From NCBI RefSeq assembly GCF_009789575.1, contig NZ_CP046908.1, positions 4,245,001-4,309,000 of the forward strand: DNA of 64,000 bases, given 5' to 3'. The notes beneath the pieces are model-generated. The model made no database searches. It worked only from the letters and a program-made list of their open reading frames with translations, and was not told the origin of the DNA. The position numbers were made by a program, and so were the translations under genes. The stretch is from Stappia indica. Lineage in GTDB: Bacteria; Pseudomonadota; Alphaproteobacteria; Rhizobiales; Stappiaceae. Below, in pieces: positions 1 to 64,000 of this stretch (position 1 is the stretch's first letter; each line of letters starts with the position of its first letter).

Positions 1-931
1 CGGCCAGCTCCACCTCGGCAAAGCCCGGCAGCACCTCGGCGACCTTGGCGATGGTTTCGCCAAGGGCCTGCATGCGCGGGCGGATGGTGGGGCGCCCGCC
101 GGCCTCGACGATCTCGCCGGACCAGTCCTCCATGCCGCTGGTGACGCGCATGCGCCCGTCGTTCTCCTGGCGCGCCGCCATGTTGGCATTGGCGACGCCG
201 AGGACGGGCATGAGCAGGGGCGGGCAGGGGGTGCTGCGCAGCACGGTGACCATCGGCCGGCGCAAGGGGATGCCGTGGCCGAGCGGGGCGAGCAGCTCGT
301 TGACGAGGAAGCCGGCGGCGATCAGCACCGTGCCGGGGCTCAGGGTGCGGCGGTCGGTGACGACGCGAACGATGCGCCCGCCCTCCGCCTCCAGCCGCAG
401 CACGCGCTCGCCGAAGGCAAGGCGCGCACCAAGGCTCTCGGCACGGTTCGCATAGGCCGTGACGGTCGCAAGCGGGTCGGCATGGCCGTCCGAGGGACAG
501 AAGGAGGCGGCAAGAACCCGGTCCGACAGGGCCGGGGCGATCTCGCGCACGCTGGAAAGATCCGGCAGGAAGGCGAGCTGCAGGCCGGCCCGGGTCTGGT
601 CTGCGACGAGGGCGCGGATCGTGGCGACTTCCGCATCCGTGCGGGCGAGGCGCAGGTTGCCGGAGCGGCGATAGCCGGTCGGCGCGCCGAGATGTTCGTG
701 AAGATCCTGCCAGAGCTCGACGGCGGCGAGTGCCAGCGGCAGCTCCGCCGGATGGCGGCCCGACTGGCGCACGCCGGCCAGCGTCCAGCCCGAGGCCATG
801 GCGGCGGGGCCGTAAGCGTCGATCACCTCCACACTCCCGCCCGCCCCGGCGATTTCGAGCGCTGCCGCGGTGCCGGTGATACCGGCGCCGATGACGAGCA
901 CGTCGGGCGTGGCGAGGGCGGGATGGTTCAT
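1..931 (-). CDS. FAD-dependent oxidoreductase, DAO family (3' end outside window)
   Basis: Reading the minus strand from the ATG at 931 gives an open frame of about 310 residues that runs off the left edge. It begins MNHPALATPDVLVIGAGITG, a Rossmann GxGxxG FAD-binding motif within the first 20 residues. The downstream pattern (SGWTLAGVRQSGRHP, then a LIAAGFLVNELL stretch) is typical of the D-amino-acid oxidase/dehydrogenase and sarcosine oxidase superfamily, which oxidises primary or secondary amines using FAD. The start overlaps the stop of the upstream gene (928-2229) in an ATGA junction, so the two are co-transcribed and probably translationally coupled. They may act on the same substrate or form a heteromeric dehydrogenase. 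The substrate cannot be named. Confidence 0.85.
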   Translation of the reverse strand, partial: MNHPALATPDVLVIGAGITGTAAALEIAGAGGSVEVIDAYGPAAMASGWTLAGVRQSGRHPAELPLALAAVELWQDLHEHLGAPTGYRRSGNLRLARTDAEVATIRALVADQTRAGLQLAFLPDLSSVREIAPALSDRVLAASFCPSDGHADPLATVTAYANRAESLGARLAFGERVLRLEAEGGRIVRVVTDRRTLSPGTVLIAAGFLVNELLAPLGHGIPLRRPMVTVLRSTPCPPLLMPVLGVANANMAARQENDGRMRVTSGMEDWSGEIVEAGGRPTIRPRMQALGETIAKVAEVLPGFAEVELA

Positions 932-2229
932 GCGGCCGCCTTCGATTTTCTGCCGAAACGGGTGTAGGCGAAGGGCTTCATGTCGACCAGCGGCGTGTCG
1001 CCCTCGATCTGCTGGACCACCAGGCGGGCGACGCCGGGGCCGATGCCGAAGCCGTGGCCGGACAGGCCCGTGGCGACGACGAGGCCCGACCAGCCGGCCG
1101 GCTCGTCGACGACGGGGATCTCGTCTGGCATGACGTCGATCAACCCGCCCCAGCTATGGGCGATCTCGACCCCGTCGAGGCGCGGATGCAGCGCCTTGGC
1201 GCCGGCCAGCACATTGGCGAGCAGGCGCGGATCGGGCACCGGATCCATCACCCGCACCTGTTCGAACGGGGTAACCTCGTCGGCCTGCCAGCGATGGCGG
1301 CCGAGCGGGCCGAAGAAATCGCCGCTGAGGCGGATCTTCATCATCTGCCAGCGGTCGGCCAGCACGGGCAGGAAGTCGAGGAAATGGCGGAAGGCGGCCG
1401 GCACCAGCTGGAACTCCGCCGCGCCCGAGCGGGCGATGGTGTAGCCGCCGTCGGCGCGCCGGCGCAGCGAAGCCTTCGTGGCGCCGACCGCGCCGGCGAC
1501 AACCTCCGGCCCCGGCGTCGTGCGCAGGACCGAGGACTTCACCGCCAGCTGCGGCAGCGACAGGCCGAGATTTTCCAGGAAGGTGCGCGACCACACGCCG
1601 CCGGCCAGAACCACGCTCTGGCAGGCGATCTCGCCATGCTCGGTGACGACGGAGCGCACCTTGCCGCCGGCCCGCTCGATCATGCGGACCGCGCAGCCCT
1701 CGATGATCGTGGCGCCGAGGCGCGCGGCATGGCGCGCCATCGCCGGGACGGCGAGGGAGGGCTCGGCGGTGGCATCGGACGGGGTGTGCAGGGCGCCGGC
1801 GAACTGGCGGTCGTTGCGCTTGAGAAGGTCGTCGGTCTCCTGCGGGCCGAGGAGCACGGACCCGTGGTTGAAATCGGCGTTCTCGCGCAGCCAGGTCCGA
1901 TGCTTTTCCAGCTCCGTCTCGTCGGCGGCGAGATAGGTGGTGCCGCGAATGCCGTAGCCGATGTCCTCGCCGAGGCGCGGGGCAAGGTCGCGCCAGATGG
2001 CGGCGCTCTCGATCATCAGCTGGAGTTCGCGGTTGTCGCGGCCGGCCTTGCGGATCCAGCCCCAGTTGCGCGAGGACTGTTCGCCGGCGATGCGGCCCTT
2101 CTCGCACAGGACGACGGGAATGCCTTTTTCGGCGAGGAAGAGGGCGGTGCAGACACCGACGATGCCTCCGCCGATGACCACGACCTGTGTGCTTGCCGGA
2201 ACCTGCCGGTGATCGTCTGCCGCGCTCAC
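928..2229 (-). CDS. FAD-dependent oxidoreductase, DadA/DAO family
   Basis: A 433-residue flavoprotein. Residues about 14-45 (QVVVIGGGIVGVCTALFLAE) form the FAD-binding beta-alpha-beta fold with GGGIVG. The C-terminal VATGLSGHGFGIGPGVARL motif is the second conserved FAD-contact region of DAO-family enzymes. Length and motifs fit D-amino-acid dehydrogenase-like or opine/glycine oxidase-like enzymes; no signal peptide or membrane segment is seen. It is the first gene of a two-gene operon with the overlapping oxidoreductase at 1-931. It diverges from a LysR regulator at 2322 across a 92-base gap, which suggests LysR control. It probably oxidises an imported amino acid or amine; the substrate is unknown. 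Confidence 0.85.
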   Translation of the reverse strand: MSAADDHRQVPASTQVVVIGGGIVGVCTALFLAEKGIPVVLCEKGRIAGEQSSRNWGWIRKAGRDNRELQLMIESAAIWRDLAPRLGEDIGYGIRGTTYLAADETELEKHRTWLRENADFNHGSVLLGPQETDDLLKRNDRQFAGALHTPSDATAEPSLAVPAMARHAARLGATIIEGCAVRMIERAGGKVRSVVTEHGEIACQSVVLAGGVWSRTFLENLGLSLPQLAVKSSVLRTTPGPEVVAGAVGATKASLRRRADGGYTIARSGAAEFQLVPAAFRHFLDFLPVLADRWQMMKIRLSGDFFGPLGRHRWQADEVTPFEQVRVMDPVPDPRLLANVLAGAKALHPRLDGVEIAHSWGGLIDVMPDEIPVVDEPAGWSGLVVATGLSGHGFGIGPGVARLVVQQIEGDTPLVDMKPFAYTRFGRKSKAAA

Positions 2230-2321
2230 GTCGCCCCTCCAGACTGACTGCTGTTGTCAGAGTGCGAAGGCGCCGAGTATAAGGCAAATACCGTTTCCTT
2301 TCACGATTATGCGGAATTGTT

Positions 2322-3227
2322 ATGGTCGCTTCGATTTCGCAACGTTCCCTGGAAGCTTTTCGCTGCGTCATGCGCGCGGGAACGGTGTCCGCCGCCGCCG
2401 ACGAGATGGCGATCTCGCAGCCGGCCGTCAGCCGCTTGATCCGCGATCTGGAGGAGCGGCTGCAGCTGCCGCTGTTCAGCCGAAGGGGCGGGCGCGTCGT
2501 CGCCACCCGCGAGGCGCACGAGCTGTGGACGGAGGTGGAGCGCAGCTTCGTCGGCCTGGGTCAGATCGAGCGCGCCGCGACCCAGATCCGCCAGGGGTAC
2601 CGGGCGACGCTGACCATCGCCGCGGCCCCGGCCATCGCCCAGTCGGCGCTGCCCGGCGTGATCGCGATGCTGTCGCAGGAGCGGCCCGAGTTCCGCGCCG
2701 AGTTCCTGTCGATGACGACGCTGCCGGTGGTGCGGCAGGTGGCGCTGCGCCAGTGCCAGGTGGGCTTCGGCATCCCCACGCGCCACAAGCACGAGGTGGA
2801 CGTGGTGGGCAGCGGCTCGGTGCCGTTCCGCTTCATCGGCCCGCCGGGCCATCCGCTGGGGACACGCGACATCGTGCGCGAGGAGGACCTTGCCGGCGTC
2901 GACTTCGTCGGCTTCGTGGATTCCACCATGTCCGGCCGGGCCTTCGACCGGGTCTTCGCCAAGATGCGCCGGCCGCCGGTGCAGAAGATGAAATCCTACC
3001 TCTCGCACATCGTCTCGGCGCTGGTGATGCGGGGGCTGGGCGTCGGCATCGTCGATGCCTTCACCGCGCGCGACCACATGCGCATGGGCGGGGTGATGCG
3101 CCCGGTCGAGATCCCCGACCGGTTCGAATATTCGATCATCAAGCCGCATGGCGACAAGCTGAGCCCGGAGGCACTGGCGCTGGTCGACGGGTTCGAGCGC
3201 TACGTCCGTGGTTATCAGGACGACTGA
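2322..3227 (+). CDS. LysR-family transcriptional regulator
   Basis: A 301-residue protein with an N-terminal winged helix-turn-helix (residues about 6-65: SLEAFRCVMRAGTVSAAADE, then ISQPAVSRLIRDLEERLQLP) followed by the periplasmic-binding-protein-like effector domain. This is standard LysR architecture and length. It is transcribed divergently from the two FAD oxidoreductases (928-2229 and 1-931), the usual layout for a LysR activator and its target operon. The inducer is probably their amine or amino-acid substrate. The gene is followed by a hairpin and T-run at 3308-3332. Confidence 0.9.
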   Translation: MVASISQRSLEAFRCVMRAGTVSAAADEMAISQPAVSRLIRDLEERLQLPLFSRRGGRVVATREAHELWTEVERSFVGLGQIERAATQIRQGYRATLTIAAAPAIAQSALPGVIAMLSQERPEFRAEFLSMTTLPVVRQVALRQCQVGFGIPTRHKHEVDVVGSGSVPFRFIGPPGHPLGTRDIVREEDLAGVDFVGFVDSTMSGRAFDRVFAKMRRPPVQKMKSYLSHIVSALVMRGLGVGIVDAFTARDHMRMGGVMRPVEIPDRFEYSIIKPHGDKLSPEALALVDGFERYVRGYQDD

Positions 3228-3261
3228 CGCGGCTGAGGCCGCGTCATCAACATGACTGACG

Positions 3262-3300
3262 CCAGAAACGAAAACGGCCGCACCCTGAGGGCGCGACCGT
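3262..3300 (-). terminator. Rho-independent terminator for the ABC operon
   Basis: Read on the minus strand, 3300-3274 folds into a 12-bp stem (two G-U wobbles) with a 3-base loop, followed at once by a T-rich tract (TTTTCGTTTC). The wobbles would be mismatches on the plus strand, so this element serves the leftward operon ending at 3343. Confidence 0.75.
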
Positions 3301-3307
3301 CTCCAAT

Positions 3308-3332
3308 CCGGTCTTGGGAGAGACCGGTTTAT
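3308..3332 (+). terminator. Rho-independent terminator for the LysR gene
   Basis: A perfect 7-bp inverted repeat, CCGGTCT (3308-3314) and AGACCGG (3321-3327), is followed by TTTATT on the plus strand. It sits about 80 bases downstream of the LysR stop codon and beyond the oppositely directed terminator at 3262-3300, so the two convergent terminators are interleaved. Confidence 0.65.
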
Positions 3333-3342
3333 TGCGGGATGC

Positions 3343-4593
3343 TTATTTCATGCCGAGCTGGACGCGCAGCGTCTCGGCCAGCTCCTTGATCGTCGCGTCG
3401 GCGTCGGCGCCTTCCGTCACTTCCACCAGGGCGGCGGCGATCAGGTCGGTGACCGCGACACCCTCGGCGCCCGGATAGGCGTACCAGGGGCCGGCATGGC
3501 GGGCGATCTGGGAGTGGGCGACCAGGGCGTTCGGGTCCTTCTCGTAGAAGGCGCCGAGATACTCCTTGTCCTCGACCACGATGGAGTTGGCCGGAGCATA
3601 GCCGGTGTTCTCCACGATGATCTTCTGGCCCTCAGGGCCGGTGACGAAGGAAATGTACTCCCACGCCGCCTTCTGCTTGGCCTCGTCCTTGGTCAGCATG
3701 ACGATGCCCGAGCCGCCGGTCGGGAAGTAGACGGAGGCCTCGTCGTCGGTGCCCAGCGGCAGCGGCTTGACGGTGACCTTGAACGCATCGCCCGCGCCCT
3801 GCTCGAAGCGGGTCTGCAGCGAGGAGCTCTCGAACATGATGCCGAGCGTGCCGGCCGGCAGGGCCTGGCGGGCGTCGCTGTCGGCGTAGGACTTCATGCC
3901 CGCTTCCTTGGCGAAGCGCTGGTAGAGGCGCGCGGCCTCGATGCCCGCTTCGCTGTCGAAGGTGATGTCGGTCTCGTCCTCGTTCATCGGACGCCCGCCA
4001 TAGGCACCGAGCAGCGACTGGTAGCGCCAGTCGTGACGGTCGATCCACACACCGTCGATCGTGTCGCTGAGCGCGTTGATCTTGGCGGCGAGCTCGATCA
4101 CCCCGTCGAAGGTGGTCGGGAAGTTGTCCATGGACCCGCCGGCCTGCTCGACGAGCTTCGGGTTCACATACATGACCAGCGTCGAGGCGGAGGTCGCCAG
4201 CGCATGCTGCTGGCCCTTGAAGCTGCCGAGCGACAGCAGCGCCGGGGTGTAGCCCTGCTCGGCCGGGTTGTCGCCGAGGAAGCCGTCGAGCGGCTGGGTC
4301 AGGCCGCGATCCTGCAGGATGCGCCAGCGGTTGAGGCCGACATAGGCGACGTCCGGCGCGGTGCCGGCGACGGCCTCGCGCAGCAGGCGCTGCACGCCTT
4401 CCGGATAGCCCTCGGCCGGGCCGTCCAGGGTGACCTTGATCTCGGGATGCTTGGCCATGAAGGCGTCGGCTAGCGCCTTCTGCGTATCGGCCCAGATGGT
4501 CGGGATCGCATAGTGCACGCGGATCTCGGTCTCCTGGGCAGTGGCGCTGCTGGCGACGAGCGCGAAAGCCGCGGCGAATAGGGCACGTCTCAT
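3343..4593 (-). CDS. ABC transporter solute-binding protein, sugar type (family 1)
   Basis: A 416-residue periplasmic binding protein of the UgpB/MalE-like class. It starts with a Sec signal peptide (MRRALFAAAFALVASSATAQ, cleavage after ATA-Q likely). The ATG at 4593 is chosen because AGGAG lies 8 bases upstream; a GTG three codons earlier (4602) is open but badly spaced. It is the last gene of a leftward operon (ATPase, two permeases, binding protein), 70 bases after the permease at 4664. The family binds sugars, oligosaccharides, polyols or glycerol phosphates. The exact ligand is not evident, although the UgpABCE-like architecture and DeoR regulator suggest a polyol or sugar phosphate. Confidence 0.88.
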   Translation of the reverse strand: MRRALFAAAFALVASSATAQETEIRVHYAIPTIWADTQKALADAFMAKHPEIKVTLDGPAEGYPEGVQRLLREAVAGTAPDVAYVGLNRWRILQDRGLTQPLDGFLGDNPAEQGYTPALLSLGSFKGQQHALATSASTLVMYVNPKLVEQAGGSMDNFPTTFDGVIELAAKINALSDTIDGVWIDRHDWRYQSLLGAYGGRPMNEDETDITFDSEAGIEAARLYQRFAKEAGMKSYADSDARQALPAGTLGIMFESSSLQTRFEQGAGDAFKVTVKPLPLGTDDEASVYFPTGGSGIVMLTKDEAKQKAAWEYISFVTGPEGQKIIVENTGYAPANSIVVEDKEYLGAFYEKDPNALVAHSQIARHAGPWYAYPGAEGVAVTDLIAAALVEVTEGADADATIKELAETLRVQLGMK

Positions 4594-4663
4594 GCTTGAC
4601 ACTCCTGGTTGACGTTTCGTGCTGCGCGGTTTTTCCCGCGTCTGTGGTTGTCGGGTACCCGCT

Positions 4664-5488
4664 TCACTTCAGGCCGCTTGCGGCGAGGCCTTGCGTGAAC
4701 TTGCGCTGCGCCAGCAGGAACGCGATGACCAGCGGCGCGGTGATGATGAGGGCCGCGGCCATGAGCGGGCCGACATCGTCGCCGGACTCCTCGTCGCGGA
4801 AGTAGAGAATGCCGCGCGGCGGCGTGGCGAGCTGCGGATCCGTGGTGGCGATCAGCGGCCAGAACAGGTCGTTCCAGTGCGCGGTCACCGAGAAGATCGC
4901 AAAGGCGGTCGCCGCCGGCAGCACCAAGGGGAAGGTGATGCGCCAGACAATGGCGGTCTCGCTCAACCCGTCGACCCGCGCCGCCTCGAACAGCTCGGTG
5001 GGGAGCTGCGAGATCGCCTGGCGGAACAGGAAGATGCCGAAGGCGGTGGGGATGAACGGCAGTATCAGCGCCCAGTAGGTGTTGAGGATGCCGGCCTGGG
5101 CGAAGCCGAGGAAGATCGGGATCGCGGTGACGTGGAACGGCACCAGGAGGCCTGCGAGAACGAGGCCGAAGACCAGCGCGCGGGCCCGGAAGGTCCGCTG
5201 CGCCAGCGCATAGGCGCAAGGCACGGCGAACACCAGCTGGAAGACCAGGATGCCGAGCACCACGACGAGCCCGTTCCACAGGAACAGCGGCACGTCGGTG
5301 CTGGTCAGCGCCACGACGAAGTTGCGCCATTCCAGCCGCGAGGGCAGCAGGGCGATCTCGGTGCTGAAGATCTCGTCACGCGGCTTCACCGACAGCGACA
5401 GCATCCAGATGAAGGGCAGGAGGATCGCGGCAGCTCCCAGGAGCAGCAGCGTTGTGGAAACGATACGGCCGACGAGCTTGCGGATCAT
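4664..5488 (-). CDS. ABC transporter permease, MalG/UgpE type
   Basis: A 274-residue inner-membrane protein with about six hydrophobic segments. It has the cytoplasmic EAA loop (ELFEAARVDGLSETAIVWRI followed by TFPLVLP) that docks on the ATPase. The start ATG at 5488 overlaps the stop of the preceding permease (5485) as ATGA; the frame stays open far upstream but without homology. Length and the late position of the EAA loop fit the MalG-side subunit. It works with the permease at 5485-6387, the ATPase at 6384-7475 and the binding protein at 3343-4593. Confidence 0.88.
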   Translation of the reverse strand: MIRKLVGRIVSTTLLLLGAAAILLPFIWMLSLSVKPRDEIFSTEIALLPSRLEWRNFVVALTSTDVPLFLWNGLVVVLGILVFQLVFAVPCAYALAQRTFRARALVFGLVLAGLLVPFHVTAIPIFLGFAQAGILNTYWALILPFIPTAFGIFLFRQAISQLPTELFEAARVDGLSETAIVWRITFPLVLPAATAFAIFSVTAHWNDLFWPLIATTDPQLATPPRGILYFRDEESGDDVGPLMAAALIITAPLVIAFLLAQRKFTQGLAASGLK

Positions 5489-6387
5489 CTGTAATGCACC
5501 TTCTTCTCGACGATGCGGATCTGCGCGAAGGTCAGGATCAGCAGGAAGGCGAAGAAGACCATGGTGATGGCGCTGGCATAGCCCGCCTTGAAATAGACGA
5601 AGCCTTCCCGGTAGAGCGCGTAGACCAGCGTGTCGGAGGCGAAGGCCGGGCCGCCGCGCGTCAGCGTGGCGACGGTCTCGAACACCCGGAAGGCGTTGGT
5701 CGCGGTCACCACCAGCACGAAGAGGGTGGTCGGCCCGAGCATCGGCCAGGTGACGGTCCAGAAGCGCGACCAGCCGCCGCCCGCCCCGTCGACCTCGGCG
5801 GCGTCGTAGAGCTCCGGCGGAATGGCGACGAGGCCGGCCAGGAACAGCACCATGTTGTAGCCGACGGTCTGCCAGATGCCGATCATCGCCAGGGTGTAGA
5901 GCACCAGGCCCCGGTCGCTGAGCCAGTTGCGCGGCTCGCCGCCAAGGGCCGCGAGCGCGTGGTTGACCACGCCGAGCGAGGGATGCAGCACCATCTGCCA
6001 GGCGACCGACATGGCGACCAGCGTCGCGGCGACGGGCAGGAAGTAGACGGCGCGCAGCGCATGGGCAAGGCCGGGCGCCCAGCCGGTCATCCGGTGCAGG
6101 CCGAGCGCGACCAGCAGGCCGAGCGCGACGGAGGCCGGAATGACGATGGCCACGTAAAGCAGGGTGTTGGTGATGGCCCGTTGCCCCAGCGTCGAGCCGA
6201 GCAGGCGCTGGTAGTTCTCCAGTCCCGTCCAGTTCAGCGTGGTCGCGCCGAACTGGTAGTCGGTGAATGACAGCAGGGCGACGATGGCGACGGGCAGGAA
6301 GATGAACAGCACCATGGCCAGCGTCGCGGGACCGGCGAGCCAGAGCGTGGTCAGCGCCTCGCGGCGGGCAATCGACAGGCGCCTCAT
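5485..6387 (-). CDS. ABC transporter permease, MalF/UgpA type
   Basis: A 300-residue inner-membrane protein with six predicted membrane segments; the first is near residues 15-40 (WLAGPATLAMVLFIFLPVAI). The EAA-like loop reads YDAAEVDGAGGGWSRFWTVT then WPMLGP. It overlaps the ATPase gene upstream and the second permease downstream by four bases each (ATGA), so it is strictly operonic. It is the MalF/UgpA-side subunit of the sugar-type importer. No substrate can be deduced from the permease itself. Confidence 0.88.
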   Translation of the reverse strand: MRRLSIARREALTTLWLAGPATLAMVLFIFLPVAIVALLSFTDYQFGATTLNWTGLENYQRLLGSTLGQRAITNTLLYVAIVIPASVALGLLVALGLHRMTGWAPGLAHALRAVYFLPVAATLVAMSVAWQMVLHPSLGVVNHALAALGGEPRNWLSDRGLVLYTLAMIGIWQTVGYNMVLFLAGLVAIPPELYDAAEVDGAGGGWSRFWTVTWPMLGPTTLFVLVVTATNAFRVFETVATLTRGGPAFASDTLVYALYREGFVYFKAGYASAITMVFFAFLLILTFAQIRIVEKKVHYR

Positions 6388-7475
6388 GCCGCTTCTCCGA
6401 TGCGCTGGCCGGACGCGGCGTCGAAGACATGGACCTGGGCCGGGTCGAAGCCGAGGCGCACGGCGCTGCCGGGCGCGGGAATGGCGTAGTTGCCGGGCGC
6501 AATGGCCCGCAGCTCCGCGCCGCTCTCCGCCCGCAGGGCCAGCACCACTTCCGAGCCGAGATATTCCGCCGTCTCGAGCCGGGCCTCGACCGTGCCGGAG
6601 GCGGCGGGGCTCAGATGCTCGGGCCGCAGCGCGATCACCGCCGAGCCGGCCGCCGGATGCAGGCCGGCCGGCGCGCCGCCGGGCTCGAAGAAGTTGATCG
6701 CATTGGTGCCGATGAAGCCGGCGACCTCGCGCGAGGCGGGGCGCTCGTAAAGGTCCTGCGGGGTGCCGGCCTGGGCGACCCGCCCGCCGATCATCACGAC
6801 GATCTGGTCGGCCATTGCCATGGCCTCGGACTGGTCGTGGGTGACGTAGACGAAGGGCCGGCCGGTGCGCTTGTGCAGGGCGACGAGCTCGGAGCGCATC
6901 TTCACGCGCAGCCTTGCATCGAGATTGGACAGCGGCTCGTCGAGCAGGAAGAGGACGGGATCGCGCACCAGGGCGCGGCCGAGCGCGACGCGCTGCTTCT
7001 GGCCGCCGGACAACTGCGCCGGCTTGCGGTGCAGCAGCTGCTCCAGGCCGAGCATTTCCGCGACCTCGCCGACGGCGCGGCGGATCTTCGCGCGCGCCTC
7101 GCCGCTGCCGGGGGCGAAACGGCCGACGACGGGCATGCGGCCGAGCGTCGTCAGGTGGCGCATGGCCAGCGGCAGGGCGATGTTCTGCTCCACGCTCAGA
7201 TGCGGGTAGAGCGCATAGGACTGGAACACCATCGCGACATTGCGCTCATGGGCGGTGCGGTCGGCGACATCCGTGCCGTTCAGCAGCACGGCGCCCTCGC
7301 TCGGCCGGTCGAGCCCGGCCATGATGCGCAAGGTCGTCGACTTGCCGCAGCCGGACGCGCCCAGCAGCGCGGTGAAGCTGCCGGAGGGAATGGAGACGTC
7401 GACGCGGTCGAGGACGGTCTGCGGTCCGAACCGGCGCGTGACGCCCTGCAGTTCCAGTGTCGGGGTGGTGCTCAT
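6384..7475 (-). CDS. ABC transporter ATPase, UgpC/MsmK/MalK type
   Basis: A 363-residue ATPase with Walker A GASGCGKST (residues 39-47), the ABC signature LSGGQKQRVALG, Walker B LFLLDEPLSNLD and a C-terminal TOBE/OB regulatory region (EHLSPAASGTVEARLETAEY). Between the Q-loop and the signature it carries about 18 extra residues (around 107-128, LTTLGRMPVVGRFAPGSG) that the sister ATPase at 31695 lacks. It is the first gene of the leftward transport operon. A DeoR-type palindrome (7489-7504) lies just upstream of its start. Confidence 0.9.
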   Translation of the reverse strand: MSTTPTLELQGVTRRFGPQTVLDRVDVSIPSGSFTALLGASGCGKSTTLRIMAGLDRPSEGAVLLNGTDVADRTAHERNVAMVFQSYALYPHLSVEQNIALPLAMRHLTTLGRMPVVGRFAPGSGEARAKIRRAVGEVAEMLGLEQLLHRKPAQLSGGQKQRVALGRALVRDPVLFLLDEPLSNLDARLRVKMRSELVALHKRTGRPFVYVTHDQSEAMAMADQIVVMIGGRVAQAGTPQDLYERPASREVAGFIGTNAINFFEPGGAPAGLHPAAGSAVIALRPEHLSPAASGTVEARLETAEYLGSEVVLALRAESGAELRAIAPGNYAIPAPGSAVRLGFDPAQVHVFDAASGQRIGEAA

Positions 7476-7488
7476 CGTGTGCCAGCCT

Positions 7489-7504
7489 TGTAAGCTTTCT
7501 TACA
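7489..7504. promoter_or_regulatory. DeoR-type operator upstream of the ABC operon
   Basis: TGTAAGCTTTCTTACA has 6-bp perfect arms (TGTAAG/CTTACA) around a CTTT centre. It lies 14 bases upstream of the start of the ATPase gene (7475). The same half-sites and the same CTTT centre recur at 8182-8197 beside the DeoR gene, so both are probably bound by that regulator. Confidence 0.65.
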
Positions 7505-7528
7505 TTGTGAGGGGCATGCGTGTAACTT

Positions 7529-8161
7529 TTATGACGAGATCGCCATTGCCATCACATGCCCGCAAAGCCGCTCGACCGCATCGTCCGGATCGCTCGCCAT
7601 TTCCAGGCCCTCGACTTCCGGCGCGCCGAGCAGACCGATGACGGGCTTGGAGAAGTGCAGGCCGTAGGCGATCTCCGACAGGGTGCCGTAGGACCCGCCG
7701 ACGGCGACCAGCACGGCCGACGATTTGGCGATGATCATGTTGCGGCCCTCGCTGAGGCCGGTGGCGATGGGGATGGCGATATGGTCGTTGGCGCAGCGCC
7801 AGTCGTGGTCCGGCAGCATGCCGATGGTGAGGCCGCCGGCCTCGCGGCAACCCTTGGCTGCAGCCTCCATGACGCCGCTCTTGCCGCCGCAGATCACGGT
7901 CAGGCCGAGGGCGCCGAGCGCCCGGCCCACGGCCTCGGCTCCGGCATATTGTTCCGGCGTTGCCGCACGCGGCCCGATGACGCCGACGGGCACGCGCCGC
8001 GCGCCGCCCTTCGTGCCGACAGCGGCCAGCGCCTCTCGGGCGGAAACGGCACGGGCATCGGCGGGAAGCGCGCAGGCCTGCCAGCGCCAGTCCCACGCAT
8101 CGAGACGGCCCAGCTCGCAGTGGACGGTGTCATCAGACAGAAAATAACGCGTGTTACCCAT
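7529..8161 (-). CDS. LOG-family (TIGR00725-like) nucleotide-binding protein
   Basis: A 210-residue protein with a LOG/lysine-decarboxylase-like Rossmann fold. It has VGVIGPRAATPEQY, VICGGKSGVMEAAAKG and VAVGGSYGTLSEIAYGLH; the last corresponds to the PGGxGTxxE nucleotide or phosphoribose motif with VGG in place of PGG, as in the TIGR00725 subgroup. Some LOG proteins hydrolyse nucleoside 5'-monophosphates (cytokinin-type phosphoribohydrolases); the reaction here is unknown. The ATG at 8161 has GGAG just upstream. The gene shares its promoter region and operator (8181-8198) with the divergent DeoR gene and lies 53 bases upstream of the ABC operon, so it belongs to the same regulon. The old label 'lysine decarboxylase' would be wrong. 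Confidence 0.75.
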   Translation of the reverse strand: MGNTRYFLSDDTVHCELGRLDAWDWRWQACALPADARAVSAREALAAVGTKGGARRVPVGVIGPRAATPEQYAGAEAVGRALGALGLTVICGGKSGVMEAAAKGCREAGGLTIGMLPDHDWRCANDHIAIPIATGLSEGRNMIIAKSSAVLVAVGGSYGTLSEIAYGLHFSKPVIGLLGAPEVEGLEMASDPDDAVERLCGHVMAMAISS

Positions 8162-8180
8162 TGGCCGGCTCCGATCGTTG

Positions 8181-8198
8181 ATGTAAACTTTTTTACAT
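8181..8198. promoter_or_regulatory. DeoR-type operator between LOG gene and DeoR gene
   Basis: ATGTAAA-CTTT-TTTACAT is a perfect 7-bp inverted repeat around CTTT, in the 62-base divergent intergenic region. Its core TGTAA-N6-TTACA is identical to the site at 7489-7504. Its position predicts autorepression of the DeoR gene and control of the LOG gene. Confidence 0.65.
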
Positions 8199-8223
8199 TC
8201 AAACAGCGGAGTACGACAAGACC

Positions 8224-8970
8224 ATGAATCGAGTCGAGCCCTTGTCGGCCTTCAGCCCCCGCCAGCGCGAGATCCTGGCGCTCACCGAGCGCAACGGGTT
8301 CGTCACCATCGAGAGCCTTGCCGAGGAGTTCGGCGTGTCGGCGCAGACGATCCGGCGCGACATCATCGCGCTGGCCGATGCCGGCCGCTTGCAGCGTTTC
8401 CACGGCGGGGCCGGCGTCACCGGCCAGACCGAGACGCTGCGGCTCGACCACGGGCAGAAGGAACAGCTCTCCGTCGAGGACAAGGTGCGGGTCGCGCAGA
8501 CGGCCGCGGCCTGCGTGCCCGACGGGGCGAGCCTCTTCCTCGATGTCGGGACCACGGTCGAGATGGCGGCCAAGGCGCTTAACGCCCGGCCGGGCTTTCG
8601 CGTCTTTACCAACAGCATGCGCGCGGCGCTCGCCTTCGATCCCTCGCGCCACGACGTCAACGTGATCGGCCGGCGGGTGGCCGGGCGCGACGGCTCGCTG
8701 GTCGGCGAGGAGACGATGCTGGCGCTGCAGGGGCTGCGGCTCGACTATGCGCTGATCGGCTGCTCGGCGGTGGATGCCGAGGGGCGGGTGATGGATTTCG
8801 ACCTGTCGAAGATCGCGGTGAAGAAGGTGGCGATGCAGGCGGCGCGCAAGTCGCTTCTGCTGGCGACGCCGAGCAAGTTCGGCCGCTCGGCGCTCTCCAC
8901 CATCGCCATGCTGTCGGATTTCGAGCAGGTGATCGACGGCAGCCGGGACCTGGCGGCGCAGGCCGGCTGA
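8224..8970 (+). CDS. DeoR/GlpR-family transcriptional regulator
   Basis: A 248-residue repressor. The N-terminal DeoR helix-turn-helix (residues about 10-65: RQREILALTERNGFVTIESL, then FGVSAQTIRRDIIAL and GRLQRFHGGA) is followed by the DeoRC sugar-phosphate sensor domain with the motif LDVGTTVEMAAKAL. Length matches GlpR/AgaR-type regulators, which respond to phosphorylated sugars or polyols. It diverges from the LOG gene and the ABC operon, and two matching palindromes (7489-7504, 8181-8198) are its probable operators. The ligand is inferred to be a phosphorylated metabolite of the imported compound. Confidence 0.9.
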   Translation: MNRVEPLSAFSPRQREILALTERNGFVTIESLAEEFGVSAQTIRRDIIALADAGRLQRFHGGAGVTGQTETLRLDHGQKEQLSVEDKVRVAQTAAACVPDGASLFLDVGTTVEMAAKALNARPGFRVFTNSMRAALAFDPSRHDVNVIGRRVAGRDGSLVGEETMLALQGLRLDYALIGCSAVDAEGRVMDFDLSKIAVKKVAMQAARKSLLLATPSKFGRSALSTIAMLSDFEQVIDGSRDLAAQAG

Positions 8971-8989
8971 GCCTCATTGCCGGAGGCGT

Positions 8990-9012
8990 CCGGCCCGCAC
9001 GCGGCGGGCCGG
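8990..9012. terminator. Hairpin between convergent DeoR and dabA genes
   Basis: A perfect 9-bp inverted repeat CCGGCCCGC/GCGGGCCGG with a 5-base loop lies in the 52-base gap between two convergent genes. The tail on either strand is only weakly T-rich, so this is a probable bidirectional terminator or transcript-end protector. Confidence 0.5.
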
Positions 9013-9022
9013 GCCTTGTCTG

Positions 9023-11425
9023 TCATGCCGCTTCCTGCAGCGGCGGCGAGACCGTCTCCCAGGCAAGGCCGGGCCGGTAGCGGGCCGAGACCTTGCCGTC
9101 TTCCAGCAGCAGGAGGTGCATCCAGCCCTTGTCGAAGAGGGCGCGCAGGCTCTCGTGCCGGGCAAGGATGTCCTGCACCGCCTCGCGCGGAGCCTCCACC
9201 AGCACCGACAGCCGCAGCGGCTCGTGCATCAGCCGCGCCCCGTCGCTGACCGCCTGCCAGGGCAGGCCGGCGCGCAGCCGCCCGCCATTGCCCTCGACGA
9301 CGCCGATGCCGCCGACCACGTTGTGCAGCAGCTTGTTGCCGCCGCCGAAGAGCTCGGGCGCGACGGTCGAGCCGTAATATTGCAGCGAGATCCAGCTCGC
9401 CACGACCACCGGCGCGGTGAGGATCAGCTCCAGCACCTGCATGCCCTCGTCCGCCCGCCAGTCGTAGGAATGCAGGAAGGCGCGTCCGCCGAGATCCGCG
9501 CCGGCGGTGACGCCGCGCGGCGCGGCGATGAAGGCGGAGCAGCCGGCAAGCCCCCATTCGGGCCGGGTTTCGGCCCAGTTGCGCGCCCGCAAGGCCAGCC
9601 GGTCGTGGCTGGCGCCCGGCAGCCGGGCGGCCCGCTCGATCCGGGCGAGCCGTCCCGCCTCGGCGAGCTTCTCCCGCGCGGCGGCAAGGTCCGCCGCATG
9701 CGCCTCCGACGGGGCGTCCTTCGCGAAGAGCGTCACCTCGTCGGTGGTGGTGTCGTGCAGGCCGGCGAGGAAGAGCGTGTCGGCGGCGATGGGCAGACCC
9801 ATCTCGGCAAGCCCAGTGCGGGTCTCGGGATCGTTGAGAAGCTGCGCCAGCAGCCGCGCCGAGACCTCGCCGGTATGGCCGCCGCAGGCGCCGCAGTGAT
9901 AGGCGCTTTCCTGCGGATTGTTGGTCGTGCTGGCGCCGTGGCCGAGCAGCAGCACCAGCCGGGCATGGCCCTGCGTCATCGACATCGCCTTGAGCACGGT
10001 CGCCGCCGTCTCGGCCTTTTGCCGGGCGGTCAGTGCCGGATCGAGCCGCGGCGCGCAGTCGTGATGGTGATGATGGTGGTGAGCGGGCGCCAGCGACAGC
10101 GCATCGCGCACGAGCTTTGCCGCATAGAGCGGGCCGGCCGCCTCGACGAAGGCGAAGGAGGAGACGGCGGCCTGCCGGAACCGGTTCCAGGCCCGCCGCG
10201 CCCGCGCCTTGATCCGCCCGGCGGCCTCCGCCTGCGGTTCCAGCTGGGCGGTGGAGGTCATGCCCGGCGTCAGCAGCACGGGAAGATGCGCTTCGCTCTC
10301 CACCGAGCCATGCGGATGATGGGCGACCGGCAGGCCGAAGAAGCCGGCAAAGCCGAGCGTCTGGACGCCGGTATCGAGGCTTTCCAGCGCCCGCCGGAAC
10401 ACTTCCGAGCGCACGTCGATGCAGAAGGCCGCCTGCAGGGAGGGCCGCTCGCCGGCCGTCGGTTGCACTGGTGCATGAAGGTGGCCGGCAAGCCGCCGCT
10501 GGAACGCGCGCTCGGCCGCCTCCTGCAGGATGGCGTCAGTGATCTGGTCGGCGGTGGGCTCGGGAGCCTGCGTATGGGCGGCGAGCACGGCCTGCCACTC
10601 CTCTTGCACCGCATCGCCGAAACTCAGGAACAGCGCCTCCTCGAAGACGAGCCGGATGGCCAGAAGATCGGTCAGGGTGGCGTCGGTGCTCCCCGCAAGC
10701 TCCGCCTGCCAGAGCAGGTAGCGGGCATGCTGGGCCCAGCCGCCGAGATCGACCAGCAGCCGGTGGTAGAGGGTTTCGGCTGCAGCGCCGGTGACGCCAA
10801 GGGTCTCGGAGGCGCGCAGGATCGCCCGCTCCGGCGTGTCCGGACAGGCGGCGACGTGCCGGCAGAAGCCGGAAAGGCCGGCAAGCTCGGGCGTCAGGTC
10901 GTGCTGCGCCCACTCCCGCCAGGCGGCGAAGGCGGAGCGGCCGGGCGCCGGCGTCCACAGCGCCTGGCCCCGGTCGAAATGGCCGGCGGCCCACAGCCCG
11001 GCGGTGCGGGCGACGATCTCCGGCCAGTCGGTGCCGGTGGCGCGGGCGGCAAGGTCCGCGAGCGTCGGCAGCGGCGAGGGGGCGGCAGTGGCCTGTGCAA
11101 GGCGCGTCCGCAAGCTTGCGACATCCGCCGGCTTGTCGGCGAAGGGCGCGGCGTCCAGCGCGTCCTGCAGGTCCTGCGCGGTGATCGTCTGCGCGGCGAG
11201 CGCATCGGCATGCAGCCGCCGTGCCGGCACGATGTCGCTGCCGGCGACCCGGGCAAGGCGCGCGGCGGCTTCTGCCATGTCCTCGCCGGTCTGGCCGAGG
11301 AACGGATTGACGGCGACGGTCGCATCCAGCGGGAAGGCCGGCGGCACCCGCCGGGCGGCCCGGTCGGCCGCCTGGAGGAATGCGGCGACGTGCGGCGTCG
11401 CAAGGGAGGTCGGAGGCGTGAGCAT
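9023..11425 (-). CDS. dabA: Inorganic carbon transporter subunit DabA (UPF0753/DUF2309)
   Basis: An 800-residue protein of the DabA family, a cytoplasmic-face, carbonic-anhydrase-like subunit that pairs with DabB for energy-coupled CO2/bicarbonate accumulation. The zinc site is complete: C335 and D337 (FCIDVRSE) and H496 and C511 (LLGHGAST, then YHCGACGG). The C-x-D and H-x14-C spacing matches characterised DabA proteins. A run of seven histidines (about residues 448-454) precedes the zinc His/Cys pair. It follows dabB by 42 bases and is co-directional with it. A divergent LysR gene upstream of dabB probably regulates both. Direct support is strong from the family-specific motifs. Confidence 0.92.
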   Translation of the reverse strand: MLTPPTSLATPHVAAFLQAADRAARRVPPAFPLDATVAVNPFLGQTGEDMAEAAARLARVAGSDIVPARRLHADALAAQTITAQDLQDALDAAPFADKPADVASLRTRLAQATAAPSPLPTLADLAARATGTDWPEIVARTAGLWAAGHFDRGQALWTPAPGRSAFAAWREWAQHDLTPELAGLSGFCRHVAACPDTPERAILRASETLGVTGAAAETLYHRLLVDLGGWAQHARYLLWQAELAGSTDATLTDLLAIRLVFEEALFLSFGDAVQEEWQAVLAAHTQAPEPTADQITDAILQEAAERAFQRRLAGHLHAPVQPTAGERPSLQAAFCIDVRSEVFRRALESLDTGVQTLGFAGFFGLPVAHHPHGSVESEAHLPVLLTPGMTSTAQLEPQAEAAGRIKARARRAWNRFRQAAVSSFAFVEAAGPLYAAKLVRDALSLAPAHHHHHHHDCAPRLDPALTARQKAETAATVLKAMSMTQGHARLVLLLGHGASTTNNPQESAYHCGACGGHTGEVSARLLAQLLNDPETRTGLAEMGLPIAADTLFLAGLHDTTTDEVTLFAKDAPSEAHAADLAAAREKLAEAGRLARIERAARLPGASHDRLALRARNWAETRPEWGLAGCSAFIAAPRGVTAGADLGGRAFLHSYDWRADEGMQVLELILTAPVVVASWISLQYYGSTVAPELFGGGNKLLHNVVGGIGVVEGNGGRLRAGLPWQAVSDGARLMHEPLRLSVLVEAPREAVQDILARHESLRALFDKGWMHLLLLEDGKVSARYRPGLAWETVSPPLQEAA

Positions 11426-11467
11426 CTTGGGATCTTTCTGCGGATTGGTTGGCGGATCGGGGGCGGA

Positions 11468-13021
11468 TCAGTTGGACGAGGGGGTCCGGAAGCCGCCGAT
11501 CAGGCGGTCGAGCGCCGCGTTGACATAAAAGCCGTTGGCGAAGTGGACCCGCAGACCTGCCGTTGCCGGATGATGCGCCCAGTGCGGGAACAGCGCCTGC
11601 GCGATGGCGACGCCGCCGAAGGAGGCGAGCGCCAGGGCGATCAGCGCCCATTCCAGCGGACCGGCCTGCGGCGGGGCGGGCAGCGAGCCGCCCGCCACCA
11701 GCCCGGCCAGCACATGGAAGCCGAAATAGCCGATGGCGGCCACGACAGAGGCTGTCGCGGTCTTGCGGGTGAGGGCGGCGGGGGCGGCGTCGGCCAGACC
11801 CTGCGCCACCAGATAGGCGACGCCGAAGATCAGGATCGCGCCGAGCGCCAGCGCCTGAGCCGACTTCTCAAGCGGCAGCAGCGAGAAAGCTCCGGCGACA
11901 GCCGCATAAAGAGCGAGGGCGAGCAGGAAGGCACGCGTCACCGCAGCGATGCCGGGCGCGGCGACCGGGCCGGGCCGCCGCGTCGCCTCTACGGCGCGCA
12001 CCGCCGTGCCGGAGGAGAGGAAGGCGTGCGCCTTGTAGAGCGAGTGGGCGACGATGTGCAGCAGGGCGAGCGGCCACAGGCCGAGCCCGCATTGCAGCAG
12101 CATGAAGCCCATCTGCGCGACCGTCGACCAGGCGAGCGCCGTCTTCACCGCGCTCTGGGTTAGCATGACGAGCGCGCCGAACAGGGCCGAGAAGCCGCCG
12201 AGCATGACCAGCAGCGTCATCGCGGCCGGGCTCGCCTGCACCGGCTCGGCAAGGCGGATGAGCAGCAGGCCGCCGGCATTGATGATGCCCGCATGCAGCA
12301 GCGCCGAGACCGGGGTGGGAGCCTCCATCACCTCCGTCAGCCAGCCATGCAGGGGAAAGGCCGCCGTCTTCAGCAGCGCGGCCAGCACGACGAGCAGGAC
12401 GGCGATGTCGGCTGCAAGCGGCATGTCGCCGCTTGCGGCGGCCTCTCCGATGCCGGCGAGCGACACCGTGCCGAAGGCGGCCCAGAAACCGAGCGCGGCA
12501 AGCAGCAGCGCGGCGTCGCCGGCGGTCCAGGCGAGGGTGAACTTCGCCGCTGCCCGCCGGGCCTGCGGCCGCTCGCGGTAGAACAGCAGCAACTGCCGCA
12601 GCAGCACGCCGATGAGGACGAAGCTCAGGATCAGGACCGGCAGGGTGGCGGCCTGTACCAGCACGAGGACGGCGGCGATGGTGGCGAGCAGCAGGCCGTG
12701 GAAGGCGCCTTCCCGCGCCTCGCCGTCGAGATAGCTGCGCGAGAAGCGGGCAACCACCCAGGCGACGAAGGCGACCAGAACCGACATGACCGCCGACACC
12801 GTGTCGAGGGCAAGCGCCAGGGCGAGGGCGTCACTGCCGATGCCGAGCGTTGCCGGGCCGACGAGCGCCAGCTGAAGCGCGCCGGCAAGGGCGAGACCAA
12901 GGGACAGCAGCGCGGCGCCCTCCGCCAGTGCCGGCAAAGCGCCCGGTCGGCGGCCGGGACGAGCCAGGGCGAAGGCGGCAAGGATCAGAAGCGGCAGGGG
13001 CGCGAGCGCTGTGGGGAACAT
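11468..13021 (-). CDS. dabB: Proton-conducting membrane subunit DabB (NuoL-like)
   Basis: A 517-residue, very hydrophobic protein with about 14 membrane segments, related to NuoL/MrpA-type ion-translocating subunits (LLHAGIINAGGLLLIRLAEP, then HIVAHSLYKAHAFLSSG). Immediately upstream of dabA, it is identified as DabB, which couples a cation gradient to DabA's CO2 hydration. The ATG at 13021 is chosen because GGAG lies 7 bases upstream; a TTG at 13075 would extend the frame by 18 charged residues and is less likely. An isolated NuoL homologue beside DUF2309, without other Nuo or Mrp genes, is diagnostic of the DAC system. Confidence 0.9.
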   Translation of the reverse strand: MFPTALAPLPLLILAAFALARPGRRPGALPALAEGAALLSLGLALAGALQLALVGPATLGIGSDALALALALDTVSAVMSVLVAFVAWVVARFSRSYLDGEAREGAFHGLLLATIAAVLVLVQAATLPVLILSFVLIGVLLRQLLLFYRERPQARRAAAKFTLAWTAGDAALLLAALGFWAAFGTVSLAGIGEAAASGDMPLAADIAVLLVVLAALLKTAAFPLHGWLTEVMEAPTPVSALLHAGIINAGGLLLIRLAEPVQASPAAMTLLVMLGGFSALFGALVMLTQSAVKTALAWSTVAQMGFMLLQCGLGLWPLALLHIVAHSLYKAHAFLSSGTAVRAVEATRRPGPVAAPGIAAVTRAFLLALALYAAVAGAFSLLPLEKSAQALALGAILIFGVAYLVAQGLADAAPAALTRKTATASVVAAIGYFGFHVLAGLVAGGSLPAPPQAGPLEWALIALALASFGGVAIAQALFPHWAHHPATAGLRVHFANGFYVNAALDRLIGGFRTPSSN

Positions 13022-13102
13022 TTGGGATCTCCGCAAGTGAAGTGCGCGCCGGAGATACCGCTTGCCAATATTCAAGAAAATTACATATTTATGCGCAAAT
13101 CA

Positions 13103-13117
13103 TTCTATTCAATAGAA
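13103..13117. promoter_or_regulatory. Candidate LysR operator between dabB and LysR gene
   Basis: TTCTATTCAATAGAA is a perfect 15-base palindrome containing a T-N11-A LysR box. It sits in the 115-base A+T-rich divergent region between dabB (start 13021) and the LysR gene (13137), 20 bases before the regulator's start. It is the most obvious binding site for that regulator. Confidence 0.6.
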
Positions 13118-13136
13118 CGATCCACAGGGAATGCCG

Positions 13137-14051
13137 ATGCCGCCGCTCAATCTCCATCACCTCCGGCTGTTCAGCGCTGTCGCCGAGGACGGGACGCTGA
13201 CCGGGGCGGCGCGCCGGCTCAACCTGTCGGCTTCCGCCCTGTCGGCACAGGTGAAGACGCTGGAGGGGGCGCTGGGCCACGATCTCTTCGAGCGGCGCGG
13301 GCGCGGGCTGGTGCTGACCGAGGCGGGGCGCATCGCGCTCGACCATGCGCAGGCGATCTTCCGCACCGCCGAGGACCTGTCGGCGACGCTGAAGGGCGGC
13401 GGGCAGAAGCCGCGCGCCCTGCGCGTCGGCGCGCTGAGCACCCTGTCGCGCAACCTGCAGATCCAGTTCCTGATGCCGGTCATCGGCAAGCCGGATGTCG
13501 ATGTGGTGGTGCGCTCGGGCAGCCAGAAGGAGCTGCTGGCCGGGCTGGACTCGCTGGCGCTGGACGTGGTGCTGACCAATGTCGCACCGGCGCGCGACGA
13601 GGCCCGCCGTTATCTCGTCCACCGCATCGCCGAGCAGGCGGCGAGCCTGATCGGCACGCCGGAACGGGCCGGGCGCGACCGGCCGCTGGTGGATCTGCTG
13701 GTGCGCGAGCCCCTGGTGCTGCCGACCCGCGAGACGGCGATCCGCGCCGCCTTCGACGTGCTGGCCGCGCGTCTCGGCGTCGTGCCGCGCATCGCCGCGG
13801 AGGTGGACGACATGACGATGATCCGCCTGCTGGCGCGCGAGGATGCGGGGCTTGCCGTCATCCCGCCGATCGTCGTGCGGGACGAGCTGGCGAACGGCGT
13901 TCTGGTGGAGGCCGGCCCGCTGCCCGGCATCACCGAGGTCTTCCTGGCCGTGACGGTGGAACGGCGGTTTCCCAATCCGCTGCTGGCGGACCTTTTGTTC
14001 CGCACGCCCGAAGGGGTGCCGGCAAGCTCCGGGGACGGGGCGGCGACATGA
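13137..14051 (+). CDS. LysR-family regulator, probable regulator of dabBA
   Basis: A 304-residue LysR protein. The HTH spans about residues 4-60 (LNLHHLRLFSAVAEDGTLTG, SASALSAQVKTLEGALGHDL) and is followed by an effector domain that resembles the NhaR-like branch. The ATG at 13137 is preferred over the ATG at 13131 because AGGGA (13126-13130) is correctly spaced only for the former. It diverges from dabBA over a short region with a perfect palindrome, so it probably senses CO2 status or an ionic or metabolic signal and controls DAC expression. That function is inferred from context. Confidence 0.87.
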   Translation: MPPLNLHHLRLFSAVAEDGTLTGAARRLNLSASALSAQVKTLEGALGHDLFERRGRGLVLTEAGRIALDHAQAIFRTAEDLSATLKGGGQKPRALRVGALSTLSRNLQIQFLMPVIGKPDVDVVVRSGSQKELLAGLDSLALDVVLTNVAPARDEARRYLVHRIAEQAASLIGTPERAGRDRPLVDLLVREPLVLPTRETAIRAAFDVLAARLGVVPRIAAEVDDMTMIRLLAREDAGLAVIPPIVVRDELANGVLVEAGPLPGITEVFLAVTVERRFPNPLLADLLFRTPEGVPASSGDGAAT

Positions 14052-14126
14052 TCGGCATGCAAACGCGCTAAACGCGAAAGACAATTCCTGCAAACGCGCA
14101 TGAGTTGAAATGTCTGCACGCCTTTT

Positions 14127-14153
14127 GGGCAGGCGCTGCCTACCCGCTTTTTT
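14127..14153 (+). terminator. Rho-independent terminator after the LysR gene
   Basis: A stem GGGCAGGC/GCCTACCC with one mismatch and a 3-base loop (14127-14145) is followed by GC and a run of six T. It lies 75 bases downstream of the LysR stop codon and separates this gene from the A+T-richer Lrp region. Confidence 0.75.
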
Positions 14154-14253
14154 CGTCGGCTTTGAAGTTTAGAAGGCTCATTCTCCGGTGGACTTGGATT
14201 TTCATTTTTGTAGGATGAATATGCTAACAAAAATTCCAGAGGTAGAATGAAAG

Positions 14254-14730
14254 ATGCAAATTGATGAGTTCGACAGAAAAATACTTTCTGTAATTCAAGA
14301 TGATGCTAGCCTATCCATAGCTCAGGTTTCTGAGAGGGTAGGTCTCTCGACAACGCCGTGTTGGCGCCGCCTCCAGAAGCTCGAGCGAGAGGGGTATATC
14401 GACGGCCGCGTAACGCTTTTGAATCAAAGCAGGATCGGCCTCGAGCTCACGGTTTTCGTGATGATACGGACCAGCCAGCATAACACCGCCTGGCTGGAGA
14501 AGTTCAATAGCGTCGTGAGTTTATTCCCGGAAATCGTGGAAGTGAACCGACTGGCGGGCGAGTATGACTATCTCTTGAAGGTAATCACCAAGAGCAATTC
14601 GTCCTACGACGCCTTCTACAAGAAGTTCATCAATCTCATCGAGCTCAATGATGTCACATCCTGTTTCTCAATGGAACAAATCAAGCGAAGTACCCGACTA
14701 CCACTCGACGCTGTCGATGGCGGACGCTGA
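14254..14730 (+). CDS. Lrp/AsnC-family transcriptional regulator
   Basis: A 158-residue regulator with the Lrp HTH at the N terminus (residues about 3-60: IDEFDRKILSVIQDDASLSI, then VGLSTTPCWRRLQKLEREGY) and a RAM/AsnC ligand-binding domain (EIVEVNRLAGEYDYLLKVI). The family senses amino acids or related compounds. The gene and its 200-base upstream region are clearly richer in A+T than the neighbours, with codons such as AAA, ATA and TTT that are rare elsewhere here, hinting at a different origin. Its 3' end overlaps the next gene by 14 bases, so it is the first gene of the thiazoline-hydrolase-like cluster and its likely regulator. Confidence 0.92.
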   Translation: MQIDEFDRKILSVIQDDASLSIAQVSERVGLSTTPCWRRLQKLEREGYIDGRVTLLNQSRIGLELTVFVMIRTSQHNTAWLEKFNSVVSLFPEIVEVNRLAGEYDYLLKVITKSNSSYDAFYKKFINLIELNDVTSCFSMEQIKRSTRLPLDAVDGGR

Positions 14731-16453
14731 CGCGCGCATCGCGCGGATCCGCACCAGCGTCATCGGCGAGGGCCGGGCGATCGAAACCCCCTTCGGCGTG
14801 CGGCCCCTCGTCTATGCGGACTATGTTGCCTCCGGGCGCGGACTGTCCTTCATCGAGGACCTGATCCGCGACCGCATCCTCCCCGACTACGGCAACACCC
14901 ACACCGAAACCTCCTATACCGGCCGGCAGACGACGGTGCTGCGCGAGGCGGCCCGCGAGACCATCCGCAAGGCGGTCGGCGCCGACCAGCGCCATGCGGT
15001 GATCTTCACCGGCTCGGGCGCGACCTCGGCCGTCAACAAGCTGGTGCGCGCGCTGCAGCTGCAAGGCCGCCTGCCGCGGCGGGCGGCCCTGGCCGGGACG
15101 CCCGAGAGCGAGCTGCCGGTGGTCTTCGTCGGCCCCTACGAGCACCATTCCAACGACCTGCCCTGGCGCGAGACCGGCGCCCGCATCCGCCGCATCCCGC
15201 TGAACGCGGCCGGCGGCATCTGCCTTGAGACGCTGGCGAGCGAGCTCGCCGCCGTCGGCGAGGGCGTGCCGCGCATCGGCGTGTTCTCGGCTGCCTCCAA
15301 CGTCACCGGCGTCAAGAGCGACGTGCGGGCGATTGCGAAGCTCCTGCATGCCCATGGCGCCCTGTTCTTCTGCGACTATGCGGCCGGCGCTCCCTACATG
15401 CCGATCTGCATCTCGGAGACGGCGGAAGGGGCGGGCGATCACATCGACGCGCTGTTCCTGTCGCCGCACAAGTTCGTCGGCGGGCCGGGCGCGTCCGGCC
15501 TGTTGATCTGCGACAAGGCGCTGTTCGAGGGCATCGAGCCGACCGCCACCGGCGGCGGCACGGTCAGCTACGTGACCGCGGAAGGGCATTGCTACGTCTC
15601 CAGCGTCGAGCGGCGCGAGGAAGCGGGCACGCCCAACATCGTCGGCGACATCAAGGCCGGCCTGGCGCTGGAACTGAAGGACCGCGTCGGCGCGCACGAA
15701 ATCGAGCGCCGCGAGGCGGCGATGGTGGCACGGGCCATGCGCAACTGGGCGCAGGACCCGAACATCGAACTGCTGGGCCCGCTCGACGCCGAGCGCATCG
15801 GCGTCTTCGCGCTGAACATCCGCAGCGGCTCCAAGAAGCTGCATTACGGTCTCGTCGTCGCGCTGCTGAACGACTTGTTCGGCATCCAGGCGCGCGGCGG
15901 CTGCTCCTGTGCCGGCCCTTACGGCCATGCGCTGCTGGGGATCGGCGACGACGATGCGCTGCGTCACCAGCAGGAAGTGCGCGGCGGCCAGAGCGTGCTG
16001 CGGCCGGGTTGGGTGCGGCTCGGGTTCAACTACTTCTTCGACGAGCGCACCACCGACTACATCATCGAGGCGGTGCGCTTCGTTGCTGCCCATGGCGCGG
16101 CCTTCATGTCGCTCTACAAGGTCAACCCGCAGTCCGGCGTGTGGGCGATGAGCGGCGCGGGGCCCAAGGCGCGGCCTGCAACGCTGCTCGAGGCGCTTGC
16201 CCCCGATGCCGCGCTGCAGCAAACTGCGGCGGCGGAGGTGCCGGACTTCGATACGTGTCTTGAAACGGCGCGGCGGCTGGCGACCGAGCAGGAAGCCGCG
16301 CTGGCCGGCCTTGCCGGGGACCCCTGCGGCGATTGCGGCGAGGACGACAGCCTGCGCTGGTTCTGGCGGCCCGAGGAACTGCCGCTTCTCCACAGCCAGT
16401 TGATCGCCGGGGCGAGAACTTCTATCCACAAGCCCCCGTCCCGGGCCTCTTGA
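14717..16453 (+). CDS. Class V aminotransferase-fold PLP enzyme (cysteine desulfurase/C-S lyase-like)
   Basis: A 578-residue PLP enzyme. The fold-type I core holds the Schiff-base lysine in FLSPHKFVGGPG (K252) and a conserved Cys motif GGCSCAGPYGH (C396, C398) where SufS/CsdA enzymes carry their persulfide-forming cysteine. An extra C-terminal segment of about 130 residues contains PCGDCGEDD, a possible metal or redox site. The ATG at 14717 is chosen because it gives a short overlap with lrp and begins a conserved-looking region; the frame is open to 14648. Family members remove sulfur from cysteine-like substrates, cleave C-S bonds, or act as epimerases. In this cluster a sulfur-releasing or transamination step is plausible but not shown. 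Confidence 0.8.
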   Translation: MADADARIARIRTSVIGEGRAIETPFGVRPLVYADYVASGRGLSFIEDLIRDRILPDYGNTHTETSYTGRQTTVLREAARETIRKAVGADQRHAVIFTGSGATSAVNKLVRALQLQGRLPRRAALAGTPESELPVVFVGPYEHHSNDLPWRETGARIRRIPLNAAGGICLETLASELAAVGEGVPRIGVFSAASNVTGVKSDVRAIAKLLHAHGALFFCDYAAGAPYMPICISETAEGAGDHIDALFLSPHKFVGGPGASGLLICDKALFEGIEPTATGGGTVSYVTAEGHCYVSSVERREEAGTPNIVGDIKAGLALELKDRVGAHEIERREAAMVARAMRNWAQDPNIELLGPLDAERIGVFALNIRSGSKKLHYGLVVALLNDLFGIQARGGCSCAGPYGHALLGIGDDDALRHQQEVRGGQSVLRPGWVRLGFNYFFDERTTDYIIEAVRFVAAHGAAFMSLYKVNPQSGVWAMSGAGPKARPATLLEALAPDAALQQTAAAEVPDFDTCLETARRLATEQEAALAGLAGDPCGDCGEDDSLRWFWRPEELPLLHSQLIAGARTSIHKPPSRAS

Positions 16454-16466
16454 GAACGGACCGCCC

Positions 16467-17765
16467 ATGTTTTCCAGCAAGCAGATCTCGGCATCCCTTT
16501 GGGCGGACACCGCCCCGCCGCGCCAGGCAGGCCCGGCCGTCGCCGGCCGCATCGAGACCGATGTGGCGGTCATCGGCGGGGGATTCTCGGGCCTTTCCAC
16601 GGCGCTGCACCTGGCAAGGGCCGGGCACCAGGTCACGGTGCTGGAAGGCATGGAGGTCGGCTTCGGCGGATCGGGCCGCAACAACGGCCAGGTGATCCCG
16701 ACCATGACGGCGGCAGAGCCGGACGCGATCGAGACGCGATTCGGCGAGGCCGGCGAGCGGTTCGTCGCCCTGGTGCGCGACAGCGCCTCCTACCTGTTCG
16801 ATACCGTCCGCGAGGAAGGGATCGACTGCGAGGGCGAGCAGACCGGCTGGTTCCAGCCCGCGCATCGGGAAAGCCGGCTGAAGCTGAGCCGGGCCCGCGT
16901 CGAGGCCTGGGCAAAGCGCGGCGCGCCGGCGCGCCTGGTGGAAGCGGCCGAATGCGCCGAGCTGCTCGGCTCGGATCGCTGGTTCGGCGGCATGTACAAC
17001 CCGACCGGCGGCCATATCAATCCGCTGGCGCTGGCCCGCGGGCTGGCAAGCGCCTGCGAGGCCAAGGGCGTCGCGATCCGCGAGAAAAGCCCGGTCGAGG
17101 CGGTGGAGCGGCGCGACGGCCGCTGGCACCTGCGCACGCCGACCGGAGAGGTCGTCGCCCGCGCCGTGATGCTGGCCAGCAATGCCTATACCGGTTTCCT
17201 GTCCTCTGAGCTGGCGCCGAAGGTGGCGCGCTCCGTCGTGCCGGTCCTGTCCTGGCAGATGGCGACGCGCCCGCTCACCGATGAGCAGCGCGAGGCGGTG
17301 GTGCCGGGCCGCCAGGCGGTCTCCGACACCCATGGCGACCTGCAGTTCTTCCGCTACGACAAGCGGAACCGCCTGGTGACCGGCGGCGCGCTGGCGCTCG
17401 GTCACAACGGCCCGGACCGGCTGCGCGAGATCGTCGGCCGCCGGCTGCAGACGGCCTTCCCGGTGCTCGGCAAGCCGGAATTCGACTTCGTGTGGAACGG
17501 CTATATCGGCATGACCGAGGACCGCTTCCCCTTCATCTGCCAGCTCGGCCCCGACTTCTGGTGCTGGGCCGGCTGCAACGGCCGCGGCGTCGCCCTTTCG
17601 GTGTCGCTCGGCCGGGAATTCGCAGCGGCGATCGCCGGCACGCCGGTCTCGCAACTCGCCCTGCCGATGTCCGATCCCAAGCCAATCCCCATGCACGGTC
17701 TGGTCACGACCTTCGCCCCGCCGGTGATGCTCCAGCTCTACCGGTGGCGCGACGGCCGCGACTGA
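16467..17765 (+). CDS. FAD-dependent oxidoreductase, DAO/PuuB-like
   Basis: A 432-residue flavoprotein with the FAD motif DVAVIGGGFSGLSTALHLAR (about residues 32-51), then GFGGSGRNNGQVIP. The C-terminal region (WNGYIGMTEDRFPFICQLG, CWAGCNGRGVALSVSLGREF) is the pattern of gamma-glutamylputrescine oxidase and related secondary-amine oxidases. It follows the class V PLP enzyme by 13 bases and precedes the first thiazoline-hydrolase-like gene. Oxidation of a cyclic secondary amine to an imine or thiazoline that the hydrolases then open would fit the neighbours; this is inference. Confidence 0.87.
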   Translation: MFSSKQISASLWADTAPPRQAGPAVAGRIETDVAVIGGGFSGLSTALHLARAGHQVTVLEGMEVGFGGSGRNNGQVIPTMTAAEPDAIETRFGEAGERFVALVRDSASYLFDTVREEGIDCEGEQTGWFQPAHRESRLKLSRARVEAWAKRGAPARLVEAAECAELLGSDRWFGGMYNPTGGHINPLALARGLASACEAKGVAIREKSPVEAVERRDGRWHLRTPTGEVVARAVMLASNAYTGFLSSELAPKVARSVVPVLSWQMATRPLTDEQREAVVPGRQAVSDTHGDLQFFRYDKRNRLVTGGALALGHNGPDRLREIVGRRLQTAFPVLGKPEFDFVWNGYIGMTEDRFPFICQLGPDFWCWAGCNGRGVALSVSLGREFAAAIAGTPVSQLALPMSDPKPIPMHGLVTTFAPPVMLQLYRWRDGRD

Positions 17766-17800
17766 CCCAAGCAACGACAAGCAAAAGGACGATGCCCCAT

Positions 17801-18310
17801 ATGACCCAGGAAACCACCACCGAACCGGTCGTCACGCTCGACATGCTGAAGGCGGCCTTCGCCATGCGCGCCAAGGCCTATGCGCACATGTTCGACGTCC
17901 TGCGCGAGGCCTATGGCGCCGACCGCGCCGTCGAGCTGATCGGCGAATCCACCCGTCGTCTCGGCCAGGACATGGGCAAGAAGTTCGCGCATCTGGGCCC
18001 CGACAACCTGCCGGGCCTGAAGGACGCCTTCATCGGCGGCATCCCGTGCTCGGCGCAGATGTTTGCGCCCGAGATCAAGAAGTGCGACGACGAGAGTCTG
18101 GAAATCCAGTTCCACCGCTGTCCGCTGAAGGACACGTGGACGGAGCAGGGCCGCAACGAGGAAGACCTCGAGCTGCTCTGCAAGGCTGCCGGAGCCATCG
18201 ACGGCGGCCTGTTTACCGAGGCCGGGTTTACCTTCAAGGGAGAAACCTGGACAAAGGGCAAGACCGGTTGCTGCCTGCTGCGGGTGGAGCCGGGCGCGAA
18301 CGCAGGCTGA
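17801..18310 (+). CDS. L-2-amino-thiazoline-4-carboxylate hydrolase-family protein (first paralogue)
   Basis: A 169-residue cytoplasmic protein of the ATC-hydrolase-like family (PF14196 type). I recognise it from length, the FHRCPLKDTWTEQG region and the C-terminal GLFTEAGFTFKGETWTKGKT then GCCLLRVE. It has cysteines at IPCSAQ, KKCDD, HRCP, LLCKAA and the terminal GCC pair. The characterised family member opens the thiazoline ring of L-ATC on the way to L-cysteine. This copy is divergent from the one at 23277, so it may act on a different intermediate. The ATG at 17801 follows AAAGGA at 11 bases; the ATG at 17792 is only 2 bases from it. Confidence 0.72.
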   Translation: MTQETTTEPVVTLDMLKAAFAMRAKAYAHMFDVLREAYGADRAVELIGESTRRLGQDMGKKFAHLGPDNLPGLKDAFIGGIPCSAQMFAPEIKKCDDESLEIQFHRCPLKDTWTEQGRNEEDLELLCKAAGAIDGGLFTEAGFTFKGETWTKGKTGCCLLRVEPGANAG

Positions 18311-18390
18311 GCTGACTGTCATCCCGGCTGCGGGATGGCCCCATCAAACAACAAATCAAAAGCTCTTCCAGAATACAGGAGAAGATCACT

Positions 18391-19515
18391 ATGACGATGT
18401 CTCGCAGGACCACCCTCGGGTTGCTCGCCGGCGTTGCCGGCATGCTCGCCGTGCCGTTCGGTGCGCTGGCCGAGGGGCCGGTTTATCTCGGCTACCAGCT
18501 GCCGCTGACCGGCAACACGGCGCAGTACGGCCAGGACTTCAAGACGGCCGCCGAGATCGCCCTCAAGGACTTCAACGCCTCCGGCAAGATGAAGGTGCCG
18601 GTGGAGATCATCTTCGAGGACTCCCGCTCCGACGCGAAGGAAGGCGTTGCCATCGCCCGCAAGTTCGTCGACGACGACCGCATCGTCGCGGCGCTCGGCG
18701 ACTTCACCTCCACCGTCTCGATGGCCGCTGCCCAGGTCTACAAGCGCGCCGAGATGGCCCAGCTGAGCCAGACCGCCTCGCATCCGGACTTCGCCAAGAT
18801 CTCCGAGTGGCAGTTCCGCAACATCACCACGCAGGCCCAGGAAGGCGTCTACAACGCCGACTGGATGAACGAGCAGGGCCTGAAGAAGATCGCGGTGATC
18901 GCCGAGCAGACCGACTGGGGCCAGTCGGTGGTCAAGGACTTCGCCGAGAAGGTGAAGGCCAATGGCGGCGAGGTGGTCTTCACCGAGTTCTTCAACCGCG
19001 GCCTGCCGGACTTCCGCTCGATCATCACCAAGATCGAGCGCGCCAAGCCGGATGCGATCTACACGGGCTTCTTCTATGAGGACGGCGCCCAGTTCCTCAA
19101 GCAGATGAAGCAGCTGAGCGTCGAGACCCCGGTCTATTCGACCTCCGCCGCGTACAACCAGAAGCTCGTCGAGCTCGCCGGCCCGGCCGCCGAAGGCCTG
19201 TTCCTGACGGTCACCTTCCTGCCCAACAGCGAGAACGAGAACGTCAAGACCTTCGTCGACGAGTGGAAAGCCGCCCGCGACGGCGCCGAGCCCGGCCAGT
19301 TCCCGGCCCAGGCCTATGACGCGGTGAACATCATGCTCGAGGCCGTCGCCCGTGCCTATCCGGACGTCTCGCGCCAGAACGTCCGCGACGAGCTGGCCAA
19401 GACCAAGGACTTCCCGGGCGTCACCGGCGTCACCTCCTTCGACGAGAACGGCGAGGCCCTGAAGCAGCTCACCAAGGCGACGGTGTCGGGCGGCCAGTTC
19501 GTCCCGCTCAAGTAA
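18391..19515 (+). CDS. ABC transporter solute-binding protein, branched-chain amino acid type
   Basis: A 374-residue Leu/Ile/Val-type binding protein (Peripla_BP_6). It has an N-terminal signal peptide with paired arginines (MTMSRRTTLGLLAGVAGMLA; cleavage near GALA-E). The mature part begins GPVYLGYQLPLTGNTAQYGQ, the canonical start of the family. AGGAG lies 9 bases before the ATG. It is followed by two stem-loops and LivHMGF-like genes. Family members bind branched-chain amino acids, amides, urea or aromatic acids. Given the neighbouring amine oxidase and thiazoline-hydrolase-like genes, an amino-acid derivative is likely. Confidence 0.9.
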   Translation: MTMSRRTTLGLLAGVAGMLAVPFGALAEGPVYLGYQLPLTGNTAQYGQDFKTAAEIALKDFNASGKMKVPVEIIFEDSRSDAKEGVAIARKFVDDDRIVAALGDFTSTVSMAAAQVYKRAEMAQLSQTASHPDFAKISEWQFRNITTQAQEGVYNADWMNEQGLKKIAVIAEQTDWGQSVVKDFAEKVKANGGEVVFTEFFNRGLPDFRSIITKIERAKPDAIYTGFFYEDGAQFLKQMKQLSVETPVYSTSAAYNQKLVELAGPAAEGLFLTVTFLPNSENENVKTFVDEWKAARDGAEPGQFPAQAYDAVNIMLEAVARAYPDVSRQNVRDELAKTKDFPGVTGVTSFDENGEALKQLTKATVSGGQFVPLK

Positions 19516-19526
19516 CGTTCGCGCTT

Positions 19527-19559
19527 TTCCCTCTCCGGGCCTGCCGCCCGGGGAGGGAA
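19527..19559 (+). other. Intercistronic stem-loop after the binding-protein gene
   Basis: A 14-bp stem (one G-U pair) with a 5-base loop: TTCCCTCTCCGGGC (19527-19540) pairs with GCCCGGGGAGGGAA (19546-19559). It begins 11 bases after the stop codon and has no T-run, so it is better placed as an mRNA stabiliser or partial attenuator that raises binding protein over permease than as a full terminator. Confidence 0.7.
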
Positions 19560-19566
19560 GACGCAG

Positions 19567-19625
19567 CCGGGCTCCGCAGGCCTGCGCGTATCGGGGGACT
19601 GCCGCCGCCATCACCCGGAGCCCGG
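19567..19625 (+). other. Second intercistronic inverted repeat
   Basis: CCGGGCTCCG (19567-19576) and CGGAGCCCGG (19616-19625) are perfect 10-bp arms enclosing 39 bases, directly after the first stem-loop. Together they make a double-hairpin segment between the binding-protein and LivH-like genes. Confidence 0.55.
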
Positions 19626-19684
19626 GGGGCGGGGGGCGTCACCCTTTCGCCTGGTCCCCGTGTTCCTAGCCAGGACAGACACCC

Positions 19685-20599
19685 GTGATCGATCCCTATT
19701 ACCTGCAACAGCTGACGATCGGCATATCCCTGGGCATGGTCTATGCCCTGATGGCCATCGGTTTCACGCTGATCTTCGGCGTTCTCAACGTCGTCAACTT
19801 CGCCCATGGCGAGGTCTACACGATCGGCGCCTTCGCCGGCATCATGGCGATCGCCGCCTTCGGCCCGCCGTTCCTCGTCATCGTCTTCATCGTCCTGGCG
19901 GTCGGTGCGCTGGCAGGCTTCAGCCTGGAAAGGGTGGCGTTCAGACCATTCCGAAGATTCTCGGACGAAGCCTCGCTGAAATCGCGGGCCATGCGCGAGG
20001 CGACACTGATGTCCTCGCTGGCCATGTCGATCATCGCCCGCGAGGCCATGGAGCTGCTGTTCGGGTCCGAGTTCCAGACCATCGACATCAGCTACCTGAT
20101 CAACAAGCCGATCTCGCTCGGCCCGGTCACCATCGTCAACGGCGACATCATCATCTTCGTGGTCTCGGTGCTGATGCTGGGCGGCCTGCAGTGGCTGCTG
20201 CGCTACAGCTCCATCGGCCTGTCGATCCGCGCGGTGTCGAACAATCCGCTGGGCGCGAAATATGTCGGCATCAACACCGACCGCACCATCGTGCTGACCT
20301 TCGTCATCGGCTCGATGATGGGCGCGCTCGCCGGCATTCTCGTCGGCCTCTACTACGGCGCGGTGTTCCCCTCGATGGGCTTCATCCCGGGGGTCAAGGC
20401 CTTCGTCGCCATGGTCATGGGCGGGTTGAGCTCGATTCCGGGTGCGGTGATCGCGGCGCTGGTGCTGGGTGTGGCGGAAAGCCTGTCGACGACCTTCGTG
20501 TCGTCGGTCTGGGCCGACATGGTCGCGTATCTCTTCCTCATCGTCACCTTGGTGTTCTTCCCGCAGGGGCTCTTCGGAGCGAGGAGGGAACGTGTCTAA
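19685..20599 (+). CDS. ABC transporter permease, LivH type
   Basis: A 304-residue membrane protein beginning MIDPYYLQQLTIGISLGMVY from a GTG at 19685. The LivH hallmarks VYALMAIGFTLIFGVLNVVN and NFAHGE are at residues about 18-45, and the C-terminal loop reads KAFVAMVMGGLSSIPGAVIA. It overlaps the next permease gene by eight bases. With the permease at 20592 it forms the membrane channel of the Liv-type importer in the Lrp cluster. Confidence 0.92.
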   Translation: MIDPYYLQQLTIGISLGMVYALMAIGFTLIFGVLNVVNFAHGEVYTIGAFAGIMAIAAFGPPFLVIVFIVLAVGALAGFSLERVAFRPFRRFSDEASLKSRAMREATLMSSLAMSIIAREAMELLFGSEFQTIDISYLINKPISLGPVTIVNGDIIIFVVSVLMLGGLQWLLRYSSIGLSIRAVSNNPLGAKYVGINTDRTIVLTFVIGSMMGALAGILVGLYYGAVFPSMGFIPGVKAFVAMVMGGLSSIPGAVIAALVLGVAESLSTTFVSSVWADMVAYLFLIVTLVFFPQGLFGARRERV

Positions 20600-21602
20600 G
20601 GACTTCATTCAGTCGGCGGGCCTGAAGCTCGTCATCCTGGCGGTGCTCTTCGTCGCCCTTCCGCTCCTCCTGGTGTCCCTGGACAAGGGCTACATCTACC
20701 AGGTGGTCATGCTGGCCCTGATCTTCTCGCTGCTGGCCGTGTCGCTGCAGCTGGTCACGGGCATTGCCGGGCTGCTGCATCTGGGTCACGCCGCCTTCTA
20801 CGGCGTCGGCGCCTATATCGCGGCGCTGGCCGGGGCCGACTACGGCATCGGCTTCACCCTCGGCCTGCCGCTGGCGGGCCTCGGCGCGGCGGCCATCGCC
20901 TTCGTCGTTGCCCTGCCGACCATGCGTCTCGTCAGCATCTACTTCGCCGTCGCCACGCTCGGCATCGGCCAGATGATCTTCCTCGTCCTGCAGAACTGGG
21001 TCGAGGTGACGAAGGGGCCGAACGGCGTCAGCCTGTTCTCCGGGATCGACCTGTTCGGCTACACCGTCGACAGCGAGCTGGGCATCTACTTCGTGGTCGC
21101 GACCATCGTCTGCATCTCGATCTGGGTCATCCACCGGCTGAGCCATTCCTACTACGGCAATGCCCTGCGCAGCCTGCGCGAGGACGACCAGTGCGCCGAC
21201 GCGATGGGCATCAACACGGTGCGGCTGAAGATCGAGTCCTTCATGATCTCGTCCTTCTTCGCCGGCATCGCGGGTGCCCTGTGGGCCTACACCACGGGCT
21301 ATATCTCGCCGGTGGACTTCGACTTCGCGGAATCGATCCTGATCCTCGCCATGGTCGTGGTCGGCGGCCTGGGCAGCATTCCCGGCGCCATCATCGGCGC
21401 CCTGCTGTTGATCCTGCTGCCCGAGGCCCTGCGCGGGGTGGGCGACATGCGCAACATCATCGTCGGCTTCGTGCTGTTCTTCTCGATCCTGTTCCTGCCC
21501 AAGGGACTGTTCGGCGAGGTTCCGGCGCTCAACTTCGTCCGCCGTCAGTTCGGCTCCGCCTGGCAGGACAATCCCGACAAGCAGAAGGTGGGCTGGAAAT
21601 GA
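20592..21602 (+). CDS. ABC transporter permease, LivM type
   Basis: A 336-residue membrane protein with the LivM signature (LQLVTGIAGLLHLGHAAFYG and the C-terminal LAMVVVGGLGSIPGAIIGAL). The GTG at 20592 is chosen because GAGGAGGGA lies just upstream and the overlap with livH is then eight bases; the open frame continues further upstream without homology. It overlaps the following ATPase gene by ATGA. It partners the LivH-type permease. Confidence 0.9.
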   Translation: MSKDFIQSAGLKLVILAVLFVALPLLLVSLDKGYIYQVVMLALIFSLLAVSLQLVTGIAGLLHLGHAAFYGVGAYIAALAGADYGIGFTLGLPLAGLGAAAIAFVVALPTMRLVSIYFAVATLGIGQMIFLVLQNWVEVTKGPNGVSLFSGIDLFGYTVDSELGIYFVVATIVCISIWVIHRLSHSYYGNALRSLREDDQCADAMGINTVRLKIESFMISSFFAGIAGALWAYTTGYISPVDFDFAESILILAMVVVGGLGSIPGAIIGALLLILLPEALRGVGDMRNIIVGFVLFFSILFLPKGLFGEVPALNFVRRQFGSAWQDNPDKQKVGWK

Positions 21603-22354
21603 CCGCCATGCTCGAGGTGGACAATGTGTCCCGGCGCTTCGGCGGCCTCATGGCTGTCGACAGCGTCACCACCACCGTCGGGGAGCGGGAACTCGTCGGC
21701 CTGATCGGCCCGAACGGCGCCGGCAAGACGACGCTGTTCAACCTGATCTCCGGCTTCACCCCGGTCTCGTCGGGCGAGATCCGCTATCGCGGCGAAAAGA
21801 TCAGCGGCCTCAAGCCGTCGGTCATCGCCTCGAAGGGCATCTCGCGCACGTTCCAGAACCTGCGCGTCTTCCCGAACATGACCGTGTTCGACAACGTCTC
21901 CGTCGGCGCGGTCGGGGCTATCGGCCAGAGCCCCTGGCAGGCGATCGCCGGGGGATCGAAGGGATCGAAGCAGATTTCCGAACGCAGCTGGGAGGCGCTG
22001 GAGAAGGTCCAGCTGACCCAGTATGCCAACGATCTTGCGGCCAACCTTGCCTATGGCAAGCGCAAGTATCTGGAGATCGCCCGCGCGCTGGCGATGAACC
22101 CGGACCTGCTGATCCTTGACGAACCGGCCGCGGGACTGAACGATTCCGAGACGGCGGAGCTGGCCTCCTTCATCAAGGACCTGCATTCCAGCGGCATTAC
22201 CGTCATGCTCGTCGAGCACGACATGGGCCTCGTGATGAGCATTTGCGAGCGCATTGTCGTGCTGGCGTCCGGCAAGAAGATCGCCGATGCGGAACCGTCG
22301 GTCGTCCGGCAGAACCGCGAGGTCCTGGAAGCCTATCTGGGGGTGGACGAGTGA
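21599..22354 (+). CDS. ABC transporter ATPase, LivG type
   Basis: A 251-residue ATPase with Walker A GPNGAGKTT, the LivG-specific FNLISGFTPVSSGEIRY and GISRTFQNLRVFPNMTVFDN regions, and Walker B LLILDEPAAGLNDSE. The signature region is degenerate (ANLAYGKRKYLEIARAL), as is normal for LivG. It overlaps the genes on both sides by 4 bases (ATGA and GTGA), showing a tight operon. Confidence 0.92.
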   Translation: MTAMLEVDNVSRRFGGLMAVDSVTTTVGERELVGLIGPNGAGKTTLFNLISGFTPVSSGEIRYRGEKISGLKPSVIASKGISRTFQNLRVFPNMTVFDNVSVGAVGAIGQSPWQAIAGGSKGSKQISERSWEALEKVQLTQYANDLAANLAYGKRKYLEIARALAMNPDLLILDEPAAGLNDSETAELASFIKDLHSSGITVMLVEHDMGLVMSICERIVVLASGKKIADAEPSVVRQNREVLEAYLGVDE

Positions 22355-23061
22355 ACGTTCTCGAAATCGCAAACCTGTCCCTGCGGATCGGCGTCCAGGA
22401 CATCCTGCACGACATCAGCCTGGACGTCGCCGAGAAGGGCATCTACGCCATTCTCGGCGCCAACGGTGTCGGCAAGACCAGCCTGATGCGCTGCATCTCC
22501 GGCATCTACCACCCGACCGGCGGCGAGATCCGCTACGAGGGCAACAACATCGTCGGCCTGAAGAGCCACCAGATCGTCGATCTGGGCATTCTCCAGGCCC
22601 CCGAGGGGCGGCAGATCTTCTCCAACATGAGCGTGCTGGAGAACCTGACCATCGGCGGCGGACCGCTGAAGACGGCGGAGCTCGACCGGGTGCTCGGGCT
22701 GTTCCCGAAGCTGAAGGAACGGCTCAAGCAGGGCGCGGGCTCCCTGTCGGGCGGCGAGCAGCAGATGCTGTGCATCGGCCGTGCGCTGATGCGCCGGCCC
22801 AAGGTTCTGTTGCTCGACGAGCCCTCGCTCGGCCTTGCGCCGATGCTGGTGCGCTTCATCTTCGACCTCGTCGAGGAGATCCGCGCGCAGGGCTACTCGA
22901 TCCTGATCGTCGAGCAGAACGCCAAGGCGGCGCTGCGCATCGCCGACCGGGCCGCCGTCATCGAGGGCGGCAAGATCGTCATGGAAGGCTCCGCCAAGGA
23001 GCTGGCCAGTGACAGCCGCGTCGCCGACGCCTATCTGGGTGGGCATGTCGCGGCGCACTAG
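22351..23061 (+). CDS. ABC transporter ATPase, LivF type
   Basis: A 236-residue ATPase starting at a GTG that overlaps the LivG stop (GTGA). Walker A is GANGVGKTS, the signature LSGGEQQMLCIGRAL, and Walker B VLLLDEPSLGLAPMLV, all typical LivF. The stop codon TAG (23059-23061) lies inside the CTAG that begins a palindromic element (23058-23134). The last residues (GGHVAAH) may therefore have been set by the insertion of that element. Confidence 0.92.
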   Translation: MNVLEIANLSLRIGVQDILHDISLDVAEKGIYAILGANGVGKTSLMRCISGIYHPTGGEIRYEGNNIVGLKSHQIVDLGILQAPEGRQIFSNMSVLENLTIGGGPLKTAELDRVLGLFPKLKERLKQGAGSLSGGEQQMLCIGRALMRRPKVLLLDEPSLGLAPMLVRFIFDLVEEIRAQGYSILIVEQNAKAALRIADRAAVIEGGKIVMEGSAKELASDSRVADAYLGGHVAAH

Positions 23062-23134
23062 TGTGGTGAATTTGAAATACGCCTCACTTTGGCAGCAAAT
23101 CCAGAGCGTATTTCAAATTCGAAAACCACACTAG
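23058..23134. repeat. CTAG-ended palindromic element, copy 1
   Basis: A 77-base inverted repeat. The left arm starts CTAGTGTGGT then GAATTTGAAATACGC; the right arm is its reverse complement with four extra bases (GAAA) and ends ACCACACTAG. The terminal CTAG contains the livF stop codon. The arms resemble copy 2 (23147-23224) in layout: CTAGT, five variable bases, TTTC/T, GAAT-TGAA. Confidence 0.85.
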
Positions 23135-23146
23135 AAACATAAACTT

Positions 23147-23224
23147 GCTAGTCACCCTTTTGAATCTGAAGTTCGTTCAGAGCATGCCGGGAAATGTGAC
23201 GAACTTCAGATTCGGGTGACTAGC
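23147..23224. repeat. CTAG-ended palindromic element, copy 2
   Basis: A 78-base inverted repeat. The left arm GCTAGTCACCC, TTTT, GAATCTGAAGTTCGT is mirrored by ACGAACTTCAGATTC then GGGTGACTAGC, which lacks the four-base TTTT. It lies 12 bases from copy 1 and in the opposite orientation, judged by which arm carries the extra tetranucleotide. The pair separates livF from the second thiazoline-hydrolase-like gene. Confidence 0.85.
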
Positions 23225-23276
23225 CGCGGCATCCGCCAGGACACCACGGGCACGACACACGAAAGAGGGACCCACG

Positions 23277-23747
23277 ATGACGCTGCCGATGATCGAGAAA
23301 CGCCGGATCGAGGCCGCGGTCCTCAAGCACGTCTTCGATGTGCTGGTGGAGCGGCACGGGCGCGAGGAAGCGGAAAAGGTGATCGGCGAGGCCGTCTCCA
23401 ACTCCGCCATCGCGCAGGGCAAGGAGTTCCGGGAGAAGGAGCCGCAGGAGCCCAACCTCGAGAACTTCGCCGACCTGCTGCCGCTGTGGCAGATGGACGA
23501 CGCGCTGCAGATCGAGGTGCTGGAGAAAGGGCCGGACCGGCTCGACTTCAACGTCAAGCGCTGCCGCTATTCCGAGGTCTACAAGGAGATGGGGCTCGGC
23601 GACATCGGCCACCTGCTCTCCTGCAATCGCGATGGCGACTTCTGCATCGGCTACAACCCGAAGATGGAGCTGACGCGCACCCAGACGATCATGAAGGGCG
23701 CGTCCCATTGCGACTTCCGCTACCGGCTGAAGCCGGCGGCCGAATAA
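23277..23747 (+). CDS. L-2-amino-thiazoline-4-carboxylate hydrolase-family protein (second paralogue)
   Basis: A 156-residue protein of the same family as 17801-18310 but closer to its core. It has DFNVKRCRYSEVYKEMGLGD, then HLLSCNRDGDFCIGYNPKME and TRTQTIMKGASHCDFRYRLK; the RCRY, SCNRD and HCDFRY cysteine-centred motifs are characteristic. It is co-directional with the Liv-type transporter and has its own AGAGGGA ribosome-binding site. Two palindromic elements now separate it from livF. Two divergent paralogues in one cluster suggest either two successive ring or amide hydrolyses or a heteromeric enzyme. Its terminus is convergent with the EamA gene at 23787. Confidence 0.8.
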   Translation: MTLPMIEKRRIEAAVLKHVFDVLVERHGREEAEKVIGEAVSNSAIAQGKEFREKEPQEPNLENFADLLPLWQMDDALQIEVLEKGPDRLDFNVKRCRYSEVYKEMGLGDIGHLLSCNRDGDFCIGYNPKMELTRTQTIMKGASHCDFRYRLKPAAE

Positions 23748-23786
23748 GCCTCTGCGCGTTCCCGTTTCAAGATGACGGCGCGGCTC

Positions 23787-24722
23787 TCACGGGCCGCGCC
23801 GTTTTCTTTCGGTGAAGACGAGGCCGATGCCGCAGGCGGCGATCAGCGCTGCGCCGACCAGCGTCAGCGGGCGCGGCGGCAGGTCGAACAGCAGAAAATC
23901 GAAGAGGGCGGCCCAGATCACCGCCGAATAGCGGGTGGCGGCGACCATGGTCGAGCGGCGCGCCCGCGTTGCCGAGGCGATCAGCAGGTTGCTGAGGATG
24001 TAGAAGACGATCATCGCCGCGATGATGCCCGTCTCGCCCGCGACCAGCGGCCGCCAGTCGCCGACGACACCCATCGCGAATGCCAGGATCAGCGTCGCGA
24101 CGCTGGCCGTGAACGACAGTTCGAGGCTGGGCACGGTCGAGGCGCGCCGGCTCGTCAGCATGTCGCGGGCCACATAGAAGGCGGCCGAGCCGATGGCCGA
24201 AAGGGCGCCTTCCATGCTGCCGGCCAGCGCCGGGCCGGTGGCGATCAGCGCGCCGGAAAACGCCAGCAGCAGCAGGATGCGCCCGCGCGGCGACAGGGGC
24301 TCGCCCGCCAGCAGCCAGTTCATCGCCATCACCCCGATGGGGATCGTCATCATCACCGTGGCGACGAAGCTGAGCGGGGCGAGGGTGAGCGCATGCATCA
24401 ACCCTGCCGTCGCGACGGCCTCCAGCGCGGCGCGCGCCAGCACCACGCGCGGCGGCCAGCGCAGGCCCCGCCGGATCATCAGCGGCAACAGGATGAAGAT
24501 CGTGCCGACCGCCCGCAGCAGGATCAGCTGGCTGGTCGGCATCACCGCCAGCAGCTTGACGCAGGCATTGTTGATGTTGCCGGCCCCGGTCGCCAGCAGT
24601 CCCTCGATCAGCGGCCGCCGGTCGCCGGGGGGCGGCGGCTGGCCCTGATCGGTCCCGTTCGGATCGGGTGCGGGCTGCCCGGATTTGGGGTGATCGCGCA
24701 ATCGGCCGGCATCTGAGGGCAT
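23787..24722 (-). CDS. EamA/DMT-family transporter
   Basis: A 311-residue protein with about ten membrane segments in two EamA repeats (LLATGAGNINNACVKLLAVM in the first helix, then RAVGTIFILLPLMIRRG). An N-terminal hydrophilic stretch of about 38 residues is rich in proline and aspartate, so the true start may be internal. It is the last gene of a leftward group after dgoK and dgoA, 30 bases downstream of dgoA. It may export an intermediate or have no direct role in sugar-acid use. Confidence 0.82.
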   Translation of the reverse strand: MPSDAGRLRDHPKSGQPAPDPNGTDQGQPPPPGDRRPLIEGLLATGAGNINNACVKLLAVMPTSQLILLRAVGTIFILLPLMIRRGLRWPPRVVLARAALEAVATAGLMHALTLAPLSFVATVMMTIPIGVMAMNWLLAGEPLSPRGRILLLLAFSGALIATGPALAGSMEGALSAIGSAAFYVARDMLTSRRASTVPSLELSFTASVATLILAFAMGVVGDWRPLVAGETGIIAAMIVFYILSNLLIASATRARRSTMVAATRYSAVIWAALFDFLLFDLPPRPLTLVGAALIAACGIGLVFTERKRRGP

Positions 24723-24752
24723 GGCGGTGAGGGTCCCGAGGGGAGGAGCGGG

Positions 24753-25385
24753 TCAGCCGGCGGGGAAGGCGGTACGGGCGGCCGCGACCAAGCCGCGCGC
24801 CTTGTCCGCAAGCTGATCCAGCGACATGCCCGGCCGGTAGAGCGAGGAGCCGAGGCCGAAGCCGCTGGCGCCGGCCTCGCACCAGGGCGCCATCGTCGTG
24901 GTGTCGATGCCGCCGACGGGAAGCAGCAGCGCGTCTTTCGGCATGACGCTGCGCCAGGCCTTCAGCGCGCGGGGCTCCATCGCCTCGGCCGGGAAGAGCT
25001 TCAGCGCGTCCGCCCCCTGGCGCAGCGCGGCGAAGGCCTCCGACGGGGTGGCGACGCCCGGAAGCGTCGCCAGTCCGCAAGCCTGCGCCTCCGCCACCAC
25101 GTCGGGCGCGTAGTTCGGCGCGACCATCAGCCGGCCGCCGACATCGGCAAGCCGGCGGCACTGGTCGGGCTCGAGCACCGTGCCGGCGCCGATCAGCGCG
25201 CGCTCGCCGTGGGACTTTGCGAGCTTGCCGATGCTGGCGAAGGGATCGGGCGAGTTGAGCGGAACCTCGATGATGCGGAAGCCGGCCTCGAACAGGACGT
25301 CGGCGACATCGGTGATTTCCGCCGGCGTGACGCCGCGCAGGATGGCAATGAGCGGGCAGGCGGCAAGCGCTTCGCGCAAGGTCAT
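24753..25385 (-). CDS. dgoA: 2-dehydro-3-deoxy-6-phosphogalactonate aldolase
   Basis: A 210-residue class I aldolase that splits 2-keto-3-deoxy-6-phosphogalactonate to pyruvate and glyceraldehyde 3-phosphate. The KDPG/KDPGal aldolase features are present: LIAILRGVTPAEITDVADVL, the catalytic Glu in FRIIEVPLNSP, GAGTVL, and the Schiff-base Lys in ADALKLFPAE. Adjacency to dgoK and the VAPNYAPDVVAEA and VGGIDTTTMAPW wording point to the galactonate rather than the gluconate enzyme. It overlaps dgoK by four bases. Confidence 0.92.
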   Translation of the reverse strand: MTLREALAACPLIAILRGVTPAEITDVADVLFEAGFRIIEVPLNSPDPFASIGKLAKSHGERALIGAGTVLEPDQCRRLADVGGRLMVAPNYAPDVVAEAQACGLATLPGVATPSEAFAALRQGADALKLFPAEAMEPRALKAWRSVMPKDALLLPVGGIDTTTMAPWCEAGASGFGLGSSLYRPGMSLDQLADKARGLVAAARTAFPAG

Positions 25386-26347
25386 GTCAGGTCTCCCCTG
25401 GCCGCGGCGAGGATCTGCCGGGCACCGTCGATCGCGGCATGGTCGCTCCCCTCAACGACGTCCAGTCCGAAATGGCGGGCGACGATGGCATAGCGGCGGT
25501 TGAGCCCGTCATTGCCGACGATGCCGATGCGCTCGCCCCTGGTGAACTGGTCCCTGGCGAAGAAGCCGCAATTGCGGGCCTGGCGGAACTCCTGCGCGAT
25601 CAGGAGCCCGGAGACGTAGTCGCGAATTTCGCCAGGGGCAAGCTTGCCGGCGAGCATGCCGGTGCGCGCGGCAAAGACCAGCGAGAGCATGGCGTCGCCC
25701 TCCGGGCCTTCCGGCGAGCCGTCATGGATGCCGCGCTCGAAGGCGGCCATGTCTTCCCCGGCACTTTCCGAGCCGGCGGCGGCGCGGGCAATGAAGGAAT
25801 GCTGCGTCAGGAGCGCGAAGAACTCGCCGGTGACGAAGGTGCGGAAGCCCGAAATCCGCCCGCCGGCAACGCGCGCCCACTTGCTGTGGGTGCCGGGCAG
25901 CACGAGCGTTGCGTCATTTTCCAGGCCGAAGCCGACGATCTGGGTCTCCTCGCCGCGCATCACATCGGGGAAGGGCGCGCGGGCCGGATCGTTGATGCCG
26001 GCGAGCAGGATGGCGCGCGAGCCGTTGGCGAGGGTCCGCGTGATCGTGCCTTTCGCGAGATCCTCGACCGAGCATGGGCAGGGGACATAGGGCACCTCGA
26101 TCCAGCCGTTGCGGCTGGTGACCATGCCGACCAGCACGATGTCGAGCGGACCTTCCGCCGCAAGCCAGGGCGCGAGCAGGGCCAGCAGCCGCTCCTCGAA
26201 CGCATGCTTTTCCACAAACTGGATGCCGTCGCCCGTCTCGATGCGGTCGCGCTGCGTGCCGTCGGCGGCAAGCAGCACCGCGCGGAAGGAGGTGGTGCCC
26301 CAGTCGACCACGACATGCGGCGCATTGAGGGCGGAGGGGGAGGGCAT
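25382..26347 (-). CDS. dgoK: 2-dehydro-3-deoxygalactonokinase
   Basis: A 321-residue DgoK-family kinase. The N-terminal phosphate-binding motif is VVDWGTTSFRAVLLAADG, with a central LVLPGTHSKWARV characteristic of the family. It phosphorylates 2-keto-3-deoxygalactonate before DgoA cleavage. It is the first gene of the leftward dgoK-dgoA pair and diverges from the DapA-like/dehydratase operon at 26461, sharing the 113-base promoter region. Confidence 0.92.
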   Translation of the reverse strand: MPSPSALNAPHVVVDWGTTSFRAVLLAADGTQRDRIETGDGIQFVEKHAFEERLLALLAPWLAAEGPLDIVLVGMVTSRNGWIEVPYVPCPCSVEDLAKGTITRTLANGSRAILLAGINDPARAPFPDVMRGEETQIVGFGLENDATLVLPGTHSKWARVAGGRISGFRTFVTGEFFALLTQHSFIARAAAGSESAGEDMAAFERGIHDGSPEGPEGDAMLSLVFAARTGMLAGKLAPGEIRDYVSGLLIAQEFRQARNCGFFARDQFTRGERIGIVGNDGLNRRYAIVARHFGLDVVEGSDHAAIDGARQILAAARGDLT

Positions 26348-26424
26348 GAATCGGTCCTTTCGGGGGAGGCGATGGGTCGAGCATTCATGCTTGTCTTAGC
26401 CGGAGAAACAAGATAGTGTCAATT

Positions 26425-26435
26425 TATGAAACATA
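26425..26435. promoter_or_regulatory. Candidate operator in the dgoK/DapA-like divergent region
   Basis: TATGAAACATA has 4-bp arms around AAA and lies in an A+T-rich divergent intergenic region. GAAACA half-sites are known from IclR/KdgR-type operators, and an IclR-type protein is encoded downstream at 33751. The match is short, so this is only a candidate. Confidence 0.3.
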
Positions 26436-26460
26436 GTCTCACATATTGGACATAGACGAC

Positions 26461-27384
26461 ATGGCTGATCTCGCCGGCATCCTTCCGGTTCTCCCGACGC
26501 CCTTCACGCTAGACGGAAAGGTGGATCTTCCGGCAATGCGCCGCCTGGTGCGCTTCGCGCTCGACTGCGACGTGGACGGCGTCGTCTTCCCGGGCTTTGC
26601 CAGCGAGGTGGAGCAGCTGGAGGCGGGCGAGCGTGCCGAGCTCCTGGCCCTGGTGGCGCAGGAGGTCGGCGGCAAGGTGCCGGTGGTTGCCGGCGCCAGC
26701 GCACCGAGCGCCGCGGACGTGATCGCCCATGGCCGCGTGGCGGCCTCCGTCGGCGTCACCTGGCTGATGATCCAGCCGCCGGTCTCCATCGGCCGCGAGG
26801 CCGCGGCGGTGACGGCGTTCTTCAGCGAGGTTGCGGCCGGCCTGCCGGAGGCGCGCATCGTGCTGCAGAATGCGCCGGCGCCGCGCGGCTCCGACATTGC
26901 GCCGCAGACCCTGGTCGAGGTGGCGCGCGCCGTGCCGCAGATCGCCTATGTCAAGGAAGAGACCCTGCCGGCGGGGCCGGCGATCAGCCACCTCCTGGCG
27001 CATCGGCCGCAGACGCTGGCCGGCGTCATCGGCGGTGGCGGGGCGCGCTACATTCTCGACGAATATGCGCGCGGCGCCTGCGCGGCCATGCCGGCCATCG
27101 AGATCGCCGACGAGCATGTCGCGCTCGACCGGGCCTGGCGGGAGGGCCGCATCGCCGAGGCGCGGGAGATCTATGTGCGGACCCTGCCGCTGCTGACGCT
27201 GCAGGCGGTCTATCGCATGCGCTTGACCAAGCACGTGATGATCCGCCGCGGCGTGCTTGAAAACACCGTGGTGCGCGCACCTACGCCGGAGCTCGACGGG
27301 CCGGCGAGCGCGGATATCGATGCGAACCTTGCGGCGCTCGGCATCGGCGCGCTGCAGGCGGCAGTCGCCGGGGGCGTCCGATGA
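26461..27384 (+). CDS. DapA (DHDPS/NAL)-family lyase or dehydratase
   Basis: A 307-residue TIM-barrel protein of the DHDPS/N-acetylneuraminate lyase superfamily (LAGILPVLPTPFTLDGKVDL at the N terminus). The Schiff-base lysine K165 sits in IAYVKEET. The usual catalytic tyrosine of the YN-x-P motif is replaced: the sequence reads IVLQNAPAPRG, with Gln in the Tyr position. The enzyme is therefore probably not a standard aldolase and may dehydrate or cleave a 2-keto-3-deoxy sugar acid by another mechanism. The ATG at 26461 is preferred over a TTG at 26446. It overlaps the dehydratase gene by four bases and opens the rightward sugar-acid operon. Confidence 0.82.
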   Translation: MADLAGILPVLPTPFTLDGKVDLPAMRRLVRFALDCDVDGVVFPGFASEVEQLEAGERAELLALVAQEVGGKVPVVAGASAPSAADVIAHGRVAASVGVTWLMIQPPVSIGREAAAVTAFFSEVAAGLPEARIVLQNAPAPRGSDIAPQTLVEVARAVPQIAYVKEETLPAGPAISHLLAHRPQTLAGVIGGGGARYILDEYARGACAAMPAIEIADEHVALDRAWREGRIAEAREIYVRTLPLLTLQAVYRMRLTKHVMIRRGVLENTVVRAPTPELDGPASADIDANLAALGIGALQAAVAGGVR

Positions 27385-28550
27385 GCGATGCCGTCCGCAG
27401 CATCGAGGTCTTCACGCTGACGCAGACGCGGGACAAGCCCTATCTCGGCACGGCCCGCAAGGGCGAGGAACCGAATGCCCGCGGCTATCTGGTGCGCAAG
27501 GGCAACCGCACCGTCTATCCGACCTTCGACCGCAGCGTGCTGCTGCGCATCGAGACCCGCGACGGCGTCACCGGCTGGGGCGAGACCTACGGCCTCGTCG
27601 CCCCCGGCGCCGTTGCCGAGATCGTCAAGGACCTGCTCGCCGACTTCACCATCGGCCGCGATCCGTCCGATCCGTCCGCCATCTACGACGACCTCTACGA
27701 CCTGATGCGGGTGCGCGGCTATACGGGGGGCTTTTATGTCGACGCGCTGGCCGCCATCGACATCGCCCTGTGGGACATTGCCGGGCAGATCGCCGGCAAG
27801 CCGGTGGCGGAGCTTCTGGGCGGCGACCGCTCGAAGACCATCCCTGCCTATGTCTCGGGCCTGCCCGAGGCGACCCGCAAGGCCCGCGCCGAGCTCGCCC
27901 TGTCCTGGCAGGCGCGCGGGTTCGATGCGTTCAAGTTTGCAACGCCGGTCGCCGACGACGGGCCGGCGGCGGAGATGGAATCCTTGCGCGCGGCGCTTGG
28001 CCCCAACGCGCGGATCGCCGCCGACATGCACTGGAACCAGAGCGCGGATGAGGCGCTGGCCCTGATCGAGGCGATGAAGCCGCATGGGCTGTGGTTCGCC
28101 GAGGCGCCGGTCTACACCGAGGACATTGCCGGTCTGGAGGCGGTGTCGAAGGGCACGGACGTGCCCATCGCCGTCGGCGAGGAATGGCGCACGGTCTGGG
28201 ACATGCGGCACCGGGTGGAGCGCTGCCGGATAGCCATCGTCCAGCCGGAGATGGGGCACAAGGGCATCACCAACTTCACCCGCATCGGCGCGCTGGCGGC
28301 GGAGCGGGGCATCGAGGTGATCCCGCACGCGACCATCGGCGCCGGCATCTTCCTGGCCGCCAGTCTGCAGGCGAGCGCATCGCTGCCGACGCTGACCGGC
28401 CACGAGTTCCAGCATTCGATCTTCGAACCCAATCGGCGCCTCCTTGCAGGTGACATGGACTGCGCGGACGGCGTCTACCGCCTCCCGACCGGTCCAGGTC
28501 TTGGGGTGCGTCCGTCGGAGGAAGCGCTGCGCCTGATGCAGCGGATATAA
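27381..28550 (+). CDS. Mandelate racemase/muconate lactonizing-family acid-sugar dehydratase
   Basis: A 389-residue enolase-superfamily enzyme. Visible metal ligands are D215 (AADMHWNQ), E241 (FAEAPVY) and E267 (VGEEWRT); the general acid/base His is H316 (IPHATIGAG). The first barrel-strand motif is K185-F-A rather than the classical K-x-K. An N-terminal capping domain precedes the barrel. Family members with His at the seventh strand dehydrate aldonates or aldarates to 2-keto-3-deoxy acids, which fits dgoK and dgoA next door. The particular sugar acid (galactonate, fuconate, arabinonate or other) cannot be read from sequence alone. Confidence 0.87.
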   Translation: MSDAVRSIEVFTLTQTRDKPYLGTARKGEEPNARGYLVRKGNRTVYPTFDRSVLLRIETRDGVTGWGETYGLVAPGAVAEIVKDLLADFTIGRDPSDPSAIYDDLYDLMRVRGYTGGFYVDALAAIDIALWDIAGQIAGKPVAELLGGDRSKTIPAYVSGLPEATRKARAELALSWQARGFDAFKFATPVADDGPAAEMESLRAALGPNARIAADMHWNQSADEALALIEAMKPHGLWFAEAPVYTEDIAGLEAVSKGTDVPIAVGEEWRTVWDMRHRVERCRIAIVQPEMGHKGITNFTRIGALAAERGIEVIPHATIGAGIFLAASLQASASLPTLTGHEFQHSIFEPNRRLLAGDMDCADGVYRLPTGPGLGVRPSEEALRLMQRI

Positions 28551-28572
28551 AAGCCAAGTGGAGGAAAACGCG

Positions 28573-29850
28573 ATGACCAGGACTTTCGGACGGTTCGTCA
28601 GGACCGCAACCGCAGCTGCCATGCTCTCGGCGACGATGCTGTCGCCGGCGCTGGCCGACACGACGCTGAAGTTCGTCTCCTGGCAGGTGGACGATGCCGG
28701 CACCGGCGACTGGTGGAAGGCCGCCATCGCCGCATTCGAGGAGGCCAATCCGGGCGTGAAGGTGGAGTTCACCAAGGTCGAGCGCGCGGCCTATGCCGAC
28801 ACGATGACGACCCTGTTCGCCGGCGGCCAGCCGCCGCATATCGTCCATCTCGCCTCGTTCGAGTTCCAGTCCTTCGCCGAGAACGGCTGGATGGAAAATC
28901 TCGGTCCCTGGCTCGACAAGGACGGCGTCGACATGACCGGCTGGGCCGGCCAGGGCAAGTGCATGTGGAACGGCGAAACCGCCTGCATCATGATGAACTA
29001 CTTCGGGTTCATCATGGCCTACAACAAGGCGATCCTGGAGAAGGAAGGCCTGTCGGTTCCCACCACCTATGCCGAGTTCCTCGAGGTCGCCCGCAAGACC
29101 ACCAAGGACTTCAACGGTGACGGCATCACCGACCAGTACGGCACCGGCCACGAGACCAAGGGCGGCGCCGGCCAGTACCTGACCGAGATGCTGAGCTACA
29201 TCCTCGACGCCGGCGCCTACTGGACCGACAAGGACGGCAACATCACCATCGACACGCCGCAGATGGTCGAGGGCCTGACCCGCTGGAAGACCGTCGTCAA
29301 GGAAGGCCTCACCCCGGTCGACCTGTCCGCCGGCGACATCCGCAAGCTCTTCGCCGACGGCAAGATGGCCCTGCGCCTCGACGGTCCGTGGCTCTACGGC
29401 ATCATGCAGAAGGGCGCGGCCTCCGCCGACACGGCGGTTGCCGAGCCGGCCTTCAGCCCGCCGGTCGGCGGCTCGTCCAACGTGCTGGGCATGGCGAGCG
29501 AGATTTCCGATGAGGAAAAGGCGCTCGTCTGGGACTTCATCAAGCTGGTGATGTCGCCCGAGTGGCAGCGCAAATATGCCACCATCGGCAAGAACACCCC
29601 GCCGAGCCCGGCTGCCGACGTCTCCGGCGTCGAGCAGGAGGTGCCGCACTTCCCGCTGCTGATCAAGACGATGAAGGCGGCCTCGGATGCCGGTGTCGAC
29701 CGCATCCCGACGGGCCTCGAGATCCAGTACAACGAGTTCGGCAAGATGGTGCAGGAAGAGGTCCAGCGCATGCTGATCGAGGATCTCGATCCGGCCGCGG
29801 TGGTCAAGGTCATGCAGGAGCGGGCCGAGACCATCAAGAACGGCGGCTGA
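28573..29850 (+). CDS. ABC transporter solute-binding protein, sugar type (family 1)
   Basis: A 425-residue binding protein with a signal peptide (VRTATAAAMLSATMLSPALA, then mature DTTLKFVSWQ). GGAGGAAAA lies before the ATG at 28573; a GTG at 28558 is in frame but overlaps that site. Family 1 proteins bind mono- and oligosaccharides. It is followed by a terminator-like hairpin and two permeases and an ATPase, all on the same strand. Neighbouring sugar-acid genes suggest a sugar, sugar lactone or oligouronide as ligand. Confidence 0.9.
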   Translation: MTRTFGRFVRTATAAAMLSATMLSPALADTTLKFVSWQVDDAGTGDWWKAAIAAFEEANPGVKVEFTKVERAAYADTMTTLFAGGQPPHIVHLASFEFQSFAENGWMENLGPWLDKDGVDMTGWAGQGKCMWNGETACIMMNYFGFIMAYNKAILEKEGLSVPTTYAEFLEVARKTTKDFNGDGITDQYGTGHETKGGAGQYLTEMLSYILDAGAYWTDKDGNITIDTPQMVEGLTRWKTVVKEGLTPVDLSAGDIRKLFADGKMALRLDGPWLYGIMQKGAASADTAVAEPAFSPPVGGSSNVLGMASEISDEEKALVWDFIKLVMSPEWQRKYATIGKNTPPSPAADVSGVEQEVPHFPLLIKTMKAASDAGVDRIPTGLEIQYNEFGKMVQEEVQRMLIEDLDPAAVVKVMQERAETIKNGG

Positions 29851-29863
29851 CCGCACATTCGCA

Positions 29864-29897
29864 GCCGGCCCCTTTCGCAGGGGCCGGCTTGTCTTTT
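29864..29897 (+). other. Intercistronic hairpin after the binding-protein gene
   Basis: GCCGGCCCCT (29864-29873) and AGGGGCCGGC (29879-29888) form a perfect 10-bp stem with a 5-base loop, followed by TTGTCTTTT. The form is that of a Rho-independent terminator, but permease genes follow at once on the same strand, so it probably acts as a partial attenuator that sets the binding protein above the permeases. Confidence 0.75.
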
Positions 29898-29938
29898 CGA
29901 TCCTGCGCCGCGGCGCTGTGCCTGCGGCAGGAGGTTGC

Positions 29939-30847
29939 ATGTCCCGAGTCCGGCTCTTCGATCTGGCCAGGCCGAGCCGTCAGCATCTGCTGGGCTACAT
30001 TCTGCTCGCCCCTGCGGTGCTGCTGGTCGGCCTGATCATCGTCTATCCCCTGATCATCTCGATCGACCTGTCGCTGCAGGCGGTCAAGCTGCCGCGGATG
30101 GGCGCCCCGCGCGCGCCCTTCACCACGGCGAACTACCAGAAGCTCTTTGCCTCCAGCGAATTCTGGATGGCCTGCTGGGTGACGCTGAAGCTCGTCGTCG
30201 TGGTCACCGCCGGCAGCCTGATCACCGGCGTCTCGACCGCGCTTCTGGTCAACAACCGGTTCCGCGGGCGCACGCTCGCGCGCCTTGCCATGGCGCTGCC
30301 CTGGGCGGTGCCGGAAGTGATCGCGGTGGTGATCTTTGCCTGGATCTTCGACAGTTCCTTCGGCCTCATGAGCTGGCTGCTGGTCACGCTCGGCCTCTCC
30401 GACGGCATGGTCGCCTGGGTGTCGACGCCGGGCGCCGCCTTCTGGGCGGTGGCGATCACCATGATCTGGAAGGGCTATCCCTTCGTCTCGATCATGACGC
30501 TGGCCGGCCTGCAGTCGATCCCGACCGACTTCTACAACGCCGCCAAGGTGGACGGGGCCAATGTCTTCCAGCGCTTCCGCTGGATCACGCTGCCGCTCCT
30601 GATGCCGGTGCTCGGCGTCACCCTGGTGCTGGTCATCCTGTGGGTGTTCCGCGACTTCTCGATCATCAAGGTGCTGACCGAGGGCGGGCCGCTGAAGTCG
30701 ACCCAGACCCTGTCGATCATGACCTACGACCAGGCCTTCGGCTTCTTCAACTTCGGCTATGCCTCGGCGGTGGGCGTCGTCACGCTGGTCATCTGCGTCG
30801 TCGCGAGCCTGCTGATGCTCGGCCGCCAGACCCGCGCCATGTATTGA
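29939..30847 (+). CDS. ABC transporter permease, MalF/UgpA type
   Basis: A 302-residue membrane protein with six predicted segments (LLGYILLAPAVLLVGLIIVY first) and an EAA loop FYNAAKVDGANVFQRFRWIT then LPLLMP. AGGAGG lies 5 bases before the ATG at 29939; an earlier GTG (29918) is in frame but lacks a ribosome-binding site. It pairs with the permease at 30861, 13 bases downstream. Confidence 0.9.
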   Translation: MSRVRLFDLARPSRQHLLGYILLAPAVLLVGLIIVYPLIISIDLSLQAVKLPRMGAPRAPFTTANYQKLFASSEFWMACWVTLKLVVVVTAGSLITGVSTALLVNNRFRGRTLARLAMALPWAVPEVIAVVIFAWIFDSSFGLMSWLLVTLGLSDGMVAWVSTPGAAFWAVAITMIWKGYPFVSIMTLAGLQSIPTDFYNAAKVDGANVFQRFRWITLPLLMPVLGVTLVLVILWVFRDFSIIKVLTEGGPLKSTQTLSIMTYDQAFGFFNFGYASAVGVVTLVICVVASLLMLGRQTRAMY

Positions 30848-30860
30848 GAAAGGGGACCCC

Positions 30861-31691
30861 ATGAACCGCACACCCCTGCAAAGCCTGGCGCTCTACGGCA
30901 CCGTCATCCTGCTCGCCGCGCTGATCCTGTTTCCGGTCTACTGGCTGCTGGTGACCGCCGTCTCCACCTCGGCGGACCTGTCGCAGCTGCCGCCCAGCTT
31001 CTGGCCGGACGATGCCCAGTGGGGCACGTTCGCCAAGGTCTGGGAGGAGCGGCCGATCCCGCTCTGGCTGCTCAACTCGATGCTGGCGGCCATCGGCTCG
31101 GTCACCCTGTCGATGGTGGTCTCGGTGCTGGCGGGCTATGCCCTGTCGCGCTTCACGATCCGCGGCGGCCATTCGCTCGGCCTGTTCATCCTGACGGCGA
31201 AGATGCTGCCGGCGACGCTGCTGGTGATCCCGCTCTTCTCGATCTTCCGCAACTTCGGGATGATCGGCAGCCTGTGGACGCTGGTGCTGGCGCATTCGAC
31301 GCTGATCATTCCCTTCACCACCTGGATGCTGAAGGGCTATTTCGACACGATCCCGCGCGAGCTGGAACAGGCGGCGATGGTCGACGGCTGTTCGCCGATG
31401 GGCGCGATGGTGCGGGTCGTGCTGCCGGTCGCCACGCCCGGGCTGGCGGCGACCTCGCTCTATGCCTTCGTGCTGAGCTGGGCCGACTACGCCTATGCGC
31501 GGACCTTCCTCGTCAATGCACCGGACAGCTGGACCGCCAATCTCGGCATCACGACGATGCGCGGCGAGTACAGCACCGACTGGAACGAGATTTCGGCTGC
31601 GGCCGTCTTCGTCGCCGTTCCGATCATCGTCATCTACCTGTTCCTTGAGCGCTACCTGGTCGGCGGACTGACCGCGGGCGCGGAGAAGTAA
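30861..31691 (+). CDS. ABC transporter permease, MalG/UgpE type
   Basis: A 276-residue membrane protein with six predicted segments. Its EAA loop reads ELEQAAMVDGCSPMGAMVRV then VLPVATPG. AAAGGGG precedes the ATG. It lies between the first permease and the ATPase (3 bases away), completing the two-permease channel of this sugar importer. Confidence 0.9.
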   Translation: MNRTPLQSLALYGTVILLAALILFPVYWLLVTAVSTSADLSQLPPSFWPDDAQWGTFAKVWEERPIPLWLLNSMLAAIGSVTLSMVVSVLAGYALSRFTIRGGHSLGLFILTAKMLPATLLVIPLFSIFRNFGMIGSLWTLVLAHSTLIIPFTTWMLKGYFDTIPRELEQAAMVDGCSPMGAMVRVVLPVATPGLAATSLYAFVLSWADYAYARTFLVNAPDSWTANLGITTMRGEYSTDWNEISAAAVFVAVPIIVIYLFLERYLVGGLTAGAEK

Positions 31692-31694
31692 TTC

Positions 31695-32801
31695 ATGGCC
31701 AATATCTCCATTCGAAACGTCCACAAGAGCTACGGCGCGCACGAGGTGCTGAAGCCGTTCTCGCTCGAGATCGCGGACGGCGAGTTCATCGTGCTGGTCG
31801 GCCCGTCGGGCTGCGGCAAGTCGACGATGCTCAAGATCCTGGCGGGCCTCGAACCGGCGACCGGCGGCGACATCCATCTCGGCGAGCGGGAGGTCACCGA
31901 CCTTGCCCCCGGCGACCGCGACATCGCCATGGTGTTCCAGAACTACGCGCTCTATCCGCACCTGACCGTGCGCGAGAACATCGGCTTCGGGCTGAAGATG
32001 CGCGGCACGCCAAAGGCCGAGATCGAGCGCCGGGTGCTGGAGGCCGCGCGCATCCTGGAGGTGGAGAAGTATCTCGAACGCCGCCCGAAGGACCTGTCCG
32101 GCGGCCAGCGCCAGCGCGTTGCGCTGGGCCGGGCCATCGTGCGCCAGCCGCTCGCCTTCCTGATGGACGAGCCGCTGTCCAATCTCGACGCCAAGCTGCG
32201 CGTCCACATGCGGGCCGAGATCGGCGCGCTGCACAAGCGCCTCGGCGTCACCACGGTCTATGTCACCCACGACCAGATCGAGGCGATGACCATGGCCGAC
32301 CGGGTGGTGATCATGCGCGACGGCGAGATCCAGCAGATCGCCGATCCCGACACGCTGTTCCAGCGGCCCGACAATCTCTTCGTCGCCGGCTTCATCGGCT
32401 CGCCGGGCATGAACTTCCTCTCCGCCGATGTGGAGCGATCCGCCGGCGGGGCGACCATCACCCTGTTCGGCAACCGCATCGCGGTCGACGAGGCACGGCT
32501 TGCGGGTGCATCGACCGTCATCGCCGGCATCCGGCCGGAGCATTTCCATCTCGGCGAGGGCCTTGCGACCTTCACCATCCGTCCGAGCCTGGTGGAAAGC
32601 CTCGGCTCGGAGAAATACGTCTATTTCGACGGCGGGGCGCACATGGTCTCGGCCGGCGAGAGCGAGGACGACACGTCCAAGGGCCTGATCGCCCGGCTCG
32701 CCCATTCCGGCCCGATGGCGGAGGGGCAGGATCTCGTCCTGTCCTTCGATCCGGCCGAACTCCATCTCTTCGATGCGGTGAGCGAAAAGGCGTTGCGCTG
32801 A
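31695..32801 (+). CDS. ABC transporter ATPase, MalK/UgpC type
   Basis: A 368-residue ATPase with Walker A GPSGCGKST, Q-loop MVFQNYALYPH, signature LSGGQRQRVALGRAI, Walker B LAFLMDEPLSNLD, switch histidine VTHDQIEAM, and a C-terminal TOBE region. It has the standard spacing between Q-loop and signature (KMRGTPKAEIERRV), unlike the paralogue at 6384. Its TGA overlaps the ATG of the next gene. Confidence 0.92.
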   Translation: MANISIRNVHKSYGAHEVLKPFSLEIADGEFIVLVGPSGCGKSTMLKILAGLEPATGGDIHLGEREVTDLAPGDRDIAMVFQNYALYPHLTVRENIGFGLKMRGTPKAEIERRVLEAARILEVEKYLERRPKDLSGGQRQRVALGRAIVRQPLAFLMDEPLSNLDAKLRVHMRAEIGALHKRLGVTTVYVTHDQIEAMTMADRVVIMRDGEIQQIADPDTLFQRPDNLFVAGFIGSPGMNFLSADVERSAGGATITLFGNRIAVDEARLAGASTVIAGIRPEHFHLGEGLATFTIRPSLVESLGSEKYVYFDGGAHMVSAGESEDDTSKGLIARLAHSGPMAEGQDLVLSFDPAELHLFDAVSEKALR

Positions 32802-33775
32802 TGCTGGTTCTTGTCACGGGAAGCTCCGGCCGCGTCGGCCGGGCGGCGGTTGCGGCGCTGCGCGCCGCCGGGCACGAGGTGCGCGGCTTCGACCTGCGCG
32901 CCTCCGGCACCGATCTCGACGAGGTGGTCGGCAGCTTCGATGATGCCGAGGCCTGCGCCCGCGCGGTCGCCGGCACGGATGCGGTGCTGCATCTGGGCGC
33001 CTTCATGTCCTGGGTGCCGGCCGAGCGCACGGCGATGTTCCGCGCCAATGTCGAGGGAACGCGGGTGCTGCTCGATGCGGCGGCGCAAGCCGGCGTGCGC
33101 CGTTTCGTCTTCGCCAGCTCCGGCGAGGTCTATCCGGAGAACGCGCCGCTGGTCCTCCCCGTCACCGAGGAGCATCCGCTGCGGGCGAACAGCCCCTATG
33201 GCCTCACCAAGCTGCTGGGCGAGCATCTGGTCTCCTTCCACCAGCGCATCGGCAGTTTCGAGACGGTGATCCTGCGCTTTTCCCATACGCAGGATGCGAG
33301 CGAGCTGCTCGATCCCGACAGCTTCTTCTCCGGCCCGCGCTTCTTCCTGCGCCCGCGCATCCGCCAGCAGGAGCGCATGGGTAACACCGCTGTCGCCGAG
33401 CTGCTGCGTGCGGCCGATCCCGGCCGGCCCGCCCATGTGCTGGCCCGCAATGCCGCCGGCAAACCGTTCCGGATGCACATCACCGACACCAGGGATATGG
33501 TGAAGGGCGTGCTGCTGGCGCTGGAATCGGACGGGGCGGCCGGGGGGATCTTCAATCTGGGGGCGAGCGACCCCGTCGATTTCGAGCGGCTGCTGCCGGC
33601 CATGTCCGAAATCACGGGATTGCCCGTCGTGACCGTTGACCTGCCCGGCGCCGGCGTCGATTACCAGACCTCGAACGCAAGGATACGCGAGACGCTGGGG
33701 TTCGAGCCGGAATGGACGATCGATCGGATGTTGCAGGAGGCGGCGCGGACATGGCGGACGCGAGCACAGGCCTGA
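32801..33775 (+). CDS. NAD-dependent epimerase/dehydratase-family (extended SDR) protein
   Basis: A 324-residue extended short-chain dehydrogenase. The nucleotide-binding motif is VTGSSGRVGRAAV at the N terminus, and the catalytic Y-x3-K is in NSPYGLTKLLGE with a preceding FASSGEVYP serine. It starts on the last base of the ATPase stop codon (TGATG), so it is translationally coupled. In this operon a role as a sugar, sugar-acid or uronate dehydrogenase or epimerase is likely. Its 3' end overlaps the IclR-lactonase fusion by 25 bases. Confidence 0.85.
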   Translation: MLVLVTGSSGRVGRAAVAALRAAGHEVRGFDLRASGTDLDEVVGSFDDAEACARAVAGTDAVLHLGAFMSWVPAERTAMFRANVEGTRVLLDAAAQAGVRRFVFASSGEVYPENAPLVLPVTEEHPLRANSPYGLTKLLGEHLVSFHQRIGSFETVILRFSHTQDASELLDPDSFFSGPRFFLRPRIRQQERMGNTAVAELLRAADPGRPAHVLARNAAGKPFRMHITDTRDMVKGVLLALESDGAAGGIFNLGASDPVDFERLLPAMSEITGLPVVTVDLPGAGVDYQTSNARIRETLGFEPEWTIDRMLQEAARTWRTRAQA

Positions 33776-35478
33776 GCCAGTCCCGCAAGGACGTTCCCTC
33801 CGGCACGGCGGCGCTCGCCAAGGGCCTGACGCTGCTGGACATGGTGGCCGATGCGGAAACGCCCTTGCGCTTCGCCGACCTGCTGCGCCAGTCCGGCCTG
33901 CCCAAGCCCACCTTCGCGCGCATCCTGCGCACGCTGATCGCCTTCGGCCTGGTGCGCCAGAACGAGGAGCGCGGCACCTATGTCATCGGGCCGCGCTTCC
34001 TGGAGCTGTCGCACCGGGTGTGGGACACGTTCGACCTGCCGACCGCCGCCGCGCCCGAGCTGGAGCGCCTTTCGGCGGAGCTCGGCGAGACGGTGGCGCT
34101 GTGCCGGCTCGACGGCGACCAGGTGCAGTATCTCGACGAGCGCTCGGGCGACGGGCTCGGCGTCAGGGTCGACACCGGCCGGCGCGTGCCGCTGCATTGC
34201 ACCGCCGCCGGCAAGGTGCTGGTCGCCTTCCAGGAGCCGGGTTTCGCCCGCGCGCTGCTGGAGCGCCTTCACCTCGACCGCTACACGCCGCGCACCATCA
34301 CGACGCTGGAGGCCTTGCAGGCCGACCTGACGCTGACCCGCGCGCGCGGTTATTCGGTCTCCTACGAGGAGCACCTGAACGGCGTGAACTCCGTCGCCGT
34401 CGCCATCGCCGGCAAGGACGGCACGCCCATCGGCGCGCTGGTCGCGCTGGGTCCGTCGTCGCGGCTGGACACGTCGCATATCCACCCGGTCGGACGCGAG
34501 CTCATCGCCGCCGCCCGAAGGATCACGGGTGCGGCCGGCGCCATCGCCATCAGTTCCCGCCCGCGCCCGCGCACCAGCCAGTCGCAGACGCCGGCCGATC
34601 TTGCCTGCGTCCTGCCCTGGGGCGCGCAGCTCGGCGAGGCGCCGGTCTGGGACCCGGTCGCACGCAGCCTCTACTGGGTCGATATCCTGCACCCGGCGGT
34701 CTACCGCTTCGATCCCTCTACGGGGCTCAACGAGACCTGCGAGACCGGCAAGCTGGTCAGCTCGGTCATGCCCTGCGCCGACGGCTCGCTGGCGGTGGCG
34801 ACGCAGGACGGCATCGAGTTCCTGGACTTCGCCTCCGGTACCCTGCAGCCGCTGGTCGACCCGGAAGCGGGCATTCCCGAGAACCGGCTCAACGACGCCA
34901 AGGTCGGCCCCGGCGGGGCGATCTGGGTCGGCTCCATGCGGCTCGATGCCAGCAAGCCGAGCGGCGCGCTCTACCGGGTCGCCGCCGACGGCACGGTGAC
35001 GCGCAAGGAAAGCGGCATCTCGGTCAGCAACGGCATGGCCTGGAGCCCGGACAACCGGGTCTTCTACTTCGTCGATACGGTGCCGGGCCTGATCTACGCC
35101 TATGATTTCGAGCCCGGAAAGGGCGTCCTCGGCAACCGCCGGGTGCTTGCGCGCATCCCGGAAGGCGAGGGGCGTCCGGACGGCATCGCCGTCGACAGCG
35201 AGGGCGGCGTGTGGTGCGCGATCTGGGACGGCTGGCGGGTCAACCGCTACCTGCCCGACGGCCGGCACGAGCGCAGCATCGAGCTTCCCGTTCCCCGGCC
35301 GACCAGCGTCGCCTTCGGCGGCGCGGACCTGGCGACGCTCTACATCACCAGCGCCCGCACGCGCCTGCCGGCCTCGACCCTGTCCGAGGCGCCGCTCTCC
35401 GGCGGCCTCTTCGCCTGCACACCCGGCCTCTCCGGCGTGCCGATCACCCTGTTCGACAAGGGGCAGGGCGCCGCATGA
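33751..35478 (+). CDS. IclR regulator fused to SMP-30/gluconolactonase domain
   Basis: A single 575-residue frame with two domains. Residues about 15-260 are an IclR regulator: HTH TAALAKGLTLLDMVADAETP, SGLPKPTFARILRTLIAFGL, then an effector domain with HCTAAGKVLVAF. Residues about 285-575 are an SMP-30/regucalcin six-bladed propeller: LGEAPVWDP with E296, NRLNDAKVGPGGAIWVGSM, VSNGMAWSPDN and RPDGIAVDSEGGVW, so the Glu, Asn and Asp metal ligands all appear intact. The ATG at 33751 follows AGGAGG; the frame is open to 33712. The lactonase could open the pathway's sugar lactone while also signalling to the regulator. No stop codon or frameshift separates the domains in this sequence. Confidence 0.85.
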   Translation: MADASTGLSQSRKDVPSGTAALAKGLTLLDMVADAETPLRFADLLRQSGLPKPTFARILRTLIAFGLVRQNEERGTYVIGPRFLELSHRVWDTFDLPTAAAPELERLSAELGETVALCRLDGDQVQYLDERSGDGLGVRVDTGRRVPLHCTAAGKVLVAFQEPGFARALLERLHLDRYTPRTITTLEALQADLTLTRARGYSVSYEEHLNGVNSVAVAIAGKDGTPIGALVALGPSSRLDTSHIHPVGRELIAAARRITGAAGAIAISSRPRPRTSQSQTPADLACVLPWGAQLGEAPVWDPVARSLYWVDILHPAVYRFDPSTGLNETCETGKLVSSVMPCADGSLAVATQDGIEFLDFASGTLQPLVDPEAGIPENRLNDAKVGPGGAIWVGSMRLDASKPSGALYRVAADGTVTRKESGISVSNGMAWSPDNRVFYFVDTVPGLIYAYDFEPGKGVLGNRRVLARIPEGEGRPDGIAVDSEGGVWCAIWDGWRVNRYLPDGRHERSIELPVPRPTSVAFGGADLATLYITSARTRLPASTLSEAPLSGGLFACTPGLSGVPITLFDKGQGAA

Positions 35479-36242
35479 GCACGCTCGAGACGATTTTCGG
35501 CCTTCATGGCCGCGTTGCGCTGGTCACCGGCTCGAGCCGGGGCATCGGCGCGGCCATCGCCGTCGGTCTTGCCGGAGCCGGTGCCACGGTCGTCGTGCAC
35601 GGCCAGAGCCTGGAAGCGACCGCGGCAACCGTTGCCGCCATCGAGGAGAACGGCGGCACGGCGCTTGCCCTTGCCGCGGACCTTGCCGAGCGCGGCGCGG
35701 GCCGCCGCCTGGTGGAGGAGGTGGAGGCCCGGCTCGGGCATCTCGACATCCTCATCGTCAATGCCTCGGCGCAGGTCAATGCGGAGCTCGCCGACCTCAC
35801 CGAGGCGGATTTCGATCTGCAGGTGGCGGTGAACCTGCGCTCGACGGTGGAGATGCTGCAGGCCGGCCTGCCGCGCATGGCGGCGCGCGGGTGGGGCCGG
35901 GTCGTCAGCATCGGCTCGATCAACCAGCTGCGGCCCAAGGCCATCGTCACCGCCTATGCCGCGACCAAAGCCGCCCAGCACAATCTGATCCAGAGCCAGG
36001 CGCGCGACTATGCCCGCCATGGCGTTCTGCTCAACACGCTGGCACCGGGCCTCGTCGACACCGACCGCAATGCGGGGCGCAAGGCGGCGGACCCGCAAGG
36101 CTGGGACGAGTATGTGCGCACGCTCAACTGGATGGGGCGGCCAGGGCAGGCCGAGGAGATGGTCGGCGCGGCGATCTTCCTTGCCTCTGACGCCTGCAGC
36201 TTCATGACCGGCGAGAGCATCGTCCTGTCCGGCGGATACTGA
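35475..36242 (+). CDS. SDR-family oxidoreductase (probable sugar dehydrogenase)
   Basis: A 255-residue classical SDR: cofactor motif VTGSSRGIGAAIAVGLAGAG, NASA, catalytic Ser (SIGSINQ) and Y-A-A-T-K. The C-terminal FMTGESIVLSGGY is the usual SDR end. The ATG at 35475 overlaps the fusion gene's stop by four bases (ATGA). As the last gene of the sugar-acid operon it may oxidise the sugar to the lactone that the SMP-30 domain opens. Substrate and cofactor are not determined. Confidence 0.88.
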   Translation: MSTLETIFGLHGRVALVTGSSRGIGAAIAVGLAGAGATVVVHGQSLEATAATVAAIEENGGTALALAADLAERGAGRRLVEEVEARLGHLDILIVNASAQVNAELADLTEADFDLQVAVNLRSTVEMLQAGLPRMAARGWGRVVSIGSINQLRPKAIVTAYAATKAAQHNLIQSQARDYARHGVLLNTLAPGLVDTDRNAGRKAADPQGWDEYVRTLNWMGRPGQAEEMVGAAIFLASDACSFMTGESIVLSGGY

Positions 36243-36251
36243 GCCGTCCGG

Positions 36252-36611
36252 TCAGGGCTTGTAGAAGACCAGCCCGGCGCCGGCGACAATCAGCGTGAAG
36301 CCGGCCAGATGCGTCCAGCGCAGCGGCTCGCCCAGAAACCAGATCGAGAACACAGCGAAGACACTGAGCGTGATGACCTCCTGGATGGTCTTCAGCTCGG
36401 CGGCGCTGAAATAGCCGTGGCCGATGCGGTTGGCCGGGACCTGCAGCACGTATTCGAAGAAGGCGATGCCCCAGCTCGCCAGGATGACGACGACGAGCGG
36501 CGAGCTCTTGAACTTCAGGTGCCCGTACCAGGCGAAGGTCATGAAGATGTTCGAGGCGAGCAGCAGGCCGATCGTGACGAAGGGCACGTAGGAGAGATTG
36601 GCAAACGGCAT
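36252..36611 (-). CDS. DUF486 (DMT-superfamily) small membrane protein
   Basis: A 119-residue protein with four hydrophobic segments (YVPFVTIGLLLASNIFMTFA first; LAGFTLIVAGAGLVFYKP last). NIFMTFAWYGHLKF, ANRIGHGYFSAAELKTIQEV and SIWFLGEPLRWTH are hallmarks of the DUF486/DMT_6 family. The ATG at 36611 is chosen because the frame above it is polar and unrelated. Function is unknown; relatives resemble small multidrug-resistance-type transporters. It is convergent with the SDR gene, nine bases away. Confidence 0.82.
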   Translation of the reverse strand: MPFANLSYVPFVTIGLLLASNIFMTFAWYGHLKFKSSPLVVVILASWGIAFFEYVLQVPANRIGHGYFSAAELKTIQEVITLSVFAVFSIWFLGEPLRWTHLAGFTLIVAGAGLVFYKP

Positions 36612-36908
36612 CGGGGGATCCACCGCCAGCGCAAGGACACGCCTGCCGGACGGCGCGGGCGCCCGGTGCGGCATCGACCGGGTGTCCGGCGCCTGTCACG
36701 CAAGGCGTCTGCGACAGGGAACGGACCGATTCGACGGCAGGAAGATAGCGCCGTTTGCCGCGCGCGGAAGAGGCAAGAAGAGGCTCGCCCGAGGGAAATC
36801 CTTAGGGCGTCCGGCGTGCAGGCGATATTCTCGACCCGGGCAGGAATTGACGCTAAGAGTGATCCGCTCGTCGATCCCGTTTCTGCAAGGCAGTTGAAGG
36901 AGTTGCGC
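36612..36908. other. Divergent intergenic region, no gene seen
   Basis: 297 bases between the DUF486 gene (minus) and the IclR gene (plus). I see no convincing coding frame or long palindrome. AATTGACG near 36844 could be part of a -35 box for the IclR gene, and AAGGAG at 36897-36902 is its ribosome-binding site. Confidence 0.5.
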
Positions 36909-37712
36909 TTGGGTGCCGAGGCAACGTCAAAGCCGCGAACGCCGCGCGGCGTCCAGTCCGTCGAGACCGGCGGCGCCATCCTGATGGCGCTGGCCCAGGC
37001 CGGGGGACCGCTGAAGCTGAAGGACCTTGCCGAGACGCTCGGCATGGCGCCTGCCCAGCTGCACCCCTATCTCGTCAGCTTCCGCAACATCAACATGGTC
37101 GAGCAGACCGAGACCGGCCAGTACCAGCTCGGCCCCTTCGCGCTGTGGCTCGGCCTGACGCGGCTGCGCAACCAGAACGCCTATCGCGAGACGCTGCGCC
37201 GGGTGCCGGCGCTGGCCGAGGAACTGGGGCTGATGGTGGCGGTCAGCGTCTGGGGCCTGCACGGGCCGACCATCGTCTATATCGAGGAGACGGCGGCGCG
37301 CATCCACTCCAACGTGGCGGTCGGCGGCACGTTCATGCTGACCATGACGGCGACGGGCAAGATCTTCGCCGCCTTCCTGCCGAGGTCGACGACGGAGCCG
37401 CTCGCCCGCGCCGAGCTGCAGGGCGTCGAGCCCTCGCTCTACGGCATCCCGATGGTGGACGAGGCGACGTTCCGCAAGGAGGTCGCCTCCGCTTGCGAGA
37501 AGGGCTACTCGATCACCCGGGACGCGCCGATCCCCGGCGTCAGCGCCATCGCGGCGCCGGTCTTCGACCACACCGGCATCATCCAGCTGTCGGTGACCGT
37601 CATCGGCCCGACCAACTTCATCGACCTGGCCGAGGACGGTCCCTGCCTCAAGCGGCTGATCGAGTTCACGAAGGATCTGTCGCGCGACCTCGGCCACGTG
37701 CCGCCCGCCTGA
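36909..37712 (+). CDS. IclR-family transcriptional regulator
   Basis: A 267-residue IclR regulator: winged HTH (VQSVETGGAILMALAQAGGP, LKLKDLAETLGMAPAQLHPY) and effector domain (NVAVGGTFMLTMTATGKIFA and YSITRDAPIPGVSAIAAPVF). No ATG is available before the HTH. The TTG at 36909 lies 6 bases after AAGGAG, so it is the probable start. The gene is convergent with, and overlaps by 47 bases, the EamA gene at 37666. It probably controls the SDR/flavoprotein/EamA operon and perhaps the TRAP transporter. Confidence 0.85.
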   Translation: MGAEATSKPRTPRGVQSVETGGAILMALAQAGGPLKLKDLAETLGMAPAQLHPYLVSFRNINMVEQTETGQYQLGPFALWLGLTRLRNQNAYRETLRRVPALAEELGLMVAVSVWGLHGPTIVYIEETAARIHSNVAVGGTFMLTMTATGKIFAAFLPRSTTEPLARAELQGVEPSLYGIPMVDEATFRKEVASACEKGYSITRDAPIPGVSAIAAPVFDHTGIIQLSVTVIGPTNFIDLAEDGPCLKRLIEFTKDLSRDLGHVPPA

Positions 37713-38628
37713 CCAGCGCGCCGGCAATGTCGAGCGAGAGCACGAGGCCGCTCGCCGCGATGGCGACGCCCGCCAGCTGCAACGCGCTCGGCCACTGGCC
37801 GGCGATCGGAATGGCCAGCAGCACGGCCAGCGGCGGGATCATCGCCGGGAAGAGGCCGGCAAGCCCGGAGCCGAGCCGGCCGATGGCCGCCGCATAGAGG
37901 ATGATCGCCAGGCTGCCGCCGAGCACGCCCTGGTAGAAGCCCTGTTCCAGCCACTTGGCGGCCGGCAGCGCCGCCGGCTCGAAGAACAGCAGATAGGCCG
38001 GCAGCAGCAGCATGGTGGTCGTTGCCGAGGCCGCGCCGATGGCCTCGACCGCCGGAAGGCGCCAGCGGCCGATGAGATAGGTGAACAGACCCCACAGCGT
38101 GCCCGATCCGACGAAGCACAGGTCGCCGACCAGCGTCGCGGTGTCGGCCGACTTGGACGGCGCGTTGTCGGCGGCGATGGCCACCAGCCCGCAGATCAGC
38201 ACGGCCATGCCGATCTTGCGGTTGAGGCTCATCTTCTGGCCGTCGAGGACCAGCGGCAGCAGGTTGGCGACGATGATCGTCATGCCGGGCGAGATGACCA
38301 CCGCATGCGCCAGCGGCGCGATGCCGAAGCCGGTGTTGAACAGGAAGGCGAAGGGCGGGCCGATGGCGATGGTGAGCAGCGCCAGCCGGGGCAGGGTGAG
38401 GCCGCCCGTACGGGAGCGGCGCAGCAGCATCAGGGGCACGAGCAGCAGCGCGGCGACGCCATAGCGCAGGATGGCGAGGTCGGCGCTGGTGAAGCCGTCC
38501 GACCGGCCGATATCGACACCGATATTGTAGAAGGCCCAGGCGATGGAGGCCGAAAGTCCGAGCAGGATACCCGGCAAAAGGCGGCCCGGTTGTCCCGGGC
38601 CGCCCGTGTCCCTTGCAATGGAGGGCAT
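37666..38628 (-). CDS. EamA/DMT-family transporter
   Basis: A 320-residue protein with ten membrane segments in two EamA repeats (GILLGLSASIAWAFYNIGVD first; SALQLAGVAIAASGLVLSLD last). It is the last gene of a leftward operon, 2 bases after the flavoprotein gene. Its 3' end overlaps the convergent IclR gene. It probably moves a metabolite of the flavoprotein/SDR pathway; the direction is unknown. Confidence 0.87.
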   Translation of the reverse strand: MPSIARDTGGPGQPGRLLPGILLGLSASIAWAFYNIGVDIGRSDGFTSADLAILRYGVAALLLVPLMLLRRSRTGGLTLPRLALLTIAIGPPFAFLFNTGFGIAPLAHAVVISPGMTIIVANLLPLVLDGQKMSLNRKIGMAVLICGLVAIAADNAPSKSADTATLVGDLCFVGSGTLWGLFTYLIGRWRLPAVEAIGAASATTTMLLLPAYLLFFEPAALPAAKWLEQGFYQGVLGGSLAIILYAAAIGRLGSGLAGLFPAMIPPLAVLLAIPIAGQWPSALQLAGVAIAASGLVLSLDIAGALVRRAARGRGRATDPS

Positions 38629-38630
38629 GG

Positions 38631-40331
38631 TCAGTCGTTGGCCCCGGCCATGTGGCGCGCGGCGATGTAGCCGAAGGTGATGGCCGGCCCGAGGGTGATG
38701 CCGCCGCCCGGATAGTTGCCGCCCATGATGCTGAGCGCATCGTTGCCGGCGGCATAGAGCCCGGCGATCGGCCGGCCTGCCTCGTCCAGCACGCGGGCAT
38801 TCTCGTCGGTCTTGAGGCCGGCGAAGGTGCCCAGATCACCGATCACCAGCTTGACCGCGTAGAACGGGCCGTTCTCGACCGGCGCAACGCAGGGGTTGGG
38901 CTGGTGCTCGGGATCGCCGAGCGAGCGGTTGTAGGAGGTCGAGCCCTTGTGGAACTCCGGATCCTCGCCCTTGCGCGCATGCTCGTTGAAGGTGGCGACG
39001 GTCCGCTCGAGCTGCGCCGCGTCGGCGCCGATCTTCTCGGCGAGTTCGCGCAGGCTCTTGCCCTCGAACAGGTAGCCGGAGCGGATCAGGCCGCGATAGG
39101 GCACCGGCGCCGGCTTGACGAAGCCGAGGCCGTATTTGCGCAGCGTCTTGTGGTCGGCGATGAAATAGGCGCAGATCTCGCCGCCCTCGGCCTCGCAGGC
39201 CTTGCGCATCGCCTGGCAGAAGTCGTGGTAGGAATCCGCCTCGTTGACGAAGCGCTTGCCCGAACGCGTCACCGCGATGACGCCGGGCTTGGAGCGATCG
39301 ACGAAATGCGGGAAGACGCCGAGCGTGCCGTCGCGGCGCGGGGGACGCGACACCGGCACCCAGGCCGCGTTGTTGGGCAGGTCGTCCTTGATGGCGGCAC
39401 CCGCCGCAGCACCAAGGCGCAGGCCGTCGCCGGTATTGCCCGGAGGGGCCGGCGAGACGTGCTCATGGCCGGACGGGGAATGCGGGAACAGCTCCTTGCG
39501 GCGCACCGCGTCCTGCGGGAAGCCGCCGGCCGCCAGCACCACGCCCTTGCGGGCGGTGACTTCCACCGGCCCTTCCGCCGTGTCGACGATGGCGCCGGTG
39601 ACGATGCCGCGCTCGTCGCGCAGCAGCTCGCGCACGCCGGCGCGGGTCCAGATCGGCACGTTCATGTCGAAGCAGGACTTGGCCAGCCGCGCGACCAGCG
39701 CGTTGCCGTTGACCAGCCGCATCGGCCGGCCGTGGAAGGCCATGTCCTTGAGGAACTTGATGAAGAGCTTCGCGACATAGAAGGCCGAGATCGGCGACTT
39801 GGTGACGCGGAAGAAGTGCAGCAGCTCCTTGCCCGAGCCGATCATCATGCCGAGGAAGGTGATCTCGGCGAGCGGTGGCCGCAGGCGCCGGATCTCCTTG
39901 CCGAGCTCCCGCCCGTCGAAGGGGCGGGCGACGATGGAGCGTCCGCCCGGCATGCCGCCCGGCGCATCGGGATGATAGTCGGCGAAGGTCGGGCCGAGGT
40001 CGAACTGCAGCGAGGTCTTCTCCTCGAAGAACTCGACTGCCTTGGGGCCGGCTTCCAGGAAGGCGTCGACGCGGGCCGGGTCGAAGAACGCCCCGGTCTC
40101 GTGCTCCAGATAGGTGCGGGCCTTCTCGGGCGAATCCTCGACGCCGGCGCGCTTGGCCGGACCGTTGCACGGGACCCACATCCACCCGCCGGAGCGGGCG
40201 GTGGTGCCGCCGAAGACCGGCTCCTTCTCCACCACCAGGACATCGAGCCGGCGGTGGGCGGCCGAGACGGCGCTGGCGAGGCCGCCGGCGCCCGATCCGA
40301 CGACGAGAACGTCGCAGCTGTGCTTTTTCAT
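38631..40331 (-). CDS. FAD-binding dehydrogenase, fumarate reductase/3-ketosteroid dehydrogenase-like
   Basis: A 566-residue flavoprotein. The N-terminal FAD motif CDVLVVGSGAGGLASAVSAA (residues about 6-25) is followed by FGGTTARSGGWMWVP. The C-terminal GLYAAGNDALSIMGGNYPGG and GITLGPAITFGYIAARHMAG fit the FAD_binding_2 family (fumarate reductase flavoprotein, 3-ketosteroid-delta-1-dehydrogenase, 3-oxosteroid or enoate reductases). It sits between an SDR and an EamA transporter in one leftward operon and faces a TRAP transporter, so it probably dehydrogenates or reduces an imported carboxylate or alicyclic acid. Confidence 0.87.
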   Translation of the reverse strand: MKKHSCDVLVVGSGAGGLASAVSAAHRRLDVLVVEKEPVFGGTTARSGGWMWVPCNGPAKRAGVEDSPEKARTYLEHETGAFFDPARVDAFLEAGPKAVEFFEEKTSLQFDLGPTFADYHPDAPGGMPGGRSIVARPFDGRELGKEIRRLRPPLAEITFLGMMIGSGKELLHFFRVTKSPISAFYVAKLFIKFLKDMAFHGRPMRLVNGNALVARLAKSCFDMNVPIWTRAGVRELLRDERGIVTGAIVDTAEGPVEVTARKGVVLAAGGFPQDAVRRKELFPHSPSGHEHVSPAPPGNTGDGLRLGAAAGAAIKDDLPNNAAWVPVSRPPRRDGTLGVFPHFVDRSKPGVIAVTRSGKRFVNEADSYHDFCQAMRKACEAEGGEICAYFIADHKTLRKYGLGFVKPAPVPYRGLIRSGYLFEGKSLRELAEKIGADAAQLERTVATFNEHARKGEDPEFHKGSTSYNRSLGDPEHQPNPCVAPVENGPFYAVKLVIGDLGTFAGLKTDENARVLDEAGRPIAGLYAAGNDALSIMGGNYPGGGITLGPAITFGYIAARHMAGAND

Positions 40332-40358
40332 CTTGCAGTTCCTTGAAAGGCGTGCGGA

Positions 40359-41111
40359 TCAGGCCGCCAGATAGCCGCCGTCGACCGGCAGGATGGTGCC
40401 GGTCACGTAGCTGGACATGTCGGAGACGAGGAAGAGGACGGGGCCGACCAGTTCGTCCGGCTGGCCGGTCCGCCCGAGCGGCGTATGGGCCATGAACTTG
40501 CCGATGGCCGCATCGTTGCCGCGCGTGTGCTCGCTCATCTGCGTTTCGATGACGCCGGGGGCGATGGCATTCACCCTGACGCCGCGCGGGGCGAACTCGT
40601 GGGCCAGCGCCTTGGTGAACTGGCCGACGGCGCCCTTGCTGGCGATATAGGCGGAGATGCCGAAGCCGGCGGACAGCGACATGATCGAGGCGAGGTTGAC
40701 GATTCGCCCGCCCGTCGCCTCCAGCTGCGCCGCGTAGGCCAGCACCATGTTGCGCGGCCCGTCGACATTGACGCGGAACGTCTGGTCCCACTCGCTCTCG
40801 AAGCCCGGATCGCCGAAACGGTGCCGCTTCAGGATGCCGGCATTGTTCACCAGGATGCGGGCATCGCCCAGCTCCGCGCGGGTCTTTTCGGCAAAGGCGC
40901 GGGCGGCCTCAAGGTCCGACACGTCGCACTGCCCGCCCAGCGATTTGACGCCCGCCTGCGCGGCAAGAGCGGCGGTTTCCGCGGCGGCGTCGGCGTTGAT
41001 GTCGCAGACCGCGACATGCGCGCCGGCCCGTGCAAGACCCAGCGCAATCGCCCGGCCATTGCCCTGTCCCGCGCCCGTCACGATGGCGACGGAGCCTTCG
41101 ACTCCAATCAT
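40359..41111 (-). CDS. SDR-family oxidoreductase
   Basis: A 250-residue classical SDR: VTGAGQGNGRAIALGLARAG, NNAG, Ser in ASIMSLSAG, Y-I-A-S-K, and the C-terminal YVTGTILPVDGGYLAA. It is the first gene of the leftward operon, 27 bases before the flavoprotein gene. It shares a 170-base divergent promoter region with the TRAP transporter operon. It probably oxidises or reduces a hydroxyl or keto group in the same pathway. Confidence 0.88.
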   Translation of the reverse strand: MIGVEGSVAIVTGAGQGNGRAIALGLARAGAHVAVCDINADAAAETAALAAQAGVKSLGGQCDVSDLEAARAFAEKTRAELGDARILVNNAGILKRHRFGDPGFESEWDQTFRVNVDGPRNMVLAYAAQLEATGGRIVNLASIMSLSAGFGISAYIASKGAVGQFTKALAHEFAPRGVRVNAIAPGVIETQMSEHTRGNDAAIGKFMAHTPLGRTGQPDELVGPVLFLVSDMSSYVTGTILPVDGGYLAA

Positions 41112-41125
41112 GGGCCTCTCCCTAA

Positions 41126-41142
41126 ATTAGTGTATTGCTAAT
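41126..41142. promoter_or_regulatory. Candidate operator between SDR and TRAP operons
   Basis: ATTAG-TGTATTG-CTAAT has perfect 5-bp arms and sits 15 bases upstream of the SDR start in an A+T-rich divergent promoter. It could bind the IclR regulator at 36909; a second copy was not found. Confidence 0.35.
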
Positions 41143-41281
41143 CCGTTTGATTATAGATAACACTTGAGTTAGGCAAGCGGGAGGTTGAAAAAAGCCGAAC
41201 GCTGGGCCGGGAGGCCGCCGGACGGCGCGGCAAACAAGATCAAAGAGACGCCCCGCATCGGGGCGCGTTAGGGAGGTCCTC

Positions 41282-42313
41282 ATGAAGGCACGGCTCGCAT
41301 CCGCCGCGTTGGCGGCTACCATGCTTACGGCTGCTCCGGCGCTCGCCGACAGCTACGACCTGCAGAGCGTTTTCGGCCTGCAGGTGCCCTCGATCGGCCA
41401 GAGCCCGGTCAAGTGGGCCGAGCGCGTCAAGCTGATGACCGACGGTGCCATCGACATCAAGGTGCACGGCGCGGGCGATTTCGTGCCGCCGTTCGAGGTG
41501 TTCGAGGCGGTCAGCAACGGCTCGATCCCGATGGGCTTCGACTGGATCGGTTACTGGGCGAGCTCCATTCCCGTCGCCAACCTTGTCGGCTCCATGCCCT
41601 TCGGCCCGACCCCGGACGTGGCGCTCGGCTGGATGTTCGAGGGCGGCGGTCTGGAGATCATCCAGAAGGCCTATGACCCGCATGGCGTGAAGATCATCCC
41701 GTGCCATCTGGTCGTGCCGGAGGCCGGCGGCTGGTTCAACAAGCAGATCAACACGGCCGAGGACTTCAAGGGCCTCAACATGCGCATCGCCGGCCTCGGC
41801 GGTCAGGCGCTGGCTCGTCTGGGCGCCAACACCCAGCTCGTGCCGGCCGGCGAGATCTTCGTGTCGCTCGAGACCGGCCGCATCGACGCGACCGAGTTCT
41901 CCGCGCCGCAGCTCGACATCGGCTTCGGCTTCGAGAAGGTCGCCAAGACCTACTACTTCCCGGGCTGGCACCAGCCGTCGAGCTGGGACTCCATCATCGT
42001 CAACATGGACGTGTGGAACGGTTTCACCGAAGGCCAGCAGCAGATCATGATCGAGGCCTGCAAGGCCAACATCACGGCGAACCTCGGCGACCAGATCCAC
42101 CAGCAGGCCGTGGCCATCGGCAAGATCCGCGACGCGGGCGTCGAGATCAAGCGCTTCCCCGACGAGGTTCTGGTGGCGCTGCGTGCCGCCTCCCAGGAAG
42201 TGATGGCCGAGGAAGCCGCCAAGGATCCGATCTTCAAGGAGGCGCTCGACTCGCTCAACGCCTATATCGAGCGCGTCGGCGAGTGGGGCGAGCTGCAGGC
42301 CCTGCCGCGCTGA
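41282..42313 (+). CDS. TRAP transporter substrate-binding protein, DctP type
   Basis: A 343-residue periplasmic protein with a signal peptide (MKARLASAALAATMLTAAPA, cleavage at ALA-D). The DctP-family core includes NMRIAGLGGQALARLGANTQ and then ETGRIDATEFSAP; the Arg in MRIAG is in the position of the carboxylate-binding Arg of TRAP receptors. GGGAGG lies before the ATG. It is followed by a hairpin and the two membrane subunits. The ligand is probably a carboxylate such as a 2-oxo acid or an alicyclic or aromatic acid. Confidence 0.9.
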   Translation: MKARLASAALAATMLTAAPALADSYDLQSVFGLQVPSIGQSPVKWAERVKLMTDGAIDIKVHGAGDFVPPFEVFEAVSNGSIPMGFDWIGYWASSIPVANLVGSMPFGPTPDVALGWMFEGGGLEIIQKAYDPHGVKIIPCHLVVPEAGGWFNKQINTAEDFKGLNMRIAGLGGQALARLGANTQLVPAGEIFVSLETGRIDATEFSAPQLDIGFGFEKVAKTYYFPGWHQPSSWDSIIVNMDVWNGFTEGQQQIMIEACKANITANLGDQIHQQAVAIGKIRDAGVEIKRFPDEVLVALRAASQEVMAEEAAKDPIFKEALDSLNAYIERVGEWGELQALPR

Positions 42314-42344
42314 TCTCCCTGATTTCTCGGAAACACAACGGAGC

Positions 42345-42376
42345 GGACGGCATCCTCATGAAGGGTGCCGTCCTTT
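42345..42376 (+). other. Intercistronic hairpin after the DctP gene
   Basis: GGACGGCATCCT (42345-42356) pairs with AGGGTGCCGTCC (42362-42373) as a 12-bp stem (one G-U) with a 5-base loop, followed by TTT. It lies between the TRAP receptor and membrane genes and resembles the hairpins after the other binding-protein genes in this window. Confidence 0.7.
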
Positions 42377-42412
42377 CGCAATGATACGCCGTGCAAGCCT
42401 ACGGAGGTCGCC

Positions 42413-42984
42413 GTGTCCGAACTGAGCCGCAAGGCGGGGGAGGTTCTCGCCTTTCCCGGCAAGATCGTCGGATGGCTGGTGTTGCCGCTGATCGTGTCCG
42501 TCTGCGCCGGGGTGCTCGCCGCCAAGCTCGGCGTCAACCGTCTCGCCGACTGGGGTGCCAGCATTCCGCTGTTCGACACCGGCATCACCGTCAACACGCT
42601 GCTCGACCTGCAATGGCATGTCTTCGCGCTTGTCGTGCTGTTCGGCGGCGTCTACGCCTATCGCGACCGCAGCCATGTCAGCGTCGACTTCATGGCCTCG
42701 AACTTCTCGCCCCGCACGCGGGCCATCGTCGATCTGGTCTGCGACCTCATCTTCCTGCTGCCCTTCTGCGCCATCGTCGTCTGGTTCGGCACGCGCTTCG
42801 CCCACCGGGCCTATGTCACCGGCGAGGGCTCCACCTATGGCGGCATGATCGACCGCTGGATGATCAAGGCCTGCATCCCGATCGCCTTCTCGCTGCTCGG
42901 GCTTGCTGCCGTGAACCGCATGATCGGCACCCTGATCGCACTGGTGCGCGGCGACTTTTCTTCCAAGGACAAGAAGGGCTCGTG

Positions 42985-42985
<1 letters not shown>
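42413..42985 (+). CDS. TRAP transporter small permease, DctQ type
   Basis: A 190-residue protein with four hydrophobic segments and the DctQ-like TYGGMIDRWMIKACIPIAFS region. The GTG at 42413 is chosen because ACGGAGG lies just upstream; the frame continues upstream through the hairpin, which is unlikely to be coding. Its TGA overlaps the ATG of the large permease. Confidence 0.88.
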
Positions 42986-44325
<1,340 letters not shown>

Positions 44326-44375
44326 CCGTCAAGCCGCCGCCCGCCGGGTGGTGGCCGGACCAGTCCTCCCAAGCC

Positions 44376-44420
44376 GCCGGACCGGCGCTTCCGTCTTCGC
44401 ACGGAAGCCGCTTGTCCGGC
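44376..44420. terminator. Long hairpin between convergent TRAP and LacI genes
   Basis: Nested inverted repeats GCCGGAC/GTCCGGC (outer) and GCTTCCGT/ACGGAAGC (inner, loop CTTCGC) form a stable structure in the gap between two convergent genes. Neither side has a T-run, so it may be a processing or termination structure that is not intrinsic. Confidence 0.45.
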
Positions 44421-44443
44421 GCGGTCCGTTCCGGGGCAGGGTT

Positions 44444-45472
44444 TCAGGGGCGGGCAGGGGGCGCGACGCTGCCGCGCTCGACGAGGCCGACCGGCAGGAT
44501 CGTCGCCTGCGGCACGCTCTCGTCCGGCCGCTCGATCAGCGACAGCAGCAGCCGGGCGGCGATGGCGCCGGCCTCGAATTGCTGGATGCGCACCGTCGTC
44601 AGCCCCGGCGGGATCAGCTCCAGGAGGGGCATGTCGTTGAAGCCGGTGATCGAGATGTCCTTCGGGCACGAGCGGCCGACCGACTGGAAGAAGGACAAGG
44701 CACCGAGCGCGAGACGGTCGTTGGCGCACAGCACCGCCGTGGTGCCGGGTGCGCGTGCGTGGATCTCGGCAGCGCAGCGCCGGCCTTCCTCTTCGTCGAA
44801 GCGCTCCGCCTCGGTGATCATCGTGTCGTCCGCGCCAAGGCCCGCCTCGTCCACCATCGCCTGGAACGCCTTGAGCCGCAGCCGTCCGGTGGACAGCTCC
44901 GCCGGGCCGGCCAGATGCGCGATCCTCCTGTGGCCCTGCCGGCGCAGGAGTTCGAAGACGAGACGGATGCCGTCCTCCTCGTCGTTGATCACGTAGGGAA
45001 TGTCGGTTTCCTCGATGCGCCGGTTCAGCGTCACGACGGGCAGGCCCTGGCGTGCGGCCTCGACGATGCCCGGATCGCTGCGCAGCACGGCGGTGTGGAT
45101 GATGCCGTCGACGCCGCGCTCCTGCAGGATCTCCACCAGCCGCTCCTCGCGCCGCGGCTGGCTGTCGGTGTTGACCAGGATCGAGGCGTAGCCGGCCGCC
45201 TCCATCACGCTCTCGATGCCGCGCACGATGGGCGGGAAGATCATGTTGGTGATGTCGGGGATCATCACCCCGACCGTCATGGTCTTCTGCTTGCGCAGGC
45301 TGAAGGCGACGCGGTTGGGCCGGTAACCTAGCGTGCGGGCCGCTTCGCGCACCCGCTCCACCACTTCCTCCGACAGCGACGAGCGGGAGGAGGCGTCCAG
45401 CGCCCTGGAGACGGTCGAGGGATGCACGCCGGTCGCCCGGGCGATGTCCTTGAGTGTGGGCCGTTTTCTCAT
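44444..45472 (-). CDS. LacI-family transcriptional repressor
   Basis: A 342-residue LacI protein. The HTH is at residues 4-30 (RPTLKDIARATGVHPSTVSR), the hinge follows, and the periplasmic-binding-like effector core has VGVMIPDITNMIFPPIVRGI and ITGFNDMPLLELIPPGLTTV. The ATG at 45472 is chosen because it begins the HTH directly; upstream codons in the frame run through operator sequences. Three copies of one palindrome (45530, 45584, 45823) lie between it and the divergent Liv-type operon, so it represses both. Sugar is the usual LacI-family ligand, but the target genes suggest an aromatic-pathway compound. Confidence 0.92.
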   Translation of the reverse strand: MRKRPTLKDIARATGVHPSTVSRALDASSRSSLSEEVVERVREAARTLGYRPNRVAFSLRKQKTMTVGVMIPDITNMIFPPIVRGIESVMEAAGYASILVNTDSQPRREERLVEILQERGVDGIIHTAVLRSDPGIVEAARQGLPVVTLNRRIEETDIPYVINDEEDGIRLVFELLRRQGHRRIAHLAGPAELSTGRLRLKAFQAMVDEAGLGADDTMITEAERFDEEEGRRCAAEIHARAPGTTAVLCANDRLALGALSFFQSVGRSCPKDISITGFNDMPLLELIPPGLTTVRIQQFEAGAIAARLLLSLIERPDESVPQATILPVGLVERGSVAPPARP

Positions 45473-45529
45473 GTCGCGCGCTGCCTGGTTGCGATCCTCT
45501 TTCCTGATATACCGGCCGAGGGGCGCTTC

Positions 45530-45543
45530 TGCAATCGATTGCA
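45530..45543. promoter_or_regulatory. LacI operator O1
   Basis: TGCAATCGATTGCA, a perfect 14-base palindrome with the central CG typical of LacI-family sites, 58 bases upstream of the lacI-type start. It is identical to O3. Confidence 0.8.
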
Positions 45544-45583
45544 CATTCCATATTGACGCATGCGAAATCGGGTGATAGCCATA

Positions 45584-45597
45584 TGCAATCGATTGCG
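45584..45597. promoter_or_regulatory. LacI operator O2
   Basis: TGCAATCGATTGCG differs from O1 and O3 only at the last base. It is centred 54 bases (about five helical turns) from O1, on the same helix face. Confidence 0.75.
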
Positions 45598-45822
45598 TAA
45601 ATCGCATCGTTCGATGGCTGTCGTGCCGCGCGCGCAAGCGGCCGAGCAGGCCCTTCGGGGCTGGCCGACGCCATCATGAGACTTGCAGCTTTGCCGCAAA
45701 GGCCTTCGGGCCGGCGACGGGCGGGCATTTCGACACGCGGTGCCGCGACGGAGGAGGTCGCGGCCGGCATCTCCCGGATCCAGGACGGACAAATAGGGAT
45801 CCGGCACAGGCAGGTGAAGATG

Positions 45823-45836
45823 TGCAATCGATTGCA
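45823..45836. promoter_or_regulatory. LacI operator O3
   Basis: TGCAATCGATTGCA, identical to O1, 100 bases upstream of the binding-protein start codon and so near the expected promoter of the rightward operon. Confidence 0.8.
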
Positions 45837-45936
45837 TAAGGCTTCCGGACGGGAAGCCGCTGGCAATCGGGGCGCATGGGACCTGCCGCATCTGCAAGCC
45901 CGCGGCCCATCGGTCGCGGCATGGGAGGAGGAAACC

Positions 45937-47217
45937 ATGAAACATCTGACTGCGCTTTGCGGCGCGGCCGCCCTTCTGCTCGCCGGTACGGCGTATGCGC
46001 AGGATACGGCACCGCTCAAGATCGGCGCCTCGCTGCCGCTGACGGGCAATTTCTCGATTGCCGGGGCCAAGCACCGGGCCGGCTACGAGCTGTGCATCGA
46101 CATGATCAACGAGCGCGGCGGCATTCTCGGCCGCAACGTCGAGCTGGTCGTCTCCGACAACCGCTCCGACCCGGCCACCGCGATCAACCAGTACGAGCGC
46201 TTCATCAATGTCGACGGGGTGGAGGCGGTCTACGGCACCTTCTCCTCGCGCCTGTCGTTCCCCGTCGCCAACATCCTTGCGAAGAACAACATGGTGCACC
46301 CGCTGCCGGCCGGCGGCGCGCTGCGCATCTACACGCAGGGCCACAAGAACATCTTCTACTTCCAGCCGAATGCGGCCGAATATGTCGGCGCCTCGCTGGC
46401 CGGCGTGATCCGCGACCTGGTGCCGGAGGGCGAACGCCCGAAGACGGCGGCCGTGATCTCCGCCGACGACTTCTTCGCCAACGGCGTGTGGGCGGGCCTC
46501 CTCGGCGAGAAGGTGATGGACCCGGCCGACGGCAGCGAGGTCGCCGATCTCGCTCCCGGCTATCTGGCCGACAGCGGCATTAAGGTCGTGTTCTCCGAGC
46601 GCTGGCCGGAAGAGGGCTTCAACGACTGGCTCAACCTCGCCAACCAGGTGAAGCGCGCCAATCCGGACCTCATCATCGGCCTGACCGCCTCCGCCGAGGA
46701 GGCCGTCCAGCTGACCCGCGCGCTGAAGACCGTCCGGGCGACCCCGAAGATGGTCTATTTCAGCCAGGGCACCCAGGCCGAGTTCCTGGAAGGCACCGGC
46801 GCCAGCGCCGAAGGCGTCTTGGTCCACACCTCCTGGCACAAGGACGCGCCCTTCGAGGCGGTGCTCGGCGGCCAGCCCTTCTCCAATCTCGACTTCGTGG
46901 CGGCCTATCAGGAGCGCTTCGGCGAGGTTCCGGACGAGGACGCGGCCATTCCCTTCGCCGTCTGCCAGGGTATCGAACAGGCGATCCTGGGCGCCGGCAG
47001 CACCGACAATGCGGCCATGGGCGAGTGGCTGTCCGCCCGCACCCGCGAGGAGCCGGTGCGCACGATCCTCGGCCGCTTCAACTGGGACGAACGGGGCCTT
47101 CCCGCCGACAAGCCGTTCCTGATGACCCAGTGGAACGACGGCGAGCTGCAGTTCGTCTACCCGACCGACGAGTTCGTCGGCGTCGACAAGCTGACCCACC
47201 CCAAGAACGGCTTCTGA
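45937..47217 (+). CDS. ABC transporter solute-binding protein, Liv type
   Basis: A 426-residue Peripla_BP_6 protein with a signal peptide (MKHLTALCGAAALLLAGTAY, cleavage at AYA-Q) and the family opening LKIGASLPLTGNFSIAGAKH. The ATG at 45937 follows GGAGGAGG; the frame extends to 45676 through operator O3 and is not coding there. Many Liv-type receptors of this length bind aromatic acids. The downstream ring-cleavage dioxygenase makes an aromatic ligand likely. Confidence 0.9.
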   Translation: MKHLTALCGAAALLLAGTAYAQDTAPLKIGASLPLTGNFSIAGAKHRAGYELCIDMINERGGILGRNVELVVSDNRSDPATAINQYERFINVDGVEAVYGTFSSRLSFPVANILAKNNMVHPLPAGGALRIYTQGHKNIFYFQPNAAEYVGASLAGVIRDLVPEGERPKTAAVISADDFFANGVWAGLLGEKVMDPADGSEVADLAPGYLADSGIKVVFSERWPEEGFNDWLNLANQVKRANPDLIIGLTASAEEAVQLTRALKTVRATPKMVYFSQGTQAEFLEGTGASAEGVLVHTSWHKDAPFEAVLGGQPFSNLDFVAAYQERFGEVPDEDAAIPFAVCQGIEQAILGAGSTDNAAMGEWLSARTREEPVRTILGRFNWDERGLPADKPFLMTQWNDGELQFVYPTDEFVGVDKLTHPKNGF

Positions 47218-47234
47218 GCCATCGCCTCTCCCTC

Positions 47235-47260
47235 CGGACCCGCGCAGTGGCGCGGGTCCG
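47235..47260 (+). other. Intercistronic hairpin after the binding-protein gene
   Basis: CGGACCCGCGC (47235-47245) and GCGCGGGTCCG (47250-47260) form a perfect 11-bp stem with a 4-base loop. No T-run follows. It lies between the binding-protein and LivG-like genes, probably stabilising the upstream message. Confidence 0.7.
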
Positions 47261-47286
47261 CCCGGACTGACGAAGAGGATTTCGCC

Positions 47287-48030
47287 ATGCTTGAGGTCAA
47301 GGGCCTTTGCAAGCATTTCGGTGGCATTCGCGCCGTCGACGACTGCAACTTCACCGTCGAGCGCGGCTCGATCACCGCCTTGATCGGCCCCAACGGCGCC
47401 GGCAAGACCACCGCCTTCAACTGCATCAGCCGCACCACCCGCCCCACCAGCGGCGAGGTCTGGCTCGACGGCGAGCGCATCGACCAGCTGCGCCCGCACC
47501 GGATCACCCGTCTCGGCCTCAGCCGGACCTTCCAGATCAGCCGCAACCTTGCGGACATGACGGTGCTGGAAAACGTCATCGCCCAGTCCCGCGTGGAGGG
47601 CTGGCGGGACCTGTTCAAGCCGGCCATGAGCCCCTCGGAAATCGACAAGGCGATGGGCCTGCTCGACTTCCTCGGCATCACCCGCATCGCCCACGAGGAC
47701 GGCTCCAACCTGTCCTATGGCCAGAAGAAGCTGATGGATCTGGCCGCGCTTCTGATGAGCGATCCGAAGATCATCCTGCTCGACGAACCGGCCGGCGGCG
47801 TCAACCCGTCGCTGCTGGAGGAGATCGTCGGCCATATCCGCCGGCTCAACGATCAGGGCCTCACCGTGCTCATCGTCGAGCACAACATGGACCTGATCAT
47901 GCGCCTGTCCCACCGCATCGTCGTCATGGCGCAGGGCACCGTCATCGCCGACGGCCGCCCGGACGAGGTGCGCGAGAACCCGGCCGTCCTGGATGCCTAT
48001 CTGGGCGGCGTTCTGGAGGAGGCTGCGTGA
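47287..48030 (+). CDS. ABC transporter ATPase, LivG type
   Basis: A 247-residue ATPase: Walker A GPNGAGKTT, the LivG-specific GLSRTFQISRNLADMTVLEN, degenerate signature LSYGQKKLMDLAALL and Walker B IILLDEPAGGVNPSLL. It starts 9 bases after GAAGAGG. Its TGA overlaps the ATG of the LivF-like gene. Confidence 0.92.
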   Translation: MLEVKGLCKHFGGIRAVDDCNFTVERGSITALIGPNGAGKTTAFNCISRTTRPTSGEVWLDGERIDQLRPHRITRLGLSRTFQISRNLADMTVLENVIAQSRVEGWRDLFKPAMSPSEIDKAMGLLDFLGITRIAHEDGSNLSYGQKKLMDLAALLMSDPKIILLDEPAGGVNPSLLEEIVGHIRRLNDQGLTVLIVEHNMDLIMRLSHRIVVMAQGTVIADGRPDEVRENPAVLDAYLGGVLEEAA

Positions 48031-48758
48031 TGGCCGAACTTCTCGAAGTCGAAAGCCTGACCGCAGGCTATGGCGACGGCCCGGCGATCCTCGACGGCGC
48101 CCATCTCACCGTCCAGCCCGGCAAGGTCCACTGCATCATCGGCCCCAACGGTGCCGGCAAGTCGACCTTGCTCAAGGCGATCTGCGGCATGCTGAAGATC
48201 CGCCAGGGCGACGTCCGCTTTCGCGGCCAGAGCCTCAAGGGGCTGCGGCCCGACCAGGTCCTGCGCCGCGGCATCTGCTTCGTGCCGCAGGAGCGGGCGC
48301 TGTTTCCCAAGATGACCGTGCGCGAGAACCTGCGCATGGGCGGCTATTCGCTCGCCGACAAGTCGGGGCTGGAGCGCCGCATCGACGAGATCGAGGAGCG
48401 CTTCCCGATCCTGCGCGAGCGCCGCGACCAGCATGCCGGCACCATGTCGGGCGGCCAGCAGCAGACGCTCGCCATGGCCCGCACCCTGATCATCAAGCCG
48501 GACATCGTCATGCTGGACGAGCCCTCGCTCGGCCTCGCGCCGAAGATCGTCCAGGAGATGTTCGACATCATGCGGGTGATGGCCTCGGAAGGCATCACGA
48601 TCCTGCTCGTCGAGCAGAACGCCCTGATGGGGCTGAAGAATTCCGACTGGGGCGTCGTCCTCGACCTCGGCCGCACCCTGTTCGAGGGGCCGGCGGCCGA
48701 CGTGCTCGCCGATCCCCGCATCCAGGAACTCTATCTCGGCGGCCGCAAGGCGGCCTGA
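48030..48758 (+). CDS. ABC transporter ATPase, LivF type
   Basis: A 242-residue ATPase: Walker A GPNGAGKSTLLKAICG, ICFVPQERALFPKMTVRENL, signature MSGGQQQTLAMARTL and Walker B IVMLDEPSLGLAPKIV. The ATG at 48030 overlaps the previous stop codon (TGATG). In this operon the ATPases precede the permeases, the reverse of the order in the operon at 18.4-23 kb. Confidence 0.92.
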   Translation: MAELLEVESLTAGYGDGPAILDGAHLTVQPGKVHCIIGPNGAGKSTLLKAICGMLKIRQGDVRFRGQSLKGLRPDQVLRRGICFVPQERALFPKMTVRENLRMGGYSLADKSGLERRIDEIEERFPILRERRDQHAGTMSGGQQQTLAMARTLIIKPDIVMLDEPSLGLAPKIVQEMFDIMRVMASEGITILLVEQNALMGLKNSDWGVVLDLGRTLFEGPAADVLADPRIQELYLGGRKAA

Positions 48759-48772
48759 GCGGGAGCAACACC

Positions 48773-49651
48773 ATGGCAGACTTCATCCAGACCTTGATCC
48801 TGGGACTGGCGCTCGGCGGCGTTCTGGCGCTGATGGGCTCGGGCCTCAGCCTCGTCTTCGGCGTCATGCGCATCGTCAATCTCGCGCATCCCTCGCTCAT
48901 CATCGCCGGCGCCTATATCGCCTATTGGGGCTTCCGGCTGTGGGGCATCGACCCGCTCGTCATGCTTCCGGTCGCGGCGGTGATCCTGGCGGCGATCGGC
49001 GTCGTTCTCTACCGCTTCGTCTTCGAGCGCGAGGCCCGCTCGGCCAAGTATTCGGAGATGACGGTGCTGCTCACCTTCGCCCTGGCGATGATGGTGGAAG
49101 GCGCCCTCGGCGGCATGTTCACCAACACCCAGCGCGTCACCTCGCCCTCCTATGCCACCGATGCGATCTTCATCGGCGACATCTTCATCCCCACCGGCCA
49201 GCTCTATGCGGGGCTCGCCTCGCTGGCGATCATCGGCGCTCTGGCGCTGTTCCTGAAATACTCGCGCTTCGGCTACGCGATCCGCGCCACCACGCAGAAC
49301 CGCGAGGCGGCCGAGCTGCTCGGCGTCAACGTCAACCTGGTCAGCATGGCGAGCTTCGCCATCGGCATCGGCCTTGCCGGCGCGGCCGGGGCGCTCGTTT
49401 CCTTCGTCTTCTCCTTCTTCCCGGCCAAGCACTGGGAGTGGATCGCGGTGCTGATGTCGCTGGTCGTTCTCGGCGGCATGGGCTCGATCCTCGGCACCGT
49501 CCTTGCTGCGTTCATGCTCAGCGTGGTGGCCGCCTTCGTCGGCGACTACATCGGCTCGACCTGGTCGACGCTGACCTTCTTCCTCGCGCTGTTCCTCATC
49601 CTCCTGCTGAGGCCCCAGGGCCTGTTCGGCGAGAAACCGGAGCTGGCCTGA
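48773..49651 (+). CDS. ABC transporter permease, LivH type
   Basis: A 292-residue membrane protein. LALGGVLALMGSGLSLVFGV followed by MRIVNLAHPS matches the LivH N-terminal signature; the C-terminal loop VVLGGMGSILGTVLAAFMLS is also typical. GCGGGAGC lies before the ATG at 48773. The last base of its TGA is the first base of the LivM-like ATG. Confidence 0.9.
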   Translation: MADFIQTLILGLALGGVLALMGSGLSLVFGVMRIVNLAHPSLIIAGAYIAYWGFRLWGIDPLVMLPVAAVILAAIGVVLYRFVFEREARSAKYSEMTVLLTFALAMMVEGALGGMFTNTQRVTSPSYATDAIFIGDIFIPTGQLYAGLASLAIIGALALFLKYSRFGYAIRATTQNREAAELLGVNVNLVSMASFAIGIGLAGAAGALVSFVFSFFPAKHWEWIAVLMSLVVLGGMGSILGTVLAAFMLSVVAAFVGDYIGSTWSTLTFFLALFLILLLRPQGLFGEKPELA

Positions 49652-50688
49652 TGACCATGTCCCTCGACCAGACCTCGTCCGTCCTTGCCGCGCGCAAGGC
49701 CCACAACGAGAAGCTTGCCGCCCGCGCCGACAAGACCCGCGCGGTGTGGTTCCCCTGGACGGTGCTTGCGCTGTTCATGGCGCTGCCGGCTCTGCAGTTC
49801 GTCGGCAACTACAACTATGTCCTGCACCTGGTGCTGTTCACGGCCTGCTACGTGACCATGGCCTCGGGCTGGAACATCCTCGGCGGCTTCACCGGCTATA
49901 TCAGCCTCGGCCACAACGTCTTCTTCGCCATCGGCGGCTATTTCGCCGGCATGATCCTCGCGCGCTACGGCATCTCGACGATCCTGCTGGCACCGCTCGC
50001 CGGCGTTGTCTGCGCGGCCTTCGGCTACCTGATCGGCCGGGTGACGCTGAAGACGCGCGGTCCCAGCTTCATCATCTCCTCGCTCGCGCTGGTGATGATC
50101 GCCCGCATCCTGTTCGACCACTGGAGCTTCGTCGGCGGGGCCAACGGCGTCGCGCTGCCGGCGACCGAGCTGCCGCTGGCCTGGGCGAAGCTGCCCTACT
50201 ATTACGCCTTCCTGGTGCTGGCCGCGTTCTCGGTCTGGGCCTCGTACAAGATCAAGCACTCCAAGTTCGGGCTCGGCCTGCGCGCCATCTCCAAGGACGA
50301 GATCAAGGCGGAAAGCGCCGGCATCGACACCCGCACCTACAAGGTCCTGGCCTTCGCCATCTCCGGCGCCTTCGTCGGCATGGCGGGTGCGATCTGGGGC
50401 GAATACCTCACCTACATCCGGCCCAACATCTTCCTGCTCATTCTCGTCAGCGTGAACATGGTCCTCATGTGCATCCTCGGCGGCAAGGGCACGGTCGCCG
50501 GTCCGGTGATCGGGGCGGTGCTGATCGTCGTCTTCAACGAGCTGTTCGTGGCAACGCTCGGCGCCTCGGAAATCAACATCCTGGCGACCGGCGCGGTGAT
50601 GGCGCTCGCCCTGATGTTCTTTCCCCTCGGCATCGTCGGAACGCTGGCGCGCAGCGGCCGTCTGCCGCGCGTGCTGAACTGGGACTGA
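49651..50688 (+). CDS. ABC transporter permease, LivM type
   Basis: A 345-residue membrane protein. After a hydrophilic N terminus of about 35 residues it shows YVTMASGWNILGGFTGYISL then GHNVFFAIGGYF and the C-terminal CILGGKGTVAGPVIGAVLIV loop of LivM permeases. It starts in TGATG overlap with the LivH-like gene (an ATG two codons on is also possible). It completes the importer. Confidence 0.9.
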   Translation: MTMSLDQTSSVLAARKAHNEKLAARADKTRAVWFPWTVLALFMALPALQFVGNYNYVLHLVLFTACYVTMASGWNILGGFTGYISLGHNVFFAIGGYFAGMILARYGISTILLAPLAGVVCAAFGYLIGRVTLKTRGPSFIISSLALVMIARILFDHWSFVGGANGVALPATELPLAWAKLPYYYAFLVLAAFSVWASYKIKHSKFGLGLRAISKDEIKAESAGIDTRTYKVLAFAISGAFVGMAGAIWGEYLTYIRPNIFLLILVSVNMVLMCILGGKGTVAGPVIGAVLIVVFNELFVATLGASEINILATGAVMALALMFFPLGIVGTLARSGRLPRVLNWD

Positions 50689-50692
50689 GCCG

Positions 50693-51487
50693 ATGGCCTT
50701 CACGCTCTACAACGCGCCCCAGTCGACCTGCTCCCAGCGCGTGCGATACGTACTGCACGCCAAGGGGTTGGCCTTCGACGAGCACCGGCTGGACCTGTTC
50801 CGCGGCGACCAGCTGAAGCCGGACTATCTGGCGATCAATCCCAACGGCGTGGTCCCGGCCCTCGTCCATGACGGGCGCACCGTCATCGACAGTGCCGTGA
50901 TCATGGAATACCTGGAGGACATCCTGCCGGGCGTGGCGCCCTCGCGCCCGGCAGATCCCTTCGAGACGGCGCGGATGCGCGCGATGATCCGCTTCATCGA
51001 CGAGATCCCGACGCCGGCGATCCGGGTGCCCTCCTACAATCTGGCCTTCCTTCCGCACTTCCGTTCGATGAGCGAGGAGGAGTTCCAGGTGCTCGCCGAC
51101 AGCAAGCCGCTGCGCCGCGAGTTCCTGCTGAAGATGGGCCGGACCGGGTTTCCCAAGCCGGAGATGGACGAGGCGCTCGGCCGCCTGCGCCGCGCCGTGC
51201 TGCGCATGGCCGACTGGCTGGAAGAGGGCGGCGGCCCCTGGCTGATGGGCGAAAGCCTCACCCAGGCGGACATCGCCGTGATGCCGGTGATCGTGCGGAT
51301 GGCCGACATCAATCTCGACACGGCCTGGGACGACCGGCCCGAAATCGGCCGCTGGCTGGAGCGCATCCGCGCCAGCGCGCCTTTCGCGGCGACCTACTAT
51401 CACGGCTCGCTGCTCACCGAGAAATACCCCCACCTTGCCGCGCAGCGCGTCGGCAGGTCCGGGGACGAGACCAGGAGGCCGGCATGA
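50693..51487 (+). CDS. Glutathione S-transferase-family protein
   Basis: A 264-residue GST. The N-terminal thioredoxin fold (residues 1-80: LYNAPQSTCSQRVRYVLHAK, INPNGVVPALVHDGRTVIDS, AVIMEYLED) places S11/C13 at the catalytic position, with the V-P and D-S glutathione-binding elements. A C-terminal helical domain follows with TQADIAVMPVIVRM. It lies 4 bases after the LivM-like gene and overlaps the dioxygenase by ATGA. GSTs in aromatic operons cleave beta-aryl ethers (LigE/LigF), dehalogenate or isomerise ring-cleavage products; any of these would fit here. Confidence 0.87.
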   Translation: MAFTLYNAPQSTCSQRVRYVLHAKGLAFDEHRLDLFRGDQLKPDYLAINPNGVVPALVHDGRTVIDSAVIMEYLEDILPGVAPSRPADPFETARMRAMIRFIDEIPTPAIRVPSYNLAFLPHFRSMSEEEFQVLADSKPLRREFLLKMGRTGFPKPEMDEALGRLRRAVLRMADWLEEGGGPWLMGESLTQADIAVMPVIVRMADINLDTAWDDRPEIGRWLERIRASAPFAATYYHGSLLTEKYPHLAAQRVGRSGDETRRPA

Positions 51488-52428
51488 AGGATCCGGAACT
51501 GACGCGGCTGATCATCTCCCGGGAGGAGGAGGTCACGCCGAAGGTGCTCAACGCCATGGCGGAGACGGACGACGCACGCCTGCGCGAGATCGTCGAGAGC
51601 TTCGTGCGCCACGCCCATGCCTTCGTGCGCGAGGTGCGCCCGACGGAGGAGGAGTTCGAGGCGGGCCTGCGCTGGATCACCAGGCTCGGCCAACTCACCA
51701 ACGACAGCCACAACGAGACGGTGCTCGCCGCCGACATCCTCGGCATCTCGACCCTGATCGACCTGATCAACAATGACGGGATGCAGGGCGAGACCATGTC
51801 GGCGCTGCTCGGGCCATTCTATCGCGGCAACAGTCCCGAATGCTGCCACGGCGGGTCCATCGCCCGCTCGCGCACGCCGGGCCACGAGCTGTTCATCTCC
51901 GGCCGCGTCATAGGTCTCGACGGCAAGCCCATTGCGGGCGCGCGGCTCGACATCTGGCAGGCCTCGCCCGACGGGCTCTACGAGAACCAGGATCCGGACC
52001 AGGCCGACTACAACCTGCGCGGCGTCCAGACCACCGGCGAGGACGGCACCTATCTCTTCCACTCGGTGCGCCCCGCCGGCTACCCGGTGCCGACCTTCGG
52101 CCCCGCCGGCGACCTGCTCAAGGCGCAGAACCGCAATCCCATGCGCCCCGCGCATGTGCATTTCATCGTCTCCGCGCCCGGTCACAAGACGCTGGTCACC
52201 CAGATCTTCACCGACACGGAGGAGGCGATGGCCGACGACGTGGTCTTCGGCGCCAAGCGCCAGATCAGCGGCAACCTGCAGCGCCACGACGAGCCCCATC
52301 CCGACCACCCGGGCGCCTCGCTGCCCTTCTACACCTGCAGCTACGATTTCGTGCTGAAGCCGGGCACGCCCTCCTTCCCGGTGCCGCCGATCTCCGGCAA
52401 GGCGCGCAAGGAGGCCGAACATGCGTGA
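51484..52428 (+). CDS. Intradiol ring-cleavage dioxygenase (hydroxyquinol/catechol 1,2-type)
   Basis: A 314-residue non-haem Fe(III) enzyme. Residues about 15-100 are the helical dimerisation domain of catechol/hydroxyquinol 1,2-dioxygenases. The catalytic domain carries the four iron ligands Y166 (DGLYENQD), Y200 (AGYPVPT), H224 and H226 (RPAHVHFIV). The family opens catechol to cis,cis-muconate or hydroxyquinol to maleylacetate; length and the N-terminal domain favour one of these over the protocatechuate enzyme. It overlaps the GST gene by four bases and the SDR by eight. Confidence 0.9.
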   Translation: MKDPELTRLIISREEEVTPKVLNAMAETDDARLREIVESFVRHAHAFVREVRPTEEEFEAGLRWITRLGQLTNDSHNETVLAADILGISTLIDLINNDGMQGETMSALLGPFYRGNSPECCHGGSIARSRTPGHELFISGRVIGLDGKPIAGARLDIWQASPDGLYENQDPDQADYNLRGVQTTGEDGTYLFHSVRPAGYPVPTFGPAGDLLKAQNRNPMRPAHVHFIVSAPGHKTLVTQIFTDTEEAMADDVVFGAKRQISGNLQRHDEPHPDHPGASLPFYTCSYDFVLKPGTPSFPVPPISGKARKEAEHA

Positions 52429-53179
52429 GCCTTTGGGCCGTGAACTGGACGGCAAGGTCGCCGTCGTCGTCGGTGGCTCGGGCGGCATCGGCGCCGCCAC
52501 CTGCCGGCTTCTGGCCGGGCAGGGCGCGCGGGTCGTCGTCGGCTACCGCTCCAATGCGCAGGCCGCAACAGCCCTTGCCGGAGACCTGCCCGGCGAGGGG
52601 CACCTGGCGCTGCCCGTCGGCGTCACCGACACTGCCTCCATCGAGGCGTTCCGGGATGCGGTCCTGTCCGCCATCGGCCGGGTCGACATTCTCGTCAATT
52701 CCGCCGGCACGACGACGCCGGTGCCGCATCGCGAGCTCGACCGGCTGACCGACGAGATCATCGACGAGGTCTTCGCGTCCAACTGGCGCGGCGTCTTCGC
52801 GACGATCCGCGCCTTCGCCCCGGCGCTGAAGGCGAGCGGGGCGGGGGTGATCGTCAACGTCTCCTCCATCGCCGCCTTCAAGGGCTTCGGCTCGTCCATC
52901 GCCTATTGCGGGGCGAAGGCCGCGCTCGATTCCATGACGCATACGCTGGCGCTGGCGCTGGCACCGGAAATCCGGGTGCTGTCCGTCTCGCCGGGCATGG
53001 TCGCGACCGGCTTCGTGCCCGGCCGTACCAGCGAGGAGATCGAGCGCGCGGGGGCTGCAACGCCGCTCGGCCAGGTCGCCCAGCCGGAGCATGTGGCCGA
53101 GACCATCTATGCCGCGATCCGCTACATGCCGCTGTCCACCGGCATCCGCATCCCGGTCGACGCGGGGAGGGCGCTGTGA
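52421..53179 (+). CDS. SDR-family oxidoreductase
   Basis: A 252-residue classical [35 protein letters not shown] serine and the Y-C-G-A-K catalytic motif. It overlaps the dioxygenase by eight bases and abuts the BKACE gene. It probably dehydrogenates a hydroxylated ring or reduces a keto intermediate in the same aromatic route. Confidence 0.88.
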
Positions 53180-54057
53180 TGCAGGCGAAGGTCATCATCA
53201 CCTGCGCCGTCACCGGCAACCTCACCACCCGCGAGCATCACCCCGGCCTGCCGGCAACGCCGCAGGAGATCGCCGATGCCTGCCTGGAGGCGGCGGATGC
53301 GGGGGCGGCCATCGCCCATATCCATGTGCGCGATCCGCAGACCGCGAAGCCCTCGATGGAGCTGCATCTCTACCGCGAGGTGGTGGAGCTGATCCGTGCC
53401 CGCAACACCGACCTGATCCTCAACCTCACCACCGGGCCGGGCGGGCGTTATGTCCCGTCGGACGAGGATCCGGCGGTGGCCGGTCCCGGCACCACGCTTC
53501 TGGCGCCGGAAAAGCGGGTGGAGCATGTGGTCGCCCTGCGCCCGGAGATCTGCACGCTCGATTTCAACACCATGAATTCCGGCGGCCAGGTGGTGATCAA
53601 CACGCCGCGCAATGTCGGGATCATGGCCGATATCATCTCCGACTGCGGGGTGAAGCCGGAGCTCGAGCTGTTCGACACCGGCGACATCTCCATGGCGAGC
53701 GACTTCCTGCGCGAGGGGCGCCTGCGCGCGCCGGCGATGTGCTCCATCGTCACCGGCATCAAGTACGGGCTCCCGTCGACGCCGGACGCCATGGCGACGG
53801 CGGTGCGCATGCTGCCTCCCGGCAGCCAGTGGACGGGCTTCGGCATCGGCCGCATGGCCTTTCCCATGCTCGTCCAGTCCTGGCTGCTCGGCGGGCATGT
53901 GCGCATCGGCATGGAAGACACCAGCTACATCGCCCGCGGCCGGCTGACCGCCGGCAATGGCGAGCTGACCGAGCGCGCCCGCGACCTCATCGAGAAACTC
54001 GGCGGCACGATCGCCAGCTGCGGCGAGGCCCGCCAGATCCTCGGCCTTGCGGCCTGA
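53179..54057 (+). CDS. Beta-keto acid cleavage enzyme family (BKACE, DUF849)
   Basis: A 292-residue TIM-barrel zinc enzyme. The metal ligands are H47 and H49 ([10 protein letters not shown]), with Glu and Asp in IGMEDTSY near the C terminus, as in Kce (3-keto-5-aminohexanoate cleavage enzyme). The family condenses a beta-keto acid with acetyl-CoA, giving acetoacetate and a CoA ester; substrates include beta-ketoadipate and dehydrocarnitine. The ATG at 53179 shares a base with the SDR stop codon. After ring cleavage, beta-ketoadipate is a logical substrate, so this enzyme could replace PcaIJ and PcaF. Confidence 0.9.
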
Positions 54058-54086
54058 TCCTCCTTCATTTTCAGGGAACCAGTCAC

Positions 54087-55097
54087 ATGAACATCCAGAC
54101 CACCCCCAAGACCGGCCCGGCGCTGCGGGTCTCCGAAAAGTCGCCCGATCTCGACAACCTGCGCATCGAACTGGTCGAGCCTTCCGTGCCGGCTCCCGGC
54201 CCCGGCCAGGTGCTGGTGGAGATCCACGCGGCCGGCGTCAATCCGTCCGACGTCAAGGCCTCGCTCGGCCACATGCCGCATGCGGTGTGGCCGCGCACCC
54301 CCGGGCGCGATTTCGCCGGCGTCGTCGTCGAGGGGCCGCAGGCGCTGGTCGGCACCGAGGTCTGGGGCGGCGGCGGCGAACTCGGCATCACCCAGAACGG
54401 CAGCCATGCCCGCTACATGGTGCTGCCGCAGGCGGCGGTGCGGGCCAAGCCTGCCGGCATGAGCTTCGAGGAAGCCGGGGCCATCGGCGTTCCCTTCATC
54501 ACCGCCTTCGAGGGCCTGCGCGAGGCCGGCGGCGTCCAGCCCTGGGACAACGTCCTGGTATGCGGGGCCAACGGCAAGGTCGGCCAGGCGGCGATCCAGC
54601 TGGCGACGCTGGCCGGTGCCCGGGTCTTTGCCGCCGAATACAAGCCGGTCCCCTATCTCGGCCATGCCAATGCCGAGATCGAGATGCTCGACAGTTCCTC
54701 GCAGGACGTTGCGGCCATTGTGCGCGAGAAGACCGGCGGCCATGGCGCCGACATCGTCTTCAACACCGTCGGCAGTCCGTATTTCGAGATCGGCAACGCG
54801 GCGCTGGCCAAGCAGGGCCGGCAGATCTTCATCTCCACCTTCGACCGGGCGGTGCCCTTCGACATCTTCAATTTCTTCCGCGGTCGCCACAAGTTCATCG
54901 GCATCGACACGCTGGCGCTCGACAGCGTCTACGGCGCGCGCATCTTCGACAAGCTGAAGCCGAAGTTCGAGCAGGGCCTCCTGAAGCCCTTCCCGATCAA
55001 CCAGCGCGCCGTCTACGGCCTCCAGGATGCCGCGACCGCCTATGCCTCCGTGCTGCGCTCGACCCCCGACCGCGTCATCCTGAGGCCGCAGGGATGA
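54087..55097 (+). CDS. Medium-chain dehydrogenase/reductase, quinone oxidoreductase-like
   Basis: A 336-residue zinc-independent MDR. The N-terminal GroES-like domain includes LVEIHAAGVNPSDVKASLGH and then TPGRDFAGVV. The Rossmann motif reads VLVCGANGKVGQAAIQLATL, where AxxGxxG replaces the classical GxGxxG, as in quinone oxidoreductases and enoyl reductases. The ATG at 54087 follows AGGGAACC; the frame is open far upstream through the BKACE gene in another phase. It overlaps the cupin gene by ATGA. It may reduce an enone such as maleylacetate, but that is speculative. Confidence 0.87.
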   Translation: MNIQTTPKTGPALRVSEKSPDLDNLRIELVEPSVPAPGPGQVLVEIHAAGVNPSDVKASLGHMPHAVWPRTPGRDFAGVVVEGPQALVGTEVWGGGGELGITQNGSHARYMVLPQAAVRAKPAGMSFEEAGAIGVPFITAFEGLREAGGVQPWDNVLVCGANGKVGQAAIQLATLAGARVFAAEYKPVPYLGHANAEIEMLDSSSQDVAAIVREKTGGHGADIVFNTVGSPYFEIGNAALAKQGRQIFISTFDRAVPFDIFNFFRGRHKFIGIDTLALDSVYGARIFDKLKPKFEQGLLKPFPINQRAVYGLQDAATAYASVLRSTPDRVILRPQG

Positions 55098-55429
55098 AGG
55101 TCACGCGCATCGACGAGGCGCCCGCCTATGAGGCGCCGGAGCACTACGGCATGGCGATGGCCCGCCTGCAGGGCCACGAGGCAAGCGAGACGGCCGCCAT
55201 GTGGGCGGGCCTCTCCCACCTGCTGCCCGGCGGCCATACCTCGCTGAAGGCCTCGCCGCACGAGAAGATCTACGTCGTGATCGCCGGCGAGGTCACCATC
55301 GGCAACGGCGAGGAAGAGGCGGTGCTCGGTCCGCTCGATTCCTGCGTCATCGCCCGCGGCGAGGCGCGCAGGCTGGAGAATCGCGGCAAGCTCCCCGCGA
55401 CCGTCCTGCTGGTGATGGAGAAGGGCTGA
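55094..55429 (+). CDS. Cupin-domain protein
   Basis: A 111-residue single-domain cupin: LPGGHTSLKASPHEKIYVVI then AGEVTIGNGEEEAVLGPLDS, with one clear metal-ligand histidine pair (GGHTS, PHEK) and a Glu-rich strand. GGG precedes the ATG. It ends the aromatic operon, overlapping the MDR gene by four bases. Small cupins in such operons can be isomerases, lactonases or decarboxylases; the activity here is unknown. Confidence 0.85.
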   Translation: MKVTRIDEAPAYEAPEHYGMAMARLQGHEASETAAMWAGLSHLLPGGHTSLKASPHEKIYVVIAGEVTIGNGEEEAVLGPLDSCVIARGEARRLENRGKLPATVLLVMEKG

Positions 55430-55800
55430 GGCGTTCCTTGCGGCCGGCGGGCTGGGCAGCCCGCCGGCAGCGGGCGCCTGTCCTGCCGATACAACAAGTC
55501 CGGCATCGTGTGTCCTGCGCCGAGAGTCCTGCGCGCCCGCAAGGCTGCGGCCAATGCAATCCATTGACTTTTCTTCTTGTCTCCCACCCTTGTTGCTACC
55601 TGATGGGCTCGCTGTATTGCAGGTGCGTGTGCGGGTTGCCTGTCGGGCCGCATGTTCTTCACGATAATTTTCAGAAAATTCTAGCGGCTTTTCTTGGCGG
55701 GGTCAGGCTGGCCTCACACGTTTAGGGCTCATTCATAGTTTGTTGATAAGTCGTCGGTCTTAATTTTGAAACGTTTACTTATCGCAGGCATAGTGGGCGC
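55430..55800. other. Intergenic region with two dyads, no gene seen
   Basis: 371 bases between the cupin and the GGDEF gene. After the hairpin at 55443-55468 the DNA becomes A+T-rich (55560-55790). It holds the perfect palindrome AATTTTC-A-GAAAATT (55666-55680) and the spaced inverted repeat GATAAGT (55745-55751)/ACTTATC (55777-55783), the latter ending 17 bases before the next start codon. No coding frame is convincing. Confidence 0.55.
55443..55468 (+). terminator. Hairpin terminator-like structure after the aromatic operon
   Basis: GCCGGCGGGCT (55443-55453) and AGCCCGCCGGC (55458-55468) are perfect 11-bp arms with a 4-base loop, 14 bases after the cupin stop. There is no T-run, so termination may need Rho or the structure may only protect the message. 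Confidence 0.55.
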
Positions 55801-58800
55801 ATGAGCTCGATGATCCTCGACGTGCTGCCCGACAACGAAGAGACCCGTCTCCAGGCGTTGCGCCGCCTGGGCATCCTGGATTCCGGGCGTTCGAAGGAGT
55901 TCGACGCGCTGGTCGAGACTGCCGCCGCGGTCTTCGGCTGCCCCATCGCGCTCGTGACCTTCGTCGACGAACACGAGCAGTGGTTCAAGGCCCGGTGCGG
56001 CCTGGAAATGGACGGGACGGCACGAAGCGCGGCCATCTGCCGCCACACCATTCTGGAGTCCGGCCTCCTGGTCGTGCCCGACCTCGCCAGCGATCCGCGC
56101 TTCCGCCACGATCCGCTGGTCACCGGCGCGCCGCATGCCCGCTTCTATGCCGGCTACCCCTTGTCGCTCGACGGCGTGCATCGCCTCGGCTCGCTCTGCG
56201 TCATCGATACCGTGCCGCGCACGCCCTCTCCCGAGCAACTGCAGCAGCTCAGCCACCTGGGTGTCGCCGCCGAAGGGCTGATCCGCGCCTATGCGGCCCG
56301 GGTGGAGGCGGCAGCCCTGCGCGAGGAGGCGCAGCGCCAGCAGGCCCTGGTCCAGACCCAGGCGCAGCTGATCGCCCAGACCACCAGCATTTCCGGCGTT
56401 GGCGGCTGGGAGCTCGACCTGGAACTGGACCGGCTCTTGTGGACCGATCAGGTCCGCCGCCTGCTCGAGGTCGACGACGACTACGAGCCGGACATGAAGA
56501 AGGCTCTCGGCTTCTTCACGCCCGAGGCGAGGTGCGAATTGCGCCGGGCGCTCGATGATGCGCGCCTGCACGGCTTTCCGTTCAGCCTCGAGCTTCCTGC
56601 ACGCACTGCCAGCGGACGCGAGCGCTGGGTGCGGCTTGCCGGCAAGCCGTTGATGCGCGGTGACAAGGTGGTGCGTATCGTCGGCGCCATTCGCGACGTG
56701 ACCGACCGCAAGATGGCCGAGATCCGGCTGCAGCATTCGGAGGCGCTCTACCGCACGACCCTCGTGTCCTTGTCCGAAGGCGTGGTCGTCGTCGATCCGG
56801 AAGGGCGGGTCCTGTCCCACAATCCGGCGGCCCTTGCCATGCTCGGGCTTCAGGGGCGCGAGATCACCGGGCTCTCTCTCGCCGCCCTCGATCTCGATTT
56901 CATCGACAAGGGGCACGACGGCGTCCGGCTCGGCAACCTGCTTGCCAAGGGCGCGGAAGATCCGGCCCGCCTGTCCAGCACGGTCGCCGGCCTCACTCTC
57001 GCGGAAGGCGCGCCGCGCTGGCTGAACCTCAATGCCGTTGCCTTCAGCAGCCCCGTCGAAGGGGCCGGCGGCGGCGTGGTGATCTCGCTCACCGACGTGA
57101 CCCGGACCGTGCGCCAGGCCATGACGATCGAGGGCGTGTTCCAGAATTATCCCGGGGCGGTCGTCTATTTCGACCAGGATCTTGTGGTTGCGGGCTGGAA
57201 CAGGACGTTCGAAAGGCTGCTCGACGTGTCGCCGGAGTATCTCGCCGGACGGCCGTCCCTGGCCGACTACGTCCTGATGAATGCCGAGCGCGGCGAGTAT
57301 GGCGAGGGCGATCCGCAGGAGCTTGCCCGCGACCGGCTCAAGGAGATCCTGGGCGGGCGCGAGCACGGCTACGAGCGCAGCCGTCCCAATGGCGACATGC
57401 TGGAAATCCGCGGCACTTTCCTGCCTGGCGGCGGCCTGTTGTCGACCTTCACCGACATTTCCGGCCGCAAGCGGATCGAGCGGCAGCTGATCGAGAAGGA
57501 GCGGCTGGCGCGCGAGCGTTCGGATGAACTCGGCGCCGTGCTGGCCAACATGAACCAGGGCGTCAGCGTCTTCGACCGCGAGGGGCGCCTTACCCTGTGG
57601 AACGAGCAGTACACCGTCCTGTTCGGGCTCGACGACGGCGGTCGCAGCCATGCCGGCAGGGAGTTGCGCGAGCTGATCGTCAGCACCAATGCCGATGTCG
57701 GCTCGCACAACATCGTGGATGCCCGGGTGGCGCAGATCATGCAGCAGCTTTCCGCCGGCGAGACGGTCCGCTCCATGTTCCGCCTGCGCTCCGGGCGGAT
57801 CATCTCCACCGTTCATGCCCCGCTGCCCGACGGCGGCTGGGTCGGCACCCATGAGGATGTCACCGAGCGGGAGAGGGCGGCGGACAAGGTCCTGCATGCG
57901 GCCCGGCACGACACGCTGACCGGCCTTGCCAATCGCACCTATCTCAACGAGCGGCTTCAGGAGCTGGTCGCGGACGGGGCGTCGGACCAGCCCTGCCTCG
58001 GCATTCTCATGCTGATCGACCTCGACCGGTTCAAGCCGGTCAACGACGCGCTGGGCCACAATGCCGGCGATCTGCTGCTGTGCGAGGTGGCGAACCGGCT
58101 GCGCCGCTGCGCGCGGGAGAACGACTTCGTCGCCCGGATCGGCGGCGACGAATTTGCGGTCCTGCTGTCCTGCGAGACGGGCTGCGACCGTCCGTCCGAC
58201 CTCGCCGAAGCGGTGGCGCAGCGGATCCTGACCGCGATCTCCGCGCGGTTTTCCATCGACGGCAGCAGCGTCCAGATCGGCGCCAGCATCGGCATTGCGC
58301 CCGTGCTGCTGGGTGCCGACCTGTCGGAACTCATGCGCCAGGCCGATGCCGCGCTCTACGAGGTGAAGAACCAGGGGCGGAACGGCTTCCGCGCCTATCG
58401 GCCCGCGGCGGGCGCGCCGGAGGCAGCCCTCGACCAGGACAATGCCACCGTCGTCTGGCCGGCCTTCGCCTCGGCAGGCGTCGAGGCGCGCACCAATGCG
58501 GTGCAGGCTACCGGCATCGTCCAGTATCAGCCCATCGTCTGCCTGCACAGCCGCGAGCTTCGCGGCTACCAGGTCCTGCAGCCGGGTGCGGGCCAGGGCG
58601 GCGCGTCCGGCGACGGCCCGCAGGAAACGGCAGTATTGGAAAGCGCGACTTCGGCGCTGCTGCGCGAGGTGCTTTCGGCGGCTGTGCGCACGCCGGCAGA
58701 CCAGAAGATCGCGCTGTCCCTGAGCGTGCGCCAGTTCGGCCTGGAGACGCTTGCCTCCATCGTCGAGAACGAGATCGACATTGCCGGCATCACGCCCGAG

Positions 58801-59190
58801 CGCATCCACCTGCAGGTGGCCGACAGCTATTTCCTCGTCAATTCCGGCGCGGCCCTGCGGCAGTTCCAGGCGCTGCGTGCCATCGGGGTGCGGCTGGTTC
58901 TCGACCGTTTCGGCTCGGACTCGTCCTCGCTTCAGCTGCTCGGCCGCTTCAGCTTCGATTCCCTGCGCATCGACCGCAGCGCGCTGCAGGACATGCTGGC
59001 CGGGGCGCGCGGCGAGACGGTGATCCGCGCGCTGGTGGCCGTGGCCAGAACGTTCGACGTCGATGTTGCCGTCGACGGCATCGACAACGAGGAGGCGGCA
59101 CAGCTGCTGCAGGCCTCCGGCTGCGTGGAGGGGCAGGGCGGGCTTTTCGCTGCGCCAGGCCCCATCGAGACCTTCCTCTCCGTCGCCTGA
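55801..59190 (+). CDS. GAF-multi-PAS diguanylate cyclase with degenerate EAL domain
   Basis: An 1129-residue signalling protein without membrane segments. Order: GAF domain (about 15-170), then four PAS-like units (about 215-310, 320-430, 440-550, 555-680), GGDEF (about 690-845) and EAL-like (about 880-1129). The GGDEF motif is intact at residues 781-785, with a product-inhibition RxxD site (R772-E-N-D775) five residues before it, so c-di-GMP synthesis is expected. The EAL domain has lost key residues: EAL is replaced by YQVL after ELRG, and the DDFG motif reads LDRFG. Phosphodiesterase activity is therefore unlikely and the domain may bind c-di-GMP or GTP. GAF/PAS inputs suggest redox or ligand sensing. 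Confidence 0.9.
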   Translation: MSSMILDVLPDNEETRLQALRRLGILDSGRSKEFDALVETAAAVFGCPIALVTFVDEHEQWFKARCGLEMDGTARSAAICRHTILESGLLVVPDLASDPRFRHDPLVTGAPHARFYAGYPLSLDGVHRLGSLCVIDTVPRTPSPEQLQQLSHLGVAAEGLIRAYAARVEAAALREEAQRQQALVQTQAQLIAQTTSISGVGGWELDLELDRLLWTDQVRRLLEVDDDYEPDMKKALGFFTPEARCELRRALDDARLHGFPFSLELPARTASGRERWVRLAGKPLMRGDKVVRIVGAIRDVTDRKMAEIRLQHSEALYRTTLVSLSEGVVVVDPEGRVLSHNPAALAMLGLQGREITGLSLAALDLDFIDKGHDGVRLGNLLAKGAEDPARLSSTVAGLTLAEGAPRWLNLNAVAFSSPVEGAGGGVVISLTDVTRTVRQAMTIEGVFQNYPGAVVYFDQDLVVAGWNRTFERLLDVSPEYLAGRPSLADYVLMNAERGEYGEGDPQELARDRLKEILGGREHGYERSRPNGDMLEIRGTFLPGGGLLSTFTDISGRKRIERQLIEKERLARERSDELGAVLANMNQGVSVFDREGRLTLWNEQYTVLFGLDDGGRSHAGRELRELIVSTNADVGSHNIVDARVAQIMQQLSAGETVRSMFRLRSGRIISTVHAPLPDGGWVGTHEDVTERERAADKVLHAARHDTLTGLANRTYLNERLQELVADGASDQPCLGILMLIDLDRFKPVNDALGHNAGDLLLCEVANRLRRCARENDFVARIGGDEFAVLLSCETGCDRPSDLAEAVAQRILTAISARFSIDGSSVQIGASIGIAPVLLGADLSELMRQADAALYEVKNQGRNGFRAYRPAAGAPEAALDQDNATVVWPAFASAGVEARTNAVQATGIVQYQPIVCLHSRELRGYQVLQPGAGQGGASGDGPQETAVLESATSALLREVLSAAVRTPADQKIALSLSVRQFGLETLASIVENEIDIAGITPERIHLQVADSYFLVNSGAALRQFQALRAIGVRLVLDRFGSDSSSLQLLGRFSFDSLRIDRSALQDMLAGARGETVIRALVAVARTFDVDVAVDGIDNEEAAQLLQASGCVEGQGGLFAAPGPIETFLSVA

Positions 59191-59343
59191 CCTTCCGATG
59201 TCCGACGTCCCATGCGGATCCCGCGTCAACTCGGCGGTTGCTTTGGCGCGTGAATTCATTAGGTAAGGGCCGAGGGCCGGTCGCCTTTCGGCGCGCCGGC
59301 CGCGGGCACAAGCCCCGGGCACAACCCATGAGGTGGCTGATCC

Positions 59344-59781
59344 ATGCAGCAACTGAAGCTGGCGGCACTGGACGAGGAAGATCTGTCGGTGATTTCCGCG
59401 CAGGTCCAGGACGCCGTCCTCAAGGTCGGCGATATCCGCTACTATCCTGCCGACCGCCATCTGGTGCTCGTCATGAACCGCTTCGCCTGGGATGTCACCG
59501 CCGCCGGTAGCCGCGCGTCCAACGAGCGGCGGCGTGCTGCCCTGTCCTTCGCCCAAGCCGGGCGCCCGCGTGCGCAGAACATCCGCCAGGATGCCAAGGA
59601 CGCGGTCCTGTCCCTGCTGGCGGTGAATTTCGTGGTCTCCGAGGAACCGGCCGGGCGCATCGACCTCGTCTTCGCCGGCGGCGGCACCCTGTCGTTCGAC
59701 GTCGAGTGTATCGAGGCGCAGCTTGCCGATCTCGGCGCGGCCTGGGCGACCGAGCACCGCCCCAGCCACGAGACCGACTGA
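59344..59781 (+). CDS. DUF2948 family protein
   Basis: A 145-residue protein starting MQQLKLAALDEEDLSVISAQ then VQDAVLKVGDIRYYP, with FVMNRFAWD-like and CIEAQLADLG segments characteristic of DUF2948, an alphaproteobacterial family commonly found beside hisD. It is cytoplasmic, with no known biochemical role. It lies 52 bases before hisD on the same strand and is probably part of its operon. Confidence 0.88.
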   Translation: MQQLKLAALDEEDLSVISAQVQDAVLKVGDIRYYPADRHLVLVMNRFAWDVTAAGSRASNERRRAALSFAQAGRPRAQNIRQDAKDAVLSLLAVNFVVSEEPAGRIDLVFAGGGTLSFDVECIEAQLADLGAAWATEHRPSHETD

Positions 59782-59833
59782 CCTTTCTCCAGACCTTCCG
59801 GGCCCGGCCCGGCCAATTGTGGAGCTTCCTCCC

Positions 59834-61129
59834 GTGGCGATCCGCCTGTCTACCCGCGCAACCGGCTTCGAGGCCGACTTCGCAGCCCTCCTGTCCAGCA
59901 AGCGCGAGGCCTCCGCCGATGTCGACACGGCGGTGCGCGACATCATCGAGGACGTGAAGCAGCGCGGCGATGCAGCGCTCCTCGACTACACCCGCCGTTT
60001 CGACCGGCTGGAGGCGGCAAGCCTTGCGGACCTGACCGTCACGGCCGGGGAGATCGAGGAGGCGGTGAAGAAGGTCGATCCGCGCACGCTCGATGCCCTC
60101 AAGCTGGCGCGCGACCGGATCGCCTCCCATCACGCCCGCCAGATGCCGGCCGACGACCGCTACACCGACCCGCTCGGCGTCGAGCTCGGCTCGCGCTGGA
60201 CGGCCATCGAGGCGGTCGGCCTCTATGTGCCCGGCGGCACCGCCAGCTATCCCTCCTCGGTGCTGATGAACGCGGTTCCCGCCGGTGTTGCCGGCGTGTC
60301 GCGCATGGTCATGTGCGTGCCGAGCCCCGACGGCGCGCTCAATCCCCTGGTGCTGGCTGCCGCCCATCTTGCCGGCGTCACCGAGATCTACCGCATCGGC
60401 GGGGCACAGGCCGTCGCCGCCCTTGCCTTCGGGACTGAGAGCATCCGTCCGGTCTCCAAGATCGTCGGCCCGGGCAATGCCTATGTCGCCGCCGCCAAGC
60501 GGCGGGTCTTCGGCACGGTCGGCATCGACATGATCGCCGGCCCGTCCGAGATCCTGGTCGTCGCCGACGGCGCCAACGATCCCGACTGGATCGCCGCCGA
60601 CCTCCTGTCCCAGGCCGAGCATGACACCAGCGCCCAGTCGATCCTGATCACCGACGATGCCGGCTTTGCCGAAGCTGTCGAGAAGGCGGTCGAGCGCCAG
60701 CTCAAGACCCTGCCGCGCGCCGATGTGGCGGGCGCAAGCTGGGCCGACTTCGGCGCCGTCATCACCGTTGCGTCGATGGACGAGGCGCCGGCGCTGGTCG
60801 ATGCCATCGCCCCGGAACATCTGGAACTGGCGGTGGAGGATCCCGAGGCCCTGTTCGCGCGCATCCGCAATGTCGGCGCCGTCTTCCTCGGCCGCCACAC
60901 GCCCGAGGCCATCGGCGATTATGTCGGCGGCTCCAACCACGTGCTGCCGACGGCCCGCTCGGCGCGCTTTTCCTCCGGCCTGTCGGTGCTCGACTTCGTC
61001 AAGCGCACCTCGATCCTGCGCTGCAACGCGGAGAACCTGCGGGCGCTCGGCCCGGCGGCCATCGCCCTTGCCGAGGCGGAAGGCCTTGCCGCCCACGGCC
61101 GCTCGGTCGCCATCCGCCTCAATCTCTAG
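59834..61129 (+). CDS. hisD: Histidinol dehydrogenase
   Basis: A 431-residue zinc enzyme that oxidises L-histidinol to L-histidine in two NAD-dependent steps. Family motifs are clear: [46 protein letters not shown] (zinc ligands Gln and His) and APEHLELA (catalytic/zinc His). The GTG at 59834 gives normal family length and follows GGAG; the frame is open to 59723. It is followed by the UPF0262 gene, the usual order in Hyphomicrobiales. Confidence 0.96.
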
Positions 61130-61250
61130 GAAGGTCTGCGCGGCGAGCGGACGGCTTGTCGGATGGCCCTTCGACGCGATAGGTGTTGGGCAGCCGCTGA
61201 CGGGCGCGCCGGAACCACGGTGCAGGCAATGGAGGGCGCAAGCGCAGGTC

Positions 61251-61730
61251 ATGGGACAGAACAACAGCGCCCGGCTGGTTGCGGTGGAGCTCGACGAGGG
61301 CTCCATCCAGCGTTCCACGCCCGACGTGGAGCATGAGCGCGCGGTCGCGATCTACGACCTCATCGAGGAAAACGAGTTCGAGCCGCTCGGCGATGACGGC
61401 GGCCCCTACCGACTGAGACTGTCGCTCGTCGAAAAGCGCCTGGTCTTCCTGGTCGAGCGCGAACAGGGCGATCCCGTCGTCACCCACATCCTGTCGCTGA
61501 CCCCGCTGCGCAAGGTGGTGAAGGACTATTTCCTGATCTGCGAGAGCTATTTCGAGGCGATCAAGACGGCGACGCCCAGCCAGATCGAGGCCATCGACAT
61601 GGGCCGGCGCGGCGTCCACAACGAGGGCTCGCGCATCCTGATGGAGCGTCTTGAGGGCAAGATCCGGGTCGACATGCAGACGGCCCGCCGGCTCTTCACC
61701 CTCGTCTGCGCCCTGCACTGGAAGGGCTAG
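61251..61730 (+). CDS. UPF0262 family protein
   Basis: A 159-residue protein of a conserved alphaproteobacterial family of unknown function. It has [57 protein letters not shown] and [20 protein letters not shown]. The ATG at 61251 follows GCGCAGG. Its TAG stop codon (61728-61730) is part of the terminal CTAG of the palindromic element starting at 61727. In related genomes the next gene (low-molecular-weight phosphatase) is normally close or overlapping. Confidence 0.9.
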
Positions 61731-62001
61731 AGCCCTTTCGACCAATTCGAAGCCATTCTGACGGAGCGATTTTGTGACAAGGTCAAGCAAAGGCACGCAG
61801 GTCGTATCTGGATACGGACAAGGGGCTTTGCGCTGGAATTGGCGCAAAATCGCCCGTCCCGCAGGGCTTCCGATTGGCGGGCGCCCGACGCCGACCCGAT
61901 CTTGCCCGATGCTACGGCATCGCGCGGCGACCGTTTCGACGCCGGATCGCCGCCCCAATCGAGAAGCAGAATTGACTTCGAATTGGTCGAAAGGGCTCTA
62001 G
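61727..62001. repeat. CTAG-ended palindromic element, 275-base copy
   Basis: The left arm (61727-61760) starts CTAGAGCCCTTTCGACC, then AATTCGAAG. The right arm (61967-62001) is its near-perfect reverse complement, ending GGTCGAAAGGGCTCTAG. A second inner repeat GCGATTTTG (61766-61774)/CAAAATCGC (61845-61853) lies inside. The element fills the whole gap between the UPF0262 stop codon and the phosphatase start, two bases short of its ATG. Layout and the TTTC-GA-ATT-GAAG core resemble the two shorter copies at 23058 and 23147. I see no transposase. Confidence 0.85.
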
Positions 62002-62003
62002 GC

Positions 62004-62504
62004 ATGTCTGGGCCGGGGGAGACGCCCGGTAGCACGCCTGGAGACGTATCCGGCGCGGCCGCATCGGCGGCGCCGGGCGCGGTGTTGTTCGCCTGCGGCA
62101 TGAACGCCGTGCGCTCGCCGATGGCGGCGGCGATCCTCGCCAAGCTGTTTCCCGGCCGCGTCTACGTGAAGTCCTGCGGCGTGCGGGCCGGCGAGCCCGA
62201 TCCCTTCGTCGAGGCGGTGATGAGCGAGATCGGCTGCGACCTTGCCGCGCACCGGCCCAAGACCTTCGAGGGTCTCGACGAGTCGGGCTTCGACCTGGTG
62301 GTGACGCTGGCGCCGGAGGCCCATCACAAGGCGCTGGAGATGACGCGCACGGACGCCGTCGAGGTCGAATACTGGCCGACGCCCGATCCCACGCTCGCCA
62401 CCGGCTCGCGCGACCAGATCCTCGACAGCTATCGTGCCGTCCGCGACCTGCTGATGACCCGCATCAAGAAGCGTTTCGGCTGGACCGCGACCCCGGGCGG
62501 ATAG
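62004..62504 (+). CDS. Low-molecular-weight phosphotyrosine phosphatase/arsenate reductase-like protein
   Basis: A 166-residue protein with the P-loop CX5R near residue 32 (VLFACGMNAVRSPMA) and a DPT-type loop (WPTPDPT) that supplies the general acid in LMW-PTPs. An N-terminal stretch of about 25 residues rich in Gly, Ala and Pro precedes the fold. The ATG at 62004 is only two bases after a palindromic element, so the normal upstream ribosome-binding region is replaced by element sequence (CGAAAGGGC could serve). It belongs to the hisD-infA housekeeping block. The substrate is unknown. Confidence 0.85.
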   Translation: MSGPGETPGSTPGDVSGAAASAAPGAVLFACGMNAVRSPMAAAILAKLFPGRVYVKSCGVRAGEPDPFVEAVMSEIGCDLAAHRPKTFEGLDESGFDLVVTLAPEAHHKALEMTRTDAVEVEYWPTPDPTLATGSRDQILDSYRAVRDLLMTRIKKRFGWTATPGG

Positions 62505-62514
62505 CCCGCCTCCT

Positions 62515-62539
62515 GCGGCTCTGCACAGCCGCGGATTTT
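62515..62539 (+). terminator. Terminator-like hairpin before infA
   Basis: GCGGCT (62515-62520) and AGCCGC (62527-62532) form a 6-bp stem with a 6-base loop, followed after GGA by TTTT. It separates the hisD-phosphatase genes from infA. Confidence 0.5.
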
Positions 62540-62616
62540 CGCGAATCCTTCTGTTCCCTTTCGCGGCCCGATCCGTTAGGTTCCCGCCACATCTGGCTCG
62601 ATAATCAGGAATCCAT

Positions 62617-62835
62617 ATGGCCAAGGAAGAAGTGCTTGAATTTCCGGGGGTGGTTACCGAACTGCTTCCCAATGCGACGTTCCGCGTGAAGCTCGAAAAC
62701 GACCACGAAATCATTGCCCACACGGCCGGGCGCATGCGCAAGAACCGTATTCGCGTTCTCGCCGGCGACCGCGTGCTTGTCGAAATGACGCCCTACGACC
62801 TGACCAAGGGGCGCATCACCTACCGTTTCAAGTGA
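62617..62835 (+). CDS. infA: Translation initiation factor IF-1
   Basis: A 72-residue S1/OB-fold protein: [20 protein letters not shown], then [20 protein letters not shown] and [20 protein letters not shown]. Length and sequence are essentially canonical. It binds the 30S A site and assists IF-2 and IF-3. Upstream are TCAGGAATCC and a terminator-like hairpin, so it has its own promoter. Confidence 0.98.
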
Positions 62836-62890
62836 CGCCGCAGGGCCGCCCGGCCCGGTCCGTCACCCGCGACAGAGAGACAGCGGTCCG

Positions 62891-63574
62891 ATGATCGCCG
62901 CAGCTTCCGACGAGAGCAATACCGACGGGACCCGTGCCAAGGGCGCGCGCCCCGCGTTGGTGCTTGCCTCCGGCTCGCCGCGCCGGCTGGCGTTGCTCCA
63001 GCAGATCGGCATCGATCCCGACACGCTCCTGCCTGCCGATATCGACGAGACGCCGCGCCGGGGCGAGACCCCGCGGGCGCTGGCGCAGCGCCTGGCGCGC
63101 ACCAAGGCCGAGGTGGCCCGCCGTGCCGCCGACCGCAATGCGGCCAATGTCGACGGGTTGGTGCTCGCCGCGGACACCGTTGTCGCGGTCGGTCGCCGCA
63201 TCCTGCCCAAGGCAGAGACCCACGAGCAGGCCCGCGCCTGCCTGGAGCTGCTGTCGGGCCGCGGTCACCGGGTCTATACCGCGCTGTGCATCAGCGCGCC
63301 GAAGGACGTGGTGCGTCAGCGCCTCGTCGAGACGCGCGTGCGCTTCAAGCGCCTGTCGCGCGCCGAGATCAACGCCTATCTCGACAGCGGCGAGTGGCGC
63401 GGCAAGGCCGGCGGCTACGCGATCCAGGGGCTTGCGGGCGCCTTCGTCGCCAAGCTGGTCGGCTCCTATTCCAATGTGGTCGGCCTGCCTCTGCACGAGA
63501 CGGCCAACCTGCTGGCCGGCCTCAAGTATCCGGTCCTTGCCGGCTGGGCCGATCCGGCCGCCATCCGGCCCTGA
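62891..63574 (+). CDS. maf: Maf-like nucleoside triphosphate pyrophosphatase
   Basis: A 227-residue Maf/HAM1-fold protein. The N-terminal motif [20 protein letters not shown] and the catalytic [16 protein letters not shown] segment are diagnostic, as is [20 protein letters not shown] near the end. Family members hydrolyse dTTP/UTP or modified nucleotides. It begins about 55 bases after infA, with AGAGAGA upstream. The infA-maf order is common in Hyphomicrobiales. Confidence 0.93.
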
Positions 63575-63669
63575 CCTCACCTCCCGTCCCCCGGCGCGCC
63601 CTTCGCTGCGGCGGGGGCAATTCCCGCTTGGCCTTGCCGGCGGTTCCTTGTCATAACGGGGCGGGTCAT

Positions 63670-63702
63670 GCGGCAAGGGGCACGCCCGTGCCCCGTTGCC
63701 GC
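63670..63702. other. Strong stem-loop upstream of the acyl-CoA synthetase
   Basis: GCGGCAAGGGGCACG (63670-63684) pairs with CGTGCCCC and TTGCCGC (63687-63702) with one bulged G, leaving a loop of only 2 bases (4 if the closing pair opens). It lies between maf and the next gene, 29 bases before its ATG. It has no T-run; it is a possible terminator of the maf transcript or a 5' leader structure. Confidence 0.55.
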
Positions 63703-63731
63703 CGGATGATCATGCAGAGCGGGGAATCTCG

Positions 63732-64000
63732 ATGAATCTCGCAGCCTGGCTGGCGCGGGCCGGAAGGTCGCGTGCGGATGCGGTCGCGCTGGCGCGCGGC
63801 GCCTCGCCGGTCGCCAGCTATCGCGACTTTGCCGGCCGCTCGGCCCGGCTGGCCGGCAGTCTCCTTTCCCATTACGGCCTGTCCCGCGGCGACCGGGTCG
63901 CCATCGTCGCGAAGAACGGCCCGCATTACCTGGAAGCGCTCTATGCCGTGTGGTGGGCGGGCCTGGTCGCGGTGCCGGTCAACGTCAAGCTGCACAGCGC
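63732..64000 (+). CDS. AMP-dependent acyl-CoA synthetase/ligase (3' end outside window)
   Basis: The first 89 residues of an ANL-superfamily enzyme: MNLAAWLARAGRSRADAVAL, SYRDFAGRSARLAGSLLSHY, SRGDRVAIVAKNGPHYLEAL, YAVWWAGLVAVPVNVKLHS. The N-terminal adenylation-domain pattern is clear, but the P-loop, Y/FGxTE and lysine motifs lie beyond the window, so fatty, aryl or other acid specificity cannot be judged. The ATG at 63732 follows GCGGGGAATCTCG. Confidence 0.85.
   Translation, partial: MNLAAWLARAGRSRADAVALARGASPVASYRDFAGRSARLAGSLLSHYGLSRGDRVAIVAKNGPHYLEALYAVWWAGLVAVPVNVKLHS

Follow-up and report, generated by a model that had tools for sequence, protein, structure and literature searches.

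A run of ten co-directional genes in Stappia may constitute an operon for the uptake and catabolism of thiazolidine-4-carboxylates, the rings formed between cysteine and aldehydes, a reading that we hold to be evenly poised between right and wrong. The run lies on the forward strand at positions 14254-23747 of the window (the whole 64,000-nucleotide stretch analysed), and its description in the first-pass annotation as ten co-directional genes with two PF14196 paralogues is borne out by the coordinates and by Pfam. Two linked members of PF14196, a family named after the opening of a thiazoline ring, argue for this reading; against it stand the DAO-family oxidase, which scores well under the cut-off of the oxidase model, and the class V PLP enzyme (PLPV), which most of the related loci lack and which falls far below the desulfurase cut-offs.

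Organization of the operon

Table 1. Features of the Stappia operon and its 3' flank
Feature	Position	Strand	Evidence
Lrp/AsnC-family regulator	14254..14730	+	Pfam HTH_AsnC-type and AsnC_trans_reg; DecR nearest of three E. coli proteins
PLPV, class V PLP enzyme, cysteine-desulfurase type	14717..16453	+	Aminotran_5, 150.9 bits; SufS alignment
DAO-family FAD oxidase	16467..17765	+	Pfam DAO, 229.2 bits; AmaA-like, NF050086, 265 bits
ATC1, first ATC-hydrolase-family protein	17792..18310	+	PF14196, 49.7 bits; predicted V4R/Bet3-like fold
Periplasmic binding protein	18391..19515	+	Peripla_BP_6; nearest solved structure 3hut, E 1.9e-87
LivH-type permease	19685..20599	+	BPD_transp_2; NCBIfam
LivM-type permease	20592..21602	+	BPD_transp_2; NCBIfam
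LivG-type ATPase	21599..22354	+	ABC_tran; NCBIfam
LivF-type ATPase, GTG start	22351..23061	+	ABC_tran; NCBIfam
ATC2, second, higher-scoring ATC-hydrolase-family protein	23277..23747	+	PF14196, 136.5 bits; predicted V4R/Bet3-like fold
Terminator-like stem-loop 3' of ATC2	23774..23803	+	Pattern scan only; 13 pairs, 10 G-C

Gaps of 13 and 26 bases separate PLPV from DAO and DAO from ATC1, and livM, livG and livF each begin inside the preceding gene, with 8, 4 and 4 shared bases, respectively. The start taken for PLPV is the ATG at 14717, which overlaps the regulator gene; an earlier in-frame ATG lies at 14648. The binding-protein gene is flanked by gaps of 80 (5') and 169 (3') bases, and between LivF and ATC2 a repeated element widens the gap to 215 bases in the window, where two relatives have 40. 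Pattern scanning of the region returned eight terminator-like sites, where shuffled sequence gave 6.2 on average, and no promoter-like site matching the consensus used, which may not be that of this organism. The Liv-type importer set is complete by Pfam, with a Peripla_BP_6 protein, two BPD_transp_2 permeases and two ABC ATPases, and its family says little about the ligand.

Conservation of the gene set across genomes

Relatives of the operon were found in many alphaproteobacteria. Of 93 loci, 80 were fetched by ATC1 alone, using two peptide patterns derived from a 15-protein ATC1 alignment. Sufficient flank was available for 66 of them (14 were excluded for short flanks), and 48 of these presented an ATC1 at least 50% identical, the other 18 encoding a second-type ATC1 or one below 50% identity. 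Gene presence was defined by tblastn bit-score limits set in this analysis, and some of the gene calls came from a home-made caller, whose lists include antisense ORFs. Azospirillum is over-represented in the sample, and several of the 80 loci derive from the same genomes as L031-L042.

A DAO gene was detected in 47 of the 48 loci, lying about 7 kb from ATC1 and on the opposite strand in L090 and L102. The full core of DAO, binding protein, LivHMGF and ATC2 was present in 40 of the 48, in several gene orders, with some counts taking in distant relatives (the LivH of L118 is 36% identical and on the opposite strand) and with the LivF of L090 and L102 belonging to another Liv-like importer. The set noticed in the window thus recurs in other genomes, so that the first-pass proposal survives its co-occurrence check, and these frequencies rule out chance clustering. 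DAO matches of 200 HMMER bits or more number 1, 3, 1, 1 and 3 in the Stappia genome and in four further genomes from its order, from which any one 20 kb segment would be expected to hold a match about 1% of the time, a figure in HMMER bits set against a census in tblastn bits. Around more remote ATC1 relatives the gene set is often missing. All eight loci with ATC1 at 30-35% identity (L043-L050, the eight fetched of 11 lower-identity genomes) lack LivH and a DAO match, a DAO relative at 34-35% identity being present in L045 and L048, and 11 of 23 second-type loci lack both LivH and a DAO match.

An M20 N-acyl-amino-acid hydrolase is encoded in 27 of the 48 loci. No M20 match was found at the locus in the window cluster or in those of six near relatives (L063-L068), and the window as a whole lacks one. 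The Stappia genome encodes an M20 paralogue, 50% identical and unlinked to the operon, which in a tree falls, with support 90/91, among non-cluster paralogues from two f44 genomes. In both f44 genomes this non-cluster clade coexists with a cluster M20, and the grouping excludes the unlinked Stappia gene as a displaced cluster gene. The M20 protein of L027 scored 372.8 bits and that of L029 358.5 bits against TIGR01891 (cut-off 153.75), the former reaching 28.5 bits against the carbamoylase model TIGR01879 (cut-off 204). By these models, the two cluster M20 proteins examined are of the N-acyl amidohydrolase type and not of the carbamoylase type found in Pseudomonas, as expected from the first-pass claim that the set differs from the Pseudomonas ATC route. 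Together with the presence of M20 in 27 of the 48 loci, this points to an N-acyl rather than an N-carbamoyl intermediate.

Several variant clusters differ in their partners. Six second-type Azospirillum loci (L029, L135, L136, L140-L142) encode RidA together with a PLP enzyme, which in L029 scores 535.4 bits against the L-cysteine desulfhydrase Cds1 model (cut-off 600; next best model 131.3) and is, on this score, a close Cds1 relative that is not classed as Cds1. Given the Cds1-like enzyme of L029, cysteine is probably the end product of the route. In L164, PLPV, DAO, ATC2 and M20 form a single run with an Opp/Dpp-type importer (SBP_bac_5), the Rhizobium version (L082) adjoins an NMT1-like binding protein, and some clusters carry an Asp/Glu-type racemase.

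Hydrolases, PLP enzyme, regulator and oxidase

Membership of PF14196, set in advance as the test of the hydrolase assignment, holds for ATC1 and ATC2, which both exceed the cut-off of 28.1 bits (Table 1). The two proteins share 26% identity and are the only PF14196 matches in the genome. Neither matched an NCBIfam model, and PDB sequence searches with ATC1 and with an ATC2 profile returned no significant relative. Their predicted models (mean pLDDT 93.6 for ATC1 and 92.8 for ATC2) match solved members of the V4R/Bet3-like fold, the matches (Bet3, MopR, PoxR and H-NOX) being ligand-binding or non-enzymatic proteins.

The literature searched yielded little on the ATC hydrolase family, for which one paper notes conserved cysteines (PMC5847659). 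In ATC2, C96, C116 and C145 are invariant among 24 aligned sequences; in ATC1, C110 and C161 are invariant and C130 and C160 are conserved in at least 90% of 38. In the hhalign alignment C110 lines up with C96 and C130 lines up with C116, and in that of BLASTP C160, which adjoins C161, lines up with C145, so that both proteins present the three conserved cysteines of the family. ATC1 occurs without ATC2 in the fetched 20 kb of L082, L089 and L109, and ATC2 without ATC1 in L164, where the single PF14196 match of the genome is of the ATC2 type. These four cases rule out an obligate ATC1-ATC2 complex as the sole working form.

Alignment of PLPV to SufS (5j8q) revealed that it keeps the lysine and cysteine positions that we take to be the SufS catalytic residues, and K252, C396 and C398 are invariant in 17 of 17 aligned sequences. 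PLPV scores 143.4 bits against the sufS NCBIfam model (cut-off 475.1) and lower against the other listed desulfurase models. Since every listed model scores far below its cut-off, PLPV is assigned on these matches to the desulfurase-type class V PLP enzymes and is not classed as SufS. It is missing from 37 of the 48 loci and is also present in genomes without ATC1. BLASTP against three E. coli proteins placed the regulator, by sequence, nearer to the cysteine regulator DecR (158 bits, 47% identity) than to Lrp (103 bits) or AsnC (48.5 bits). In E. coli, DecR mediates the induction of a cysteine desulfidase by cysteine (PMC5423876). With this DecR-like regulator and the Cds1-like enzyme and RidA of a sister cluster, the sulfur side of the proposed route has more support than in the first-pass annotation. 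The best-matching NCBIfam model for DAO is the L-pipecolate oxidase AmaA, whose cut-off of 600 bits it does not reach.

A putative thiazolidine route, its alternatives and known systems

Thiazolidine-4-carboxylates arise spontaneously from cysteine and aldehydes, thioproline being the product with formaldehyde. From the observed gene content, protein families, conservation across gene orders and PLPV catalytic residues, we infer every reaction, the substrate and the regulator ligand of the following route. The Liv-type importer would take up a thiazolidine-4-carboxylate (step 1), and DAO would carry out a two-electron oxidation at the C2-N bond of the ring, yielding a delta2-thiazoline-4-carboxylate (step 2). 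ATC2, ATC1 or both would then add water and cleave the C-S bond, giving an N-acylcysteine, or N-formylcysteine if thioproline were the start (step 3). An M20 aminoacylase, necessarily the unlinked paralogue in Stappia, would release cysteine and an acid (step 4); PLPV would remove sulfur from cysteine, a role that would instead fall to a Cds1-like desulfhydrase with RidA in an Azospirillum sister cluster (step 5); and the DecR-like regulator would sense cysteine (step 6). The L164 run could represent a compact version of steps 2-5, from oxidation to desulfuration. The sequence of uptake, oxidation, ring opening and sulfur loss put forward in the first-pass annotation fits the relatives carrying the set, but it omitted the deacylation suggested by the M20 genes, which has a bearing on the product of ring opening. 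The proposed route provides no explanation for the need for two hydrolases.

Four other substrates were considered. The first, a sulfur-free cyclic secondary amine such as a pipecolate-, imidazoline- or pyrimidine-like amino acid, in which the ATC proteins would cut C=N and M20 the amide, is unlikely: the AmaA match of DAO, the general amino-acid type of the importer and the scant literature coverage of the ATC family accord with it, but the desulfurase- and desulfhydrase-like PLP partners and the DecR-like regulator indicate cysteine. Rather improbable is ATC itself, the cysteine-cyanide adduct, which ATC1 and ATC2 would convert to N- or S-carbamoylcysteine, M20 decarbamoylating it and PLPV using the cysteine. 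ATC2 is a clear PF14196 member, some clusters carry a racemase, and PMC10821248 describes Pseudomonas routes from ATC through carbamoylcysteine to cysteine, one version with an ATC racemase. Under this alternative, however, DAO, the most constant partner, would be peripheral and without a role, and the two cluster M20 proteins examined are not carbamoylases by type.

Larger thiazolines or thiazolidines, such as fragments of thiazoline siderophores or peptides whose N-terminal cysteine has formed an aldehyde adduct, make improbable natural substrates. The distinct importers of L164 and L082 suggest that ligand size perhaps differs, and M20 enzymes tolerate bulky acyl groups, but the importer usually belongs to the branched-chain-amino-acid type. 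A linear cysteine bearing an N- or S-substituent, dealkylated at its secondary amine by DAO while the ATC proteins cut another bond or bind, is very improbable: DAO-family oxidases frequently dealkylate N-substituted amino acids and the fold matches are ligand-binding or non-enzymatic, but the family takes its name from a hydrolase that opens a ring, and the cysteine positions conserved in both paralogues match its literature (PMC5847659).

Returning to thiazolidine-4-carboxylates, these would be expected to be common where cells lyse, because cysteine reacts readily with formaldehyde (PMC9814826) and with other aldehydes. We tentatively propose, with doubt somewhat outweighing confidence, a dedicated system scavenging environmental cysteine-aldehyde thiazolidines, which would yield sulfur and nitrogen along with a carboxylic acid, for instance formate. 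Its predicted parts are an importer, an oxidase acting on thiazolidines, two hydrolases of V4R/Bet3 fold with conserved cysteines for differently substituted or opposite-handed thiazolines, an enzyme that hydrolyses N-acylcysteine, a PLP enzyme that degrades cysteine and a regulator of the DecR-like kind. If true, this would add a new branch to the organic sulfur cycle of alphaproteobacteria from marine and root-associated settings, supply a likely substrate for two divergent subfamilies of a poorly characterized hydrolase family and assign a role to a class V PLP family, and it would offer directly testable candidate enzymes for freeing cysteine from aldehyde adducts.

Earlier studies reportedly addressed the Pseudomonas ATC genes and thiazolidine oxidation by proline enzymes; in the titles and abstract openings searched, no description of this gene set or of a dedicated thiazolidine operon was found. 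The N-carbamoylcysteine hydrolase of the Pseudomonas pathway is of the hydantoinase/carbamoylase type. That pathway resembles the proposed one in its ATC-family hydrolase, amide hydrolysis of an S-/N-acyl-type cysteine, cysteine product and, in one version, racemase, whereas the present set includes an importer as well as DAO (47/48), two hydrolase paralogues (40/48) and an N-acyl-type M20 (27/48), and some copies also encode a cysteine-degrading-type PLP enzyme. AmaA provides the best named oxidase model for DAO, but the score reaches only 265 of 600 bits and the neighbouring genes point to cysteine. The DecR/CcdR cysteine degradation systems (YhaM/CyuA in E. coli and CcdA in Pantoea, where ccdR adjoins ccdA; PMC5423876) likewise place a regulator, here 47% identical to DecR, beside a cysteine-degrading-type PLP enzyme; the present set would extend such a module by uptake, oxidation and opening of the ring, and the window's PLP enzyme belongs to class V. 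Ring oxidation of thioproline with N-formylcysteine as product is described in PMC9814826, where N-formylcysteine also formed in buffer without enzymes and its origin from thioproline was undecidable for the authors, and oxidation of thioproline by ProC in PMC12899673. The activities of proline dehydrogenase, ProC or mitochondria thus parallel the proposed ring oxidation to N-formylcysteine, but they belong to proline enzymes and tissue extracts, whereas the Stappia genes would form an operon devoted to this task, in which importer, oxidase and hydrolases are all encoded.

Operon content and conservation of the gene set

The ten genes predicted by the first-pass annotation are all present where it placed them, on the forward strand, in the order Lrp/AsnC-family regulator, class V PLP enzyme (PLPV), DAO-family flavin oxidase (DAO), ATC1, a Liv-type importer (binding protein, LivH, LivM, LivG and LivF) and ATC2. 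Both putative hydrolases, ATC1 (49.7 bits) and ATC2 (136.5 bits), scored above the Pfam cut-off of 28.1 bits for the ATC hydrolase family PF14196, to which they had been ascribed; they share 26% identity and are the only PF14196 matches in the genome.

Coordinates of the operon and of other features in the window and in one comparison locus
Feature	Sequence	Coordinates	Content
Region with transporter-like genes	window	9023-14051	genes resembling a DabA/DabB inorganic-carbon transporter pair and a divergent LysR-type regulator (by eye)
Ten-gene operon	window	14254..23747 (+)	
Repeat-bearing element	window	23060-23225	166 bases with two inverted repeats, between LivF and ATC2
Sugar-acid catabolic cluster (by eye)	window	24753-29850	downstream of operon; KDPG-type aldolase, keto-deoxy sugar kinase, enolase-superfamily enzyme, sugar binding protein (by eye)
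Other Liv-like importer cluster	window	46012-50646	other pathway proteins without match there
PLPV-DAO gap of Stappia sp. TSB10P1A	L065	3156-8564	genes resembling a flavin monooxygenase and an AhpD-like protein, and a three-gene TRAP importer (all by eye), perhaps a second importer within the cluster

The 166-base element matches 12 other sites in the genome over at least 160 bases, at 78-97% identity. The gap between LivF and ATC2 spans 215 bases in the window versus 40 in the relatives L031 and L032, and LivF, which terminates in TGA in these two relatives, has a TAG stop codon in the window.

The anticipated co-occurrence of these genes in other genomes was observed in all 12 loci of the window's own taxonomic order with ATC1 at least 54% identical (L031-L042), which carry DAO, ATC1, the binding protein, LivHMGF and ATC2. 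Eight further loci from that order, whose ATC1 relatives share 30-35% identity (L043-L050, representing 8 of the 11 genomes in that lower-identity group), lack the set. Widening the search with an alignment of ATC1 proteins gave 93 loci, of which the best 80 were retained, some of them from genomes already represented by L031-L042; 66 of these 80 have an upstream flank of 4 kb or more and a downstream flank of 8.5 kb or more, and in 48 of the 66 ATC1 is at least 50% identical to that of the window. Among these 48 loci, which are non-independent and over-represent Azospirillum, matches were found for DAO in 47, LivF in 45, the binding protein, LivH and LivG in 43 each, LivM in 42, and ATC2 and the full core (DAO, binding protein, LivHMGF and ATC2) in 40 each; M20, an N-acyl-amino-acid hydrolase family gene, was matched in 27, Lrp in 14, PLPV in 11 and a racemase in three. 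A LivH match is missing in L082, L089, L090, L102 and L109; L090 and L102 show a LivF match at 46-47% and a DAO match about 7 kb away on the opposite strand, and a more distant Liv-like importer was seen by eye near L102. ATC2 is missing despite LivH in L094, L115 and L118, the last of which has Liv matches only 34-44% identical, on the opposite strand, and lacks DAO. Where the more distant, second-type ATC1 was the best match (23 loci, a few on short contigs), DAO was present in 12, LivH in 10 and neither in 11. An ATC1 profile search of 385 genomes from the class matched 16, that of the window included, at an E-value of 1e-25 or better, so that the distribution of ATC1 is patchy.

Gene order is PLPV-DAO-ATC1-Liv-ATC2 in the window, PLPV-ATC1-Liv-DAO-ATC2-M20 in Celeribacter and Cohaesibacter celericrescens, and M20-DAO-ATC1-Liv-ATC2 in Azospirillum, and DAO is divergent from ATC1 in several MAGs (e.g. 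L124, L126 and L129). Because the set stays together through these rearrangements, its conservation points to a shared function.

Exchanged and additional genes

Importers are exchangeable between clusters. In the Rhizobium locus L082, an NMT1-like binding protein is encoded close to DAO and ATC1, and L164 carries PLPV (54%), DAO (60%), ATC2 (63%) and M20 (51%) in one run beside an Opp/Dpp-type importer, with a single PF14196 match in its genome. In the second-type cluster of Azospirillum (L029, L135, L136 and L140-L142), RidA and another PLP enzyme are found in place of PLPV; the L029 enzyme scored 535.4 bits against L-cysteine desulfhydrase Cds1, under the cut-off of 600, the next best model reaching 131.3. 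Some clusters also carry an Asp/Glu-racemase-family gene adjoining the regulator.

The two cluster M20 proteins tested both score as N-acyl amidohydrolases, that of L027 reaching 372.8 bits with TIGR01891 (cut-off 153.75) and 28.5 bits with the carbamoylase family TIGR01879 (cut-off 204). No M20 match was found in the locus of the window or of six near relatives (L063-L068). The window genome contains 16 PF01546 matches, the best being 50% identical to a cluster M20. Since a tree groups this Stappia paralogue with non-cluster paralogues (90/91), themselves sister to one cluster clade (92/84), M20 deacylation in Stappia, the fourth step of the route proposed below, is an assumption.

The class V PLP enzyme and the regulator

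PLPV aligns with SufS across the catalytic domain, and its residues K252 and C398, which align with the PLP lysine and active-site cysteine of SufS, are invariant in all 17 aligned PLPV proteins, including that of L163, a locus that lacks the ATC set. Against each of the desulfurase models listed it scores far below the cut-off, and its sequence hence indicates a desulfurase-type enzyme other than SufS. At an E-value of 1e-60 or better, 41 of 297 genomes from the order encode a relative of PLPV. A divergent Lrp-type gene lies beside the PLPV-like gene in nine of 20 fetched loci (L152, L154, L155 and L157-L162), in which the 1.5 kb flanks lack an ATC gene and the genomes lack an ATC1 match. The two genes perhaps form a stand-alone cysteine-degrading pair and, as they occur in genomes without an ATC1 match, the PLPV reaction is not confined to the proposed thiazolidine pathway.

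The window regulator is closer to Escherichia coli DecR (47% identity, 158 bits) than to Lrp (38%, 103 bits) or AsnC (25%, 48.5 bits), and regulators from two other cluster types rank in the same way. DecR/CcdR regulators are described as mediating the induction by cysteine of cysteine desulfidase or desulfhydrase (PMC5423876).

A putative thiazolidine route to cysteine

In the proposed route, a thiazolidine-4-carboxylate (cysteine plus an aldehyde) would be imported and its C2-N bond oxidised by DAO; the resulting thiazoline would be hydrolysed to N-acylcysteine by ATC2 and/or ATC1, M20 would free the cysteine, and PLPV, or the Cds1-like enzyme with RidA, would degrade it. We give this reading of the operon a roughly even chance. 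It rests mainly on the way the activities link up, each product being a suitable substrate for the enzyme that follows, and on the last enzyme, which is exchangeable and in either version belongs to a cysteine-degrading type. The proposed chemistry also has precedent in the oxidation of thioproline reported for E. coli ProC (PMC12899673).

Counting against the thiazolidine reading are the absence of M20 from the window cluster, the below-cut-off score of DAO, and the formation of N-formylcysteine in enzyme-free buffer as well, by a route that the authors of that report describe as not discernible to them (PMC9814826). Because the best match of DAO is L-pipecolate oxidase, below its cut-off (265 versus 600 bits), its substrate could possibly be a sulfur-free ring. 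Under the thiazolidine reading, we would guess that the two ring-opening paralogues are split by ring substituent or handedness, an attractive division given the racemase of some clusters.

The pathway initially envisaged, comprising uptake of a cyclic amino acid, oxidation, ring opening and release of sulfide or an amino group, is largely upheld; the deacylation step that it missed is now proposed for M20, and cysteine becomes the probable end product. The titles and abstract openings searched contained no dedicated thiazolidine operon. Ring opening of a thiazoline to cysteine is known in kind, and the operon described here would be a variant of such an opening.
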